A DNA stretch of 60,147 bases. It comes from Desulfomicrobium macestii (GTDB taxonomy: Bacteria > Desulfobacterota > Desulfovibrionia > Desulfovibrionales > Desulfomicrobiaceae). The number at the start of each line of letters is the position of its first letter. The first letter of the stretch is position 1. Location of the stretch: NCBI RefSeq assembly GCF_014873765.1, contig NZ_JADBGG010000028.1:1-60147 (forward strand), given 5' to 3'. Shown in pieces: positions 1 to 60,147 of the stretch. The translations under genes were made by a program, and so were the position numbers. The notes below the pieces were generated by a model. That model did not search any database and was not told the DNA's origin. It worked only from the letters and a program-made list of their open reading frames with translations.

Positions 1-95
1 TTAGGGGTGCACACCAAGTGGCTCCATTAAGGGTGCCGATGAACTGGCTCCATTAGGGTGCCGACGTTTTGGCTTCATAGGGGTGCTGATCAACA
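1..95. mobile_element. IS21-type element terminus (partial, cut by window edge)
   Basis: About three and a half copies of a 25-26 bp unit built on GGCTCCATTAGGGTGCCGAT lie head to tail (units begin near 20, 46 and 71, with a partial one at 1-19). The last unit ends ...GATCAACA, whose reverse complement starts TGTTGATCAGC. Multiple subterminal repeats and TG...CA ends are typical of IS21-family elements. Immediately after base 95 the sequence becomes protein-coding and matches the neighbouring metallophosphoesterase, so 95 is probably the element's outer edge. The transposase genes would lie to the left of the window and cannot be seen; the family call is inference. Confidence 0.55.
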
Positions 96-287
96 AGCCA
101 TCCGCTCGGTTTCCAGCTTATCGGCGACATCGCCCGCGCCATGGGCGTCAGGATGCTGATCCACGGCCACCACCATGAGCGCTACAGCGCCACCCTGGAT
201 GGGGGGATTCACGTGGAAGGGATCGGAATGGCGAGGACAGCCGAAGGATTTTTCCGGATATGCCACGGCCTGGGAGACCAGTCATGA
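96..287 (+). pseudogene. metallophosphoesterase C-terminal remnant, cut by IS
   Basis: An open frame without a start runs from the IS edge to a TGA at 285-287. It encodes a stretch very like the C-terminal part of the intact gene that follows: SHPLGFQLIGDIARA here against SHRLGYRILGDVARA there, and LIHGHHHERYSATLDGG against HVHGHHHERYDAMIDGG. It therefore keeps the metal-binding HGHHH motif but has lost the whole N-terminal two thirds (the GDxH, GD and GNHD motifs). The two genes look like a tandem duplication whose upstream copy was destroyed by the IS insertion. Its stop codon overlaps the next gene's ATG, so the pair was once translationally coupled. Confidence 0.75.
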
Positions 288-1081
288 TCCTTTTCGTCGG
301 GGACGCTCACGGAGATTTCGAACCCATGCTGGAAGCCGCAGCATCAGCCACGGCAGTCATCCTTTTGGGAGACCAGGAACCGCTCGACGATCTGGCGTCC
401 ATCCTCGGCCCGGAGATCGCGGAAAAGACATGGTGGATATTTGGCAACCATGACAGCGACGATCCCGAATACCTGATGCACCACGCCGCCATGGCTGACA
501 GAAACCTGCATTGCCGCGTGGTGGAGATTGATGGCCTGCGAATCGCCGGACTCGGCGGCGCCTTCCGGTCCAATATCCTGGGCGTTGACCAGCAAACGAC
601 CTTGAATGACCTGCCCATGGTCCGCCCCCAGGATACGCGCCAGAGCCTGGCGCTAATCCGCAAGGACAAGAAGCTCGCCCCGCATGATCACACGACCATC
701 TTCCCTGAAGACCTTGCGCTGATGGCCCGCCTTGCCAGCAAGACCCGCATCGATGTCCTCGTGAGTCACGAAGCCCCGGAGTCCCATCGACTTGGCTATC
801 GGATTCTGGGTGATGTGGCCCGCGCCCTCAAAGCCAGGATTCACGTTCACGGCCATCACCACGAGCGCTATGACGCCATGATTGATGGAGGCGTCCGAGT
901 TGCCGGAGTGGGGATGTCGGGCATGATGATTGAATGGCTGCAGCCAAGGGATGGGCTCTTCTGGCTTTCGGCCTTTCCTGGCGGCAATGTGCTTGCAATG
1001 GGATACGACCCGAAAAAAAAAAGTACCAAGGCGAGTTCGTCGGCATGGAAGGGTGCAACGGTCTTACGGCGCCCGACCTGA
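284..1081 (+). CDS. metallophosphoesterase (calcineurin-like fold)
   Basis: Predicted metal-dependent phosphoesterase of 265 residues. All family motifs are present in order: GDAHGDF near the N terminus, GDQE, FGNHD, SHEAP and C-terminal HGHHHERY, which together ligate a dinuclear metal centre. The substrate cannot be told from sequence. The ATG at 284 is preferred over one 24 bases upstream because its ATGA overlaps the stop of the duplicated upstream copy. The end is odd: a run of ten A at 1013-1022 lies in the last coding segment. The 0 frame stops at 1081 after a low-complexity tail, whereas the -1 frame continues to 1125 with more normal-looking protein (KYQGEFVGMEGCNGL...). Either transcriptional slippage makes a longer form or the A-run is a frameshift mutation or sequencing error. 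Confidence 0.85.
   Translation: MILFVGDAHGDFEPMLEAAASATAVILLGDQEPLDDLASILGPEIAEKTWWIFGNHDSDDPEYLMHHAAMADRNLHCRVVEIDGLRIAGLGGAFRSNILGVDQQTTLNDLPMVRPQDTRQSLALIRKDKKLAPHDHTTIFPEDLALMARLASKTRIDVLVSHEAPESHRLGYRILGDVARALKARIHVHGHHHERYDAMIDGGVRVAGVGMSGMMIEWLQPRDGLFWLSAFPGGNVLAMGYDPKKKSTKASSSAWKGATVLRRPT
1013..1022 (+). other. A10 homopolymer, possible slippage site
   Basis: Ten consecutive A inside the 3' end of the metallophosphoesterase gene. A -1 shift (or insertion of one A) here swaps a 20-residue low-complexity tail for a 34-residue one ending at 1125, 33 bases before the next gene's start. Runs of nine or more A are known sites of RNA-polymerase slippage; whether it happens here is not known. 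Confidence 0.4.
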
Positions 1082-1158
1082 ATGCCTTGCAGGAAGCTGG
1101 CGCCTGCTTCTTGAAACGTTCATGAAGAAACCCAAGCGTAGATAACAGGAGAACACCC

Positions 1159-1416
1159 ATGCGCACAATGGTCTATGACTTTTCCAAGGTGAGGCCTCCA
1201 AAGAATCCGATTGATCCCGAGGAAATGGCTACGCTCAGGCGGATACTGCGAAAGTATCCTTGGGACATCGAAGACGACCGTATCCGCCTTCACCCTGAGC
1301 TCAAGGTGACTACAGGTGAGCACCTGATCTTGCGCAAGTATCTGATGGCAAAGGGTTATCACGCCACCAAGGATGCGGTTGCAGATCTGGATGCCATGAA
1401 CGCGGTTTCTGATTAA
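1159..1416 (+). CDS. hypothetical protein, 85 aa
   Basis: A small protein rich in charged residues (MRTMVYDFSKVRPPKNPIDP...), with no signal peptide or membrane segment and no motif I recognise. The start is supported by a good ribosome site (AACAGGAGA, about 7 bases before the ATG). It follows the metallophosphoesterase on the same strand by 33 bases if the shifted end of that gene (1125) is used, so it is probably the last gene of that short operon. It is followed by a 590-base AT-rich non-coding stretch. Function unknown. Confidence 0.65.
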   Translation: MRTMVYDFSKVRPPKNPIDPEEMATLRRILRKYPWDIEDDRIRLHPELKVTTGEHLILRKYLMAKGYHATKDAVADLDAMNAVSD

Positions 1417-1698
1417 AGAGAGATACAACTTTCGCTTATATTCCTTCTCTCGTTTTTTTCATATAACGCTTCAAATCACTTTTATAGCCTGGATTTGAGC
1501 TCATTGCTCACACCTTAATGCCTAACTGATTACTATATTATTTACACTCTTGATTAAAAGATCACTCAATGATGTATCTTTGAAGTTTTTTTGCGCAACA
1601 ATATATGCTTACAAATCTCACTCATTTTCTCGTGTATTGTTAAAGTAAACACACTCAATATCAAATTAATAACTGGTATCATTATTAGCATAAGTAAC

Positions 1699-1711
1699 CA
1701 TGTATGACATC
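1699..1711. promoter_or_regulatory. extra upstream copy of palindromic site
   Basis: CATGTATGACATC matches the GATGTATGACATC site 49 bases downstream at 12 of 13 positions. It may be an auxiliary binding site for the same unknown regulator. Apart from this, the promoter and the leader structures, bases 1417-2007 show only AT-rich sequence without a gene. Confidence 0.4.
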
Positions 1712-1747
1712 TATAAAAATCATCTTCTTAAATTCCAAAAATACGCC

Positions 1748-1798
1748 GATGTATGACATCCATTCTTTCTTGACACATACAAATCTGTAGGGCTTACC
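1748..1798 (+). promoter_or_regulatory. Zorya operon promoter with palindromic operator
   Basis: GATGT-N3-ACATC (1748-1760, perfect palindrome) is followed after nine bases by a consensus -35 TTGACA (1770-1775). At 17-bp spacing lies a weak -10, CTTACC (1793-1798). The same arrangement, without any gap, occurs upstream of the NERD gene at 11098-11148: about 33 of 52 bases match and all spacings are identical. A strong -35 with a poor -10 beside a palindrome suggests an activator- or repressor-controlled promoter. Confidence 0.6.
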
Positions 1799-1881
1799 TT
1801 CTTCAAGGTATTTTTCAATCAATTTTTTTTGCTGTCTGGTGACAAGGTCTTCCCAACAGGGTGGGACTATCCCATTTTTTT
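1795..1881 (+). promoter_or_regulatory. structured leader upstream of zorA
   Basis: Two short hairpins followed by T-rich runs lie between the predicted promoter and zorA: TACCTT-cttc-AAGGTA (1795-1810) followed by T5, and TGGGA-cta-TCCCA (1862-1874) followed by T7. They resemble weak intrinsic terminators and could attenuate transcription into the Zorya operon. The stems are short (6 and 5 bp), so this is tentative. Confidence 0.35.
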
Positions 1882-2007
1882 GATTGTAACAAAGTCAAGC
1901 TGATCTTGTATGTATGCATTCTCAAAAATCCAGGCCTGAATTAGTCAAATCCAATAACAAAAAATAATCATATAGTTAATTTATATTTATAGATAAGGAT
2001 AAAAGAA

Positions 2008-4347
2008 ATGACTGCTGTTGAATTTGACCTCTACACACTCATTCCGAATTTCAAATTGGCTGGATTATCGACTAATTCTCATGCAATAACTGCTAACTTT
2101 GTTATTGTAATGGCAATCATATCTGCGATTGGAGCGCTTTACGCTTTAAAAAGATTTTTAGAAGCGCGCTCAAAAATAATTTTTTATACGAATTTAGTAG
2201 ATGGAATAAAAAAGGAAGAGCTTGCTGCAAAACGCGAAGAAATTCTCGAGAAAGCCAAGAAACATGGCAATGGCAACTTATGGCAGGAGTTTGACGAATC
2301 CCTCGTCTATTCTTCAGATGGAACAAAACTCTCAAATACATTGGATGCTGATCATTTTTTTAATGAAAGAACCTTAGCCCGTAGCCTAACAGGCAACCGT
2401 TTACTAGCTGCAGTTCCTGCCTTTCTTACGGCTTTAGGAGTACTTGGTACTTTTGCTGGCCTGCAACTTGGATTAGCCAGTCTGGAACTTACATCAGAGT
2501 CTGATGTCAATGTACTTAAAAGTGGCATATTTAGCATGATGAGCGGCGCGTCTACAGCGTTTGTCACTTCGGTGTGGGGCGTTTTACTGAGCCTTATTTT
2601 TAATTTTTACGAAAAATCACTCGAAAGGATCGTTCGAAAAAAAATTGCCGTACTCCAAGATCTTATCGACTTTCTTTATCCGCGCATCACCACTGAACAA
2701 ACACTCATCCGCATTTCCGATTCAAGCAATATAACCAGTCGAACCATGCAAACTCTTGCCGAACAAATTGGCGACCGTTTGCAGCAATCCTTGATGCAGG
2801 CATCAGAATCCATTCGCATTGGGATGAATGAAAATTTGGCTGCGGTTCAGCAAAGCATGGCTGCAATTTCAGACAACATGCGAGAAGGGCTGGAAAAAGG
2901 GATGTATGAAATCCTCAAGCCTGCCGTTGATTCAATTTCTCAAAGTGCTCAAACAAGTAGCGGGCAAATGGTCGAAACGCTGGTCTCACAGTTCCTAGGT
3001 GGTGTTGATAAGGCTGGAGCAGTACAGCAAGAGGCGATGGAAAGCGCAGCAGACAAAGTGCAATCAGCAGTTGAAGGCATGGGCGCACAGATGAACGTTA
3101 TCATGCAAGCCCTTGAAGCGCATGGCAGAGCTGCTCAGGAATCTTCACAGCAAGCCATCAGCAATATCACTCAAGCCATGCAAGACAGTCAGTCTGCTTT
3201 TGATGAACGCAGCAAAGCGCTTAATGATGAATTCAAACAGCAAATCTCAGCGGTATCCCAGGCCAGTTCAAATTCTGTCGAAGAAATGAAATCACTGCTG
3301 GCTCAAATTATAGATAAAAATTCGGAGCAACAACTGAATTCAGAGGCACGTTTCAACCAAGTCGTTCACACCATTGAATCCATGTTGCAAACAGTCTCGG
3401 AGAAATCACAGGAGATTGACGACCAGCGATTCCAGGCTATGGAACGCCAGTTATCTCATATTTCATCGGTAATGGATGCCAACATTTCTGGATTTAAGCA
3501 GGTTGTCTCCGATATTTCCGAAGTACAAGCCCAGCGAGACAGCAGCCGCCAAACAGAATTTTCGAATTCAGTCATGGAGATGCGTCAAAGCCAAGAAAGC
3601 CTATTGGAGAAGCTCAAGGGACTTTCATCCAGCTTTTCAACCGTGTCAGACAAAATTCACGCGCTGGCTGCTTCTCACGAACATTTGAGCAAAAATGTTC
3701 TGGGCGCTGCAGACAACCTGAATACCGCGTCTGTCAGCCTCGGCACTCTTGGGCTTAATATAAACAACGCCGCTGGCAAGATTGAGAACGGCGCGGCGCT
3801 CCTCGATAATAGCGCCAGAGAAACAGCTGGTGTAATCAAAGACTCGACTTTGCTGGCCAAGGAATGCTCCACCAACCTTCAAAAATCCCTTGCAACCATC
3901 GACCATATCGAAAGACAAATCTCCGATACTGCAAAAACCATGGGCGCGACTGTTAGCGCCAGCCGGGAAGGTTTTGACAAACTCAAAAGCGATCTCGAAC
4001 TCTTTGCGTCCGAACTTCTGAAGACATCTGCTCAACATGCGACGTCTCTCGACACTTACCTTGAGCATATTGAAAAAAGAACTTTGAAACTTTTTGGTGA
4101 TTTTGTCGGCGAGCTACGCACACATCAAAGCGCAATCACTGAAGACGTACAGGACAAATATACCGACTTCTCAAAAAATGTAGAACAGCTCATGCAGGCT
4201 TTTGGCCAGCAGACGCAAGCCCAGATCAACACCCGTCTCAACGAATGGAACGCTCGGACATCGGAATACACCAAGACCATGACCGACGCGGTCAAGGCTT
4301 TAGCGAGTGTTGTTGATGAAATTGAGGGCAAGGTAGGTAAAGCATGA
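2008..4347 (+). CDS. zorA: Zorya protein ZorA (MotA/ExbB-like, long tail)
   Basis: Proton-channel subunit of the Zorya anti-phage motor, 779 residues. It has a membrane segment near residues 27-48, two more in the MotA/ExbB-type core (about 132-155, LLAAVPAFLTALGVLGTFAG, and about 178-200), and then some 570 residues of Gln/Ser/Ala-rich coiled coil reaching the C terminus. This is the known ZorA plan: five copies surround a ZorB dimer in the inner membrane while the long tail projects into the cytoplasm to carry the invasion signal. The start has an AAGGA ribosome site. The stop overlaps zorB by four bases (ATGA). Identity rests on domain plan plus the neighbouring zorB, zorC and zorD. Confidence 0.93.
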   Translation: MTAVEFDLYTLIPNFKLAGLSTNSHAITANFVIVMAIISAIGALYALKRFLEARSKIIFYTNLVDGIKKEELAAKREEILEKAKKHGNGNLWQEFDESLVYSSDGTKLSNTLDADHFFNERTLARSLTGNRLLAAVPAFLTALGVLGTFAGLQLGLASLELTSESDVNVLKSGIFSMMSGASTAFVTSVWGVLLSLIFNFYEKSLERIVRKKIAVLQDLIDFLYPRITTEQTLIRISDSSNITSRTMQTLAEQIGDRLQQSLMQASESIRIGMNENLAAVQQSMAAISDNMREGLEKGMYEILKPAVDSISQSAQTSSGQMVETLVSQFLGGVDKAGAVQQEAMESAADKVQSAVEGMGAQMNVIMQALEAHGRAAQESSQQAISNITQAMQDSQSAFDERSKALNDEFKQQISAVSQASSNSVEEMKSLLAQIIDKNSEQQLNSEARFNQVVHTIESMLQTVSEKSQEIDDQRFQAMERQLSHISSVMDANISGFKQVVSDISEVQAQRDSSRQTEFSNSVMEMRQSQESLLEKLKGLSSSFSTVSDKIHALAASHEHLSKNVLGAADNLNTASVSLGTLGLNINNAAGKIENGAALLDNSARETAGVIKDSTLLAKECSTNLQKSLATIDHIERQISDTAKTMGATVSASREGFDKLKSDLELFASELLKTSAQHATSLDTYLEHIEKRTLKLFGDFVGELRTHQSAITEDVQDKYTDFSKNVEQLMQAFGQQTQAQINTRLNEWNARTSEYTKTMTDAVKALASVVDEIEGKVGKA

Positions 4348-5072
4348 GCTTGGGCAGATCGCGAAAATTTCAATCAGACATTGACGAAGAGAATCCCTAT
4401 TGGTTGTCTTTTTCAGACATCATGTCAGGCCTGTTGATCATATTCGTCTTGGCCTCACTGGTGCTTGTCCTGGAGCTTTCCCAACGTAAGGCCCTGGTCG
4501 ACGAAAAAATCCTGGAACGCACCAAGGCTGAAAAAGTCCGGCAGGAAGTTCTCGCTGAAATCAAAGAAGAGCTACGGCGCAAAGGCATTATGGTTGAAGT
4601 GAGCGACAATGACACCGTGCTACGAATACCCGACGATCAGTTGGCTTTTGAATCCAATGAATACCGGGTACCACCACAAGAAAATTACCAAGTTGCAGTC
4701 CTCGAAATAGGACGAGTTCTTTACACAGCAATCACAAAAGAAAACAGACTGGACCTGTTTGATACGATATTTATTGAAGGCCACACAGACAAACGGCCTT
4801 CTCCAAGAAATCTTGGCAACTGGGGGCTATCCACCTTCCGAGCGATATCAGTCTGGAATTACTGGAATGAAAATTTAGGGAATGAATTGCGCCTTGATCA
4901 ACTCAAAAATCATCAAGGTTCACCTTTATTTTCTGTCAGCGGGTACGGAGAAACACGACCCGTTAATGAAATTCAGGAGACTGAAGACGACTACCGGCGA
5001 AACAGACGAATAGACCTCAGATTCACTGTAATCCATCCCAAACTCGACGATATCTTGTCTATATTGGATTAG
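4344..5072 (+). CDS. zorB: Zorya protein ZorB (MotB/OmpA-like)
   Basis: Stator partner of ZorA, 242 residues. A single membrane helix near residues 24-43 begins with SFSDIMSGLLIIF; Asp25 matches the conserved proton-carrying aspartate of MotB/ZorB proteins. After a charged linker, a peptidoglycan-binding OmpA-like domain occupies about residues 120-235, with the signature IEGHTDKRP and the closing NRRIDLRF. In Zorya the ZorB domain anchors the complex to the cell wall. It overlaps zorA by four bases and is two bases from zorC, so the operon is translationally coupled. Confidence 0.93.
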   Translation: MSLGRSRKFQSDIDEENPYWLSFSDIMSGLLIIFVLASLVLVLELSQRKALVDEKILERTKAEKVRQEVLAEIKEELRRKGIMVEVSDNDTVLRIPDDQLAFESNEYRVPPQENYQVAVLEIGRVLYTAITKENRLDLFDTIFIEGHTDKRPSPRNLGNWGLSTFRAISVWNYWNENLGNELRLDQLKNHQGSPLFSVSGYGETRPVNEIQETEDDYRRNRRIDLRFTVIHPKLDDILSILD

Positions 5073-5074
5073 CC

Positions 5075-6574
5075 ATGGCATTTGGACGCTTGAAAATCAG
5101 CATGCTTGCACTTCGATGCATGGAATGGACAGAGAGTCACTTTTTAGAATTCTCAAAGTGCTCATCACGTCTTTCTGATATATCCAAAAAAGCAGGAACG
5201 ACCTCTGAACTATTTGACATCTCAGTCAAAAAATTTCTCAGAATCGCCAACTCGGAGAGCATTGAAACACTGTACAAAGAAATAATTAAACCTGTGCATG
5301 TCCGAGCAGTGACTTACCTCCTCCTTAACAACAGCTCTTTCCGTAAAAAAGTACCGATCTCACAAAATCTACTTCGTGCCCTGGAAAGGCCTCTGGGCAG
5401 ACTGAGCAATCTTGCCCTACTCTCTTTGATACGCCTTTGGTTTGAATATTTTGACAGACTTGGTTCAGAAGAAATCCTAAAACTCTTTGGGAAGTTTCTT
5501 AATGACCGATTAGAGAAGAAGGTCACAAATCCCAATTGTTCATCAGAGTTTCAAAATCTACATGAGTACGGCCCTGTCATATTCAAGAAAGATGGTCCGG
5601 CGCGACTCGTCGAGGCCATTTCGCCAGGCAACACATTGAATGATGTTTTTAACAAGCCAGGCTTGCAGGGTTACGAGTCAGGAAGATTTCAGACTATTTG
5701 CCGCATGCTGTACTATATCGATACGCTTGGAAAAATACCTGTCGGCACACATCATAGCGTACTCGATGAAGTCATCAAACGCGACGTTTTCGAAGCTTCC
5801 TACAAAGACAATCTGCTTATTGGACATAAAGTTCTCAGCATCATTATCGATCGTTCTCCAGAAGAAGATATTTCAGACTCTTGGCAAAATGTTCTTCTCT
5901 CAATCGCGGGAGATCCGCGCGTTCCGAAATCTAGTCCAAAATACCAGAAATGGTGGGCATTTCTCACACAAAAACAAATTTCAAAAGTCTGCGGATGGCT
6001 TTCAAAGGTAGATCTCAAACTCTTCTTGCAAGCGCTTGAAGAACACGGCGTCTCCAGTGGCAACACAGATCTTCAGCGCATGTTTCCTTCACGCAAGAAA
6101 TTCCTCGAAGGCCTTATCAAGCAAGGCCTCGTTAAGCATTCAAGGCTTTTTATCGGCAGCAACGCAGATAAGTTTTTTAAATCTATTTATGGATACAAAG
6201 AGCTTCCCTCATACGCAAGAGTCTTAGATACCAATAGATCTATGATTTATCTTCACGTTGGAAACTGCCATATGATCGAAGGCAGCCATTCTTTCAAACT
6301 TTGGATTTTTACAAAAATCCCAGAGGATATTAAAATTCTTAATTATACAAAAAGAGAATTTACTGTTTCTGACCTTTCAACAGCCATTGTTTCTGAATGC
6401 TCTAACAAATTTTCAAACAATTTTAAATATACAAGCATAATTCATTCACCATCAAATTTTAATTGGCAGCACAAGGCAATTTCTTTTTTAAGGTCAGCTG
6501 GTGAAAATTTAGACTTAGAAGAAATTTTTACAAACAGCGAATATCGATTATATAAAAAAATGCATGGTGCATGA
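5075..6574 (+). CDS. zorC: Zorya protein ZorC (EH-signature family)
   Basis: A soluble 499-residue protein in the position and size range of ZorC of type I Zorya, a family named for its EH_signature domain. It is thought to act with ZorD at phage DNA after the ZorAB motor has been triggered. I see no enzymatic motif. The call depends mainly on synteny: directly after zorB, overlapping the zorD start by about ten bases. Base composition drops to AT-rich in the last 250 bases and in the first 250 bases of zorD, which may mark an old recombination junction. Confidence 0.85.
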   Translation: MAFGRLKISMLALRCMEWTESHFLEFSKCSSRLSDISKKAGTTSELFDISVKKFLRIANSESIETLYKEIIKPVHVRAVTYLLLNNSSFRKKVPISQNLLRALERPLGRLSNLALLSLIRLWFEYFDRLGSEEILKLFGKFLNDRLEKKVTNPNCSSEFQNLHEYGPVIFKKDGPARLVEAISPGNTLNDVFNKPGLQGYESGRFQTICRMLYYIDTLGKIPVGTHHSVLDEVIKRDVFEASYKDNLLIGHKVLSIIIDRSPEEDISDSWQNVLLSIAGDPRVPKSSPKYQKWWAFLTQKQISKVCGWLSKVDLKLFLQALEEHGVSSGNTDLQRMFPSRKKFLEGLIKQGLVKHSRLFIGSNADKFFKSIYGYKELPSYARVLDTNRSMIYLHVGNCHMIEGSHSFKLWIFTKIPEDIKILNYTKREFTVSDLSTAIVSECSNKFSNNFKYTSIIHSPSNFNWQHKAISFLRSAGENLDLEEIFTNSEYRLYKKMHGA

Positions 6575-8390
6575 TATGAAATTTTTTGAAACAATCAGTT
6601 TGATTTTAAAAAATGCAAAAAGTAAAAAGTCTTTTCAAATAAATGCAGACTCTTCTGGACTGAATTTTTTTGTATCAAAAGATGATTTTAAAAATCTACA
6701 GAAAGCTGATGGAGATGACTATCTCCTCTACCAGTTCATTCACTTGCAAATGCTCCTTGAACAAGGGCAAGCCTCTTCTTTGCCCAACGGTTTTAGCATT
6801 TCCACTGAACACGCAATACGATTGGGTGAAGAATTTAGAGCACTTTTCAAGCTCGACAAACGCTTTGAAGGAAAGTTTTCGATTTCCATCTCTGGAGAAA
6901 CATTCAGTAGTTCATTCTCACTCAAAATAATCCCTACCCGACCTGACGGAAGGGAAATTCCAAATTTCAAGCTTAAAGGTGGGATGCTTCAGATCACTCC
7001 AGAAGAGTCCTACCTCCTCGACGAACCGACATGGTCCGCTTTTATGGCCGTCCAAGAACACACCGCCCTCCTGGCTGACCAGCGCACCGAGCACGTAAAT
7101 CTGGCCACCATTCAAATTCTGCAACATGCCAAAGAGCATGGAGCAAAAATTGACTTGGCCCATTTTAACGACTTCCCCATCGATAAAGCCAACGCGGTGC
7201 AAGTTGCTGCCGAGGTTGCCGAAGATGGCTCATTGAGACTCGCGCCTACCTTCAATACCGGGCATTCTGCACAAGAGATTGCGTCAAGACTGGGACAAAT
7301 TCGCGATGCGTCGAATGTCGCATCCCTTCGAATAGGCAAATCCATTGTCGTACTCGATGAACAGCGGCTACGCGGCGTTCGTGAGATTATCGAACACCAC
7401 ACCATCCCAAAACATCAGGTCCAGGAATTCCTGAAGTCACCTCAAGCATTCCTTGATGCATCCCTTGTCGATCTCGATACCGGATTTTCTTTGCGCGTTC
7501 GAGGTGCGGTTAAGTTTGTTCATATTCCCATTGGTGCAACCGACTCGAAGGGTGTGGACTGGTTCAATCTGAATAATCTCGTTGCTCCACCTGAAATCCT
7601 CAAAGGCATCATCAAGTCCAACGAAGACCTTGAACAATTCCGCAAATCCCTCGAAACCGCGCAAGGCCAGGGTGCGGATATAATCTTCTTTGATGGCCGG
7701 AATATCGACATTTCCGATGCACCTGAGATTGAACGTGTCCTGCAAGAAATTTTCGATGAAGGTTTCGCCTGCCCTGAGGATGTGGAGACAGTTGTTCCCG
7801 GCGAGCCTGAGGCAGAGACAGAACGTGCCACCATTGAAGTCGAACAACTTACTGCTTGCGATGTTCTGTCTATGGCTCAAAATTCGTGGCATTCAGAAGA
7901 ATTGGATCTCTCCGTTTCGCCTCGCACACCGTTTTCTTATCAAGAACATGGCGTCCGCTGGGCCTTAGGCCTTGCGAAAGCATCGCAACACCCCCAAGGC
8001 AATGACCGTATCCAGGGAGCGCTGCTTGCCGATGACATGGGCTTGGGCAAAACATTCATGACCCTGATGACTATTGCCCAGTACGGACAGTGGCAGAAAG
8101 AAACCGGCAAGACAGTCAAGCCGACTCTCATCGTCGCGCCCCTCTCCCTGATTGAAACCTGGGAAGCCGAGGTCGAGAAATCCTTCCATGTCAGTCCATT
8201 CAGAGACCAGGTTGTTCTTTTGGGTGCCAGGGACTTAGGCAAATTCAAAGTGGATGGGGCGAAGCGAGAAACCCTGCAATCCTTTGATCAATGTGAAGTG
8301 CTCAGCGAGGATGCCATACGGTTTGCTTTGAAAGCGGGAAAGGATTTCGGGCTTCACCGCCTGGATATGCCTGGAAGGCTCGTCCTGTGT

Positions 8391-8394
8391 ACTT
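8391..8394. repeat. left 4-bp target duplication (ACTT)
   Basis: ACTT immediately before the IS is repeated at 9874-9877 immediately after it. This is the expected duplication of the zorD target and fixes the element's ends. Confidence 0.8.
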
Positions 8395-9873
8395 AGTCGA
8401 TCCTGAAAAACTCTAAAAACGGTCCGTCAAGCACAAGCCTGTACCGACCGAACATCTGGTCGAAAAACGTGCCCAAGCAATTTGAGGCACAAAAAATACA
8501 GTATCCGGATGAACTTCCGGAAGTTGAAGGCTGCACAGGCCATGAACAGGTTCACGGAATCGCCAATCCGGCCTTTGAGGTAGTTTCGAAGCATCCTGTG
8601 ATCGTTCTTGAGATGGCCGATGATTGGCTCGATGGCGGCTCTGCGGCGAAAGCGTGCCCGAGCTTGGCGCTTCTCATGCTCAGTCTTGGGACCCTTGCCT
8701 GATTCTGGAATTTCGATGCGAGTTTCTCCGATCCTGCGCTTGCCTCGGTAGCCACGGTCGCAGATCGCCATGGTCGGCCTTTTGCCGACGATACTCTCGA
8801 CCTGGCTCAGCACTGCGGGGAGAGTATGACCGTCGAAGGGGTTGTCCGGGAAGGACAGTGCGCCAACGATGATGCCGCTGATCTTGGTCACGGTCACGGA
8901 TGCCTTGGCGCCGAACTCATATTTTTTGTGGGCCTTGCCTTTGCTGATGCAGGAAACATCTGGCTCATGGAGGCTGTAAATTTTGCCCGTGTCGGAACGC
9001 TGCTGGCGCTGAACACGGTCGTAGAGGTCAAGAGACTGCCGGTGAATCTCAAGCGCTTCCGGGGAAAGCTTCCGTCTCATATCGCGGATCAGGACACCGG
9101 CAATCGTGCGCAAACGCCGGACCGCCCGTTGGGCCTCCCCCTGTTTGCGGCCTTTTGACTTGAAACGAATGATCCGCAGCAGCTTCTTGACCTCGCGCTG
9201 GTAGCTGCGCCGGAGTTTGACGTCTTCCAGTTTGGCCATGATGTGGCACCGCGTCACGATCTTGGTCAGCAGCTTGGTGTCCGTGGGAAAGGTGATGTTC
9301 TTTTCCTGGACGGTGGAGTCCACGACAACTTCCTCTTCCTTGGCCTTGTCGCCATGGAGGTTCACGGAGACTTCAAAAATTTTGCGCACACCGTCTTCCC
9401 CGATCCGACGTCGAAAATAGGTCAACTCGGACGGATCACACGGCAGCTTCCAGGTGAAGCGTTGCTGGCCGCAGAAGGCCTGGAAATACGGATTCTGGAC
9501 CCAGATATCGACGACGCGCTCATCGCTCAGGTTTTCAAGCTGTTTGAGGATGAGAAGCCCAACCATCAAACGGACGGGTTTGGCTGGGCGACCGGATGCG
9601 GCATAAAGCGGACGAAAGCTGTCCTCAAAAACCTGCCATGGGATGGCCTTGGCCAATCCCAGAAGGTGGTGTCGAGGATCGAGTTGATCGATCAGGTCTG
9701 GGCAGAGGAAGCTGCGCTGACGGTCCGATTTTTTGGGCTGCATCGTTGGTAACCTCGGAGTGATTTCGACCAGAAAAAATGCATTTTCACTGCATCACTG
9801 GTTATTTGAAATACATTATCTCCGATTAAATTTCAATTAATTTCAGCATATTGTCATATTTTCAGGGCTGACT
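8395..9873 (-). mobile_element. IS5/IS1182-like insertion sequence, 1479 bp
   Basis: The ends are imperfect inverted repeats: AGTCGATCCTGAAAA on the left against AGTCAGCCCTGAAAA read inward from the right (12 of 15 match), flanked by a direct ACTT duplication. One transposase gene fills the element on the reverse strand. Near-perfect reconstruction of zorD across the insertion suggests a recent event. Family assignment is from the transposase; the 4-bp duplication agrees with IS5/IS1182 elements. Confidence 0.88.
8427..9743 (-). CDS. IS5/IS1182-like DDE transposase
   Basis: A 438-residue transposase starting MQPKKSDRQRSFLCPDLIDQ. The N-terminal domain contains the usual region LVGLLILKQL-type helix and SELTYFRRRIG. 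Probable catalytic residues are the Asp in VVVDSTVQEKN, the Asp in AICDRGYRGKR and the Glu in AAIEPIIGHLKNDHRM, the last being the Y/R-E-K-like region of IS4/IS5 superfamily enzymes. The frame is intact, so the element may be active. It reads opposite to zorD. Confidence 0.92.
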   Translation of the reverse strand: MQPKKSDRQRSFLCPDLIDQLDPRHHLLGLAKAIPWQVFEDSFRPLYAASGRPAKPVRLMVGLLILKQLENLSDERVVDIWVQNPYFQAFCGQQRFTWKLPCDPSELTYFRRRIGEDGVRKIFEVSVNLHGDKAKEEEVVVDSTVQEKNITFPTDTKLLTKIVTRCHIMAKLEDVKLRRSYQREVKKLLRIIRFKSKGRKQGEAQRAVRRLRTIAGVLIRDMRRKLSPEALEIHRQSLDLYDRVQRQQRSDTGKIYSLHEPDVSCISKGKAHKKYEFGAKASVTVTKISGIIVGALSFPDNPFDGHTLPAVLSQVESIVGKRPTMAICDRGYRGKRRIGETRIEIPESGKGPKTEHEKRQARARFRRRAAIEPIIGHLKNDHRMLRNYLKGRIGDSVNLFMACAAFNFRKFIRILYFLCLKLLGHVFRPDVRSVQACA

Positions 9874-11097
9874 ACTTACCAGACTTTGCGCGACTATCAA
9901 TTTTCCTTATCTCGCATTGATTGGGGTATTGTGGCTTTTGACGAAGCTCAGAACATCAAAAACCCGAACACTCTACAAACTCGGGCCGCCAAGGCGCTCA
10001 AAGCCGATTTCAAACTTTTGGCCACAGGCACGCCTGTCGAAAACAGTCTCACAGACTTCTGGTGCCTCATGGATACTGCCCAACCCGGACTGCTCGGCAC
10101 TTGGGCCACATTCCGAGACTCGTACATTACTCCCATAAACCAGGCATCTGAGGATGAACAAGACCAAGTGCGTTTGGAGATCGGCAAAAAACTACGCGAT
10201 GATGTTGGGCCGTTCATGCTCCGGCGCCTGAAGTCGGAAGAATTGGACGGATTACCTGTAAAACGAATTTTCACAGGCGTCATGATCGAAAACAAAGACG
10301 GCTGGCAATTTGACCCCCTGCTCTCCTCGACCATGCAGGGAAAACAGTTAAGCTCCTACGACAACATCCTAAAGGACTTTTATGTGCTAAAGGAATCAGG
10401 ACAAGCGGGTAGCAAAGCCCTGACAGCTCTTGCACAGCTTCGGGCAATATCGCTGCACCCGGCGCTCATGAACGGTGACGGGAATCCGGTGCAAAATCCC
10501 CATGAGTCCGCAAAAATAACCTGCGTGTTCAATACGATTCAAGCGATAAAAAACAGGAATGAAAAGGTCATCATCTTTGCGATAACCAAAAAACTCCAAT
10601 CCATGCTGAAAATATGGATTCAAAAGCAATTTGGAATTGATGCAGGGATAATCAACGGCGACACAAAAGCAGTCTCTTCATCCAGCGGAGCTGAAACGAG
10701 AAAAGGCCTCATTGAAAAATTCGAAGCCAAGGAAGGCTTTAATGTGATCATCATGTCCCCTGTCGCCGCCGGCGTCGGATTGACAGTAGTAGGAGCTAAC
10801 AATGTGATTCATCTGGAAAGGCATTGGAATCCGGCAAAAGAAGCACAGGCTACAGATAGAGTTTACCGAATTGGAGCAACCCGTGATGTCAATATATACA
10901 TCCCAGCTCTTCATCATCCAGAGCATATTTCATTTGACGTGCTTTTGAACAAACTGCTTATGAATAAAATTGCGGTGAGCGATGCTGTTGTAACGCCACA
11001 AGCTGTAACTGAAATGGAAATGACGAGAATTTTTGAGTAGATTCCAGAATCGTCTGACAAACTTAAATCCGTTACATTTTTTATAACAAACAGAAGC

Positions 11098-11148
11098 GAT
11101 GTCTTACATCCTAAAATTCTTGACACTTTCGCCCAGCTGAGGCTTATC
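11098..11148 (+). promoter_or_regulatory. promoter/operator of NERD gene, twin of the zorA promoter
   Basis: GATGT-N3-ACATC (11098-11110), nine bases, TTGACA (11120-11125), 17 bases, CTTATC (11143-11148). Spacing and bases agree with the zorA promoter at 1748-1798 (constant offset of 9350 with no gap). It lies 66 bases before the NERD start. Confidence 0.6.
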
Positions 11149-11213
11149 AAAGTGGCTGCAACAAAATGTGCAGTTTATTTCAGGCGCTCATGTACCAGGA
11201 GGATGAGGAGGAA

Positions 11214-12833
11214 ATGGCTCAGGTCTTTGGATCAGCGGGAAAAAGTGCTTTTTCCATGGGCGACACGCGGTATCAGGACTTGCTTTCACGCATCGCCCTG
11301 CCCATGCTTTCGCTACTGCTGCTGATACCTGTCGGGTATTATCTGCTGACCCGTGGCCATTTTTTCTGGGGTGTCGGGGTCGCTTTCTTCTATGTCGTCT
11401 CCATCAAATCGCTTGAAGAGGCCGGGCTCAAACTCAAAAAGCGCATCTCCCACGCCGACACAGGTGCCAAGGCCGAACAAGCCGTCGCCGAAGCCTTGCA
11501 AGAACTCCCAGACGATTACTACGTCTTCCATGACCTCGAATTCCCCGGTTTCAACATCGACCATGTTGTCCTCGGCCCCAACGGCATCTTCCTGGTGGAG
11601 ACCAAAAGCCAGAAGGGAAACATCACCCAGGAAAACGACGTTCTGCTGAGAAACGGGCGCAAATTCTTCAAGAATTTTTTGAATCAATGCTGGAGCCAGA
11701 CCTACTCGCTCCGGGATCATCTGGGCGCGGAGAGACTTGGCGGACAGACGATCATGCCTATTCTTTGCTTCTCTCGAGGATTTGTGCAAATTCGTGGGCT
11801 GGTGAGAGGCGTTGAGGTGCTGAATATCCGCTTCTTACGGCCGTATATCCTCTCGCAGCGCGGGAGTCTTCCGACCCAGGCAAGAGATCAAATCATTCCC
11901 CTGCTGGCCGCAGCGTTGTCCAACCCGGCTGCACAACCCAGCCCAAGGGTCCCTCAATCCAAGACCGGCGGCATTGTCTGTCCGAAATGCTTTCATGAGC
12001 GCACACAAAACGATGATCTGCACTTTAGCGCGGGCGAATGCCCAAAATGCGGCGTCATCTACGCCCGCGCTCAATCGGATACGCCTGACACGCCCCCGAC
12101 TACCCAAACCACAAGCACCAAGGATCTCCCCCCAATAGTAATCGCCTTGCTGCCATTTCTGCCGAAGCGATTCCCCTTCACTCTGCTTGCAGCCGTTGCC
12201 ATGGCAAAAGGTAAACCGACAACACCCAATTTTTTTTGGAATATCCTGGCGCTCAAATTAGCAGCTTGCGCACTGGCCGCCCTCCTCTTGATCGGTGCCT
12301 ACAAAACCATGCAGGCCACCGTGACCAGCATTTTCAATCCACCGCAAACGCAAACCATGCAGACCCCTGAAAAGCCTATCCCAAATGAGCAGCATCCAAT
12401 TCAAGCCGTAGCATTTCCACTGACGCACGCGGTATCGTCGGACAATTCGGCAAGGGCGATCACTTTCGTCTTTGAGGAAGATCAAGGACAGAATGTGATA
12501 CTGCTTTTCTTCGACAACAAGGCCAAGACCCTCGCCTTGCGGGCCTGCGTCCGCGCATACGAAAAGTTGACCACGACACTCCCACGAGTCGACTTGGGCT
12601 ACGTCATTGTCACCGGCCAGGTCTGGCAGGGGTATGAAGACTTATTCGGCCCAGCATCAGAAGCGAAGAAAGCCCTTATTACCTTGAGTTCTCAGACCAA
12701 AGCGGGCAACGTCACGTCCATTCGAGCGACGTCGAGCATGTTCGTTCAGAAGGGAGTCCAAAGCCCCCTTCCTGAAACGAAAGCGTGGGTCAGAGCGGCC
12801 GTCAAGAATGCTGGTGGGTACATGAAAATGTAA
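11214..12833 (+). CDS. membrane NERD-domain nuclease-related protein with zinc ribbon
   Basis: 539 residues. Two hydrophobic segments (about residues 26-62) precede a NERD domain (about 80-190: TGAKAEQAVAEAL, FNIDHVVLGPNGIFLVETKS), whose D...E-x-K pattern (IDHV...VETKS) is that of a PD-(D/E)XK-like nuclease fold. A four-cysteine zinc ribbon follows (CPKC...CPKC, about 255-280), then a third membrane segment (about 345-365) and a C-terminal domain of unknown type. The start at 11214 is chosen because AGGAGGATGAGGAGG lies just before it; upstream in-frame ATGs lack such a site. It sits between Zorya and the BREX-like operon and could belong to either or act alone. Nuclease activity is inference. 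Confidence 0.75.
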   Translation: MAQVFGSAGKSAFSMGDTRYQDLLSRIALPMLSLLLLIPVGYYLLTRGHFFWGVGVAFFYVVSIKSLEEAGLKLKKRISHADTGAKAEQAVAEALQELPDDYYVFHDLEFPGFNIDHVVLGPNGIFLVETKSQKGNITQENDVLLRNGRKFFKNFLNQCWSQTYSLRDHLGAERLGGQTIMPILCFSRGFVQIRGLVRGVEVLNIRFLRPYILSQRGSLPTQARDQIIPLLAAALSNPAAQPSPRVPQSKTGGIVCPKCFHERTQNDDLHFSAGECPKCGVIYARAQSDTPDTPPTTQTTSTKDLPPIVIALLPFLPKRFPFTLLAAVAMAKGKPTTPNFFWNILALKLAACALAALLLIGAYKTMQATVTSIFNPPQTQTMQTPEKPIPNEQHPIQAVAFPLTHAVSSDNSARAITFVFEEDQGQNVILLFFDNKAKTLALRACVRAYEKLTTTLPRVDLGYVIVTGQVWQGYEDLFGPASEAKKALITLSSQTKAGNVTSIRATSSMFVQKGVQSPLPETKAWVRAAVKNAGGYMKM

Positions 12834-12921
12834 GTCAGTCAAAATTCTATTCAAATTAAAAATATATAATAAGATTTATTTCACTATTAAAGTATCAATA
12901 CAATCGCAGGCACTTTTCCCA

Positions 12922-13680
12922 ATGAATAAAAATTTTTCAACAATCGGATACGGATTCCTTCTGGAAGAGACTCTCATGCTGCTCGACGCCGCATTGGAGA
13001 GCAATGATGCGCAAGCTGTGCGTGGCTCATGTATCCAACGTTGGCCTCAGAAGTCCGAGTCTAACAAGGAAAAACTGTGGCAACACAAGAAATATCGCTT
13101 CCTGGAAATCGAGAACAACTCGATCAAAAACACTTCGTTCCTGAAGATGTTTCGAAAGATTCGCAGCAATGATGAAGCGGTTCAGGATCTGGTTTTTTTC
13201 CAGCTATGCATAACAACCCCTATTCTTTTTGAAACCCTTTCACTTTTGGTTACAGACAGCTTTCTGAATACCGGCGAGGCCGTTTTCTCTCGCTATCACC
13301 TCGACCAGCTCCTGGAACGTAAGTACGAGCGCATGCCTCAGTCAACTCGAGATCGAGTGCGGTCGATCCTCGTTAAGGCAGGACGCCTGAAGCTTTCGAA
13401 ATCCAATTACTCGGTGACCACGTCCTGCCCGACCGAGGCCGTTTTGGGCTACGCGCTCTATCACGACGCATCAAAAAACGGTTGGCGGGCACCCTCGACA
13501 GCCACGGTCATCAACGAAGGGACCATAGCTCCCATCTTCATGTGCAACCGCGCTTTGCTGATTGCCGGGGTCAACAAACTCGCAACCAAGGGACATTGTG
13601 AATATCACCGGCACGGAAGCACGGATCAAGTTCAACTGATTCATCAATCGCTGGAGGAGTATGTCGATGCCTGGAGATAA
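12922..13680 (+). CDS. brxA: BrxA-like protein (DUF1819-type)
   Basis: A 252-residue protein with the look of BREX BrxA: the N-terminal GYGFLLEETLMLL, the central hydrophobic helix LVFFQLCITTPILFETLSLL, and a winged-helix-like segment (RYHLDQLLERKYERMP, TRDRVRSILVKAGRL). BrxA is a small DNA-binding protein found in most BREX types. It opens a run of seven genes with overlaps or gaps under ten bases. An AT-rich 88-base gap separates it from the NERD gene and probably holds its promoter, though no clear -35/-10 was seen. The C-terminal 60 residues are unlike typical BrxA and unexplained. Confidence 0.68.
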   Translation: MNKNFSTIGYGFLLEETLMLLDAALESNDAQAVRGSCIQRWPQKSESNKEKLWQHKKYRFLEIENNSIKNTSFLKMFRKIRSNDEAVQDLVFFQLCITTPILFETLSLLVTDSFLNTGEAVFSRYHLDQLLERKYERMPQSTRDRVRSILVKAGRLKLSKSNYSVTTSCPTEAVLGYALYHDASKNGWRAPSTATVINEGTIAPIFMCNRALLIAGVNKLATKGHCEYHRHGSTDQVQLIHQSLEEYVDAWR

Positions 13681-14206
13681 CAAAACGACTCCAGTTCAGG
13701 CCAAGGCGCTCAATGAGCTTATAGGATTGGTCGGCGAAAGCCACGTTGGCGGGCGGACTCTTTGCTGCCTGATAGGCGGTCAAGGTTCCGGAAAAACATG
13801 GCTTGCGGAACACATGGCATCGCTGGGCGATTTCGGGCAGGCCCGATATGTGAGCGTGAATGACATCATTCTCGACCTGCTGGCCAAAGATCCCATGTTT
13901 GCCGAAGTGTTTGAATTCAATGCTACGACCATCACGGCGGATCTTAAACGCTACGGGAACAGACTTCGGAAGGCGGTTCACGACCATGTAGCCGAACAGC
14001 TATTACCAGCGGGACTGACCACCCTCGATCACTTGGAACTGGTTTTCGCGCTCGGCATGGACCCCATGACCACTTGGTACAACGATGCCGTGGGAAAAAG
14101 AAGAATTTTACTGGTGCTGACAGGACAAATGGCTGGTCAGCTTTGCCGCTGCGGGCAGTACACCCTGACTCGCGGAGATCAACCAATTGTGGAACTGGAG
14201 GCCTGA
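13661..14206 (+). CDS. brxF: BrxF-like small P-loop ATPase
   Basis: 181 residues with a Walker A loop GGQGSGKTWLAEHM near residues 35-48 and a putative Walker B strand RRILLVLTG near 147-155. Size, P-loop position and adjacency to brxC fit the BrxF ATPase of type 3 BREX. It overlaps the brxA gene by 20 bases; a GGAGG site lies before the ATG at 13661 (a second ATG six bases on is possible). The next gene starts one base after its stop. Identity is by context and motif rather than by a unique signature. Confidence 0.65.
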   Translation: MSMPGDNKTTPVQAKALNELIGLVGESHVGGRTLCCLIGGQGSGKTWLAEHMASLGDFGQARYVSVNDIILDLLAKDPMFAEVFEFNATTITADLKRYGNRLRKAVHDHVAEQLLPAGLTTLDHLELVFALGMDPMTTWYNDAVGKRRILLVLTGQMAGQLCRCGQYTLTRGDQPIVELEA

Positions 14207-14207
14207 T

Positions 14208-17200
14208 ATGCCACTCATGAAGGATATGTTTGATTTCACGCCCGTCAGTAGCTGGGTGGAAAACTTCAACGAGTCGACTCACGATTCCGCCAGCCGGACG
14301 CGGATTTTCGAAAGCTTCGTCATGCTGCCCGAGGTTGAGGAGTCGGCCCGAATTATCCTGGACCGAATTCACCGTAAGCAAGGTCGCGGCTTCTTCATCA
14401 CCGGTCTATACGGTTCAGGTAAGACCATCTTCATGGCATGGCTATCCGCCATTCTGACCGAACCGACGCTGCGCAAACAGTTCCTCGATACCAAGCCCGA
14501 ATGGGGCATGGATGCGCTCGCACCACGAAAATTCCTCACGATCAACTTTACCGCCATTGAAGTGCCTGACGAGACCCTCGAGCAGGCTTTCTGGAACTCT
14601 GTTACTGACCACTTGCGCCACCTCTCGCCGCCAGTAACGGCGACTCTGTCCAACACCGACGCCTATCTGGATACCTTTTTCAATCACACCGCCAGCGGCA
14701 CCCGCAGCGATGTGGAGAACTGGATTCGTGACAACCGGAGTCTCTCCGTCGTTCAGCTTCGCACCTATGACAAGGAATACCAGAAGACCATCATTGAGCA
14801 GGCTGTTGCCGCTCTGAACATTCAACTTGTCCAGGACCGCACTACGGTCACGGAGAAGGTCAAGAAGCTAGTCGAGATTGCCAGAGAGCGCGGATACGAG
14901 GGCGTCCAAGTCTTTATTGACGAGTTGTATCTTCACCTAATTCAGAGCGACGAACACTTCAACCGGGGCACTGCATTCCTTGGACAACTGGCCGAGGCAG
15001 GACTGGCCGGGGATCAACCGTTCTGGATTTTCGGCGCGGTTCAGGAAGAAATTCAGGCCATCGCTCGCCAAGCCGGGCGCAATTACGATACAGAGTTGAT
15101 GGGCAAGCTTTCCGGGCAATCCGGCCGCTTCCAATCCATTAACATCCCGGTTACGCAATTTCATCGCATTTACAACCACCGGCTATTCCGTGAAAACTCC
15201 AAATGCGTTCACAAGCTCGCCGATGCCTTCAAGGCTGAAATCCAGCCTCATTTCCGGGGGGCTTTTGCCGACTTTCTGAAGCGTTACTTCCGCGAACGCG
15301 AACCCATCACCGACGAGGCAAAACACTTTGCCGACGTTTATCCTATGCATCCCTTCGGGCTGTACTGCCTCACCGCGATCACCAATCGGGGCGGCAGATC
15401 CCGTGGCGCACTGGGATTTGTCCAGGAGTTCATTGAAAGACGCCTGCAGGATACCAGCGACTGGAAACGAATCGCGGTGCTCGACGACGTGTTCGACTAC
15501 GAGGATCTGCGCAACAAGATCATCCAAGATGATCCCGAGATGGCCAAGTATTACGGGATGTTCGAGCGATTCTGCAGCACGGCCAGGGACGAAGTCCTAT
15601 CCCGCGTGCCCTACAAACGCTGGTCGGACGCCGATCAGGCTGCCGCCAAGGTAGCGAGCGAGCGTCTGATCAAAGCCTTGATCGTCCTCTCCATGGTCAA
15701 GGAAGAACTCACCGTTTCCAAGCTGAATGACGCGCTTTTGCTGCGATGGCCCGGCAAGGAAAGTGACCCCGCTGGAAGCGATCAGGAAACGGCCCGAATC
15801 CTGGAAAAGATTGCCCAAACATTTCCGCCCCTTCGTCAGAAAGGCAGCGGGGAGAATCTGAGCTTTTTCCTCTCTGTTGAAGGTGACGGGGGCGAACGCG
15901 AAGAGCTGTTGGTTGAAGTCGAGCGGGTCAAGAATGGCTTCGCACCGGATATTCAGCTTGAGAGCGCCTACCGCTCCCATCTTGAACTGTTCCTCCGCTT
16001 CCCGGGCAGTCCGCTGGGCGGCACTATTCCGCCACAACACGGCTTCTCGACCCAGGTGGATGTGGAATGGCAGCGAACTCGCCGCTCCCTAGACTATCGG
16101 CTTGAGCCTGTCACGGCGCTGACCAACTATAATGCTGTCATCGGTTTTGTTAAAGACGTGCCCGCCACCAAGGCGTTACACTTGGCTGTGCTCTACCCGT
16201 CAGCCTCGCCGCTCGATGTCGAGATGGATGCAGTCCGTCATGGCAACGGACGGACCCTCGTATGGCTACCGGCCACATTGCCAGCCCAGGATATCGATGA
16301 GCTCAAGCGTAGCATGGCTTTGGTCAAGCTCTTTGGCGACTACCAGTCCCAGGTTAACGCGGGCGGTGCTTCGCAATCCGTCCGGCGCAAGCTGGAGCTG
16401 CTGGGCGAATGGATTGACCTTCCCGCCGGAACCAAATCGGCCCAGCCTGCCCGCAAGTCCACGGAGATTTTGCTCGAGTCCTTTGTGAACGGCGAAATCC
16501 GCCAGTGGAACACCAAGGACCAAGCCTGGGAAATCCTCTGTGAACCCGCAGAACTGCTCTCCCTCTACCAGAACATTCCGCAGAGTGAACGCTCTCTGGA
16601 GCGGCTCCTGGAAAAGGTCGCGACCAAGGCTTTAGCCAAGGTTTTCCACTTCCATCCGGATTTCCGGGAGGCCTATTCCTTTAGCGCGGATTTGAGCAAC
16701 CAGATGCGGAAACGCATCCTCGAAGCCATATGGAAAGGCCGAGTGACCGATGGGGATGGGACTGCCAAGGCCGATCTTGAAAAGCACCTTGCACCGCTTG
16801 GCCTACTTAACACCAGCGTGCCCGGAGAGGTCTCGGTAACGCTGGCGGCCAGCAGCGTGGAAGCCTTCAAAAAGGCGAAGGAGCGGATTCGGGACAATAT
16901 CCGCAAGGCAAACCCGCCTGCAACCAGCATCGCGGAAACCCGCAAACGGCTGAAAACCACGGATCTGGGATTGACCGACACCTGGGTGGATATCCTGATC
17001 ACGCTGCTCATCAGCACCGGGGAGATCAGCGGCTTCACCATTCACGGCAAGACGGTCTCTCAGGATGATCGCACCATTGGCAGCCCGGTTGACTGGCTCC
17101 AGGAGCTGGATGAACTCCGTCCCGGGACGCGTCCGGATGAAACCCTGTGGCACGACCTGACCGAGTCGCTTCACGCCCTTGGCCTCTGGAAAGAAGGCAC

Positions 17201-18386
17201 CGGTTACAGCCCGGCAGCCGCCGAGCGCCTCCTTGACCTCTTGAAAGAGACGGAAACCAGTGCCCGGCACGAGTTCCGCCAGGCCGAACAGGCAATGCAA
17301 ACTTGGCCCGGAGCCTCGGTTCCCGACCCCATTTCCGAATGGGCCGACATCTTTGCGCTGCCCGAGGATGGTAGAGAAAGCCGGGCTGCCTGTTATGCCT
17401 CGGTGCGTGGTGCCCTGCGCGACATGCTGGGGCTTGCCGAGGACGACGATATCGAGGCGGCCAATCGTTACACCTGTGTTGAAGAATTCGCTCACCGCGT
17501 GCGGGAAGCCCGCGATTTCCTGGATCGCATTTCCGAACTGGCGAGTCTTACCGGCAAACTTCGTGAGCTCAAAGCGCTGGGCGTCCCTTCCACCATTGAA
17601 AAGCCATGTCAAGAGCTGCTCGACAGCATCGAGTCCTACGTCAAATCCGCAGGCGCGTCCGGGGAAATGAGCCGTATTACCGCCGAATGGAAGGATCTGC
17701 ACGAGCTCTATCTCAACCAGTACCTGAGTGAACACGCGGGCCTGCACAATGATCTGAAAGCCCTCCGTGATGCCGTGCTCGGCAGCCCAAGCTATCAGGT
17801 GCTGAAGGACCTCTCACAGGTGGAAGGGCTCAGCGCCCATTTTAGCCCGGCCTTTATCGAAGCTCAACTGACCGACCTGTTGACCCAGGTCGGCGTGCAG
17901 CAGGTTTGCGAACAAAGCCTGGATGACGTGAAGAGCGACCTGTCCCACGGCTGGGTGTGTGCCGTCTGTGGCTATAAACCCGGCAAGCGTCTGGAACTCA
18001 AGCCGGACCATTTCCTGGGGTTGGTTGATCGCGGCACCAAGGAATACCTGGATCATGTGCGGGGCTGCGAAGCCGAGCTCCGGGATTACGTCAGCGACAC
18101 GCCCGCCGCAAATCCTTTGCTGGGGTTGCTCAGCGATCCCGCAGAGCAAAGCGCTCTCGATGCGCTGCAAGACGCCACCATGCGCGAGCACCTGACGGAG
18201 GCCCTGGCTGAGGCGGAAGCCGTGAAGGTGAATGTTGATGAATTGCTGGATAAATTGAAGCCGAAGCTGCTTGGATTCTATAAAACGGGCGAAGAGGATT
18301 TTAACAGAAAATTCGCCGACGCTGTGCGGGAGGAATTGGCCCCTTATCGAACGAAAGCTTCTGACAAGCCTTGGAAGGTGGAATAA
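14208..18386 (+). CDS. brxC: BrxC-like large ATPase (DUF6079 type)
   Basis: A 1392-residue protein starting MPLMKDMFDFTPVSSW. An AAA+-like ATPase domain carries the Walker A loop TGLYGSGKTIFMAWL near residue 65 and a Walker B-like strand VQVFIDELYLHL near residue 236. The middle is helical, and near residue 1250 there is a single CAVCGYKPGK motif that may bind zinc. This matches the PglY/BrxC group of BREX, here closest to the DUF6079 branch found in type 3 systems. The ATG at 14208, one base after the brxF stop and behind GGAGG, is preferred. BrxC is essential in known BREX systems and probably forms an ATP-driven scaffold on DNA. Confidence 0.85.
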   Translation: MPLMKDMFDFTPVSSWVENFNESTHDSASRTRIFESFVMLPEVEESARIILDRIHRKQGRGFFITGLYGSGKTIFMAWLSAILTEPTLRKQFLDTKPEWGMDALAPRKFLTINFTAIEVPDETLEQAFWNSVTDHLRHLSPPVTATLSNTDAYLDTFFNHTASGTRSDVENWIRDNRSLSVVQLRTYDKEYQKTIIEQAVAALNIQLVQDRTTVTEKVKKLVEIARERGYEGVQVFIDELYLHLIQSDEHFNRGTAFLGQLAEAGLAGDQPFWIFGAVQEEIQAIARQAGRNYDTELMGKLSGQSGRFQSINIPVTQFHRIYNHRLFRENSKCVHKLADAFKAEIQPHFRGAFADFLKRYFREREPITDEAKHFADVYPMHPFGLYCLTAITNRGGRSRGALGFVQEFIERRLQDTSDWKRIAVLDDVFDYEDLRNKIIQDDPEMAKYYGMFERFCSTARDEVLSRVPYKRWSDADQAAAKVASERLIKALIVLSMVKEELTVSKLNDALLLRWPGKESDPAGSDQETARILEKIAQTFPPLRQKGSGENLSFFLSVEGDGGEREELLVEVERVKNGFAPDIQLESAYRSHLELFLRFPGSPLGGTIPPQHGFSTQVDVEWQRTRRSLDYRLEPVTALTNYNAVIGFVKDVPATKALHLAVLYPSASPLDVEMDAVRHGNGRTLVWLPATLPAQDIDELKRSMALVKLFGDYQSQVNAGGASQSVRRKLELLGEWIDLPAGTKSAQPARKSTEILLESFVNGEIRQWNTKDQAWEILCEPAELLSLYQNIPQSERSLERLLEKVATKALAKVFHFHPDFREAYSFSADLSNQMRKRILEAIWKGRVTDGDGTAKADLEKHLAPLGLLNTSVPGEVSVTLAASSVEAFKKAKERIRDNIRKANPPATSIAETRKRLKTTDLGLTDTWVDILITLLISTGEISGFTIHGKTVSQDDRTIGSPVDWLQELDELRPGTRPDETLWHDLTESLHALGLWKEGTGYSPAAAERLLDLLKETETSARHEFRQAEQAMQTWPGASVPDPISEWADIFALPEDGRESRAACYASVRGALRDMLGLAEDDDIEAANRYTCVEEFAHRVREARDFLDRISELASLTGKLRELKALGVPSTIEKPCQELLDSIESYVKSAGASGEMSRITAEWKDLHELYLNQYLSEHAGLHNDLKALRDAVLGSPSYQVLKDLSQVEGLSAHFSPAFIEAQLTDLLTQVGVQQVCEQSLDDVKSDLSHGWVCAVCGYKPGKRLELKPDHFLGLVDRGTKEYLDHVRGCEAELRDYVSDTPAANPLLGLLSDPAEQSALDALQDATMREHLTEALAEAEAVKVNVDELLDKLKPKLLGFYKTGEEDFNRKFADAVREELAPYRTKASDKPWKVE

Positions 18387-18390
18387 GAAA

Positions 18391-19905
18391 ATGTTTGTAA
18401 TTTCAAATGTACCAAGTGTTTTTCTTACGAAACCAGCGGTTGAGGACTCTCGTCTAGATTTTGACTATAGCAACCCGGAATATCGGAATACTTTTCCACC
18501 CAACCTCATGCTTAAAAGGTTAGAAAAATACCTGGAGGATGTAAGTTACGGTACTTCAGAAAAGTGCCATGATTCTATTCAGGAAGATGATGTTGCTGTT
18601 CTGAGGATGAATAATATTTTCGATGCTCGCCTCAAACTCGACGATTTAGTTTATGTTGATCGGCAAGTGATAGGGGAAAATATGTTACAGCCAAATGACA
18701 TAGTAATTAATCGAACTAACAGCAAAGAGTTAGTTGGAAAATGTGCGCTGTATGAAGGGAAAATAGAAGCATCATACGCCTCATATTTGATTAGACTAAG
18801 GGTAGATGAAGGAAAGATATATCCAGCATTTTTGGTGCTGTATTTGTCATCAAAGCACGGGCGCAATGAAATAAATAAGCGTAGTTGTGGGACTGCTAAC
18901 CAGTACAACATATCAATTGGGCATATTAAATCTTTTGTCCTCCCTGAGCTGCAAAAGAACGATCAAGAAAAGATAGTAAGTCGTTACAAATCCGTTGAGC
19001 AATGCAAGCTAAGATTCTTCACTTTTAGAAATAATGCTCTTCATTCCCTATCAGAAAGAACAAGCCAAAATATCGATTCTATTTTTGCTTCCGAGATAAG
19101 TGTTAAGAGTTTTGTGTCAAAGAGAAACAATATCGTTTTTCTGCGAAATCATCTCGATGCAGATCGCCTCGACGTGACAGCGAATCATCCTGACTACACA
19201 AAGCTTGTCGACCAGATACGAGCAAGTTCAGACACGGGCCATCTGTCCGATTTGGTTGATGAGTCAGAGGAACGGTTCAATCCTGACGATCATTTAGGCG
19301 AAGAAGTCCGCTATCTCGCGATTGGCGACATTGATGGAATTACGGCGAGAATCATCGAACCACAGAAAATGTTAGCGGAGGAATTGCCCTCACGCGCCAG
19401 ACGTTTAATTCATGCTGGCGACATCCTGGTTGGGATTGCAGGTGCATCTACTGGCACAGAAAATATGGTGGTATTTCCTGTTACGCGTGAGCAGGAAGGC
19501 TGGATCGCGACGACTGGATTTTTGGTGCTACGTCCGAGAGACGGGGTTGATATTCATTATGTCTGCTCATTGCTAAAAGCTCCCTTCGTTCTTCGGCAAA
19601 TCAGGGCATTACTAACAAGTCCCGCAATGCCAACGATCAGCGACACTGATTTTATGCAACTAGCCGTCCCGGTTACGAATTCAGATGCTCGCGAAACAAC
19701 CTTGATTGAGATAAACAGGGTTTTAAATGAAGGGAGGCAGCTAACCATTCAGTTGGAACAGATATCCGAACAGATCGAGCAACTACTATCTGAAGCGAAA
19801 TCAAACATCTTCGATTTGCTCGATGATGACAAGTTTTCGGCTATTTCTGCTAGGGCTATGGGCATAGGAAACGCCATGGGGAAGATTGAGGAGGCGCTGC
19901 AATGA
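18391..19905 (+). CDS. hsdS: type I restriction specificity subunit (HsdS-like)
   Basis: 504 residues arranged as two target-recognition halves, each followed by a helical coiled-coil spacer: roughly 20-215 with its helix at 220-245, and 260-455 with the helix at 455-490 (QLEQISEQIEQLLSEAKSN). This is the standard plan for a type I S subunit, which sets the DNA sequence methylated by HsdM. It is unusual to find it inside a BREX gene set: it lies between brxC and pglZ, four bases after the former and overlapping the latter by four (ATGA). The first half is AT-richer than its neighbours, consistent with exchange of recognition domains. Confidence 0.82.
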   Translation: MFVISNVPSVFLTKPAVEDSRLDFDYSNPEYRNTFPPNLMLKRLEKYLEDVSYGTSEKCHDSIQEDDVAVLRMNNIFDARLKLDDLVYVDRQVIGENMLQPNDIVINRTNSKELVGKCALYEGKIEASYASYLIRLRVDEGKIYPAFLVLYLSSKHGRNEINKRSCGTANQYNISIGHIKSFVLPELQKNDQEKIVSRYKSVEQCKLRFFTFRNNALHSLSERTSQNIDSIFASEISVKSFVSKRNNIVFLRNHLDADRLDVTANHPDYTKLVDQIRASSDTGHLSDLVDESEERFNPDDHLGEEVRYLAIGDIDGITARIIEPQKMLAEELPSRARRLIHAGDILVGIAGASTGTENMVVFPVTREQEGWIATTGFLVLRPRDGVDIHYVCSLLKAPFVLRQIRALLTSPAMPTISDTDFMQLAVPVTNSDARETTLIEINRVLNEGRQLTIQLEQISEQIEQLLSEAKSNIFDLLDDDKFSAISARAMGIGNAMGKIEEALQ

Positions 19906-22388
19906 CCGCCATGGAACAAGCTCTGGCTGGCATGTGGCGCGGCCGTGAAAAGCAGAGGTTGCCCTATCTGCTGGTCAATGACGTGCGCGGCTATTTTGCC
20001 GAAGCGCCCACCGAACTGCTGGTCGATGGCCAAGCCATTCCCGTGCATGTCTGCGCCAATGAGTTTGGATTGCGTCGTCATACCGAACCCGAGCGTCGGC
20101 AACCGAATCCACCCGCTCGTATCATCATCTCGCGTCAACAGCTTCAGCCGGATCATCTGCCGGACTTGCAGGCCCGCTCCAGCGTGTCGCCCCGCACGGT
20201 AACGGGTTGCGACATAGCCAAGGCGCTTGGCGTGCAGAATCCCCGGGCCTTGCTTGACCGGCTTCCCATCCCCGCATTCTGGAACCTGGCCCCGTACCTG
20301 CCACAGCTCGGCGCTTACAGTCTGGAACGCGTGGTGCTCGCCTCGCTGCTGAACGATCCCAGCGTGTTGTCTGCAGGCTGGGAGCCGGATCGCATTCTCG
20401 ACAAGCTCTGGTACGAGAATGCGCTGGCACGGGTACGCGAGGTGCTGGGCTCGGTCGATGCGGATGAACGCCGGGCGCTGGAGCGGGAATTCCTGGACGT
20501 GGTTCACACCTGGCTCGATGGGCCTCGTTTCGCCTTGGTCGAGGCCGCCGTGTTGGAAAGTGATCCACCGCCGGTGCTGCCGATCTGCCTGCTCGCCTCC
20601 ATTCTGGACGGCTGGAAGATGCTTACGCCGGAACGGATGCGTACCTTCCTCGATGGCAGCGAACTGGGCGACCTGTTTGTTGACGTGCTCAAGGACGGGC
20701 AAAGCCTGCATGGTCTTGCCGACTGGGGCCGCCGCATCACCCTCAAAGACGATACGCCCTGCAAACAGGCGCTGCACTACCTGCAGCACGAAGTCTTTCC
20801 GAAGCACCCCAGTGCCCTCACCGAGTCCCTTGCGACAGTGGTCAAGGGTGTGGGCGGCAAAGGCTCGGAGCGCCTGCTGAATCAGCTTATCCAGGTGCTG
20901 GAAGCCGATGGTGGCATCCTTGCCCAGGGTCTGGCAGTCACCCTGCACGCGTTGCTCGATGTGGTTGTCAACGGCGAGCGGGCCGACACGCTTCCGCTTG
21001 AAAAGGCTCCCTGCAAGCTGACCGATGCGTTGGAAACACCGGATGCCCCGGAATGGGAAGAACTCCTGGAAGCCCTGCGCCGACATCAGGCTCGCGAGCA
21101 GTACGAGGACCACGTATCGCTGCTGGAAGCGATGGTCACGATTCACCGACTTACGGACAAGGCCGAGGCGGCGGTTAAGAATCTCGCCAGCCTGGATTGG
21201 AAGGCTTGGATGACGCTGGTGGATTCGGTGTATCTACCGCTCTCCACGATGGCGCTGGAGGCGGAACGGCGGTCTAGCCAGTTGCCGGAAAAGGTCAATG
21301 TCTTTCGTATCACCCAGCGGGCGAAAAAGGCATGCGACTCTATTCGCATCGCCTGGGCGGATTTCTATGTGCAGCCGAGCCGTGGACTGCCGAAGTGGTT
21401 GAACGAACGCAAGTTCGCAGCAGGCACCTGCAGACCTTGGCTGAATAGCGATGTCATGGAATCTGCGGTCAAACCACTGCTGCAGGATTCCGAGATCAAG
21501 CAGGTTTATCTGCTGGTCTTTGACGGGATGAGCGTGGCCAACTGGACTTTGCTGCGTGACCGCTTCCTGATGATGCCGGGGCGTGAGCTGTTTCGCCCTT
21601 ACCAGTCGCTGGGGCCTGAGTTCCGCGCCTGCACTTATCTACCCAGCATTACCGAATATTGCCGACAGGCCATTTTTGCCGGAGCGCCTCCGGCGGAGTT
21701 CCGGAGCTGGCCGAATTGGAAAAGTGAACCCCATCTGCTCGAGCGTTGCCTGGACAACCTGGGGCTTTCGTCTTCCTCCTGGTGGGATCGGGACAAGAAC
21801 TACCTCTGCTACAACGAGAAGGACGCCAACGCCGACACCCTCAACAGGAAAATGCGCGACCTGGTGGATGCCCCCGGACGCCTCAAGGCGGTGGTGTTCA
21901 ACCTCCAGGATCGACTTCTGCAGAAGGGCATGTCGAGTCTCCAGGAGATCATGCTGGCCTATGTGAAGGAGGTGGCGCTGCCCCACCTGCGAAGGATCGC
22001 CGCCCAGGACAAGACGGCCGTTGTCATCACGGCCGACCACGGCTTCACCTGGTACAACACTCAATACGTCATTGACGATTTGAAATCGGACAGCGGACCC
22101 GGACGGGATGTCTTCATCCATAACCGCTGCCTGGAATACAAGGCCTCCAACCGCACCACCGTTGGCCCTACGGATGTAAAACGGATCGAGCCGGTTGCCG
22201 ACTACGGCCTTCCAGCAAGCCTAAATGCCGTTGAGCTGCCCTTGGGGCACGACAGCTATGGCTGGCCTGGAGCCAAGCAGACATCGGCAGGCAACCCCTA
22301 CAAGGTTCAGGGCAACGACCATGGTGGATTGACCCCGGAAGAAACAGTCATCCCGGTTGCGGTGTACATAACACGAGGAGCGAAATAA
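19902..22388 (+). CDS. pglZ: BREX phosphatase-domain protein PglZ
   Basis: 828 residues. The C-terminal half has an alkaline-phosphatase-superfamily (PglZ) domain: the metal-binding LLVFDGMSVANW near residue 537 and VVITADHGFTWY near 707-718. A later histidine occurs in GNDHGGLTPEE near the end. PglZ is the marker protein of BREX and probably a metal-dependent nuclease or phosphatase. The N-terminal half is helical. Good AGGAGG ribosome site; four-base overlap with hsdS; three bases to hsdM. High confidence for the family. Confidence 0.93.
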   Translation: MTAMEQALAGMWRGREKQRLPYLLVNDVRGYFAEAPTELLVDGQAIPVHVCANEFGLRRHTEPERRQPNPPARIIISRQQLQPDHLPDLQARSSVSPRTVTGCDIAKALGVQNPRALLDRLPIPAFWNLAPYLPQLGAYSLERVVLASLLNDPSVLSAGWEPDRILDKLWYENALARVREVLGSVDADERRALEREFLDVVHTWLDGPRFALVEAAVLESDPPPVLPICLLASILDGWKMLTPERMRTFLDGSELGDLFVDVLKDGQSLHGLADWGRRITLKDDTPCKQALHYLQHEVFPKHPSALTESLATVVKGVGGKGSERLLNQLIQVLEADGGILAQGLAVTLHALLDVVVNGERADTLPLEKAPCKLTDALETPDAPEWEELLEALRRHQAREQYEDHVSLLEAMVTIHRLTDKAEAAVKNLASLDWKAWMTLVDSVYLPLSTMALEAERRSSQLPEKVNVFRITQRAKKACDSIRIAWADFYVQPSRGLPKWLNERKFAAGTCRPWLNSDVMESAVKPLLQDSEIKQVYLLVFDGMSVANWTLLRDRFLMMPGRELFRPYQSLGPEFRACTYLPSITEYCRQAIFAGAPPAEFRSWPNWKSEPHLLERCLDNLGLSSSSWWDRDKNYLCYNEKDANADTLNRKMRDLVDAPGRLKAVVFNLQDRLLQKGMSSLQEIMLAYVKEVALPHLRRIAAQDKTAVVITADHGFTWYNTQYVIDDLKSDSGPGRDVFIHNRCLEYKASNRTTVGPTDVKRIEPVADYGLPASLNAVELPLGHDSYGWPGAKQTSAGNPYKVQGNDHGGLTPEETVIPVAVYITRGAK

Positions 22389-22391
22389 CAG

Positions 22392-24236
22392 ATGGCAACT
22401 CTTGATCAATTTAAAGAATTTTTAATCTCTGACCTGAAATTCAAAGCCCACCAGATCAATGATGGTGATGGTTCTGGCGTTGCCACAACGGTTCAAGGGC
22501 TGGACGAGAAAGCAGCGTTTCTGGTGTCAACCAGCGTCGGCAATTGCTATGCCGCCTTCAAGCATGAAGGCTCAGCAACGCTGAGTGAATCCGAGGCCAA
22601 CCGGTACAAAGCTCTCAGCATTCTCATGCCATTAGGTCAAAAAAATGAACAAGTCGACTGTACCCCTGCAGCATATTGCGTGATAGAGGTTGCCGGGCAC
22701 CTCCGCCTTTTCTACATAGAAAAAGGAAACGAGATTCATGATGAAATGTCAGCTTGGCCCGATATTCGTGAAGCAGAAGATACCGTTCGAGAATACACTC
22801 CTGAGATCATAAAAAGTCTGCAGCAGTGGGCGCAGAAAACACTCCATACGGAAAACAGCCTCTCCCGCTTCGTGCAGCTCATGAAAGGCTGCTGGCAGGA
22901 CATTTGGGACATCGAGAACAAGCGCAATGACTGGATCTTCGACGAGTTCACGCGCCTCCTGTTTATAAAACTCAATGAAGACGCAAAACCCAGCGGTAGT
23001 TTTACCACTGCCAAGCTGAAATCGTATTGCGAGCAAAACAAACACATGGGCGACAAGGCCGCCCAGAACTTCATCAATAACCTGTTCGATGACCTGAAGG
23101 GACACCACCCCGAAGTCTTTACTGACGAGAACGAGCGAGTACTCAGCAAGGCGGCAACCGTTGAGCGGGTCATTGCACGTCTTGAAGGGATCAACCTGAA
23201 AGACACCCAGGGCGATGTGCTTGGCCGTGCCTTCGAAATCATGCTGTCCGATACCTTCAAGGGTAAAGACCTCGGTCAATTCTTTACGCCACGAGAAATC
23301 GTCGCTTTCATGCTGGATCTTGCTCGCGACAATCCAGACGGCCCAGCCTTGGACATCGGAAAGGGGGAACGCTTTCTGGATGCCTGTGCAGGGTCAGGTG
23401 GTTTTCTGATCGCTACTTACGAGGACGTGTACAAGCACGCACTCGGGGGCGGCGTGGAGCCACGCAAGAAAGATCAGCTCCTAAAGCGCCTCGGCCAGGA
23501 AACCTTCTTCGCGTGCGAGATTGAAGAGAAGGCGGCTCGCCTTGGAAAACTGAACATGATCGTTCACGCCGTCAACGCGCAGAACGCTCAGTGGCTTCAC
23601 CAGAACTACCTCTACAACGAGGAATACGGTGGCTTGAAACCGTCAATTGAATACGAGGTCGACTTCGGCGACGGCAAGAAGAAGCGCCGCATAGGACCAG
23701 ACAGCATCGACCTCGTGCTGACCAATCCGCCATTCGGCAAGTCCGTCAAGACCGAGGGTATTCTGCTGGATTATCAATTCGGGCATGAGGTCAAGGTCTT
23801 CAAGTCCAAGGGCCGTCCACCGGAGAAGCGACCGAAAAACAGTCAGGACAGCGAGGTCCTCTTCATTGAGCACTATCTTCGGGTGTTGAAGCCGGGCGGC
23901 AAGCTGCTCATTGTTCTTCCCGACGGTGTGTTGTCTAACGCCACCGCGAAACCCGTTCGGGATCATATGCGTGAGCATGCCATCATCAAAACTGTGATTT
24001 CTCTGCCAAGCGAAACCTTTGCATCAACCGGAACCTCCATTCCGACCAATGTGGTGTATCTGCAGAAGAAGCGTCCGGGAGATGTTCAGGGCGATATCTT
24101 CATGGCACGGGCTGATTACGTCGGCCGCCGGGCCAATGGCGACCCGCTCAAGGAAAACGACCTCCCGTTCATCCTTGAAAAATTCCGTGAATGGCAAACA
24201 GGAACGCTTGAACTCCCGGAGGAGGATAACGCGTGA
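22392..24236 (+). CDS. hsdM: type I N6-adenine methyltransferase subunit (HsdM-like)
   Basis: 614 residues with the N6-adenine methylase core: QFFTPREIVAFMLDLA near residue 297, SAM-binding FLDACAGSGGFLIATY near 327, and the catalytic motif LTNPPFGKS near 441. The N-terminal 150 residues look like a type I R N-terminal / DUF-like nuclease fold variant rather than a plain HsdM_N domain (KAAFLVSTSVGNCYAAFKHE), which is unusual. With the hsdS two genes upstream it should form a sequence-specific methylase. It takes the place of PglX in this BREX-like operon. No hsdR lies anywhere in the window. The next gene overlaps by four bases (GTGA). Confidence 0.88.
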   Translation: MATLDQFKEFLISDLKFKAHQINDGDGSGVATTVQGLDEKAAFLVSTSVGNCYAAFKHEGSATLSESEANRYKALSILMPLGQKNEQVDCTPAAYCVIEVAGHLRLFYIEKGNEIHDEMSAWPDIREAEDTVREYTPEIIKSLQQWAQKTLHTENSLSRFVQLMKGCWQDIWDIENKRNDWIFDEFTRLLFIKLNEDAKPSGSFTTAKLKSYCEQNKHMGDKAAQNFINNLFDDLKGHHPEVFTDENERVLSKAATVERVIARLEGINLKDTQGDVLGRAFEIMLSDTFKGKDLGQFFTPREIVAFMLDLARDNPDGPALDIGKGERFLDACAGSGGFLIATYEDVYKHALGGGVEPRKKDQLLKRLGQETFFACEIEEKAARLGKLNMIVHAVNAQNAQWLHQNYLYNEEYGGLKPSIEYEVDFGDGKKKRRIGPDSIDLVLTNPPFGKSVKTEGILLDYQFGHEVKVFKSKGRPPEKRPKNSQDSEVLFIEHYLRVLKPGGKLLIVLPDGVLSNATAKPVRDHMREHAIIKTVISLPSETFASTGTSIPTNVVYLQKKRPGDVQGDIFMARADYVGRRANGDPLKENDLPFILEKFREWQTGTLELPEEDNA

Positions 24237-26206
24237 GCGAGCTTTATATCGGAAAACATCTCGATCCCAATGGGATGCCGGGAGAGCTGTACCGCCATAA
24301 GCTGAGTGACCTGATCACTCACACCTTTATTTGTGGGGGCTCAGGCTCCGGTAAAACGGTAATGGGCAAAGCCATCATTGAGGAAGCAGCCCTCAAAGGG
24401 GTCCCCTCGATTATCGTGGATCTCAAGGGCGACTTGTCTTCCTTGGCGCTTGCTTTCGGAGAACTGGCAGCCCCGGCCGTTGCGCCATGGGTCGAGGTTG
24501 AAGACAAATCTACGCTTGGTCGCGCCGCCTTGGCTGAAGCCAACACCTTCCGGAAACGGTTATGGGATTGGGGGCTTGCCGAAACCAACGTGCGGGAGTT
24601 TTCCAACCAGGTAGCCGTTGAAATTTTCACCCCCCGCAGCGAACTCGGCCGCCGGGTATCCATTCCGCTCATTTCTTCCCCGCCGCCGGACATCAATAAG
24701 CTATTTGACGAGGACCCGGATACGGCTTCGGTCATGGTGACCAGCATGGCGGAAGCGCTGGTGCGCCGGGTGATTCCCTCGGGACAGCGGGACCGGGAAA
24801 CGGATTTTGTTACCGCTCTCATCGAGCACGCCTGGCGCACGGGCGTTGATCTGACTGGCGAGGCAGGTCTTGGGGAATTGGTCTCCATGATTCTGGAACC
24901 GCCCTTTGCCACCATTGGTGTGCTGGGAATCGATGACCATATTCCCGAGAACCGGCGTCAAAAGCTTGCACAGGCGGTAAACGGACAGCTCGTCGGCGCG
25001 GCCGCCAACTGGGTTCGGGGCGAAGAGATGAGCATCGAGAAGCTGGTGGGAGCCAACCGTGTCGACGGCAAGACCCAAATCAGCGTTATCAGCCTAGCTC
25101 ACATCACCGACTTTGAGGATCAGAGCTTCGTTGTTGCCCAAGTTGCCTTTGCAATCAACGCCTGGATGCGTAAGCTAGGTAGCGCTCCCGGTGGAAACAG
25201 ACCGCGCCTGTTGTTCTTCCTGGATGAGATCGGCGGTGGCGGTGGAAAGACCGCTTTCTATCCCACCTACCCCTATACATCCACCTGCAAACCCGCATTG
25301 AATATTCTGGTCAAGCAAGGACGTGCCTTTGGTGTCGGTTGCATCCTCGCGACGCAAAACCCCGGGGACATTGACTATAAAGGCCTTTCGAACTGCGCCA
25401 CCTGGATCGTTGGCAAACTGCAGACAAAAAGAGATCGGGACAAGGTTCGTGAGGGTTTGACCGACGCGGAATTTTCACCTTCCGATCTTGCCAAGAAAAT
25501 AGCTCGCCCCAAGACCGGCGAGTTCATGCTCCTGAACAAGGAAGGCGACGTCCATTTCATTAAGGAACGCTGGCTCCTGACCTATCATTGCACGCTGAGC
25601 CCAGAGCAACTTCGCCGCTATAAAGCCAAGGGGTTGACCCCCTATGAAGGCTCACTGAACACAGACATTGCCTTCGAGGATTTCGAGGAGACCATCAAGT
25701 CCGACGGTCAGGAAGAAATCCAATCGCTTTGGAATGATGCCAAGGACGCTATCGGGCAAGCCTGCAACCTGCTCGAAAAGATTCTCGATCACGACATCAC
25801 TTCCGAGAAAGCACGACTTTGGATATCCATCCTGCGTGACCCGGATGGATTCAATCGCCGCCTTCAGGAAGCCCAAAGGCAGCTTACCGAGTATGCCGAA
25901 GCGGCTCCCCTACCCAAGGGTAGCAACGGCCAAGAACCCAGCGCCCTGATGACGTTGCTCTCTGAAAAGAAGAGCGCGAACCAAGGCCCGTCGTTAAACG
26001 ATACACGGATGGTGACGAGTCCTGCTTCTGCACAGCCACTGGGCGATAGCGTACTTGTGCAGGATGATGGCAGCGTTAACTACAAGGGACGAACGTTCCA
26101 GCTTTACCGGAGATACGCTGGCAAATCTGTGGCTTTCATTGAGGAAGATGGCGAACTGAAATTTTCTATCGAAGGCAAAGTTCTCTCGAAGAGCTTCAAG
26201 CTGTAG
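24233..26206 (+). CDS. HerA-type ATPase (DUF853)
   Basis: 657 residues of the HerA/FtsK-like ATPase family, DUF853 branch. Walker A is CGGSGSGKTVMGKAII near residue 35; Walker B is RLLFFLDEIGGGGG near residue 325. The arginine/sensor region with ATQNPGDIDYKGLSNC follows. Such proteins pump or translocate DNA and often pair with a nuclease. GTG start overlaps hsdM by four bases. It is the last gene of the seven-gene BREX-like operon and could supply the motor function usually given by BrxH or BrxL. Role in defence is inference. Confidence 0.85.
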   Translation: MSELYIGKHLDPNGMPGELYRHKLSDLITHTFICGGSGSGKTVMGKAIIEEAALKGVPSIIVDLKGDLSSLALAFGELAAPAVAPWVEVEDKSTLGRAALAEANTFRKRLWDWGLAETNVREFSNQVAVEIFTPRSELGRRVSIPLISSPPPDINKLFDEDPDTASVMVTSMAEALVRRVIPSGQRDRETDFVTALIEHAWRTGVDLTGEAGLGELVSMILEPPFATIGVLGIDDHIPENRRQKLAQAVNGQLVGAAANWVRGEEMSIEKLVGANRVDGKTQISVISLAHITDFEDQSFVVAQVAFAINAWMRKLGSAPGGNRPRLLFFLDEIGGGGGKTAFYPTYPYTSTCKPALNILVKQGRAFGVGCILATQNPGDIDYKGLSNCATWIVGKLQTKRDRDKVREGLTDAEFSPSDLAKKIARPKTGEFMLLNKEGDVHFIKERWLLTYHCTLSPEQLRRYKAKGLTPYEGSLNTDIAFEDFEETIKSDGQEEIQSLWNDAKDAIGQACNLLEKILDHDITSEKARLWISILRDPDGFNRRLQEAQRQLTEYAEAAPLPKGSNGQEPSALMTLLSEKKSANQGPSLNDTRMVTSPASAQPLGDSVLVQDDGSVNYKGRTFQLYRRYAGKSVAFIEEDGELKFSIEGKVLSKSFKL

Positions 26207-26223
26207 AAAAAATGGAGGCTGAC

Positions 26224-26337
26224 ATGCAAGACAGATCACAATATTCAGCGGCAGCATCTTTGCTCGGGTATAGCTACCAGTGCTGTCTTGCATCAACCAG
26301 CATGGCGGGCAGCGCCAAAACGGCTGTGGGTCAATAG
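26224..26337 (+). CDS. 37-codon ORF, likely relic of a defence gene N terminus
   Basis: An ORF with a strong ribosome site (ATGGAGGCTGAC before the ATG) encodes MQDRSQYSAAASLLGYSYQC... and then stops within 20 residues. The segment SAAASLLGYSYQCCLA resembles the opening of several defence-associated nuclease or ATPase proteins, where a GYLYQ-type helix begins the protein. The remaining 20 residues do not look conserved. It is probably a truncated remnant, perhaps still translated because the start signals are intact. It follows the HerA gene by 17 bases. Confidence 0.4.
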   Translation: MQDRSQYSAAASLLGYSYQCCLASTSMAGSAKTAVGQ

Positions 26338-26348
26338 GAGGCGCGTTC

Positions 26349-26585
26349 ATGCCATATAGTGAGAATCAAGCTCTTTGTAACGGAAATGAATTCCGGGAAG
26401 AAAAACTCATTAATGCCCTTGTAATTGCTGAACAAGCAGCCAAGAAGTCTAACGGATGGGTAATTAAAATTGGTCGGGGCCTAGATTTCTACCAAAAGCC
26501 CGGGGGGTGGTATGAGCTTGGTGCCACTGATTTGAGTTTGAGAAAGTGTTTGGAGACGAAGGTCGATATTTATCGGCTAAACTAA
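26349..26585 (+). CDS. hypothetical protein, 78 aa
   Basis: A small acidic-basic mixed protein (MPYSENQALCNGNEFREEKL...) with no recognised motif. The ATG at 26349 has AGGAGG nine bases upstream. It lies 11 bases after the relic ORF and 142 bases after the HerA gene, so it may be a trailing member of the BREX-like operon. No membrane segment. Function unknown. Confidence 0.6.
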   Translation: MPYSENQALCNGNEFREEKLINALVIAEQAAKKSNGWVIKIGRGLDFYQKPGGWYELGATDLSLRKCLETKVDIYRLN

Positions 26586-26667
26586 CAAGTAATAACTTTA
26601 TTAATGATAGATTGCTTCACACAAATTAACACACTGTCAATTACTGCATCTAAATTTAAGGAAAACT

Positions 26668-28425
26668 ATGTCATTCCAAACACCAATCACAATATCTGAA
26701 GCCATAGAAAATATATCTACTGCTAAATATGTACTACCCGCCATTCAAAGAGAATTCGTATGGCCTTCATACAAAATTGAATGGCTTTTTGACTCCCTGA
26801 TGCGTAGCTACCCAGTGAGCTCTTTTCTTTTTTGGAATGTTGAAGGAAAATCTGTATCTGAATACAAATTTTATCACTTTTTAAAATCTTTTCGTGAACG
26901 ATTTAACACACACAATATTGACATTGATACAACTGGTACGGGAAATTTTATTGCTGTTTTGGATGGGCAACAAAGGCTTACGTCACTATATATCGGACTA
27001 AAAGGGAGCTATGCGTACAGAGAAAAGCATAAGCACTGGAACAATGACGAATGGAGCATTCCTACAAGGCACTTATATTTAAATATTACAAAAAAACTCG
27101 ACGACCAAGCTGAAGAAGATGGACGAGTCTACGAGTTCTCTTTCTTAAAAGAAAGTGATACTAACAAAATCGACATCTATAATGAAACATGGTTTCGCGT
27201 AGGAAAGATACTTGACCTTCAAAACATTTCATCTTTCAATAGATACGTACGTGAAAACAATATTAGCGACACAGCAGCAGACATTCTGGCGCGTCTTCAA
27301 GAAGTTATATTTTCTGATCGCATCATAAACTTTTTTTTGGAAAAAGACCAAGACCTTCACAAAGCACTTAATATTTTTATAAGAATAAACAGCGGTGGAT
27401 TACCACTGAATTTTTCCGACCTAATCATGTCAATAGCAATAGCAAATTGGAATACAAAAGACGCTAGAAAAGAGATACACAATCTAGTAGATAGAATACA
27501 AGAAAAAGGATTTTCAATTTCAAAAGACTTAATATTTAAAACATATCTTTATTTATTCAGCAAAGATATCAGATTTAAAGTAACTAATTTTTCTAGCAAC
27601 AATGCTCATAATTTTGAAAATTATTGGGATAAAATAAGAGATGCAATATCAGCAGCATTTGATTTAATCAAAGGATTTGGATACACAGATTTCACTCTAA
27701 CATCAAAAAATGCAACGATACCTATAATCTACTATATATACCACAAAAACATATCATACAATTTTTGCACCAGCACTAATTTCAAAGAAGATCGAGAAAT
27801 TATAAAAAAATGGCTACATGTCATGACTATAAAAAGAATTTTTGGCGGTCAATCTGACGGAACATTAGCCCAAATCAGAAAAGCGTTTACCAATGACATC
27901 AACGGGGTCACAAAAATATACTCACAAATTTCACACTTTCCTGCCAACGAAATTAATTCACAAGTAAAACGAGACATCAGCATAGGCGATGAATTTATTG
28001 AAGAAATCATCAAAACACAAAAGGATGATCGTTATGCATTTTCAATATTAGCCCTTCTATACCCTAATCTTGACTACAGAAATAATGACTTTCATAAAGA
28101 TCATCTACACTCAGCATCTTCTTTTACTCAAAATAATGCGAAAATACTGAATTTATCACCTGACGATAAATGTATTTTTTTATCAAAAGAATGGAACAAC
28201 AGCATTATAAATCTTCAACTACTGGACTCAAATGAAAACATGTCAAAGCAAGACAAATCATTGTCAACTTGGTTTGAATTAGAAACAAAGACACGAGACA
28301 AATACACACTACAAAATCACTATCTAATCCCAGCAGACACAAGTCTGGAACTCAAAGATTTTGCTATTTTTGCCAATGCAAGAAAAAATTTACTCAAAGA
28401 AAAACTTTGGAATATATTAAAATAG
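26668..28425 (+). CDS. DUF262 (GmrS-like) protein with HNH-like C terminus
   Basis: 585 residues. The N-terminal DUF262 domain, a ParB/Sulfiredoxin-like NTPase fold, shows YVLPAIQREFVWPSYKIEWL (residues 17-36) and the diagnostic LDGQQRLTSL at about 97-106. The C-terminal third contains DFHKDHLHS (about 474-482), similar to the DUF1524 HNH nuclease motif that follows DUF262 in GmrSD type IV restriction enzymes. It is thus probably a modification-dependent restriction enzyme or relative. Gene and neighbours are strikingly AT-rich (near 30% GC), unlike the BREX genes before or the AAA gene after, which points to separate acquisition. Confidence 0.8.
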   Translation: MSFQTPITISEAIENISTAKYVLPAIQREFVWPSYKIEWLFDSLMRSYPVSSFLFWNVEGKSVSEYKFYHFLKSFRERFNTHNIDIDTTGTGNFIAVLDGQQRLTSLYIGLKGSYAYREKHKHWNNDEWSIPTRHLYLNITKKLDDQAEEDGRVYEFSFLKESDTNKIDIYNETWFRVGKILDLQNISSFNRYVRENNISDTAADILARLQEVIFSDRIINFFLEKDQDLHKALNIFIRINSGGLPLNFSDLIMSIAIANWNTKDARKEIHNLVDRIQEKGFSISKDLIFKTYLYLFSKDIRFKVTNFSSNNAHNFENYWDKIRDAISAAFDLIKGFGYTDFTLTSKNATIPIIYYIYHKNISYNFCTSTNFKEDREIIKKWLHVMTIKRIFGGQSDGTLAQIRKAFTNDINGVTKIYSQISHFPANEINSQVKRDISIGDEFIEEIIKTQKDDRYAFSILALLYPNLDYRNNDFHKDHLHSASSFTQNNAKILNLSPDDKCIFLSKEWNNSIINLQLLDSNENMSKQDKSLSTWFELETKTRDKYTLQNHYLIPADTSLELKDFAIFANARKNLLKEKLWNILK

Positions 28426-28479
28426 TCACGTTAACATAATATCAAAATGATTTTATATGCAAGACACTCGGAGAAAAAT

Positions 28480-29025
28480 ATGAAACCTGCTAAACAGGGA
28501 CATTTTGACGGGGCATGCGGACTTTATTCTATAGGAAATGCATTATCATTATTAAGCAAAAGAACAAAAACTGACGAAATATTTTACACACTATTTAATT
28601 TCTTTTGTAAAAAATATGGCAATGCTGAAATTATTTTATTTGAAGGGATCAGCAGAAATCAACTTAATGACATATTAACAAATACAATAAAAATTTTACA
28701 GCTTGATCTTAAAATATACAGGCCATTTTGGAACAATTCAGCAAAATCCATTTCTGATTTTCACAAAATACTCGCTGACGAGGTAAATGAGAATCAATCT
28801 GCCGCAATCATTGGATATGAATATTCTAAATTTAATGACGGAGATTATTGTTCACACTGGACAGTAATTAAAAAAACAACTGAAAAGTCTTTATTTACTT
28901 ACGACTCGCACAATGAAAATAAAATAATTTCTATAAAGAAATGCAGAATTTGGGATGATTTTCAAAAACACAAAATAAAGCCATACAAAATTTCCTCTAC
29001 AGATACTTTTATAATATACAAGTAA
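28480..29025 (+). CDS. papain-like cysteine peptidase, predicted
   Basis: 181 residues. The N terminus reads KQGHFDGACGLYSIGNAL, the typical Gln...Cys start of a papain-fold enzyme (Gln6, Cys13), followed by SHWTVI (His126) and TYDSH (Asp142). These four fit the oxyanion Gln and the Cys-His-Asp triad in the expected order and spacing. It could be a peptidase, deubiquitinase-like enzyme or acyltransferase. The ATG at 28480 behind GGAG is preferred to one 33 bases upstream. It follows the DUF262 gene by 54 bases on the same strand and shares its AT-rich composition, so they probably form one two-gene unit. Confidence 0.65.
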   Translation: MKPAKQGHFDGACGLYSIGNALSLLSKRTKTDEIFYTLFNFFCKKYGNAEIILFEGISRNQLNDILTNTIKILQLDLKIYRPFWNNSAKSISDFHKILADEVNENQSAAIIGYEYSKFNDGDYCSHWTVIKKTTEKSLFTYDSHNENKIISIKKCRIWDDFQKHKIKPYKISSTDTFIIYK

Positions 29026-29249
29026 AACTATCTTTATTACAAAAAAAAGAAATTTAAATAAAATTTTACATATTAATATTTCAATTTAATATCAACACAG
29101 ACAGTATAATTTAAAAATAAAAAACTGATATCGCAAAAAAAAACTTAACCGAAGTGACGAGATGACTTTTGACTAGAATTACAATATACTAGACCATATA
29201 TCATAAAATATTTATCAAAAAATAGATATCGCATCAAATTTTAAAAAAA
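29026..29249. other. AT-rich non-coding gap between converging genes
   Basis: Two hundred and twenty-four bases of strongly AT-rich sequence lie between the convergent peptidase and PcfJ genes. No ORF, clear hairpin or promoter was seen. Confidence 0.6.
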
Positions 29250-30419
29250 TTAAAGTAACCGATCCCTCAAAACTTCCCATGTCTCTTCAGAAGCCTTCCC
29301 ATTCCTACACAACTTAACCTGCTCAATCCGAAACGCCCCATCAACAGACCTCTGCACCGCCATAGTCGCCCTCTCTGGCGCGTAGACGCGATAAATAAAA
29401 ACATCCCCTCGCAATGCCTGGTAGACAAATTCTCCAACGCAATGCCTCATCACCAGACCTTCTTCAAGCAAGTCACCAACGTTGCTTATATACTCGATAT
29501 CCTTTGTCTCTTTAAGTGGCGACGGCGGAAAGTTTTCGCCATAGTGGGCAATGATGGTCTCTTTTTCCTTTTTGCTTAAATCCCTGGCGATTTTATCGTG
29601 CAGATCTCGGATCTGAAATGCGCTTTTCATGGCGAAAAGCTTGCTCTCTGGATTTTCACATTCAAGCATTTTGCACATCATGCGGATATCGCGAATATCA
29701 CGACAGACCTTGTACAAATAACGAAACGCATCCCGGCAGCTGTCAGCCGCCAGGCAATCCTTGGCGCATCCAAGATCCATCACGTACCGTTGCGTGTAAA
29801 ACACCTTCAGCACGGGCCAGTTGATCTGCCGGTAATGACGCACTTTTTTCAAAAACTCCCCATCGTTAAGAATGCGGCGCAACAACTCAAGATCTTTTCG
29901 CAAGTAACTGAACTCACAAATTTTCGACAAAAACTTCAGATGCGATCTGCTTGAAGCCGCGCAAAACGATTCCAGGATCGAAACGCGGCGACGGGTATAA
30001 AGTCTCCTGACATCGGCCTTGGACGGAGCCGGGCCGAGCATGTTTGAAGCCAGCCAAAAGAGGATTGGCGCGGAGCCAGCCATCTCCGCGCTTTCGGGAA
30101 ACTGACCGACCACATGTAGAAGTCTGCATTGCTGCGAACTAAACTGGCGCAGCACCTTGGTCACGTCTGCGGGCAAAGCATCGTGGTATGCGCGCACAGG
30201 GTGCGTTGGTTCAAGGTCGCAGACATCGGCGGAAACAATGGGGAAGTCGAATGCGTCGTCGTTTCTTGTCCAGCGGCCCCCTTCCTTGATTTCCACTCCC
30301 CCACACTCGCTCCAGGAACGCAACCGGACCTGGAATCCTCCCTCAGGAGCCAGACCCAAGCTAACGGTCAGTCGCTGCGAGACTGGATCAAATTCGCAAT
30401 ACTCGGGATCAATGATCAT
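29250..30419 (-). CDS. PcfJ-domain protein
   Basis: 389 residues. The last 90 residues carry the PcfJ-like signature: LLEEGLVMRHCVGEFVYQAL, DVFIYRVYAPERATMAV and IEQVKLCRNGKAS. PcfJ proteins occur on plasmids, integrative elements and prophages and their activity is unknown. The N-terminal 280 residues are helical and unrecognised. The gene starts ten bases after the stop of the AAA+ gene on the same strand, so the two are almost certainly co-expressed. Confidence 0.75.
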   Translation of the reverse strand: MIIDPEYCEFDPVSQRLTVSLGLAPEGGFQVRLRSWSECGGVEIKEGGRWTRNDDAFDFPIVSADVCDLEPTHPVRAYHDALPADVTKVLRQFSSQQCRLLHVVGQFPESAEMAGSAPILFWLASNMLGPAPSKADVRRLYTRRRVSILESFCAASSRSHLKFLSKICEFSYLRKDLELLRRILNDGEFLKKVRHYRQINWPVLKVFYTQRYVMDLGCAKDCLAADSCRDAFRYLYKVCRDIRDIRMMCKMLECENPESKLFAMKSAFQIRDLHDKIARDLSKKEKETIIAHYGENFPPSPLKETKDIEYISNVGDLLEEGLVMRHCVGEFVYQALRGDVFIYRVYAPERATMAVQRSVDGAFRIEQVKLCRNGKASEETWEVLRDRLL

Positions 30420-30429
30420 GGCGCACCCC

Positions 30430-32628
30430 CTATTTCAAAAACCCCATTCCCCGCCGGTCGATATCAAGCTTCAATTCCTGCTCTTGGCGTAACCCCTCAA
30501 GCAACACATGATGTTTCACGCCCTTTCCGCCATCAAAAAGCATTCGTGAACGAACCGCATGAAAATCCCCCGGAGTCAGGCGGCGCATAGCCAGGAGTTC
30601 CGTTTCCAGCTCTTTTGACATCGGCTCTGACACCAGCGGGGCAAGAAGTGCGTCATAAAGTGCCTGCACCTGCTCCAGCTTGGAGTATGTGAATGCGATC
30701 TTGTGACTGAACCGACGCATGGCTGCTTGATCCATGTTCTCCCGGCGGTTGCTGGTGCAGATGCAGAAACCCCGGCATTCTTCAAGGGCGGTCAGGAACT
30801 CGTTGACTTGGGTGGTCTCCCAGGAATGCGCTGCTTTTTCCCTTGGAAAGAGGAAGCTGTCGGCTTCGTCGATGACAAGGACTGCATCGTCGCGCTCCGC
30901 ATCCCGAAAGGCTTCTGCGATCTTCGCTTCCGTCATGCCGACATACGGCCCGAGCAGGTCGCTGGCGCGAACAACCTTGCACTCCCGGTCCAGCCTCTCC
31001 GCCAGATACCGGGCGAGGGCGGTCTTGCCGGTACCGGGAGGGCCATAAAAGAGCATCGTAGCCGCGCCTGCGTTCAGCTCGCCGCCGCTTCGCAACATGC
31101 GATCCACCCGAGTCAGTTTGTTCACCAGGGTATCAACGGAGCCTTCCAGGCTGACTCCTTTTGGGTCGTAGTGCGGCGCAACCGCGATCTTCTTGCGCTG
31201 CTTGCCTCCATCACGCAGCATCGTCTGATAAGAATCCACCACGCGCCTGAGCGCCGGGACAAAGGCGCTCCGTTTTCTCCCGCTCAGCGCCGCAGCCTGG
31301 GTCACAGACATTTCCATGACCGAAGCCGGAACATCGTAGGTGCGGGACAGGTCTGCCAGCTCAGCGTCATTCACGCGATTCAGCACGCCGCGCCGCTCCA
31401 GAATCTGCCGCCACATGGCGCTCCGCTCCTTTCTCCCTAGCGGCTCGAAATGAATACTGAAATGAAAGCGCCGCCGCACCGCCCCTTCCAAGTGATGCAC
31501 GTGGTTCGTGATCCACACCACCCGCTGGCCGGGCTTTTCCAGAAAGGTATTGAGCCAGGCCTTATCCACGTTTTTTTCCCGAGAGAACATGTCGCAATCG
31601 AGGATGCGCTCCGCCTCATCCACGAGCAGGAACGCCTTGTCGTGCTGGGAGGTGATGCGTGCTCCGGCGGTGAGTTGGGCGCGGCGGTCGTTATCCGCGC
31701 CCTGGGGCGGGCTCACAGACCAGGCCGGAATACCTTCAGCCGCAGCCAGACTTCGGGCGAAGGTGGTTTTGCCGGTGCCTGGAGGGCCGTACAAAAGGAC
31801 GTGCACGGGATGATCCCCTGACTGGCGGAGCAGAGCCTGAACATGAGCCACCTGCTCGGCGGGAATGCTGAAATTATCGAGCGGCAGCACATCCCCTTGC
31901 AGCGGACGGCAAAAAGACTCGGACATGCGTTTTGAATCGGTCTCGGTCCAAAGGTCCCGGATTGGTTCTGCCAGAACAGCAAACTGTCGATCGACCTCCG
32001 CAATACCCAGGTAGGCCAGTTCCCGCAGAATATTCCGACATCGGGAACCCGGAATGCCGAGCATGTGCGCCAGAAAATCAATGCCGCCAAACCGCATGGC
32101 ATGCAGGTTGTCTTCGAAATAGCTTTCCACAGGACTAAAGGCGCGGTTTATAAACAGGAATTCACACAGCTCAACACTCTCCCGGTCAAGCCCGAACAAC
32201 TCCTCCAACCGCTTGGCAGCCATGGCGAAAGAGCGCGGACGCTTCATTCTTGTGGAGTGCACGTGGCTGCACTCATCCTGAAGCAGGGCTCTGACGGATT
32301 TATGGTGGCGAGGATGTTCCTGCAAAAACTCCTCTAATGCGTTAGTCAGATTGTAGAGGGAGACGCGCTTAAGTTCTTTGATAACCTGCAAATCGTCTTC
32401 GCTCTTAGATACAAGAACATACTTCTCGGCATCCTCGATGAGGCCCCGCAGGCAGAAATCAAGCCCTCCAAGGCACCACGCCGCACAATCGAACAGTTCA
32501 GAATTCAGAACGATCCGCTTGTCAAAAAGACGCACGAGCCATCCCGCAGTCCTGATCCGCGCATAGCGACTCTCGGGCGTAAAATCGATGGAACCTGAAG
32601 CGCTTCTTTTTCTGTGCCGTCTTCTCAT
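30430..32628 (-). CDS. tandem AAA+ ATPase (two AAA domains)
   Basis: 732 residues. The N-terminal 220 residues are helical. AAA domain 1 has Walker A YGPPGTGKTTFARSL near residue 277 and Walker B FLLVDEAERIL near 330. AAA domain 2 has Walker A YGPPGTGKTALARYL near 524, the pore-like segment LLGPYVGMTE, Walker B VLVIDEADSFLFP near 584 and an arginine-bearing AAMRRFSHK. This is an FtsH/Cdc48-type double ring, probably an unfoldase or remodelling ATPase. It leads a two-gene operon with the PcfJ protein. Which substrate it remodels is unknown. Confidence 0.85.
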   Translation of the reverse strand: MRRRHRKRSASGSIDFTPESRYARIRTAGWLVRLFDKRIVLNSELFDCAAWCLGGLDFCLRGLIEDAEKYVLVSKSEDDLQVIKELKRVSLYNLTNALEEFLQEHPRHHKSVRALLQDECSHVHSTRMKRPRSFAMAAKRLEELFGLDRESVELCEFLFINRAFSPVESYFEDNLHAMRFGGIDFLAHMLGIPGSRCRNILRELAYLGIAEVDRQFAVLAEPIRDLWTETDSKRMSESFCRPLQGDVLPLDNFSIPAEQVAHVQALLRQSGDHPVHVLLYGPPGTGKTTFARSLAAAEGIPAWSVSPPQGADNDRRAQLTAGARITSQHDKAFLLVDEAERILDCDMFSREKNVDKAWLNTFLEKPGQRVVWITNHVHHLEGAVRRRFHFSIHFEPLGRKERSAMWRQILERRGVLNRVNDAELADLSRTYDVPASVMEMSVTQAAALSGRKRSAFVPALRRVVDSYQTMLRDGGKQRKKIAVAPHYDPKGVSLEGSVDTLVNKLTRVDRMLRSGGELNAGAATMLFYGPPGTGKTALARYLAERLDRECKVVRASDLLGPYVGMTEAKIAEAFRDAERDDAVLVIDEADSFLFPREKAAHSWETTQVNEFLTALEECRGFCICTSNRRENMDQAAMRRFSHKIAFTYSKLEQVQALYDALLAPLVSEPMSKELETELLAMRRLTPGDFHAVRSRMLFDGGKGVKHHVLLEGLRQEQELKLDIDRRGMGFLK

Positions 32629-32797
32629 ATCGTCTCTCCAATGGTCTGCGGTTGGGTCTGAAATCCTGGGCCTGCCGGAGCAGGTCGCTTGAGATCAGTA
32701 TTACCAAGCCCGCATGATCACAGGCTATCGAGAACACGATGATCGTCCCGCGAGGCTGGGAAGATCCCACGTTTTTTCACTTCCCGCCGGGAAGACA

Positions 32798-32834
32798 TTC
32801 TAAAATATTAGAAATATCAAAGTGTTGCACGCAA
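32798..32834 (-). promoter_or_regulatory. predicted promoter of the AAA/PcfJ operon
   Basis: On the reverse strand TTGCGT (32829-32834), an 18-bp gap and TAATAT (32805-32810) form a plausible promoter. A palindrome TTCTAA-N4-TTAGAA (32798-32813) covers the -10 and could be an operator. A second palindrome, TTCCCGCCGGGAA, lies just downstream at 32781-32793. The leader to the ATG at 32628 is about 170 bases and GC-rich. Confidence 0.4.
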
Positions 32835-32933
32835 AAAGATGCTGCAAGTTTGCCGATTTGCGAGATTTACTCCCAGAGAAGACGCATGACTTCGCATATG
32901 CGCGGAAAGGTCTTGATTTTCCAATCGTGACAA

Positions 32934-32975
32934 GACATATTGTCCACACTTATTAACAAATAGCGACAATTTGTC
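32934..32975. promoter_or_regulatory. twin operators upstream of abiEi
   Basis: Two palindromes of the form GACA-N3-TGTC, at 32934-32944 and 32965-32975, lie 31 bases apart (about three helical turns on one DNA face) just before the abiEi start. AbiEi antitoxins repress their own operon by binding paired inverted repeats, so these are the likely sites. Confidence 0.6.
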
Positions 32976-32986
32976 TGAAAGAATCC

Positions 32987-33580
32987 ATGAAGCAGACCCC
33001 TGAAGACATATTCCGAGCCAACGGCGGCCAACTGCGCATGAGCGAAGCCATCGCGCACGGCATCTCCCGCTACATGCTCTACTCTCTCAGGGACAGGGGC
33101 GTGATCGAGCAGCTCAGCCGCGGGGTGTACCGCCTCGTGGAACTGCCCCCCATCGGGAACCCTGATCTGGTGACTGTCGCACTGCGCGTCCCGAACGCGG
33201 TCATCTGCCTGATTTCCGCTCTCGCCTTCCACGAGATGACCACACAGATTCCGCACGGAGTCTCCGTGGCCATTCCACTTCAGGCAAGACGGCCGGAGCT
33301 GAACCATCCTCCGCTGTTCGTGCACCGGTTTTCTGGTGCGTCGTACACGGCTGGCGTCGAAGAGCAGCGGATCGACGGAGTGCCAGTCAACATCTACTCC
33401 CCTGAAAAAACCATCGCCGACTGCTTCAAATTTCGAAACAAGATCGGCATGGACGTGGTGCTGGAGGCGCTGAAACTCTACAAAACCCGGAAACCCTTCA
33501 AGCTCGCAGCCCTGCTCGACTATGCGAAAATCTGTCGGGTTCAGAACGTGATGCGGCCGTACCTGGAGGCAACCCTGTGA
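32987..33580 (+). CDS. abiEi: type IV antitoxin AbiEi
   Basis: 197 residues. An N-terminal winged helix (LRMSEAIAHGISRYMLYSLRDRGVIEQLSRGVYRL) is followed by the conserved AbiEi body with AVICLISALAFHEM and the C-terminal INIYSPEKTIADCFKFRNKIG. AbiEi represses its own operon and counters AbiEii. Its stop overlaps the abiEii GTG start (GTGA), as usual for this pair. Confidence 0.93.
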   Translation: MKQTPEDIFRANGGQLRMSEAIAHGISRYMLYSLRDRGVIEQLSRGVYRLVELPPIGNPDLVTVALRVPNAVICLISALAFHEMTTQIPHGVSVAIPLQARRPELNHPPLFVHRFSGASYTAGVEEQRIDGVPVNIYSPEKTIADCFKFRNKIGMDVVLEALKLYKTRKPFKLAALLDYAKICRVQNVMRPYLEATL

Positions 33581-34479
33581 CATCCGGCAAGAACATCTCG
33601 GCATCCGTCAGACAACGTCTCTTGAACCGTGCCCACCACGACGACAGGCCTTTCAATGAGCTCCTGCAGTACTATGCCATGGAGCGCTTTCTGTACCGCC
33701 TCTCCCGCTCTGCCCATGCGGACCGCTTTGTCCTCAAAGGGGCGTTAATGCTCAGGGTCTGGCGATCCCCCCAATTCAGGCCGACCATGGATATCGACAT
33801 GCTTGGCAGGACAAACCGCGAGGACGCGCTCATTCTCCGTCAAGTCCGGGATATCATGATGATGGATGTGGGCATGGACGGACTTTCATTCGACACGGAT
33901 TCGCTCCGGACCGAGCGCATCACCGAGGATGCCGAGTATGAGGGAATCAGAGTGCGATTTCTCGGGAGCCTGGGCACGGCGCGCATCAACATGCAAATTG
34001 ACATCGGCTTCGGCGATATCGTCCATCCCGGCCCCGAGATGGCGGAAATGCCCACAATGCTGGATTTCCCGGCCCCGCGACTTCTTTGCTACAGCCGAGA
34101 AAGCGCCATTGCCGAAAAATTTGAAGCCATGGTGTCTCTGGGCGCCCTGAATAGCCGAATGAAGGACTTTTACGACATATGGCTACTGTCGAGACAATTC
34201 GACTTTATCGGGAAAAATCTGGCCGAGGCCATCAGGTTGACGTTCAAACAACGGGACACTGTCTTGCCTGGAGATATTGAAGCGTTCAGCCGAGACTTTG
34301 CCGAAGTCAAACAGACCCAGTGGATGGCCTTTCGCAAGAGACTTGAGCAGGAGCATGTCCCTGTTTTGTTTCAAGAAGTCACGAGAGCGCTTGCAATATT
34401 CCTAATGCCGATCGCTACTTCGATCTCAGAACAATCAGAAACCCCCGAAACATGGACTGCCTCGGGTCCATGGTCCTGA
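33577..34479 (+). CDS. abiEii: AbiEii nucleotidyltransferase toxin
   Basis: 300 residues of the AbiEii/AbiGii family, a DNA-polymerase-beta-like nucleotidyltransferase that modifies tRNA or other targets to stop growth on phage infection. The motif VLKGALMLRVW, followed by RPTMDIDMLGR (the metal-binding DxD), and a later SAIAEKFEAMVSLG with LNSRMKDFYDIW are all present. GTG start overlapping abiEi. Length and motif spacing are normal, so the gene looks functional. Confidence 0.93.
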   Translation: MTSGKNISASVRQRLLNRAHHDDRPFNELLQYYAMERFLYRLSRSAHADRFVLKGALMLRVWRSPQFRPTMDIDMLGRTNREDALILRQVRDIMMMDVGMDGLSFDTDSLRTERITEDAEYEGIRVRFLGSLGTARINMQIDIGFGDIVHPGPEMAEMPTMLDFPAPRLLCYSRESAIAEKFEAMVSLGALNSRMKDFYDIWLLSRQFDFIGKNLAEAIRLTFKQRDTVLPGDIEAFSRDFAEVKQTQWMAFRKRLEQEHVPVLFQEVTRALAIFLMPIATSISEQSETPETWTASGPWS

Positions 34480-34544
34480 AGCCCACTCATTTCACCCCTT
34501 CGCGTCCCTAGACAAGTCCATTTTTCTTTTCACCATCCCTCACC

Positions 34545-34709
34545 ATGTCTTTGCCGGGATGCTCCCAGCATCGCGGGACCATCCAGCCCGCCATGATTGC
34601 CGCGTCGAGTCGCAAACTGCACAAGGAATGCGTCGACCACATCCAAACCTTCGTCGCAACAAGCGAGGAGCACGATGAACCAGAACGCACAGTCCCCTAT
34701 CCCCTATGA
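34545..34709 (+). CDS. small ORF, 54 aa, uncertain
   Basis: An ORF whose second half (HKECVDHIQTFVATSEEHDE) reads like a real helical protein, ending 34 bases inside the next gene in another frame. No good ribosome site precedes its ATG. It may be a small protein coupled to the ADP-ribosylglycohydrolase or a chance frame. Confidence 0.25.
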   Translation: MSLPGCSQHRGTIQPAMIAASSRKLHKECVDHIQTFVATSEEHDEPERTVPYPL

Positions 34710-36009
34710 AGAGATCCTCCACTCCATCGCCATGGACGCCCATGCGTGTTGGGTTGAATCAAATGAGATTTCGCCAGCCAGCCCTGACCATATTGACCAC
34801 CCGGCTATGCGCTGTAGCCATCCGACCCATGCCTGCGCTACCCAGGAATCCAGCAACCGAAAGTCCCGGAGATCACGAATGAACGAAAGACGGCAGCTCA
34901 ACGCCGCCATACTCCGCCAACTATTTGAAACCAAGGCCATACGGCTGGAGCGCGGCACAATCTTCGACCATGAGCTTGCCCCCAAAGGGCCGGATTTCGA
35001 CTTTGACCGCGTAGAAGGCATGCTCCTGGGCGCTGCCATCGGCGACTCTCTCGGGAACACCTCGGAATCAAAGCTTCCTCTGGTCAGACATCAACTCCAC
35101 GGTGAAATTCGCGACTATCTGGTCCGGGATCGGACCGGCAACGCAATGGGATATCCCAGCGACGACACGCAGTTGACGTTCTGGACTCTGGAGCAACTAA
35201 TCGATGACAAGGGGGAATTCATACCGGAGCATCTGGCCCGGAAATTCGCGGACAGTGGCAGGATTTACGGTATCGGCCGAACCGTGAAGGGCTTTCTGGA
35301 TGCATTCAAATCCGGCCGCCCCTGGTACGAAAGCGGGCCGCATTCAGCCGGCAACGGTGCGCTCATGCGAATCGCGCCCATACTCATCCCGCACCTGCGC
35401 CACGGCGGCACGGACATCTGGACGGACACTGCCCTCTCGGCCATGATGACCCACAATGACCATGCGTCCACATCCTCCTGCCTGGCCTTCACGGCCATGC
35501 TCTGGGAACTGCTGGACATGAAGACGCCGCCCGACCCTGCCTGGTGGCCCAAAAGATACGCAGCCCTGGCCACCGATCTGCAAGGCAACATCGGATACTC
35601 CCCGAGAAGCGGATGCATGAAGTACTCATTCGATGGCCCGTTGCATCAATTTGTCAGCGAAAAGCTCGCCTGGGCATACGGCGAAAACCTGAGCGTCATG
35701 GAGGCCTGCGAAATCTGGCACTCCGGAGCCTATCTGCTGGAGACCGTGCCCAGCGTCCTCTACATCCTCATGCGCCACGCCCATGACCCGGAAGAAGCAA
35801 TCGTCCGGGCCGTCAACGACACGATGGACAATGACACCATTGCGTCCATCGTCGGGGCCGCTGTCGGTGCGCTGCACGGCAAGCGAGGGATTCCGGCAAG
35901 GTGGGTTGCTGGTCTGACCGGACGGATGGCAGCAAGCGATGATGGAAAGGTGTTTTCACTAATCGAAGAGGCGAGAAAACAATCCTGGACATGTGACAAT
36001 TTTCTCTGA
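34675..36009 (+). CDS. ADP-ribosylglycohydrolase family protein
   Basis: 444 residues from the ATG at 34675, which has a GAGGAG site. The DraG-like domain begins about residue 115: EGMLLGAAIGDSLGNTSE, then YPSDDTQLTFW (metal-binding SDDT), GNGALMRIAPI, and near the C terminus NDTMDNDTIASIVGAAVGA (metal-binding DxDT). These are all the metal ligands of ADP-ribosylglycohydrolases, which remove ADP-ribose from proteins or nucleic acid. The first 70 residues are weakly conserved-looking; an ATG at 34879 would give a 376-residue protein. No ADP-ribosyltransferase partner is visible nearby. Confidence 0.85.
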   Translation: MNQNAQSPIPYEEILHSIAMDAHACWVESNEISPASPDHIDHPAMRCSHPTHACATQESSNRKSRRSRMNERRQLNAAILRQLFETKAIRLERGTIFDHELAPKGPDFDFDRVEGMLLGAAIGDSLGNTSESKLPLVRHQLHGEIRDYLVRDRTGNAMGYPSDDTQLTFWTLEQLIDDKGEFIPEHLARKFADSGRIYGIGRTVKGFLDAFKSGRPWYESGPHSAGNGALMRIAPILIPHLRHGGTDIWTDTALSAMMTHNDHASTSSCLAFTAMLWELLDMKTPPDPAWWPKRYAALATDLQGNIGYSPRSGCMKYSFDGPLHQFVSEKLAWAYGENLSVMEACEIWHSGAYLLETVPSVLYILMRHAHDPEEAIVRAVNDTMDNDTIASIVGAAVGALHGKRGIPARWVAGLTGRMAASDDGKVFSLIEEARKQSWTCDNFL

Positions 36010-36123
36010 ACGCGCCCTATTAGATGTATTGTGTGTCTTGATTTCATCAACATATCACATTATCAAATCAAACTTATCCTTTCATATGAAAGATTTACAT
36101 TTTATCACAAATATGGAGCTAAA

Positions 36124-36867
36124 ATGAACCAATACGACATTGACGAATTCCCAACAGAGGTGATTGATGAAATCAAATATTATGTATATAGACTAATCGA
36201 TCCAAGAAATGGAGAAACGTTTTATATTGGTAAAGGAAAGGGAAATAGAGTTTTTAATCACATGAAATGCGCAATTAAAAAAGAAGAATCAGACGATTTA
36301 AGTGACAAATTATCAACTATCAGAGAAATTCGAAATTCAGGCCTTCATGTCATTCATGTTATACATAGACACGGCATGGACGAAAAAACGTCAATAGAAG
36401 TCGAGGCGGCCCTAATCGACGCTTACCCTGGCGTAACCAATATCCAAGGTGGACATAGTAGCAATGACTATGGGCCGATGAATTCCATAGAAATTATCAA
36501 CAAATACGCAGCAGAGGAAGCCGACATTGCACATAATGTTCTCATGATTACAATTAATAAATCTATTATAAATAGCGAAATATACGACGCAGTTCGATTT
36601 GCATGGAGATTAAATATTAAAAAAGCAGCACAAGCTGATTATGTTTTAGCAGTCAAGCAAGGAGTAATTTGTGGAATTTTTGTTATCGAGCAATGGAGGG
36701 AGGCAAAGAAAATTAATTTTCCAGAATTCAATGTCGACATAGAAGGACGTTTTGGGTTCGTTGGAAAAGAAGCTGAAGATTCCATAAAGCAACTATATAT
36801 GCGTAAAAGAATACCTGAAAAATTTAGACAAAAAGGGGCATCAAATCCAATAAAATATAATTTCTAA
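36124..36867 (+). CDS. GIY-YIG nuclease-domain protein
   Basis: 247 residues. The nuclease domain is at the N terminus: YYVYRLIDP (Tyr20-Val-Tyr22), TFYIGKGKGNRVFNH (Tyr34-Ile-Gly36), then a conserved-looking Glu region (SIEVEAALIDAYPG) that likely supplies the metal-binding acid. This arrangement is that of LEM-3-like GIY-YIG proteins. The C-terminal half (WRLNIKKAAQADYVLAVKQGVICGIF...) is a separate small domain of the type that often recognises modified bases or nucleic acid; that part is inference. Start at 36124 (GGAG site) is preferred to an upstream ATG. AT-rich relative to neighbours. Confidence 0.8.
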   Translation: MNQYDIDEFPTEVIDEIKYYVYRLIDPRNGETFYIGKGKGNRVFNHMKCAIKKEESDDLSDKLSTIREIRNSGLHVIHVIHRHGMDEKTSIEVEAALIDAYPGVTNIQGGHSSNDYGPMNSIEIINKYAAEEADIAHNVLMITINKSIINSEIYDAVRFAWRLNIKKAAQADYVLAVKQGVICGIFVIEQWREAKKINFPEFNVDIEGRFGFVGKEAEDSIKQLYMRKRIPEKFRQKGASNPIKYNF

Positions 36868-36891
36868 TCAAAATATATCAAGGAACTTAAT

Positions 36892-37434
36892 ATGAATAAT
36901 GAAAGACAAACCATCATTTTTCTACACGGCAAACAGTCCACGCCGGAAGGCTCTGGCAGCGGCAAGGCAATCCGGGAACATTTCTCCAACGAGTACAACG
37001 TGCTCATCCCGGATTACAAACCCATGGAGCGCACGCACGGAGAAATTGAAGCCTACTTGAAGGAGTACATCTCCCCTCACCCAGGAGCGCTCATCGTCGG
37101 CATTTCCCTGGGCGGCTACTGGGCCTATCGCATGATCTACACCCTGCCAGCCAGCCTTGGCCTGTCCTGCGTCCTGCTCAACCCGTATTTTTACAACTAT
37201 CCCGCGATCGAAGTTCCAATGCCGCCGAAAACCATCCCGATCACCGTCGTCGTCAACCTCGACGACGACCTCATCAACCCGCAGGAAGTGATCAAACGCT
37301 TCCAAAGTACGGCGACGATCAGGGCTTTCGAGACAGGCGGACACAGGTTCAAGGACAAGACCCCGATTGTCAGGGAAGTCGCGACCGCATTGAAAAAAAT
37401 TCGCAACGTAAAAAACTTTGACCAAGGCGATTGA
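36892..37434 (+). CDS. small alpha/beta hydrolase (YqiA-like)
   Basis: 180 residues with the alpha/beta hydrolase plan: FLHGKQSTPEG at the start, the nucleophile elbow GISLGGY (Ser72), an acid in VNLDDDLINP (about 121-123) and His151 in GGHRFKD. It resembles the YqiA/UPF0227 group of small esterases. It follows the GIY-YIG gene by 24 bases but has a GC-rich composition unlike it. Substrate unknown. Confidence 0.8.
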   Translation: MNNERQTIIFLHGKQSTPEGSGSGKAIREHFSNEYNVLIPDYKPMERTHGEIEAYLKEYISPHPGALIVGISLGGYWAYRMIYTLPASLGLSCVLLNPYFYNYPAIEVPMPPKTIPITVVVNLDDDLINPQEVIKRFQSTATIRAFETGGHRFKDKTPIVREVATALKKIRNVKNFDQGD

Positions 37435-37582
37435 AAGATCATCCAATATAGATTTTGATTTGACAGACAGGAATGTTTGGCAACTCAAAATCTTGTAAAA
37501 CTAAATTTAGGCATTTTATCATTATATCTAACTGATTACGACATGAAAAATACAGCACTAACTAACTTGTAGCGCAAAAATA

Positions 37583-37819
37583 TCACTGTGCCTTTATCAT
37601 TAATTTTTTATTGATTGGATCAATCTCATATTTATAAATCTCTAAACAATATCCATCAAACTCCATTTTATTCAAGAACTCACCATCTTCAGATAAAATT
37701 TTGGATATCTCACACGGGTTCATTCGAACTTTAGAAATATTTTTTTTACTTTTAAATTTTACCTCAACCTCAACACTTCCGCCACGAGAAAACAAATCTA
37801 AGTATTCAGGAAACTTCAT
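37583..37819 (-). CDS. hypothetical protein, 78 aa
   Basis: A small lysine/glutamate-rich protein (MKFPEYLDLFSRGGSVEVEVKFK...). GGAG precedes the ATG. It lies 27 bases downstream of the AddA-like gene on the same strand and is AT-rich, unlike that gene. No motif recognised. The 148 bases to its left are non-coding. Confidence 0.55.
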   Translation of the reverse strand: MKFPEYLDLFSRGGSVEVEVKFKSKKNISKVRMNPCEISKILSEDGEFLNKMEFDGYCLEIYKYEIDPINKKLMIKAQ

Positions 37820-37846
37820 TTATTACTCCAAAAAATTAAAAATTCA

Positions 37847-40800
37847 TCACTCAATACAAACAGTCATCCCAATAACAGGCAAAAATAACCACTTCTCCGC
37901 TACCCCTTTGCCCGTAGCAACCTTAACAGCGCTGGCATAGGCATCCAGTTGCCCTGAGTATGCTTCGGCGATCTCCTGCAACCGACCTGCCGACCCCATA
38001 GAGGACTTGTGGTCAATGATGACGTATCCATCAGGTGTTTCAACGAGAAGATCAATCCATCCCTGTAAAATCTGCCCGTCACCATTGCCGCACGAGACAG
38101 GCACCTCAGCACGTACTATCCCCTGCGGCCAGCGCGATCTAACCCAATCGTGTAACGCGGCAGTCTGTGCTTTGACCTCGCTGGCGGATAGCGCATCGCC
38201 AACTCCGAAGCCGGCCAGAATAACTTGAATCTCCTCTTGCTCCAGCGGGGCAGAGACATCCGTAAAACTCGCGGCCAGACAGGCGTGCAAAGCGTCTCCA
38301 GCCACGTTCCAATCAAGTTGGCTGGGCTTAACGTGCATGGGGGTCCCTATGTTCTCCTGGCAGACTATTGTTGTTTCACGGCCTTCAACGCCTGAAGGCG
38401 AGACAAAAAGGGGCGGATACTCGCTGCGACCGTTGGCAGGCTGGAACCAGAAAAGCGTTTTTTGGCCATCCTCTTGCTCCGCAGGTTCCTCTGCGACCAA
38501 AAGACGCGCTTCGGACGGAATGCTCGTCCCATCTGGCAGAACAAGCGGAGTTTCCGGCTTCTCACCGGGAGTCATCCAGTCCGCGCCAAGGGTCCGGAGC
38601 CATGGAGTTGTTGAGCGGGCCTTGGGATTGTGCGCCAGAACCAGCATGTCCCTGGGACGGGTCATTGCGACATAGAGCAGGCGCTTGCCTTCCTCCATGG
38701 CTGCGGCCAGGCTCTTCTTGTTTTCCTCCGAGGCCTCGATCGTTTCCAGAACGTCAATGCCGGTGGATTGCTTGCCGAATGGCCAGGGCCAGTAATGGAT
38801 GCTGCGCCCGGCAAGAGGATTGTCGGCCCGAAAATCGCCTTCGGAAAACGTGGAGATCGACCACACGCCGCTGCGGATGTTTTTTTCAAGTTCGGCCAAG
38901 ATGACCACGGGCCACTCCAACCCCTTGGCTTTGTGGCAGGTCATGACCGTCACCGCATCCAGCGCAGGAGTAGCCAATGCATCGGTTTCAGCCTCCTTCA
39001 CCTCATCCAGCCAGGCAAGAAAACCGGCTATGGTGACTGTCTCGCGCAATGAGCGGCAAGTGAGCTGATACTGTTCGGCAAGATTGATCAGCGCCTCAAG
39101 GTTGGCAAGACGAAGCCGGGCCATCTCTGCGTTGCCGCACCATTGCATGACCAAAGCCGGCAGGTCGCACTCCGTGATCAGCAAACGCAGCATTTCGTGC
39201 GGGGTAAGTACCTCAAGTCGATCTCTAAGCGCCGCGATCCGAACCAGAAGATGGTGCGCTTCCGGGCCCTCTTCAAGCCAGGCCTTGGATTCCTGCTTCT
39301 GCTGAATATAGTGCAGACGATTCGTCAGCCATTCTTCGGGTTCCGCACATTCGGAAAGAGAGATAATTTCGGCGGTCGCAAGCGTATCGCCCTTGTCGCT
39401 GACGCGGCGCAGACAGGCCAGCGCCAATGCCGCCTCGGGCGTCTTCAGGAGCCCGGCGCTGGCCGTCGCCACGGGAATGCCTGCACCGCGCAGACTACTG
39501 GCCACCGCGTCAACGCCGTCATTGGTGCGGGTCAGGATGGCGATATCCCCGTAACGGACAGGGCGAACAGCGGAGCCGCTGTCAGGCACGCTCATTGCCG
39601 AATCGACAAGTGCCCGCACGCCGCCAGCCAAGGCCTCAAAACGTTCACCCACATTGGCGCCTTCCAGGACCCAGTTTGCAAACGCGGGGCTTTTAGTCAC
39701 CTCTTTGCGTTGAGGCGTGAGAACAACCTCGGATTCCTTTAAGGATTCCTCAAAGGCATGTTTGAACACTGCGTTGACCAGGTGCACCAAAGGCGGCCTT
39801 GAGCGCCACGATTTATCGAGAATCCGCACATCGCCACCGATCTCCGGGAAGGCCGCAAGCAACCGCTGCATGAGCTCCGGCGAACTGCCTCGAAATCCGT
39901 AAATGGCCTGTTTGATGTCACCGACGAAATAACACTGCTTCGCGAACGTGGAGAGTTTGAGAAAAAGCGCCAATTGCATGGGGCTTGTGTCCTGGAATTC
40001 GTCCACCAGAAGCAGATCGAGTTCGTCAGACAAAACCGCCACAACATCAGGATTATCCAGCATCTCCAGAAAAAGGGCTTCCTGGTCAGTGAAATCCACG
40101 ACGCCAAGTTCTTTTTTCCTGGCCTGGTAGTTCTGGATTATGGCTGCACAGGTTTCGAAAAGAGTCTTCAGATAACTGCGAATGTCAGCATGTAGCATCG
40201 GATGTGCCGTACACATGCCCGCAAAATTTGCGGCATCTTCGATCGCCGGGGTCATCGCTTTTTTCCCAGGATCGTTCTTTGAAAACTTGATCCACTCGGA
40301 CCAGGGAGCCCTGGAACTACGCAGCGCACGTCGGAAATTGAGCACATCCTGGTAATATTTTTTAGTCTTATTTGTGACCTTTTCCATGGCAAGAAAAGGT
40401 TTCAAATCCTCAAGAGCAGTCTCGATGGCAGCCATGAGCTGGGCCGACAAGTCCTCGGCATAGGGCTTTGCGAATTTATCAAGCAGCGACTCGGCATTAC
40501 GAATCGCCATGGCGGGCAGCGTGGATGGGTCGATCCGGTTCGCCCGAACTTCCATGACCAGTTTGCGCAGGTCGGCTCTCCAATCCTCGATGCCAAGCCG
40601 CCACGAAAGTCCAATCATCTCGTCGACGGTTTCACCGGACAAAACATCATCAACGGTCTTCTGCATCAACACCTTGGCCTGATTCTCATCGACAACCTGC
40701 AACGTCGGGGCAAGGCCGTTTTCAAAGGCGAACCGCTCCAGCAGCTCTCCGCACACCCCGTTGACGGTCCCGATGCGAGCCTGGCCCATGGCGTTGGCCA

Positions 40801-40996
40801 GATCAAAAAGACCATTCCCCAGGAGATGCTGCCGCACGCGCTCCCGGAGCTCCGTCGCGGCCTTGACCGTGAACGTCGTGGCGATGACCCCGCCAGGCTG
40901 GACACTGCCCTTCTGCAATTCATCCCCAAGAATCTTGGTCAGGGTATATGTCTTGCCGCTGCCTGCCCCGGCGCTGATAAATTGAAGCGTGCTCAC
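37847..40996 (-). CDS. AddA/RecB-like UvrD-type helicase-nuclease
   Basis: 1049 residues from the GTG at 40996. Superfamily 1 motifs: Walker A SAGAGSGKTYTL near residue 10, LLVDEFQDTSPMQL near 330, GDIKQAIYGFRGSS, VTVMTCHKAKGLEWPVV (motif V) and LLYVAMTRPRDMLVLAH (motif VI). The C-terminal region has GWIDLLVETPDGYVIIDHKS, the D...D-x-K of a RecB/AddA PD-(D/E)XK nuclease. Like AddA, it should unwind and degrade double-stranded DNA ends. It overlaps the AddB-like gene by four bases. As it lies in a defence island beside a WYL regulator, it may be a defence version rather than the housekeeping recombination enzyme. Confidence 0.88.
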   Translation of the reverse strand: MSTLQFISAGAGSGKTYTLTKILGDELQKGSVQPGGVIATTFTVKAATELRERVRQHLLGNGLFDLANAMGQARIGTVNGVCGELLERFAFENGLAPTLQVVDENQAKVLMQKTVDDVLSGETVDEMIGLSWRLGIEDWRADLRKLVMEVRANRIDPSTLPAMAIRNAESLLDKFAKPYAEDLSAQLMAAIETALEDLKPFLAMEKVTNKTKKYYQDVLNFRRALRSSRAPWSEWIKFSKNDPGKKAMTPAIEDAANFAGMCTAHPMLHADIRSYLKTLFETCAAIIQNYQARKKELGVVDFTDQEALFLEMLDNPDVVAVLSDELDLLLVDEFQDTSPMQLALFLKLSTFAKQCYFVGDIKQAIYGFRGSSPELMQRLLAAFPEIGGDVRILDKSWRSRPPLVHLVNAVFKHAFEESLKESEVVLTPQRKEVTKSPAFANWVLEGANVGERFEALAGGVRALVDSAMSVPDSGSAVRPVRYGDIAILTRTNDGVDAVASSLRGAGIPVATASAGLLKTPEAALALACLRRVSDKGDTLATAEIISLSECAEPEEWLTNRLHYIQQKQESKAWLEEGPEAHHLLVRIAALRDRLEVLTPHEMLRLLITECDLPALVMQWCGNAEMARLRLANLEALINLAEQYQLTCRSLRETVTIAGFLAWLDEVKEAETDALATPALDAVTVMTCHKAKGLEWPVVILAELEKNIRSGVWSISTFSEGDFRADNPLAGRSIHYWPWPFGKQSTGIDVLETIEASEENKKSLAAAMEEGKRLLYVAMTRPRDMLVLAHNPKARSTTPWLRTLGADWMTPGEKPETPLVLPDGTSIPSEARLLVAEEPAEQEDGQKTLFWFQPANGRSEYPPLFVSPSGVEGRETTIVCQENIGTPMHVKPSQLDWNVAGDALHACLAASFTDVSAPLEQEEIQVILAGFGVGDALSASEVKAQTAALHDWVRSRWPQGIVRAEVPVSCGNGDGQILQGWIDLLVETPDGYVIIDHKSSMGSAGRLQEIAEAYSGQLDAYASAVKVATGKGVAEKWLFLPVIGMTVCIE

Positions 40997-43635
40997 AGTT
41001 CTTCCTCCCATCCCGCCAGAGCCAGATACTCGTTGTAATTCTGATTGAGGATTTCCAGTGCCATGCCATCGGCGGGGGCAACCGCCACCTCCGAATCATC
41101 CACCGCCACCTCGATGAGGCCCTGATCAAGGAACTCCCGCCGCCAATTCCAGGTCACCAGAAAGCGGCTCCAGAGCTCCAGGGCGCCCTCGTCCTTGACG
41201 TCGTCATCCCTCATGATGCGCTGCGCGTTAGGGAAAAAGCCTTGATCCGGAGCGATGAGCTTGGCCTGGCTGATGATGAAGTAGCTCAGGTCCGGCCAAA
41301 CCCCATACTGCTGCCTGACCAGTTCGCCATAGAGAGTCAGCTGCAGATGCCGATTCTTGGCCAGCTTGTCCGGATACTTCTTCCCGCCGGCCCATTTCAT
41401 GTCGATGATGGCCCGCCGCCCATCCGCGCGAGTCACGAGCAGGTCGGCATAACCCGTCAAATGCCCGCCGACAAATACGCCTGCAAGTTCCACTTCCGGC
41501 TCGACCTTGACGACGCCTGCCGCTCGCAACTGCGCCTGCAAGGCGAGCATGGCCCGGAGCAGTTCCGCGCGAAAATTCTGCAACTCCGTCTTGCGGCCCG
41601 GCATGAGGAGCAGCGCGCCCTCGGTTTCGACAAGACGGTCAAAAGCCGGTGCAAACCACGCCCGAAGCGCCTCGTCATCGAACCTGAGTGCTTCGGGCCA
41701 CCTGAAGAACCGCTCCACCAGCGAATGGGAGAGATTGCCAAAGAGCAGAAACGAGTCCCCCGCTACGACGATCCTCCCGGGCTCCAGCTTGGCGTGATAG
41801 CGCAAAACCCATTGATACGGATTGAAAAGAAACGCTTCGAGGCTGGAGAAGGACTCCTTGTCTCGCGGGCTAAGTGTGGCGCCTTGCGGCATCCGCCACC
41901 AGCGCTTCAGAGCGGGAAGCGGTTTTGCCTCTATTTGACGGCAACCAGGGCCTGGGCGTTCAAGTATCGTTTCCAGATCTGCAACCTGCGGCTTGTGATC
42001 GTCTTCAAAGAGAGACTCGATCATGAGCCACAGAGGATGCACTTCCTGACCGGCCGGCGGCAGCACCAGGACGGCCTGGCCTTGCGCCGCCAGAATCGGT
42101 TTTTGCCAGTTCAATGCCTCTTTGCGCAGTTCTTCGGTCACTCCGGGCATGCGCACGCCTGCGGCAAGAAGCGAGGCAAGCTCGACAGACGACCAAGGGT
42201 AGGGTTTTGGCAGTGATGGGGCTTGCAGTTGCCACCACACCACCCGCTCGGCGGGATCCACCGCCGCCCCTGGACTTGAGATCTTTCGGCACGAGCCGGC
42301 CTCGGCAAACCTGAAAGGATTCCCAGCGCCCTTGGAGGTGCATTGGTTCACCAGCACTTGGAGCTTGCTTATCCCGATCCCGGTCTCTCCCTGTTCGATC
42401 AGGGCCAGCAAAGCGGTTTGGCATGCGACAGCTTGTGCGTGCCCGCCCTGGAAAACAGCTCGCCGCACAGGGTCCGGATCACCCAGGCGGACGCGGAAAT
42501 GATCGGCGACCGCTGCAACGCGTTCAGCGACGTACGTAATGGGAGCCGTCTCGCCCAAAGGATAACGCTCATGCTCCAACCAAAAGCGGATCTTTTCGTC
42601 CGCACGCTCCCATTCGAGGCCTTTTTCTTTCCAACGGGATTGGAGCTTGCTCACGGTTTCCTGCCAAGGCTCTCCCCCAATGCCTGGATACGCGGCCACG
42701 GTTTCCGCGAGCTTTGTACTGATTTCACGCGGAATGGAACACAAGGGATGGGCCATGAACTTGATCAGGCCGTGGATATCCACTGGCGTCCATAACTGGG
42801 AAAGGACAAGGGGCAAAAACTGAAGCGCAGGACGAAAGGCGCTGAGTTCCTGAAAGTTCGGACGGGGCAGGTCATACACCGGCAATGTATCGGCGAGGGC
42901 ATCTGGCTGGGGGACAACCAGAAGCGTTTCCCTGGGCGACCGGCTTAGAAGCGTGCTCAGCCAGTATCCAGCAGATACAGGGGTTTCGCCTCTTACGATG
43001 GCAAGGCTGCCGTCATCCACCCAATGGAGCTTGGGGGGGAGATCACCGCTCGCCTGTGCGGCAAAGGCGGCTTGAAGCTTGCCGAGAAGGCAATCAGGCG
43101 ATGCCGAAGGCCTAGGCGACTGCATGCTGAGCGGCAATTGCCGCAGAACCTCTTGCCAGGCCCAGGGATGCCATTCCAACGGCTCGCAGAGTTCCAGGAC
43201 GGAAATTCGAGGTTTGCGCTTGCGCATCCTTGCAGCGACGCGGGCCAAGCGCTGACCTTCAGACATGGGCACGCGTCCGGAGGCCTCGGTCTCCACGTCC
43301 TGCATATCTGACAGGCGCGCAGGGGCCTCTTTGGAAAACACGCCGCTCCATCCGTGAAGGTGCCATTGGTCCCGCCAGTCCAAAAGGGTCCTTGCCGTTT
43401 CCAGATCATCCACCGCGAATGTCTTATGATAAAAACGATCGGGATGGTCGCATCGTTTGAGGCATTCCCGATACGCCATGACGCGTTCGATGGCCGGAAC
43501 CTCCCTATGGGGCAAGCCAAGCTGCATTTCCAGAATGCCGAGCAGTCCAAGAGGGCCGGTGGTCTTGGCATCAAGCTCGTCGACTCTGAGCGTCCCGTGT
43601 TCTCCATCCAGGTCCTGGCCAAAACGAATGCGCAT
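40993..43635 (-). CDS. AddB-like PD-(D/E)XK nuclease protein
   Basis: 880 residues. The C-terminal nuclease domain includes LFNPYQWVLRYHAKLEPG, GYADLLVTRADGRRAIIDMKWAGG (the D...D-x-K active site) and HLQLTLYGELVRQQYG, the usual RecB-nuclease family features. The N-terminal two thirds are the size of the inactive helicase part of AddB, but no Walker A loop is visible. With the AddA-like gene it should form a heterodimeric helicase-nuclease. It is the first gene of the reverse-strand operon and faces the WYL regulator across 222 bases. Confidence 0.8.
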   Translation of the reverse strand: MRIRFGQDLDGEHGTLRVDELDAKTTGPLGLLGILEMQLGLPHREVPAIERVMAYRECLKRCDHPDRFYHKTFAVDDLETARTLLDWRDQWHLHGWSGVFSKEAPARLSDMQDVETEASGRVPMSEGQRLARVAARMRKRKPRISVLELCEPLEWHPWAWQEVLRQLPLSMQSPRPSASPDCLLGKLQAAFAAQASGDLPPKLHWVDDGSLAIVRGETPVSAGYWLSTLLSRSPRETLLVVPQPDALADTLPVYDLPRPNFQELSAFRPALQFLPLVLSQLWTPVDIHGLIKFMAHPLCSIPREISTKLAETVAAYPGIGGEPWQETVSKLQSRWKEKGLEWERADEKIRFWLEHERYPLGETAPITYVAERVAAVADHFRVRLGDPDPVRRAVFQGGHAQAVACQTALLALIEQGETGIGISKLQVLVNQCTSKGAGNPFRFAEAGSCRKISSPGAAVDPAERVVWWQLQAPSLPKPYPWSSVELASLLAAGVRMPGVTEELRKEALNWQKPILAAQGQAVLVLPPAGQEVHPLWLMIESLFEDDHKPQVADLETILERPGPGCRQIEAKPLPALKRWWRMPQGATLSPRDKESFSSLEAFLFNPYQWVLRYHAKLEPGRIVVAGDSFLLFGNLSHSLVERFFRWPEALRFDDEALRAWFAPAFDRLVETEGALLLMPGRKTELQNFRAELLRAMLALQAQLRAAGVVKVEPEVELAGVFVGGHLTGYADLLVTRADGRRAIIDMKWAGGKKYPDKLAKNRHLQLTLYGELVRQQYGVWPDLSYFIISQAKLIAPDQGFFPNAQRIMRDDDVKDEGALELWSRFLVTWNWRREFLDQGLIEVAVDDSEVAVAPADGMALEILNQNYNEYLALAGWEEEL

Positions 43636-43776
43636 TATGTTGCCCTCAAAAGGAATCTAGATTACGGCTACTACCAAACATAGTCGAAGAATTTCAGCAT
43701 GTTTCCTATACGATCTGCAAACGTGCTGTTTCTTAGCGCAAGATCACCGGGCAGGCTACCCTTGATCGCGGAGATG

Positions 43777-43794
43777 GTCCCGTACGTTCGGGAC
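43777..43794. promoter_or_regulatory. perfect inverted repeat, likely WYL operator
   Basis: GTCCCG-tacgtt-CGGGAC: six-base arms, perfect, lying between the divergent AddB-like gene and the WYL regulator, 63 bases before the latter's start. It is the best candidate binding site for the WYL protein and so for joint control of both operons. Confidence 0.5.
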
Positions 43795-43857
43795 GATTAT
43801 AAAATTGATGCTCAAAGCCCTCATTTTCAGGGCAAACCCCAACCATTCGAGATCAGC

Positions 43858-44832
43858 ATGGACAAAGATTCCCAGAAGCTCCAGCAACTGCAGCGCATCC
43901 TGCTCCTCTACCAACTCGTCAAGACGAAACCGGAAATGTCCTCCAAGGCACTTCAAAAGGAGCTGGGCATTGGCAAGTCGACTTACAACCGTGATCGGGA
44001 ATTCATGAAGAAGCTGGGGGTCAGCTTCGAATATGACAAGGCAAAAAAACGGCAGGACCTCACAAAGGATGCGTTCCTGCCAATTCCGGACCTGAGCCTC
44101 GACGAACGCCTGGCCATCATCCTAGCGTTGAGCCAGTTAGGGGAATTGCAGGAGTCCTTCCTGGCCAAGCACGCCCGGGCAGCTGCGGCGAAACTCATGG
44201 CCGGACAAGAAAAATCCTTCTGCGACGTCTGCAAGGCACTGCTCGAACAGGATCTCGCCCATAAAGGGCATCCACGGCAGGAGCGGATCGTCCCCGACCT
44301 GCTCAACGCCACCATCAACCGCCGGCGCATCCGCATCAGCTACTGCAAACCGGGCCAGCCAGCCGAGGATTACGAGGTCGAGCCCTATCAGGTGTTCGTG
44401 GTCGATGGGTTCCTGTACCTGGACGGCTACTGCATTGAGCGCAAGGAGATCCGCTGTTTCAAGGTGTGCCGGATCCGCAGCGTGCGCGACCTTGGGCTGA
44501 CATTCTCGAATCTGCGCGAATACGACTTCGCCCGCAGGCGGACCAACGTCTTCGGGATCTACGCCTCGGACCAGGAACCCGAGCACGTCAAAGTCTGGTT
44601 CGCAGCGGAAATTGCACCGTTCATTCGCGAAGAGTCCCGCCACGCATCGCAAAAGCTCACCGAAAACAGTGACGGGAGCCTCTTATTTGAGGTCGATGTG
44701 GCGGAACCGGAAGAGGTCTTGTGGTGGGCCCTGCGCTGGGGAGGGAATTTCGAGATCATCGAGCCGCAGTGGCTCAGGGACGAGGCCATCAAGACCATCA
44801 GGAAGATGGCGCAGCGGTATAAGAAACAATGA
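43858..44832 (+). CDS. WYL-domain transcriptional regulator
   Basis: 324 residues from the ATG at 43858 (MDKDSQKLQQLQRILLLY). N-terminal helix-turn-helix (SSKALQKELGIGKSTYNRDREFMKKLG, about 28-55), then the WYL domain at about 155-215: RRRIRISYCKPG, EVEPYQVFVVDGFLYLDGYC, where the signature W-Y-L reads F-L-Y-L. The C-terminal WCX-type extension (WWALRWGGNFEIIEPQWLRDEA) is normal. WYL regulators often control phage-defence operons and sense nucleic-acid-like ligands. An in-frame ATG at 43699 would add 53 unlikely residues. Confidence 0.85.
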   Translation: MDKDSQKLQQLQRILLLYQLVKTKPEMSSKALQKELGIGKSTYNRDREFMKKLGVSFEYDKAKKRQDLTKDAFLPIPDLSLDERLAIILALSQLGELQESFLAKHARAAAAKLMAGQEKSFCDVCKALLEQDLAHKGHPRQERIVPDLLNATINRRRIRISYCKPGQPAEDYEVEPYQVFVVDGFLYLDGYCIERKEIRCFKVCRIRSVRDLGLTFSNLREYDFARRRTNVFGIYASDQEPEHVKVWFAAEIAPFIREESRHASQKLTENSDGSLLFEVDVAEPEEVLWWALRWGGNFEIIEPQWLRDEAIKTIRKMAQRYKKQ

Positions 44833-45319
44833 CAGGGGCAGCATTTATATCAGGTCAATCGCGCTACGTGTGACCCAACTTTTGGAGGGGCCAAAAATGC
44901 TCGAGTTTTATCGTTCCCAGTCCGTGGCTATTCTTGGACGTTCGTATGCAGAAATACCATAGGATTTTGGCAGGACTGGCTATATGGGGATTTGGAATGT
45001 TACAAGGATGACTTCCCCAAGATTGGCGTGTCGGACAAGCATCGTGACTAAGGTATGTCGGACAAAATTTAAAAAAAGGCATCAAATGTTGTTTTTAGTC
45101 TTCATTGCGGCTCAAATTGACCACTGATTCCGGTCTCAAAGGCGTCGGAATCAGCTAGAAAATTCTTAGCGGAAGCGACTGAATAACTCGACATATTCCA
45201 TCATAAAAAGAATCATCAATGTCGTGGCTAGAAATAAACCGGGCACCCTCTCGACATCGAACTCAAAAGCTGTTCGAGGCTCCACTTCTGCCATGAGGAT
45301 ATGCTTCAAAAAACAAGTA
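44833..45319. other. non-coding gap with repeat relics
   Basis: No convincing gene. A hairpin TTTTGG-N5-CCAAAA (44880-44896) with GGAGG in its loop precedes a 21-codon ORF (44897-44962), which could be a leader or chance. TGTCGGACAA occurs twice, at 45029-45038 and 45056-45065, 27 bases apart, like the repeated binding sites at transposon ends. Near 45109-45138 a GCTCAAATTGACCACTGATT stretch resembles IS21-type end repeats. Together these suggest old transposon scars. Confidence 0.35.
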
Positions 45320-45706
45320 TTACTTTTTAGCATGATCCAAAAACCTACCAATCATAAACTCAATTTCTCCAGAAAGGGCTTTCAAAAAATAGCCACCATC
45401 TTTTAATTCAAAATCATATTTTTTATCTATGTAATTTTTAATTAAAATATTCATATCCTCTTCATCCTTCCTCATCTTATCCGCATATTTTTCCCCGAAA
45501 ACAATATAGTTTAGATCCAGATTATATTGTTTTGCAATCAAAATAGCCCACGCTGCCGGAAACGTGTTCCCGGTTTTTTGCTTCGACACTGAAGCACTCG
45601 ATATCCCCAAAAACTCTGCAAGGTTCGTCGAAGTTTTGAGATCCGTCTGCTCGGATATCCGCCTGAAAACGTCTTCGAACTCCAAATCCATTCCCGCACG
45701 ACTCAT
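45320..45706 (-). CDS. phage CI-type repressor-like HTH protein
   Basis: 128 residues. The N-terminal DNA-binding domain (FEDVFRRISEQTDLKTSTNLAEFLGISSASVSKQKTGNTFPAAWAILIAKQYNLDLNYIVFG in outline) is of the CI-repressor helix-turn-helix type found in Desulfovibrio and its prophages. The C-terminal half is short and lacks the Ser-Lys peptidase of LexA/CI, so it is not SOS-cleavable by that route. TTGGAGG precedes the ATG. It is divergent from the nuclease-like gene at 45898 with a perfect palindrome in the shared 191-bp gap. Confidence 0.8.
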   Translation of the reverse strand: MSRAGMDLEFEDVFRRISEQTDLKTSTNLAEFLGISSASVSKQKTGNTFPAAWAILIAKQYNLDLNYIVFGEKYADKMRKDEEDMNILIKNYIDKKYDFELKDGGYFLKALSGEIEFMIGRFLDHAKK

Positions 45707-45728
45707 CTAGTCCTCCAAATTTTTCATC

Positions 45729-45754
45729 TTTTTCCTAAATCAATTTAGGAAAAA
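45729..45754. promoter_or_regulatory. 26-bp perfect palindrome, likely repressor operator
   Basis: TTTTTCCTAAAT-ca-ATTTAGGAAAAA: 12-base arms and a two-base centre, 23 bases upstream of the CI-like repressor gene. It is placed to control that gene and the divergent nuclease gene. Confidence 0.65.
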
Positions 45755-45897
45755 TCTAAATAATTTAACGATAATATGATAAATATTTCGATTAAACGCA
45801 CTTATTTTTAAATATATATTGACAAAACTAGCCTAGAGCTATATATACCCATCTCATAAGTCAACTTTTTTAACCAAAAACAAACAGGAGATTTCTG

Positions 45898-47136
45898 ATG
45901 AACAAGAACAAAAAAGACAACAACCTGGTCCCGTTTGGAAGGTACGAAGGACAACCCATCGAAGTCCTTTTGGCCGACAAGTCGTACTGCGTTTGGATGG
46001 TTGGCCAGGCCAGCATCCGCGAGCAGTATCCTGAACTGTGCGATCTTGCATTCAAAGAACATGGAACCGGCCTCAAAACGCCAGGCCACAACAGAATGCA
46101 GGCTGAATATATGACCGAAGAAGTGAGCTTAAGATTGTTCTACATGGTCAATCCGAAAATCTTCGATCACGACAAAGAATACTATGTAAAGCATGTTGAC
46201 AAATACTTTGCAGATAAGTTGTCTATCGTCAAATCGGTATGTGAACGCATGAGCAACAGAATTTCTGAAATCAAAAAAATGGCGACTGAAGTACATGCAA
46301 TGTCAAAAAACTGGGATTTGTATGGACAAAAAACCTTCGCAGTCCCCGTTTCTCCGTTCAAAAAGTACACGGATGGAAGAGAACAGGAAGAATATGTGTT
46401 CAAAAATCCTGTAAGCTTGATTGTCAACGATCCTGAAGAGATTTACAGGAACACTATCCTGGATTTTGAATTGTTCTATACGTTTTTTGAAGAATTCAGA
46501 TCGTACTTGGCTGAGTCACAGTTCAAGCAGATCAGCCCTTGCAAGACTTCTTTCGAAAAAAAGTTTAATGATGTAACCATTGAAATCAAACACCATGAAG
46601 AAATTAGCCCGAAATTCTCATCGCGTGTCGAGAAATTCTACGAACGTGCTTTGCACAGATACTCCACTGGCAAAAATGAAAAGCACAATTACCCGGACTT
46701 CTTGCTTGCAGAATGGAGATATGCAAACCCGAGAAAAACCAGTGAAATGTATTACGTCGAGCTCAAGCCAAGTATTGGCGATGATTATCACACGGTTTTA
46801 AACCAGATCTCGAACCGCAGGGAAATGAATGAGGCACACATCAAGCAGAAAACTTCACAAAATGTGAGATACATTCTTGTCATCGGCGTCTACGACGGAA
46901 CCGGCGTTAGCTTTGAAAATGTCAAAAGAATCTTCAAGACCGAAGAAATTGATGTCGTGCTGGAAAAAGACATCGATAATGTTAAGCTGCCGAAGAGTGA
47001 AAGAGATTTCAGAATCAGTCCTTTTGAAATCCCTGCTTTGAATGAAATATTCGGCATCCTTGATTCTGTGAAAAAAACAATCCACAGTACGAATGAATTT
47101 TTTGCTGACAGCAAGAACAGCGCAGCAGGATTCTAA
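45898..47136 (+). CDS. predicted PD-(D/E)XK nuclease with ExoX-like N-terminal domain
   Basis: 412 residues. Residues about 11-50 (LVPFGRYEGQPIEVLLADKS, then YCVWMVGQASIREQYPEL) match the small domain at the C terminus of exodeoxyribonuclease X-like proteins. A helical middle follows. Near the C terminus, NYPDFLLAEWR and, 21 residues on, YYVELKPSIGDDYHTVLNQI give Asp267...Glu288-x-Lys290, the PD-(D/E)XK nuclease signature, in a predicted beta-hairpin. So the protein is probably a nuclease, though unassigned to a named family. GGAG precedes the ATG. It stands alone, controlled by a divergent repressor, and ends in a strong terminator. Confidence 0.6.
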   Translation: MNKNKKDNNLVPFGRYEGQPIEVLLADKSYCVWMVGQASIREQYPELCDLAFKEHGTGLKTPGHNRMQAEYMTEEVSLRLFYMVNPKIFDHDKEYYVKHVDKYFADKLSIVKSVCERMSNRISEIKKMATEVHAMSKNWDLYGQKTFAVPVSPFKKYTDGREQEEYVFKNPVSLIVNDPEEIYRNTILDFELFYTFFEEFRSYLAESQFKQISPCKTSFEKKFNDVTIEIKHHEEISPKFSSRVEKFYERALHRYSTGKNEKHNYPDFLLAEWRYANPRKTSEMYYVELKPSIGDDYHTVLNQISNRREMNEAHIKQKTSQNVRYILVIGVYDGTGVSFENVKRIFKTEEIDVVLEKDIDNVKLPKSERDFRISPFEIPALNEIFGILDSVKKTIHSTNEFFADSKNSAAGF

Positions 47137-47152
47137 TCAATTCAAAATCAGC

Positions 47153-47197
47153 ACTGCGCAGCTACGTGTATATAAAAACTGCACGCAGCTGCGCAGT
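47153..47197. terminator. bidirectional terminator
   Basis: A 16-bp stem (47153-47168 with 47182-47197; one mismatch) and 13-base loop, followed by a T-rich stretch, between the convergent nuclease and jetD genes. Confidence 0.75.
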
Positions 47198-47203
47198 TTC
47201 GTT

Positions 47204-48196
47204 TCAGAAAAGCATTTCGTCCAAGTTTACCCCGCGTTTCCTGAGCTGGTATAGCACCTGCTCCTGTTCAGCCTGCAGTTTATGATCCGCACCCCACCTC
47301 GCCAGAGCCTTCAACTGATCTCCGCGCAACGAGTCCACCCTGAATGATCTGGCACCCTGCCATGCAGGCAGATCGGACTTCAGGAGTTCCAATGTTTCCT
47401 GATTAGGAAAGAACTCCCCGTCACGCCCCGATACGGCGGACAGCCTGTCGAATATAGCCAACCCATCAGGATCGAAGTCCCCGAAGTGAATCCAGCGGCA
47501 TGAGGCCGGAGCCGATTTGAGCCAGGCGGCCACCCCTCTGGAGGCGTAGCCACCCGTGTAAATGAACAGTCCGGCAGGCAGGGCAAGTTCCAGAAACGGA
47601 GAGAGATTTTCGCAGGTCATGATGAAGCGAAGATGCGACAGATCATACTGCTCGGGGCGAGCATGAGAGGACATCAGGACGGCCTGACCCTGGTATTTCG
47701 TGACGTCGTAAAGATCCGGGCCTCCTGCTGTGTGCGGGAGTTCAGAAAAAGCCTTGAGACGCAGCTCTCCCCGACTGGGCTTAAGGGCGAGCCAGTCCTC
47801 GTAGATACGGGACAGGATGGAGACGGAGCCGATGTACTTGGAATCCCCGAAGAGTTCGGCGCTGAGTTGCTGCCGCCAGACCATGCCCACGGTCTGATCG
47901 GTCTTTTCCAAGGCCATGAGCAATCGCAGGCAGTCTGGCGCCCGATCGGCGATCCGAACTCTCAGTCCCATGGCCGCCGCCAAGGTTTCGGCTGAGTCCA
48001 GCTTGGCGATGACGTCCAAAAACTCAGGCGTAGCCAGCAAGCGGCCAAGTTCTTCCGCATCGGCCAGTACGGCGGAGCTCTTCTCGCGCCGCACGATCCC
48101 CGCACGCTCCAGCATGGCGAACTCGGCGTTCCAGCCCGCTCTACCCCGCTCCAGCAGACCGCGCCAGGCAAGGCACCGGGCAGTAAGATCCTTCAC
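47204..48196 (-). CDS. jetD: Wadjet protein JetD (Toprim-like nuclease)
   Basis: 330 residues. The C-terminal DUF2220/Toprim-like domain has WIHFGDFDPDGLAIFDRL, the acidic metal-binding motif of the nuclease that cuts circular plasmids once the JetABC motor has extruded them. The N-terminal half is the winged-helix/arm region. It overlaps jetC by four bases (ATGA). Length is a little below the typical 350-400 but the motif is complete. Confidence 0.9.
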   Translation of the reverse strand: MKDLTARCLAWRGLLERGRAGWNAEFAMLERAGIVRREKSSAVLADAEELGRLLATPEFLDVIAKLDSAETLAAAMGLRVRIADRAPDCLRLLMALEKTDQTVGMVWRQQLSAELFGDSKYIGSVSILSRIYEDWLALKPSRGELRLKAFSELPHTAGGPDLYDVTKYQGQAVLMSSHARPEQYDLSHLRFIMTCENLSPFLELALPAGLFIYTGGYASRGVAAWLKSAPASCRWIHFGDFDPDGLAIFDRLSAVSGRDGEFFPNQETLELLKSDLPAWQGARSFRVDSLRGDQLKALARWGADHKLQAEQEQVLYQLRKRGVNLDEMLF

Positions 48197-51100
48197 TCAA
48201 CCTCCCCAACATGTCCGGAATCTTCGCTTACTGCGGCAACCGTTTCCGCCGCCTGCGGGACGTAGACGCCCACATGGGTCACGCCCTGGGGCAGCGATGT
48301 GAGGATATGGGTCAGCGAGTCGGAGATATTGAGCATCCTGGGCAAGGCCAGCACCAGCTGGCACTCCACTCTGTCCAGCAGGTCGCGCACGGTGTTCATA
48401 GCCCGCTCGTCAAGACGCTCGGCCTCGTCCAGGGCCATGAGCAGGATGCCGCTGCCGCGATGCTGGCCCGAGTCCGAGCCTTCATAAAAAAGCAGGCTCA
48501 GGCAGATGGCCAAATTGATGCCCAGACCCTCGCCACTGGAAAAACCGCTGCGGCGCTCGCGGCCTTCGTCGTCCTCGATGGCCCAGCGCAGGCGGACATA
48601 GGTGCGGTAATCCGTGATCTGGTCGTCTTCGAGCTGCGCGCCCTTGGCGTGACGAGCGATGATCTCCCGAATCTGATCCAGGAATTCACGGAGGCCCACC
48701 GCCGTTCCAGACGAAAACAGCGACAGCTGACCAGTGCCCCGCAGATGTTTGAGCCCCTCATAGGCGGGCTCGTGCACTTTCTCGAGATACACCTTGCGCA
48801 CCTTGCCAAATCCCAGGTTGGAGAGGATGTCGTTGATCCTCTGCAGCTTGCGGGTCAGGGCGCGGATATCGGCGTCCACATTGTTGCGGATCGCTTCCAC
48901 GTACCCGCGCAGCTTGCCTTCGATCTTCGCCAGTTCGTCGCGTAAGGCCTTGAGCTTATCTTCCTCGCGATCAAGCTCCACATCGGGAGGTAGCAGCATG
49001 GTCAGCACATCGCCCACCAGCTGATCGGGTTCCCTGTCCCGGGGCATGGCCAACTCCTGGCCGTATTCCCGGCAGACAAGCTCCAGTTGTCCGGACAGGG
49101 CCACCCTGGCTTCGGCCCAGGCCTGCCGGGCCTTGTCCCGCCTGGCCTCGGTCCAGTCTCCGTGGAGGGCGGCGGGATCTTCGGCCGGATAGTACCGGCT
49201 CCAATGGACAGTGGCCTGCTCCATTTCCTGGATAGCATGGCGAAGCTTGCCGGACATGTCGTTCAGGGTGGTAGACCGGTTCTGCACATCGGCCCGCAAC
49301 TTGCCCAGTTGCTCAGCTCCGGCGCGGATTTTCCCCTTGATGGAAGCCAGCTCCTTGGTCAGCTCCGCCACCCGCCGCGCCATGAGTTCGGCCTGGGTAA
49401 AATCGACGCAGCCCTCCAGGACATCGAGAGGCTCGTCTTTTTCCAGGCTCTCGCGCTGGGCTTGGGCTTTGGTCCTTGAATTCTCGGACTCCCGCCGCTC
49501 CCGCTCAAGTTCGGACTGACGTTTCTGAAATTCTTCCTGACTGGCGCGCAACCGCACCAAGCCCTCTTCCAAAGCTTTCACGTCCCGCTCAAGCTCCGCT
49601 ATCCTGGCACGCACGGAGTCGAGCTGCGCCGGGCTTTCCGCCAGCTCAAAGGCCTGAATGCGATTTTTAAGCTTCTCGACGCAGTCATGGCAGGCCTTGG
49701 TCCGGGCCTGGCTTTCGGACACTACACGGACCCGCTTGGCCAGTGCCTCCTCAAGCACCACACTCTCCCGGTCGCACAGAGCGTCCCAAACCCCGAGCAC
49801 CGCGGCCAAACGCTCTTCCAGGGCCCGCTGGGAAGCCATGTCGGTCTTGAGGCGGGCCATGGTGGCATCGCATTCATCCAGTTCCCGGGCCAGGGCGATG
49901 AGCTGCTCCGCCCGTGCGCGGCTGGATAGCCAGACCGGGCCCTGCGGCTCGTACCAGGCCAGAGCGCCCCGCCCGCCGACAGCGGGAGCGCGGCTCGCCC
50001 AGTCCTCCTCCCCGGCCTCGGAGGTGACCACGAAAACCCTGTCCGATCCTTCCAGCTTGTCCAGAATCTTGGCGCCCTCCCTGGGGCGAATGGCCAGGGC
50101 AAAGGGGCCAAGACGCGTCTGCCACGCTGCGGCCTCCTGAACGTCAAGCTGATCGAAGTCCATGGCCACGGGATCGGCCAAGCCCTGGTCGACCATACGC
50201 TGCGCCTCGGGTGGCAGGGGCGGAAGGCCCTGAGCCAAGGTGTCGCGCAGTTCCTGAATGCGGGCGCGCTCGGCCACAAGCTTCTCTTCCTTGAGACTCA
50301 GGCGGATGACGTCATCCTTGGTGGCGCGCAGCCTGGCCTCAACGTCCTCACGCTTGGGAGGATCGGTCACGGCGTTCGCGGCAACCAGACCATTCCATAG
50401 CAGCAAGGCTTCTTCATGGCGCTTTGTGCGGCGGCGTAGCTCTGTCAACTGCTCCTTCCACGTAGGCAGAAGACGCAGCTCTTGAAAAGGCCCGTCCCAC
50501 TCGTTCCAGGCCTCGACGACATCGAAGGCCGAGGCGACCTTGCGGCCCAAAATTTCAGCAGCCTTGGTCAGGTCGGCCTCGAAGCTCCGCCAGGCTTTCA
50601 CGTCCTTGGCCAGTTGGGTTTCCTGCCCGGCCATCTTCTCCCGTTCAACCAAAAGCTCTGTGCGCTTGGCAGTGCCGGCAGTGACCTCCTCTACGACGAC
50701 GCGATATTTCTCCGTGATGCCCGCCTGCTCGGTGAGAATGGCCTGAAGACGCTTGTCTGCCAGGGCCAGATCCTTGCCTGCGGCCACGTATTCCTTGTGC
50801 CTGCGCAGCTGGGCATCCAAGGACGACTGCTGTTTCTGCAGCAGGTCGCGTTGGGCGGAAATCCCGGATTCCTGTTCCTCCAGCCCGGTCAGAGACGTCT
50901 GCTGCGCGGCGAGTTCCTGCTGGGCCTTTTCCTGTTCCGACCGCAGCCTGCCCTCCTGCTGCCGCAGGGTCTGGACACGTCCCGAAGAGACCACCAGGTC
51001 GGCGGCCAGACTCTCCCGGCGCGCGCTATCCAGAGAAAGGCGCAGCTCCTCGAGTTTGAGCCGTGTCTCCCGGAACCGGACCAGCCGCTTAAGCCGCTCC

Positions 51101-51816
51101 TCCACGCCGCGACGATCGTGCATCAGCTTTTCCACATCACTGAAAGTCAACTTCATACCCGATGGCGGCGGGCAGAGCATGTCCTGCAGAAATGCCTGCA
51201 GGTCCGTCAGACGCGGTTGCGTGATCTGACGCCACAGTCCGGCAAAACTCTTCTTCTTGCCGGTCCGCATGAGCGGGATGGGCAGGATGCCCTGCTCGTG
51301 CAGGAAGGAGTGGTAATCATCCACTCGCTCGAAGGGCAGGTAGTCGGCTGTGGGGTTAGCCTGCAGAATCCTGCGCGACAGGACCTGGAAATCCGGAGTG
51401 ATAACGCTGGTCTCAGGGTCGAGGAACAGGCGTTCTTGAAGCGGCACGCGCCGCAGCACAAAGGGTGAAAGCTCGAGCTGCTCGCCGCTGGGACGCACGG
51501 CCAGACGCACACCCATGGCCGTGACCTCCTCGTGCCCGGCGATGCCGATGGCCGCCCAGGCCACGCGCTGGCGCAGCTGGCCGATGATGGAGCGGTCGTT
51601 CTGGCCCGATGCCACATTCATGGATATGTACTGCTGGTGGCAGAGGATCACGGTCTGGATGGCGTCGAGGAGCGTGGTCTTACCCACGCCGTTATTGCCG
51701 GACAAGACTGTCAGGCGTCCGTGCAGGGGAATCAAGCTGCAAGGGAAGAGCTGATACCCAACCAGGAGCAGCTCCCGGGCCCAGATCGGATCAGGGCTGA
51801 AAAAGGGCAGGTTCAT
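48193..51816 (-). CDS. jetC: Wadjet protein JetC (SMC-like ATPase)
   Basis: 1207 residues with the SMC plan: Walker A VLSGNNGVGKTTLLDAIQ near residue 40, two long coiled-coil arms, the ABC signature FSSGEGLGINLAI near 1090 and Walker B GILLMALDEAERL near 1127. A hinge lies near residues 550-660. It is the loop-extruding motor of Wadjet, related to MukB/MksB. It overlaps jetB and jetD by four bases each. Confidence 0.94.
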   Translation of the reverse strand: MNLPFFSPDPIWARELLLVGYQLFPCSLIPLHGRLTVLSGNNGVGKTTLLDAIQTVILCHQQYISMNVASGQNDRSIIGQLRQRVAWAAIGIAGHEEVTAMGVRLAVRPSGEQLELSPFVLRRVPLQERLFLDPETSVITPDFQVLSRRILQANPTADYLPFERVDDYHSFLHEQGILPIPLMRTGKKKSFAGLWRQITQPRLTDLQAFLQDMLCPPPSGMKLTFSDVEKLMHDRRGVEERLKRLVRFRETRLKLEELRLSLDSARRESLAADLVVSSGRVQTLRQQEGRLRSEQEKAQQELAAQQTSLTGLEEQESGISAQRDLLQKQQSSLDAQLRRHKEYVAAGKDLALADKRLQAILTEQAGITEKYRVVVEEVTAGTAKRTELLVEREKMAGQETQLAKDVKAWRSFEADLTKAAEILGRKVASAFDVVEAWNEWDGPFQELRLLPTWKEQLTELRRRTKRHEEALLLWNGLVAANAVTDPPKREDVEARLRATKDDVIRLSLKEEKLVAERARIQELRDTLAQGLPPLPPEAQRMVDQGLADPVAMDFDQLDVQEAAAWQTRLGPFALAIRPREGAKILDKLEGSDRVFVVTSEAGEEDWASRAPAVGGRGALAWYEPQGPVWLSSRARAEQLIALARELDECDATMARLKTDMASQRALEERLAAVLGVWDALCDRESVVLEEALAKRVRVVSESQARTKACHDCVEKLKNRIQAFELAESPAQLDSVRARIAELERDVKALEEGLVRLRASQEEFQKRQSELERERRESENSRTKAQAQRESLEKDEPLDVLEGCVDFTQAELMARRVAELTKELASIKGKIRAGAEQLGKLRADVQNRSTTLNDMSGKLRHAIQEMEQATVHWSRYYPAEDPAALHGDWTEARRDKARQAWAEARVALSGQLELVCREYGQELAMPRDREPDQLVGDVLTMLLPPDVELDREEDKLKALRDELAKIEGKLRGYVEAIRNNVDADIRALTRKLQRINDILSNLGFGKVRKVYLEKVHEPAYEGLKHLRGTGQLSLFSSGTAVGLREFLDQIREIIARHAKGAQLEDDQITDYRTYVRLRWAIEDDEGRERRSGFSSGEGLGINLAICLSLLFYEGSDSGQHRGSGILLMALDEAERLDERAMNTVRDLLDRVECQLVLALPRMLNISDSLTHILTSLPQGVTHVGVYVPQAAETVAAVSEDSGHVGEVE

Positions 51817-52556
51817 TCATCCTCCGCCGCGTCGTCGCTGTCATCGTTTTCCGGTTCGGTCTCGAACCCGGCCCACAGGGTTTTGACCACGCCAAGCAGG
51901 TCGGTCGCCTCGCTGCCTTGATGCAGGAGGGCGTTGCGGCTCACTTCCAGAAAACGCTGCAGGCCCGGCAGGCGGTAGACCAGAAGATCCCGCCACTCCG
52001 CCCGCACCGACGGACGGAGCTCCACGAATCGGTAGCGAGCCAGCTCGTTCAGGAAGGTGCGGATGGCGTCGATCATCCTGTCGCGGTTCTGCTCCGTCTC
52101 GACCCGCTGCCGGCCGCGCCCGCGCACGGGCAGAAAGACCGGGACCAGCATGTTGAAATCGAAGTTCGAGAGAATCCGCCCCGCCAGGTCGGCGGCCGGG
52201 ACCGACTCCTGGCCGTCCACCCCTTCGGTCACGAAATGCCAGGCCAAGAAGATGCCCAGGAAGGTCGCCCCGCGGCTGAGTCGTTCGGCCTTGACCATCC
52301 CCGAGTCGGGCTTGAGATAGAAGAAACTTTCCCCGCCCAGGTCGCTGCGGCACAGCCTGTATCCCAGGAAAGCAAAGAAATCCTCCCAGTCCGACTGGTT
52401 GCGGTCCAAAAAGCGGAACTCGGGCCCCATGAAGGGGTCGATATGCTCTCCGCGCTGCAGGCTGTGGATGATGCGCCGGGACAGGGCCGGAGATGCGAAC
52501 AGAACGTTGCCGTCGCCCTCGTCGGGCATGAGATCTTGAATCGGGACGTCAGACAT
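51813..52556 (-). CDS. jetB: Wadjet protein JetB (MukE/MksE-like)
   Basis: 247 residues from the ATG at 52556, which overlaps the jetA stop by eight bases; longer frames starting further upstream run inside jetA and are unlikely. The protein has winged-helix features (FRFLDRNQSDWEDFFAFLGY) and an acidic tail (NDDSDDAAEDE). By position and size it is the KITE subunit that joins the kleisin JetA to JetC. Confidence 0.88.
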   Translation of the reverse strand: MSDVPIQDLMPDEGDGNVLFASPALSRRIIHSLQRGEHIDPFMGPEFRFLDRNQSDWEDFFAFLGYRLCRSDLGGESFFYLKPDSGMVKAERLSRGATFLGIFLAWHFVTEGVDGQESVPAADLAGRILSNFDFNMLVPVFLPVRGRGRQRVETEQNRDRMIDAIRTFLNELARYRFVELRPSVRAEWRDLLVYRLPGLQRFLEVSRNALLHQGSEATDLLGVVKTLWAGFETEPENDDSDDAAEDE

Positions 52557-53856
52557 GGGGCGTGTCCAGGATGACGGGTTGCATGAGAGTGGGCCCGAGA
52601 GCTTCCCACGGGGCATCGGCGGCACGAACCAGGACGGAGGGCGTCCAGACCGGCATGTCATTCAGGAGGTACCACAGGGCCAGGATTTCGGCATCGGGAT
52701 CGGCCTCGTCCGGAGCCAGGAGGCTTCGAATCCACGCGGCAAGGGGCCTGGGCGAGAAAGGGGTGGAACTCCATTGCCTGCGCGCCTCGTCAAGAAACTC
52801 GCCGCGCCACGGCGCCTGGATGTTCCTGACCGGCTCGGGCACGAAGGCGGACAGTGCCGCCAACGCCGCCGGATCGAGGGTGACAGGGGCTTGGTTCTGG
52901 GAAGCGCCAAACTCGAGGCTAATGGCGCACGGACGGTTTTGTCCGACCACGGGCATGGTCAGGGGCTCGCGCAGGGCCAAGCGCAGCAGGTCGAGCTGCA
53001 GCCGACCCAAAGCGTCGCGGCGGGACAGAGAACCCACGAAAGACTGGTAGGAGACGCACTGCCGGACGAACCGGATGAGGTTTGCGAGCATGCGCTCGAT
53101 GCGATGGCGCATCCCCTCCAGAAAATCCAGAGCCCGTCCGATGGCGGTGCGTAGCTCGGGCTGGGAAAAACGGTCATGGCATTCCGAGAGCGCAGCCATG
53201 AGCGGCATGTAGGCAGAGCCGTCCTGGACCGCGTCAAGCAGCTCGTCCAGATACTCGCGCCCCTTACGCACCGCGGCCAGGGCCTCCGCGAAGGCCTGTT
53301 CGTCCTGCCCACTGCCAAGGCGCTTGGCGGTCTGCTCCTGATCAAGGAGCCCCTCTTCTATGGACAGGAGCTTGTACTCGATCTTTTCTCGAATGGTGCC
53401 ATGAAAAAAATGGGTCAGCCACTTGGCAAGTTCAGCCGGATCACCCAGCGTCATCTCCTGGCGCAGCGAAGAATGCGCCTGATTCAGGAGTGTGCACAGA
53501 TCCTCGCTACCAAAGTCGGCATCTTCCAAGAGGTCCCGGGCAAGACTGCGCCCAAGCCGGGTCAGGCAGTACTCCTGCGCCCGCGAATCCGTCACTGAAG
53601 TGCGCACCATTCTGAAGCGCACCAGCCGGTCAATGACCTGCGCCGGCTGGGAGACGTCATCCTCCATGCCAAGCTGAACGGCGGCATGGGAAAGCTGCTG
53701 ACGCAGCTCACGGTCGGAAATTCTCGCCGCCTCCGTGGCCAGCTCGCGAAAATACAGCCAGCCGACGAAAAGCAGGTCCTGCTTGGAAAGCTCGAGGCCG
53801 CGCGGAAAGCGGTTGGCGAGGCTACTCAGTTTAAAGATGATGTCCTGCTGCTGCAT
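52549..53856 (-). CDS. jetA: Wadjet protein JetA (kleisin, MukF/MksF-like)
   Basis: 435 residues. N-terminal winged helix (ELSKQDLLFVGWLYFRELA, LVRFRMVRTSVTDS), a helical middle and a C-terminal winged-helix segment fit a kleisin like MukF/MksF. It leads the jetABCD operon. The spacing of overlaps (8, 4 and 4 bases) shows tight coupling. Sub-type is not certain from sequence; I and II are both possible. Confidence 0.9.
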   Translation of the reverse strand: MQQQDIIFKLSSLANRFPRGLELSKQDLLFVGWLYFRELATEAARISDRELRQQLSHAAVQLGMEDDVSQPAQVIDRLVRFRMVRTSVTDSRAQEYCLTRLGRSLARDLLEDADFGSEDLCTLLNQAHSSLRQEMTLGDPAELAKWLTHFFHGTIREKIEYKLLSIEEGLLDQEQTAKRLGSGQDEQAFAEALAAVRKGREYLDELLDAVQDGSAYMPLMAALSECHDRFSQPELRTAIGRALDFLEGMRHRIERMLANLIRFVRQCVSYQSFVGSLSRRDALGRLQLDLLRLALREPLTMPVVGQNRPCAISLEFGASQNQAPVTLDPAALAALSAFVPEPVRNIQAPWRGEFLDEARRQWSSTPFSPRPLAAWIRSLLAPDEADPDAEILALWYLLNDMPVWTPSVLVRAADAPWEALGPTLMQPVILDTPHV

Positions 53857-53967
53857 GCCGACAGGAGATATACGGATTGCCGCTCAGGGTCCAGAACGTC
53901 TCATCCTGATGGAGGCCATATTACAAGAATTGAGATTTTTTTATTGTCGCTGCATGACAGACTTTAA

Positions 53968-53996
53968 ATTATCTCAATGAATTCAAATTAATGCAA
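53968..53996 (-). promoter_or_regulatory. predicted Wadjet promoter
   Basis: Reverse strand TTGCAT (53991-53996), 17-bp spacer, GATAAT (53968-53973), both five of six to consensus or close. It gives a leader of about 105 bases before jetA. Confidence 0.55.
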
Positions 53997-54035
53997 TATT
54001 TACAAACAACAATAGTGATATATTTTTTCAAAACC

Positions 54036-54230
54036 TCAGTGTATTGGTTCGACGATACACGCTTCCATATATTTTACCAAATCATGATAATTATAACGAA
54101 CATTTCTCCCAAATTTTATATATACAGGAGGCTTTTTCAGATACCTCCACTGCTGGAGAGTTTTGACACTGATCGATAAAAAATCAGCAGCTTCTTTTTC
54201 ACAGAACAACTTTACTTCATTATTGAACAT
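54036..54230 (-). CDS. AlpA/excisionase-like small HTH protein
   Basis: 64 residues of the MerR-like helix-turn-helix type used by excisionases and AlpA regulators: LFCEKEAADFLSISVKTLQQWR, then PPVYIKFGRNVRYNYHDLVKYME. It lies 47 bases downstream of the relaxase on the same strand. Such proteins often control excision or transfer of a mobile element. Confidence 0.8.
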   Translation of the reverse strand: MFNNEVKLFCEKEAADFLSISVKTLQQWRYLKKPPVYIKFGRNVRYNYHDLVKYMEACIVEPIH

Positions 54231-54277
54231 TACTACAACTCCATATTGATTAAACGAATTGTTTAATATGCCATAAA

Positions 54278-55780
54278 TTACATTTTAGGACAAAACGTAA
54301 AACTATTTTTTTTGCCCTCAGGTTCCTGAATATTATTGCATAAATTAAAATCATATTCATTTGAAATAGGCATTTCAAAATTTTTTACATATTTATTGTC
54401 AATATTTATAAAATTTATATAATACTCACTATTAACATTATAAAAATCATATATTATATCGGATAAAATTTTATTTTTTATATTCATATCGTAAATATAG
54501 TATATAATTTTACTCATTATTGCCCGAAATTCTTCCAAATAATCACAATTATACAATTCTAAATATTTGTAATCTTCTTTATATTTTTCAAAAACATCAC
54601 CACAGAATCCATCTGGACAACAATTGTTTAAATCATTGTTCTTACTGCAATTCGAAATTTGCGACCTGTGATTCACCCTTTTTTCTTCTTTGTTAATTTT
54701 TTTGACAATTGTATGAATTTCTAAATATTTATAAAATAGTGTATTAAGGTACGCATCAGCTCTACCAACATAAGAATCTTTAGATCTTTTTGACAAAAAA
54801 TTACGGGAACAGTTTGCGATCCACTCCGAGTCAATAATTTCCTGTTTTGAATTAGAATAATCTTTATTTTTTACAGCAAATCGTTTCATATTATAATTTG
54901 AACGCTTTTCACAAACACTCTCGAATCTTTCAAATGCTTCATTAGCGGCTCTTTCGTCCGGATAGCGGACTAAATCAGCATCAGTACGCCATTCTTCTTC
55001 AATTATTCTGTCAAATACTCGATTTTCTAAGTACAAAGATCCTTTGAGGCGAATATTATAACCCCCATCTGGATTTTTAATACTGATATAATTCTTTCCT
55101 GTCCGCACAACTTCATAATCAAAACTTTCGACATAACCGACCATTGATGACCGATTAGTCACTTCACCTTCCTTAATACCATTGATCACTATGTCGTGAA
55201 TTATGCCTCTCTGGTCTGGTTCAAATTCAAAACCTTCTCGCTGCCGAGACTTATTAACATAAACGCGTGGTCCTGGCTGTAAAAGTCTGGCCCGCATGGG
55301 ATCATTAGGATCCGCCCAACCATACTTATGATTGAGGAAATCCTGCATAGTCCCAAATGTCCGTTCCCAACGAGGAGGAGCGGGGTTGAAGCATTTCCCT
55401 GTTTCCAAGTCTACGCGAGCGATAAGCATATGAACGTGAACACCTCCATCAAAGTCACGGTGCAAAATTTCACAGTGGCAAAATCTGTTTATTTCCATTC
55501 CTGCGAACGCAATAAGCCGCCACAGACACATTGCCTGAAGTATTTGTTGCTCCGTCGGCTTGTCAGTTACGGCCCAGGCGACTACGCCACTTGTGTAAAC
55601 GTTCGTGTTTGTCAGCGAATTTGCAACTTTGGCGACAAGGTTTGGCGAACCGTACAAAACAGAAACCTCTTTTCTTTTCTCACCAGTCCAGTCATAATCA
55701 CCCATAAGATAATCAGCTGCTTTCTGCGCATCCCCACGGCCTTTATTCAAATACTTTATAAGCATAGTTTTTCTACTCAT
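54278..55780 (-). CDS. relaxase / mobilisation nuclease
   Basis: 500 residues from MSRKTMLIKYLNKGRG. The N-terminal relaxase domain has the metal-binding histidines in CHCEILHRDFDGGVHVHMLIARVD near residue 110, the usual H-x-D-x-x-H-x-H-like cluster. It nicks oriT and leads the strand in conjugation. The C-terminal half is very AT-rich (many Asn/Ile/Lys) and unrecognised. Start at 55780 overlaps the MobC-like gene by eight bases. Confidence 0.85.
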   Translation of the reverse strand: MSRKTMLIKYLNKGRGDAQKAADYLMGDYDWTGEKRKEVSVLYGSPNLVAKVANSLTNTNVYTSGVVAWAVTDKPTEQQILQAMCLWRLIAFAGMEINRFCHCEILHRDFDGGVHVHMLIARVDLETGKCFNPAPPRWERTFGTMQDFLNHKYGWADPNDPMRARLLQPGPRVYVNKSRQREGFEFEPDQRGIIHDIVINGIKEGEVTNRSSMVGYVESFDYEVVRTGKNYISIKNPDGGYNIRLKGSLYLENRVFDRIIEEEWRTDADLVRYPDERAANEAFERFESVCEKRSNYNMKRFAVKNKDYSNSKQEIIDSEWIANCSRNFLSKRSKDSYVGRADAYLNTLFYKYLEIHTIVKKINKEEKRVNHRSQISNCSKNNDLNNCCPDGFCGDVFEKYKEDYKYLELYNCDYLEEFRAIMSKIIYYIYDMNIKNKILSDIIYDFYNVNSEYYINFINIDNKYVKNFEMPISNEYDFNLCNNIQEPEGKKNSFTFCPKM

Positions 55781-56165
55781 TATACGCTGCAAGTCTGTGA
55801 ACCAACTCGCTAAGCGTTTGGTCGAATGCAACGAGCGTGAACACCACGGGCACAATATCTTCCTCTGTTTTGTACTTGGTCACCCAATTGGCAAGTTGGC
55901 TCAATCTGTTACTCATCTTGGCAACTTCAAGCATCAACTCACGGTTTACTTGCGGAGCAGGCCGTTCGGGAGCTTTGGGTTCTTCCTCCGGAACCTCCAC
56001 TTCAACCCCATATTCAAAAAGAACTTTTCTGATCAAAGTCGCAACGTTCGTACTCTTTAATTTTGCAGCAGCTGTAATCATAGCTTTTTCATCGCGGCTG
56101 ACCTTAAAGGAAATCTCTTCAGTCCGCTTTTCATCTCTACGCCGCGTCGGAACATGTACAGTCAT
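55773..56165 (-). CDS. MobC-like relaxosome protein
   Basis: 130 residues. Ribbon-helix-helix-type N terminus (EEISFKVSRDEKAMITAAAKLKSTNVATLIRKVL), a proline-rich link and a C-terminal helix (VAKMSNRLSQLANWVTKY) as in MobC/plasmid-mobilisation accessory proteins. GAGGAG precedes the ATG at 56165. It is the first gene of the mobilisation operon. Confidence 0.78.
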   Translation of the reverse strand: MTVHVPTRRRDEKRTEEISFKVSRDEKAMITAAAKLKSTNVATLIRKVLFEYGVEVEVPEEEPKAPERPAPQVNRELMLEVAKMSNRLSQLANWVTKYKTEEDIVPVVFTLVAFDQTLSELVHRLAAYNE

Positions 56166-56323
56166 CACTATTCTCCTCTCTTTTGTCTTGAAAAAATTAC
56201 AAAAACACAACAAAATTTTAGCTTGCTCAAACATAAAAAATTAATTAAATAATAATATACTTTTGTTAATTTTATAGATCGAAAAAAGGCAATAAAAACC
56301 CTCATATCAAATATAATACTCGA

Positions 56324-56360
56324 TATTATTCATATATAGACATGATATATATGAATAATA
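56324..56360. repeat. inverted repeat, possible oriT or operator
   Basis: TATTATTCATATAT (56324-56337), nine-base spacer, then its exact complement (56347-56360). It lies about 160 bases upstream of the mobC-like gene, where a nick region or a mob-operon operator would be expected. Bases 56166-56886 otherwise show AT-rich sequence and no convincing gene. Confidence 0.4.
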
Positions 56361-56886
56361 TACATCATGACAGACAAATAAATTCTTACAAGAGAAAATT
56401 TACATAGGCTTCCTCACTCTTAAGAAAAAGTTCAACATCACAGAAATTCCCACTATAGCCCGCTCGAAAAAAAATGCAAGCAAAATTTTCGATCCAGCCT
56501 ACTCAAATGTCCAAAAACGGAGCCTAGTCGTGTAATTTCTCTCTTCATTAAAGCTAGTTGTCGGAAAAGCTTTTTTTTTGCGAGCATCTTGCCCCTTTAG
56601 AAAAAACTGGCTTCATAAGAATCCCCGCAGAGCACGATCTGGAACTTTCTTTCTGACTCGCCCAGTTGCCGTCACCCACTCACAGAATAATTTCTTCCAA
56701 AACAGAACGCTTACAAGTGCCCAGGAAGCGATCGCGAAAACGAGTTACGGCACCCCGTGCACGACCACAACTACCGGCGGGAGCAAATGAATTATGGAGT
56801 TAGCCTATATTTTCGTTGTCTGCAGAACTGTCAGCAACCTAGTTGTCAGCGTGACGAACTCGAAAAGCCCAGGTGCCGGAGAATAG

Positions 56887-57033
56887 GATCATGGCAGGAC
56901 TGACAGAATAAAAGTTTGGACCGTAAATGTTCGCGCATATCAAGAGCAAGGCTTCTCATTTCGGAAGATCGCAGGGCAACTCGGATATAGCCCATCCAGC
57001 GTCCTGCGCTCTATCTACGGGGAAGCACAATAA
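56887..57033 (+). pseudogene. small HTH (transposase or resolvase-type) relic
   Basis: A frame without a usable start, between a TAG and a TAA, reads ...RIKVWTVNVRAYQEQG then FSFRKIAGQLGYSPSSVLRS..., a clear helix-turn-helix of the transposase/resolvase kind. It is probably a fragment of a lost gene. Confidence 0.45.
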
Positions 57034-57102
57034 ACAAGATCAACTTCACTTATCAGTCGCAGCATCCAGCCGATATTTACCTTCCTGTAACTTGGGTGTA
57101 GA

Positions 57103-57145
57103 TTGTCCAATAGTGTGTGTAATTCATAATAGGCACAATGTGTGC
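57103..57145 (+). promoter_or_regulatory. mucR promoter region with palindrome
   Basis: A weak -35 (TTGTCC, 57103-57108) and CATAAT (57125-57130) at 16-bp spacing lead to GCACA-N3-TGTGC, a perfect palindrome at 57133-57145, about 44 bases before the mucR start. The palindrome could be an operator. Confidence 0.4.
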
Positions 57146-57188
57146 AATAGCCTACAATCAAATCCCCAAATATCCTAAAGGAGACAAC

Positions 57189-57590
57189 ATGGAAGATTCT
57201 CTTAAGCAAGCAATCGAGATCGTAAAAGCCCAAGCATCTGTACGCAACATGAACGAGGACGAGATCACATCCATGATCAAAGCCTTGGCTGGCAGCATTC
57301 GTGGAGTCGCTGAAGGTGTTGCACCAGTTGTCGAAACCGAACCGGCTGTCGACCCCAAAAATGCCATCAGAGAGAAAAGTGTCATCTGCTGCGAGTGTGG
57401 AAAGTCATTCAAAGTTTTGACAAAGCGCCACCTGATAACCCACGGACTCACTCCCGAACAGTACAAGGAAAAATATGGCTACAAGAAGGGTACTTCTCTT
57501 GTAGCAAAATCTCTGGCCCGGAGCCGCCGGAAAACCATGCAGGACATGAAGTTGTGGGAAAAGCGTAAAAAGGCTCCCAAGGCCGAATGA
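57189..57590 (+). CDS. Ros/MucR-family zinc-finger regulator
   Basis: 133 residues. An N-terminal helical oligomerisation part is followed by the zinc finger: Cys67-x2-Cys70 and His81-x3-His85 within ICCECGKSFKVLTKRHLITH, then LTPEQYKEKYGYKKGTSLVAKSL, typical of MucR. Start chosen at 57189 because AAAGGAGA precedes it. MucR proteins silence AT-rich acquired DNA in alphaproteobacteria and are common in Desulfovibrionales, which helps to place the organism. Confidence 0.9.
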   Translation: MEDSLKQAIEIVKAQASVRNMNEDEITSMIKALAGSIRGVAEGVAPVVETEPAVDPKNAIREKSVICCECGKSFKVLTKRHLITHGLTPEQYKEKYGYKKGTSLVAKSLARSRRKTMQDMKLWEKRKKAPKAE

Positions 57591-57601
57591 CAAGTAAATA
57601 C

Positions 57602-57645
57602 AGGCCGGCCTTACATCTGCAATGGAGGTCGGCCTCTTGATTATT
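57602..57645 (+). terminator. terminator after mucR
   Basis: AGGCCGGCC (57602-57610) pairs with GGTCGGCCT (57627-57635; one G-U) and is followed by a T-rich stretch. It lies 12 bases after the mucR stop. Bases 57646-58163 after it show no gene I can support. Confidence 0.7.
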
Positions 57646-58163
57646 CTTTTCTTGAATATCTATTCGGGCTTCACCTTCGTTGAACCCAATCGCGCAAGGC
57701 AGCTATTTGAGCACGATTTTCCGCCCAGGACGAAGCAACCGTTTCATAACTTCCGAATATTGTCCGATTGAATGCGATGAATTTGCCAGCTATTTATTGA
57801 GAACCAAAGTCAACAACGCGAGCAACGACTTTACGGACCTGCTCATGCAGATCAAGTCTTGATTTTCTGCAATTATCCGAAATCATTACAGCTCCCCCCA
57901 TGATTGCCGAAGCCAGTGGTATACTCCTCTCTCGTTGGCAACCGCCAAGGCCAAACGAGATCGAACCCAGGTTTTTCGACAAAGGTCTATCCATTTCATG
58001 CCGCCCCACCGCAACCAATATCCACAGATGCGAGAAATGCTTTCCTTTTTTTTTGAGACAATGCGAAAAAAGTCGCTTTCATCACCGTAAAACCAGTTTG
58101 AGCGCAGAGAATCGTTCTTTCAAGAATGCGCGTTCCGAGAACAGTCGAAATTCGGAGGCAATC

Positions 58164-58403
58164 ATGACGAAAGAACTCATCGCATGTGGAAGATGTCAAG
58201 GAACAGGAACGCGAGACAGGGACGGAAGAGATCCGAAGTGCACCGTCTGTGGCGGTGTTGGGCAGATTTTCTTTCCTATCCCTTACACCGTCTGCGGTCG
58301 ATGCAAAGGAGACGGAACTCGGGACCAGGACGGTCGAGATCCGGTTTGTCCGGTCTGCCATGGTGCAGGTGTTGTTTTCTGGGGAAGCATCAGGGAATTC
58401 TAA
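58164..58403 (+). CDS. duplicated DnaJ-type zinc-finger protein, 79 aa
   Basis: Two near-identical 36-residue units: CGRCQGTGTRDRDGRDPKC and CGRCKGDGTRDQDGRDPVC, each with four cysteines in two CxxC pairs and CxGxG turns (Cys8, 11, 26, 29 and Cys44, 47, 62, 65). This is the DnaJ central zinc-finger design without a J domain. GGAGGC precedes the ATG at 58164; longer frames start upstream in non-coding-looking sequence. It precedes rtcB by 24 bases and is probably co-transcribed. Confidence 0.75.
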   Translation: MTKELIACGRCQGTGTRDRDGRDPKCTVCGGVGQIFFPIPYTVCGRCKGDGTRDQDGRDPVCPVCHGAGVVFWGSIREF

Positions 58404-58427
58404 CAATAAAAGACTTGCGAGAATCTT

Positions 58428-59546
58428 ATGAACATCACTACCGAAAAACCCTACCGGATCTACGCCGAAGTTCTAGAGCAGGAAGCGCTGCTCCAATTTG
58501 AAAGCGCGATGAACCAGCCCTTCACTATCCGCGGAGCGCTGATGCCCGATGCGCACACTGGATACTCTCTCCCGATCGGCGCCGTTGTGGCCACAGAAGG
58601 GGTGATTGTGCCAGCTTGGGTGGGATATGATATCGGATGCGGTATGTGCGCTTTGCCAACAAACCATAGCGCGGATGAAATTCGTGCCCAAGGGCGCGAG
58701 ATTTTCGAAAGGATCTACAAGGCTGTACCTGTAGGTTTTGCCCACAATACCAAAGAAACTGCGTGGCCTGAAGCCGATGGCTTGCCTTGTAGCAACCAGA
58801 TGCAGGAGATTTTTGCAAGAAACGGACTCAAGCAGCTTGGAAGCCTCGGTGGTGGCAACCATTTCGTCGAGATAGGCGAAGACGAAACTGGCAAAGTGTG
58901 GCTTGTGCTGCATTCCGGCAGCAGGGGCATTGGTCATGCCACCGCCTCACATTACATGCGTCTGGCAAGTGAAGGAAACAAGGCCAAAGAAGGACACTTT
59001 GCCTTGTCAGTCTCAAGCGAAGCTGGAAAGAATTACATAGACGACTTGGCCTTTTGCCTAGAATTTGCGCTGGCTAATCGCCGCGAAATGATGAGACGGA
59101 TTCTCGACATTATTGATTCTGTCGTACCAGGTGTATCCCCGGCGGATTGGTCGCAGCTCATCAATCGAAACCATAATCACGCAGAACTGAAAGATGGAAT
59201 GTGGATTCATCGTAAGGGAGCAACCCATGCCGAAGCCGGCATGCTGGGCGTGATACCGGGCAACATGAGGGACGGCAGTTTTATCGTTCGCGGAAAGGGA
59301 AATCCGGAAGCCCTGTGGTCCAGCTCTCATGGCGCGGGCCGGGTTCTTGGCCGCAAGCAGGCTAAGAATACCTTGGATGTGCAGCAATTTGCCGAAACCA
59401 TGAATGGCGTTATCGCCAAAGTGTCCAAGGATACTCTCGATGAATCACCGTTTGCCTACAAGTCGATTTTCGAGGTGATGCGGCAGCAAGAAAACATGGT
59501 TGAGACTGTAGCCCGCGTACGTCCGATCATCAATATTAAGGGCTAA
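58428..59546 (+). CDS. rtcB: RNA ligase RtcB
   Basis: 372 residues, a short RtcB form. RtcB joins 2',3'-cyclic phosphate and 5'-OH RNA ends using GTP and Mn2+. Metal and active-site residues fit: Asp68 and Cys71 in GYDIGCGM, His145 in GGGNHFVE, His162 in LHSGSRGIGH, the LINRNHNHAEL region, and the guanylated histidine in SSHGAGRVLGR (His301). It may repair tRNA or rRNA after toxin cleavage, fitting for a genome rich in toxins, but this is inference. Confidence 0.95.
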   Translation: MNITTEKPYRIYAEVLEQEALLQFESAMNQPFTIRGALMPDAHTGYSLPIGAVVATEGVIVPAWVGYDIGCGMCALPTNHSADEIRAQGREIFERIYKAVPVGFAHNTKETAWPEADGLPCSNQMQEIFARNGLKQLGSLGGGNHFVEIGEDETGKVWLVLHSGSRGIGHATASHYMRLASEGNKAKEGHFALSVSSEAGKNYIDDLAFCLEFALANRREMMRRILDIIDSVVPGVSPADWSQLINRNHNHAELKDGMWIHRKGATHAEAGMLGVIPGNMRDGSFIVRGKGNPEALWSSSHGAGRVLGRKQAKNTLDVQQFAETMNGVIAKVSKDTLDESPFAYKSIFEVMRQQENMVETVARVRPIINIKG

Positions 59547-59602
59547 ATGTAGCCAAATATAGCGAAGCAAAATATACTATCATTACAAGTGAGTCATAAT
59601 TT

Positions 59603-59815
59603 ATGTGTGCAGAAAGCGAAACCACGATACGCGGTAAATACGTCAACATCTTTTTAGGATACTGTGGTTGCAGGATTTCAATTGAAGAATACGAATTCTC
59701 TTGTTTCAGCACCGCAGAAGAACGAAAAGAATACGTTGATTTTATGTGTCAATTTGATAAGGAAGAAATCATTAATATGATTCTGGATTTGGTCAAGAAT
59801 GCGGAAGAGAGATAG
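59603..59815 (+). CDS. hypothetical protein, 70 aa
   Basis: A small acidic protein (MCAESETTIRGKYVNIFLGYCGC...) with four cysteines and a helical C terminus. It follows rtcB by 56 bases. No recognised family. The start lacks a strong ribosome site. Confidence 0.5.
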   Translation: MCAESETTIRGKYVNIFLGYCGCRISIEEYEFSCFSTAEERKEYVDFMCQFDKEEIINMILDLVKNAEER

Positions 59816-59861
59816 CTGACATGAATTACCTGATGTTTATCCAGCTCATCATAGGCGTGCC

Positions 59862-60052
59862 ATGCGCGCGCTGATCCAACGAGTCCATTCAGCAACTGCG
59901 TCTGATAGCAATAGCCAACTCGTCTCCATCGGAGCCGGGCTGGCTATTTTTCTAGGAGTTGGAAAAGGAGACAACAAGGAGGACGCAAAGCATCTTGCCA
60001 CTCAAATTGCCCACATCAGAATCTTCGATGGTCCGGGCGGAAAATTTGATCG
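59862..60052 (+). pseudogene. dtd: D-aminoacyl-tRNA deacylase, truncated
   Basis: The first 64 residues match DTD (MRALIQRVHSATASDSNSQL, GAGLAIFLGVGKGD, IAHIRIFDGPGGKFDR), about 40% of the normal 150-residue enzyme that removes D-amino acids from tRNA. The frame then leaves the family and stops at 60068. The catalytic SQFTL and NAGPVT motifs are missing. The break coincides with the start of an IS3-type element. Confidence 0.85.
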
Positions 60053-60147
60053 TGTAGCCTTCCCCTAAAACCGAGCCATTGATAAATAGAGATTTCTGGT
60101 AAAGATTGCCTCACGGAGGGCAAGATGAAGAAGTCTCGATTTTCGGA
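60053..60147 (+). mobile_element. IS3-type insertion sequence, left end (cut by window edge)
   Basis: The sequence departs from dtd near TGTAGCCTTCCCC (60053); IS3 elements begin with TG. A ribosome site CGGAGGG and an ATG at 60125 open a frame reading MKKSRFS, the usual start of IS3-family OrfA. Only 23 coding bases are visible, so family and boundary are inferred. Confidence 0.55.
60125..60147 (+). CDS. IS3-family OrfA, first codons only
   Basis: Seven codons (MKKSRFS) after a good ribosome site at the window edge. This opening is common in IS3-family OrfA proteins. The rest lies outside the window. Confidence 0.5.

What the first reader, a model, noticed from the sequence alone, without database searches (positions are those of the whole stretch)
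12922..26206. BREX-like operon using type I HsdM/HsdS and a HerA ATPase instead of PglX and BrxH
Seven overlapping genes give BrxA, BrxF, BrxC, HsdS, PglZ, HsdM, HerA/DUF853. Described BREX types use PglX (a single-chain methylase) and a BrxH helicase or BrxL protease. Here a two-part type I methylase with a swappable specificity subunit appears to mark self DNA, and HerA may supply the motor. No HsdR is present, so this is not a plain type I system that landed nearby. It could be a new BREX type in which self-recognition can be changed by exchanging hsdS.
Basis: partly seen in the sequence, partly recalled or inferred. Interest (0 to 1): 0.88.

Follow-up and report, generated by a model that had tools for sequence, protein, structure and literature searches.

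The report
BREX-like defence with swappable specificity subunit
A bacterium carries a likely phage-defence gene cluster that joins the core of the BREX system to a two-part DNA-marking enzyme and a DNA-pumping motor; related clusters in distant microbes keep the machine but exchange the piece that reads the DNA sequence, as if changing the password.

Summary
Window 12922-26206 encodes, closely packed on one strand, a BrxA-like protein (weak match), a BrxF-like P-loop protein, BrxC/DUF6079, HsdS, PglZ, HsdM and HerA. Six further loci carry the unit: three gamma/betaproteobacteria, a deltaproteobacterial MAG and Paenibacillus at 78-98% protein identity, and an archaeal MAG (two contigs) at 57-86%. 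HsdM is in 7 of 7 loci; a specificity module in 6 of 6 where the spot is readable. In four it is a separate HsdS with exchanged recognition domains although the other genes are 86-98% identical to the window's; in two it is one domain fused to HsdM. HsdM's C-terminus follows this split/fused divide. No HSDR_N match lies on the window contig; one carrier genome has none. It is not MADS: no PglZ or BrxC relative showed in the MADS stretches read. The nearest described system is BRC (BREX-Related Capture, Rakesh and Krishnan 2026): BrxC, PglZ, STAND, DUF4007, HerA, with GNAT/TGT as proposed markers. HerA plus a BREX core is thus in print; a type I-style M+S module there was not found in my searches. 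Verdict: new variant of a known kind. Exchange of specificity is shown by comparison; methylation, defence and the HerA/PglZ steps are inferred.

The parts
12922..13680 (+). BrxA-like protein, 252 aa (putative DNA-binding/sensing)
   Evidence: No Pfam match; hhalign to BREX BrxA (PF08849 members) score 36.5, colinear, above decoys; DUF4007 only 22.3, probability 1.9%
13661..14206 (+). BrxF-like small P-loop NTPase, 181 aa, Walker A GGQGSGKT
   Evidence: hhalign score 39.4 to four small P-loop proteins of BREX-3 loci, shuffles up to 19.1, P-loop controls 30.9 and 23.2; directly upstream of brxC
14187..18386 (+). BrxC/PglY-like AAA+ ATPase, 1399 aa (ATG 14208 is an alternative start)
   Evidence: DUF6079 48 bits, BrxC_BrxD 29 bits; PADLOC BrxC 3.7e-27
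18391..19905 (+). HsdS specificity subunit, 504 aa, two target-recognition domains; the exchanged block
   Evidence: PDB matches 2y7c at residues 51-209 and 3okg at 294-474; no nucleotide match from 18279 (18385 for L027) to 19889 between window and L025-L027
19902..22388 (+). PglZ, 828 aa, candidate nuclease effector; D541, T584, D712, H713, H807 invariant in 7 of 7
   Evidence: PorX match 7pv7/7pva E 2.5e-4 with these positions aligned to the same letters in PorX
22392..24236 (+). HsdM N6-adenine methyltransferase, 614 aa; DACAGSGG and TNPPFG motifs present
   Evidence: N6_Mtase 4.1e-42; RM.BsaXI and type I M subunits in PDB; MAD2 model 196 bits, cut-off 720
24233..26206 (+). HerA/FtsK-type DNA translocase, 657 aa, Walker A GGSGSGKT and FFLDE present
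   Evidence: HerA_C 33 bits, DUF87 29 bits; short stretches match defence HerA structures 8xau, 8wiv
26207..26291 (+). Start of an ABC-3C (Cap4-like) gene, broken off here, that goes on downstream of HerA in L025 and L026; marks the 3' edge of the shared unit
   Evidence: Sequence and blastn edges

Best explanation
A mobile, BREX-like restriction system of the HerA-bearing (BRC-like) kind whose self-mark is made by a type I-style methylase. Inferred working: HsdM with HsdS methylates adenine at sites set by the two recognition domains of HsdS; BrxC, BrxF and BrxA assemble with it on DNA and detect unmethylated sites; the HerA ring pumps or captures the incoming DNA, and PglZ, whose active-site letters are intact, nicks or degrades it. 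Exchanging hsdS, or a single fused domain, resets which sites count as self while the machine stays the same. Shown here: composition, conserved order, intact catalytic motifs, purifying selection, swapping of recognition domains, co-variation of the HsdM C-terminus with the form of the specificity module. Inferred: methylation, anti-phage activity, the sequence of steps and the roles of HerA and PglZ.
For: Same unit in the window plus 6 loci, one of them in two pieces; HsdM in 7 of 7; specificity module in 6 of 6 readable loci (4 separate, 2 fused). hsdS and hsdM are separated by pglZ, so they are not a landed type I cassette. Recognition domains swap: L025 and L026 share the first at 153/205 identical but the second at 30/152, while their BrxC and HerA are 98% and 97% identical. 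HsdM alignment columns 451-600 are 93-100% identical among the five unfused copies, 66-71% between unfused and fused, 82% between the two fused. dN/dS 0.04-0.31 in 26 of 33 gene comparisons (6 saturated, 1 failed). PglZ positions invariant. Type-1 BREX PglZ is reported to be a nuclease and HerA capture is proposed for BRC (PMC12839542). It lies in a defence island. One carrier genome, G168, has no HSDR_N match at E 1e-5.
Against: No experiment. The BrxA assignment is weak, and the BrxF reference set was labelled by its place in BREX-3 loci (my reading), not by a model. PglZ's catalytic half and the BrxA-like protein could not be modelled. 6 of 7 carrier genomes have HSDR_N matches on other contigs, so an HsdR in trans is made unlikely by G168 alone. 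Seven loci are few. The archaeal copy is from a MAG, on two contigs, so its host is unsure and its hsdS spot unread; its BrxA is only 57% identical. In L029 the PglZ C-terminal part is also divergent (72-75% to all others), and the window's HsdM N-terminus differs from the other copies (71-85% identical), so variation is not confined to the specificity module.
Confidence: 0.6

Rival explanations
1. It is simply a member of the described BRC (BREX-Related Capture) systems, and the 45 BRC taxa already include loci such as these, the M/S genes having been passed over in the text.
For: BRC shares HerA, DUF6079/BrxC, PglZ and an active small NTPase, is sparse and scattered over bacteria and archaea, and carries GNAT/TGT only in a subset. 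The loci here are equally rare and scattered.
Against: The paper's list of seven components and its section on self-marking name no M/S methylase for BRC; the BrxA-like protein here does not resemble DUF4007 by profile; none of the five carrier names searched is in the main text. Supplementary tables could not be read.
Confidence: 0.22
2. HsdM/HsdS is an ordinary type I methylase, orphan or served by an HsdR elsewhere in the genome, that happens to sit inside a BREX-like operon.
For: HSDR_N matches exist in 6 of 7 carrier genomes; HsdM and HsdS are type I-like.
Against: Where a separate hsdS is seen (4 loci) M and S flank pglZ in the same order, and HsdM is kept in 7 of 7; in the window hsdS overlaps pglZ by 4 bp and hsdM lies 3 bp after it; G168 has no HSDR_N match.
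Confidence: 0.08
3. It is a degenerate or variant MADS (methylation-associated defence system).
For: HsdM and HsdS score best among NCBIfam models to MAD2 and MAD5, and HerA matches PADLOC mad8; a NERD gene lies upstream, as in MAD6.
Against: Scores are far below the MADS cut-offs (196 of 720; 71 of 400 bits). Two MADS stretches gave no BLAST match to the window's PglZ, BrxC or HerA at E 0.01, and five proteins of one (MAD2, 5, 6, 7, 8) no Pfam match to PglZ or DUF6079; MAD3 and MAD4 were not located there. The window's PglZ and BrxC match no PADLOC mad profile. The NERD gene was not found in the 1.4-4.5 kb read upstream of brxA in L025-L029.
Confidence: 0.03
4. The operon mainly acts against plasmids or integrating elements, or regulates expression by switching methylation, rather than against phages.
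For: HerA capture systems have been proposed to act at conjugation or segregation (PMC12839542); a Wadjet-like locus is close by.
Against: No direct evidence either way; the BREX core and defence-island position point to phages.
Confidence: 0.07

Closest known systems
BREX-Related Capture (BRC) system, Rakesh and Krishnan 2026, PMC12839542
   Same: PglZ, DUF6079/BrxC, small active NTPase, a BrxA-like DNA-binding protein and HerA/FtsK; rare and scattered over bacteria and archaea
   Different: BRC has DUF4007 (not detected here) and GNAT/TGT as proposed markers in a subset; here HsdM plus HsdS, or fused HsdM-TRD
BREX type 3
   Same: BrxF-like gene directly upstream of brxC; PglZ ends right after the catalytic domain (type-3 feature); BrxA-like protein
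   Different: No BrxHII helicase and no single-chain PglXI; PglZ scores 44 bits in the BREX-3 model where eight BREX-3 proteins score 590-933
BREX type 1 (BrxABC, PglX, PglZ, BrxL)
   Same: BrxA-like, BrxC, PglZ and an N6-adenine methylase core
   Different: No BrxB match (score 12), no BrxL; M and S are separate genes; HerA added
MADS
   Same: HsdM of MAD2 style, HsdS of MAD5 style, HerA-like ATPase
   Different: No PglZ/BrxC relative in the MADS stretches read; here no MAD6 kinase and no MAD7 match
Type I restriction-modification
   Same: HsdM with a two-domain HsdS; domain shuffling of HsdS
   Different: No HsdR at the locus; M and S split by pglZ and embedded in a BREX-like operon

Membership tests
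BREX (any type) | BrxC (DUF6079) and PglZ encoded together | tested here: met
   both found in 7 of 7 loci, in L030 on two contigs
BREX (any type) | A BrxA-like protein | tested here: inconclusive
   Profile match above decoys but weak; fold not modelled
BREX (any type) | A BrxB/BrxF-like protein | tested here: met
   BrxF by profile, above P-loop and shuffle controls; the four references are small P-loop proteins of BREX-3 loci, named BrxF by position; no BrxB match
BREX types 1-3, 5, 6 | Single-chain methylase PglX/BrxX | tested here: not met
   HsdM 614 aa plus separate HsdS in the window; fused 880 aa form in L028 and L029 only
BREX types 1-3 | BrxL or BrxH | tested here: not met
   Neither among the Pfam or PADLOC matches of the seven operon proteins
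BREX type 2/3 PglZ subfamily | Score above the NCBIfam cut-off | tested here: not met
   57.5 of 200 and 44.3 of 250 bits; eight BREX-3 proteins score 32-55 bits in the BREX-2 model
BRC | HerA with BrxC/DUF6079 and PglZ | tested here: met
   definition
BRC | DUF4007 | tested here: not met
   No Pfam match at E 5; hhalign score 22.3, probability 1.9%. A shared fold is not excluded
BRC | GNAT and TGT (subset of BRC loci) | tested here: not met
   None among the Pfam matches of the seven operon proteins
BRC | PglZ/BrxC/HerA group with those of BRC | not testable with these tools
   No BRC sequence at hand; supplementary files not readable
MADS | MAD6 kinase and MAD7 with MAD2/MAD5/MAD8 | tested here: not met
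   reference stretches
Type I R-M | HsdR encoded with HsdM/HsdS | tested here: not met
   No HSDR_N match on the window contig C28 or in the ten ORFs scanned

The most novel reading that the evidence does not exclude
A distinct, undescribed BREX-class subtype in which the PglX function is divided into HsdM and an exchangeable HsdS, HerA replaces helicase/protease, and the operon moves between phyla (perhaps domains) while self-specificity is reset by domain shuffling; the two fused HsdM-TRD copies would show a route from a split methylase to a PglX-like single chain.
Probability: 0.5. Interest if true: 0.78.

Novelty: new variant of a known kind. Interest (0 to 1): 0.62.

Why it matters
How BREX tells self from non-self, and how its methylase talks to PglZ, is still open. 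A BREX-class machine with a separate, naturally swapped specificity subunit lets specificity be changed without touching the effector, so the two can be separated in one experiment. It also links type I R-M, BREX and HerA capture systems, and offers natural split and fused versions of one methylase for study.

Tried and rejected
MADS: rejected after reading reference stretches. DUF4007 identity of the first gene: rejected at sequence level. An early idea that the PglZ C-terminus co-varies with the fused methylase was dropped: only L029 is divergent there, while L028, also fused, is not. NERD gene 11166-12833 as an eighth member: dropped; not found in the 1.4-4.5 kb read upstream of brxA in L025-L029.

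Led nowhere: the mad1 search matched a generic HTH in 383 of 395 genomes. Searching 246 genomes of the archaeal MAG's phylum with the BrxC profile found only that MAG. The DUF4007 search matched 10 of 247 genomes; in the ten stretches fetched my narrow profiles found nothing BRC-like, but those profiles also missed the PglZ of L075, and only L075 and parts of L067, L069, L070, L072 and L073 were annotated (L072 has a long HerA protein and no PglZ among six proteins scanned), so a BRC locus among them is not excluded. Plasmid match H26 turned out to be BREX type 2; H27 and H5 show no BREX-like neighbours in the annotation. The L017 match to PglZ residues 35-128 was taken as spurious. Structures of the BrxA-like protein (mean pLDDT 41.3) and of PglZ (43.6; residues 486-828 below 50) failed; Foldseek found nothing at E 0.001; the VIA rows cover a helical stretch around residues 400-500, where PorX chains stand at Z 8.5 among unrelated helical bundles, so no weight is put on them.

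Own errors found on checking: in the first BrxC tree the row called BREX-3 was not a BrxC (one search shows a REP-transposase match); the tree was rebuilt with three BREX-3 BrxC rows, chosen by length and place next to the BrxF-like gene, and the window group stayed one supported group. The second 'type 1' row, L085, scores below the cut-offs of the type-1 and type-6 PglZ models, and the type-4-like BrxC row of L075 has no Pfam match. Deep placement is unsure: long branches, weak forks, few rows per type. The BrxC L028 dN/dS comparison failed (my frame offset) and six others were saturated.

Literature: searches (listings; 20 of 32 shown, 20 of 21, 15 of 50,080, where most were plant MADS-box papers). 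Of PMC12839542 I read the abstract, sections 12, 18, 33, 34, 36, 39 and found passages; of PMC12707154 and PMC11980395 only passages; the MADS paper (10.1016/j.chom.2024.07.005) is not held, so MADS rests on model names and stretches read here. The roles of the PorX residues and of the HsdM and Walker motifs are recalled; the PorX alignment is. 'Not described' means: not found in these seven searches of open-licence PMC papers.
Full report
What is there. On the + strand of the window seven genes run from 12922 to 26206 with almost no spacing: BrxA-like (252 aa), BrxF-like (181 aa), BrxC/DUF6079 (1399 aa), HsdS (504 aa from ATG 18391; the longer ORF start at 18271 lies inside brxC), PglZ (828 aa), HsdM (614 aa) and HerA (657 aa). 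BrxC, HsdM and HerA are identified by Pfam; PglZ by NCBIfam and PADLOC matches and a borderline Pfam score; HsdS by PADLOC and by two recognition domains that match EcoKI HsdS and a second S subunit in the PDB. Two small genes carry no family name above cut-off in Pfam, PADLOC or NCBIfam. By profile-profile comparison the second is a relative of the small P-loop protein (BrxF by position) of BREX-3 loci: score 39.4, shuffles at most 19.1, unrelated P-loops 30.9 and 23.2; besides the P-loop it shares an LDHLELVF/LDNLEILF segment. The first is a weak but colinear BrxA match (36.5 against 24.2 reversed, 18.5 best shuffle) and not DUF4007.

Relatives. The scan looks for exact short patterns, so it finds close relatives only. 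In the window's own phylum 1 of 394 other genomes has a full-length relative (G168) and none of 100 genomes chosen as nearest relatives does; the other matches in those calls cover part of the protein at 26-36% identity. Nothing was found in viral contigs, phages, plasmids or E. coli genomes (near matches only). In L025-L029 BrxA, BrxF, BrxC, PglZ, HsdM and HerA are 78-98% identical to the window's, in the same order. L030 begins 273 bases upstream of PglZ; BrxC (1304 residues to the contig edge, 79%), BrxF (73%) and BrxA (57%) lie on another contig of the same MAG, so its hsdS spot is unread.

The unit and its edges. Nucleotide similarity between the window and L025, L026 and L029 starts at 12920, two bases before the first gene, and ends at 26291-26293, 85 bases after herA inside the broken start of an ABC-3C gene that goes on in L025 and L026. 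Inside, the only long stretch without a nucleotide match to L025 and L026 is 18279 to 19889, that is the brxC tail and hsdS; against L027 it is 18385 to 19889. dN/dS lies between 0.04 and 0.31 in 26 of 33 gene comparisons (six saturated, one failed).

The specificity module. L025, L026 and L027 have a full-length HsdS in the same place. L025 and L026 share the first recognition domain (153 of 205 identical) but not the second (30 of 152); the window's HsdS shares neither (43 of 200 and 27 of 145 with L025). L028 and L029 have no hsdS gene; their HsdM is 880 aa and carries one recognition domain at its C-terminus. In L028 about 200 bases remain between brxC and pglZ that, by eye, begin like the HsdS of L027 and look like a scar. 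HsdM alignment columns 451-600 are 93-100% identical among the five unfused copies, 66-71% between unfused and fused, and 82% between the two fused, while columns 141-450 are 88-98% identical throughout. HsdM thus co-varies with the kind of specificity module, as expected of true partners. L030 falls with the unfused class, which predicts a separate hsdS there. Against a simple picture: the window's HsdM N-terminus (columns 1-140) is only 71-85% identical to the others, and L029's PglZ C-terminal part only 72-75%, so recombination has touched other parts too.

How it most likely works. PglZ keeps D541, T584, D712, H713 and H807 in 7 of 7 copies, aligned to the same letters of PorX, and PglZ of type-1 BREX is reported as a metal-dependent nuclease (PMC12839542 section 18). 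HsdM has its cofactor and catalytic motifs; HerA has Walker A and B motifs. I therefore infer methylation of self by HsdM/HsdS, recognition of unmethylated DNA by the M/S-BrxC-BrxF-BrxA assembly, DNA pumping by HerA, and nicking or degradation by PglZ. An HsdR is not at the locus; HSDR_N matches exist on other contigs in 6 of 7 carrier genomes, but none in G168 at E 1e-5, so the operon persists without one there.

What it is closest to. In the trees the seven PglZ and the seven BrxC each form one supported group (100/99 and 100/98) on a long stem, beside few rows of other types (PglZ: two type-1-like, one type 2, seven type 3, one type-4-like; BrxC: two, one, three, one); the deeper order is unsure. 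The window BrxC matches the type-2 row at 23% over 796 residues and two type-3 rows only over 87 residues. The window PglZ scores 57.5 and 44.3 bits in the BREX-2 and BREX-3 models; eight BREX-3 PglZ score 590-933 in their own model (the lowest is a cut protein) and 32-55 in the BREX-2 model, so this PglZ is about as far from types 2 and 3 as they are from each other. Rakesh and Krishnan (2026) describe BRC: PglZ, DUF6079, STAND NTPase, DUF4007, HerA, with GNAT/TGT in a subset, in 45 taxa, and list adenine methylation, phosphorothioation, and putative acyl or deazaguanine marks as the marking strategies. HerA with a BREX core is therefore known; the HsdM/HsdS module in that setting is not in the sections I read or in the seven searches made. 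The paper's supplementary tables could not be read, so overlap with the 45 taxa is not excluded. MADS shares the style of M, S and HerA, but the stretches read showed no PglZ or BrxC relative.

Verdict. I file it as a new variant of a known kind; whether it is a BRC subtype or a separate BREX type is open.

Noticed in passing
window 2008-11040: A Zorya-like operon (MotA/ExbB-type gene at 2008-4347) whose SNF2 helicase gene appears in two pieces, 6564-8396 and 9886-11040 (C-terminal part of ZorD), with an IS5-type transposase gene between them at 8427-9743.
   Followed up: partly
window 26207-26291; L025 16281-22481; L026 14675-17650: An ABC-3C module (Cap4-like protein with CTD7, MC3, then a third gene at the ATPase position) follows herA in L025 and L026; only its first 85 bases remain in the window, and about 340 bases after herA match in L029.
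   Followed up: partly
window 26668-28425 and 47204-53856: A GmrSD/HEC-05 gene and a Wadjet-like set (MukB-like ATPase at 48193-51816) lie downstream, making this a defence island (the Wadjet name is from recall).
   Followed up: no
   Followed up: partly
L029 10001-14191 compared with L025 and window: Mosaic: the PglZ part 561-828 is 72-75% identical to all other copies while 1-560 is 97-98% identical to window, L025 and L026, which suggests recombination inside the putative effector.
   Followed up: partly
L025, L026, L029 upstream of brxA: About 1.1 kb upstream is shared by L025 and L029, and most of it by L026, beyond the window's edge at 12920; by eye an AIG2-like gene lies there and a similar ORF upstream of the MADS stretch L047.
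   Followed up: no
L030 6801-10419; L055 6181-7671: In the archaeal MAG the operon is followed by a SIR2-like plus HerA pair and preceded by a gene that matches PADLOC profiles of Argonaute-associated proteins.
   Followed up: no
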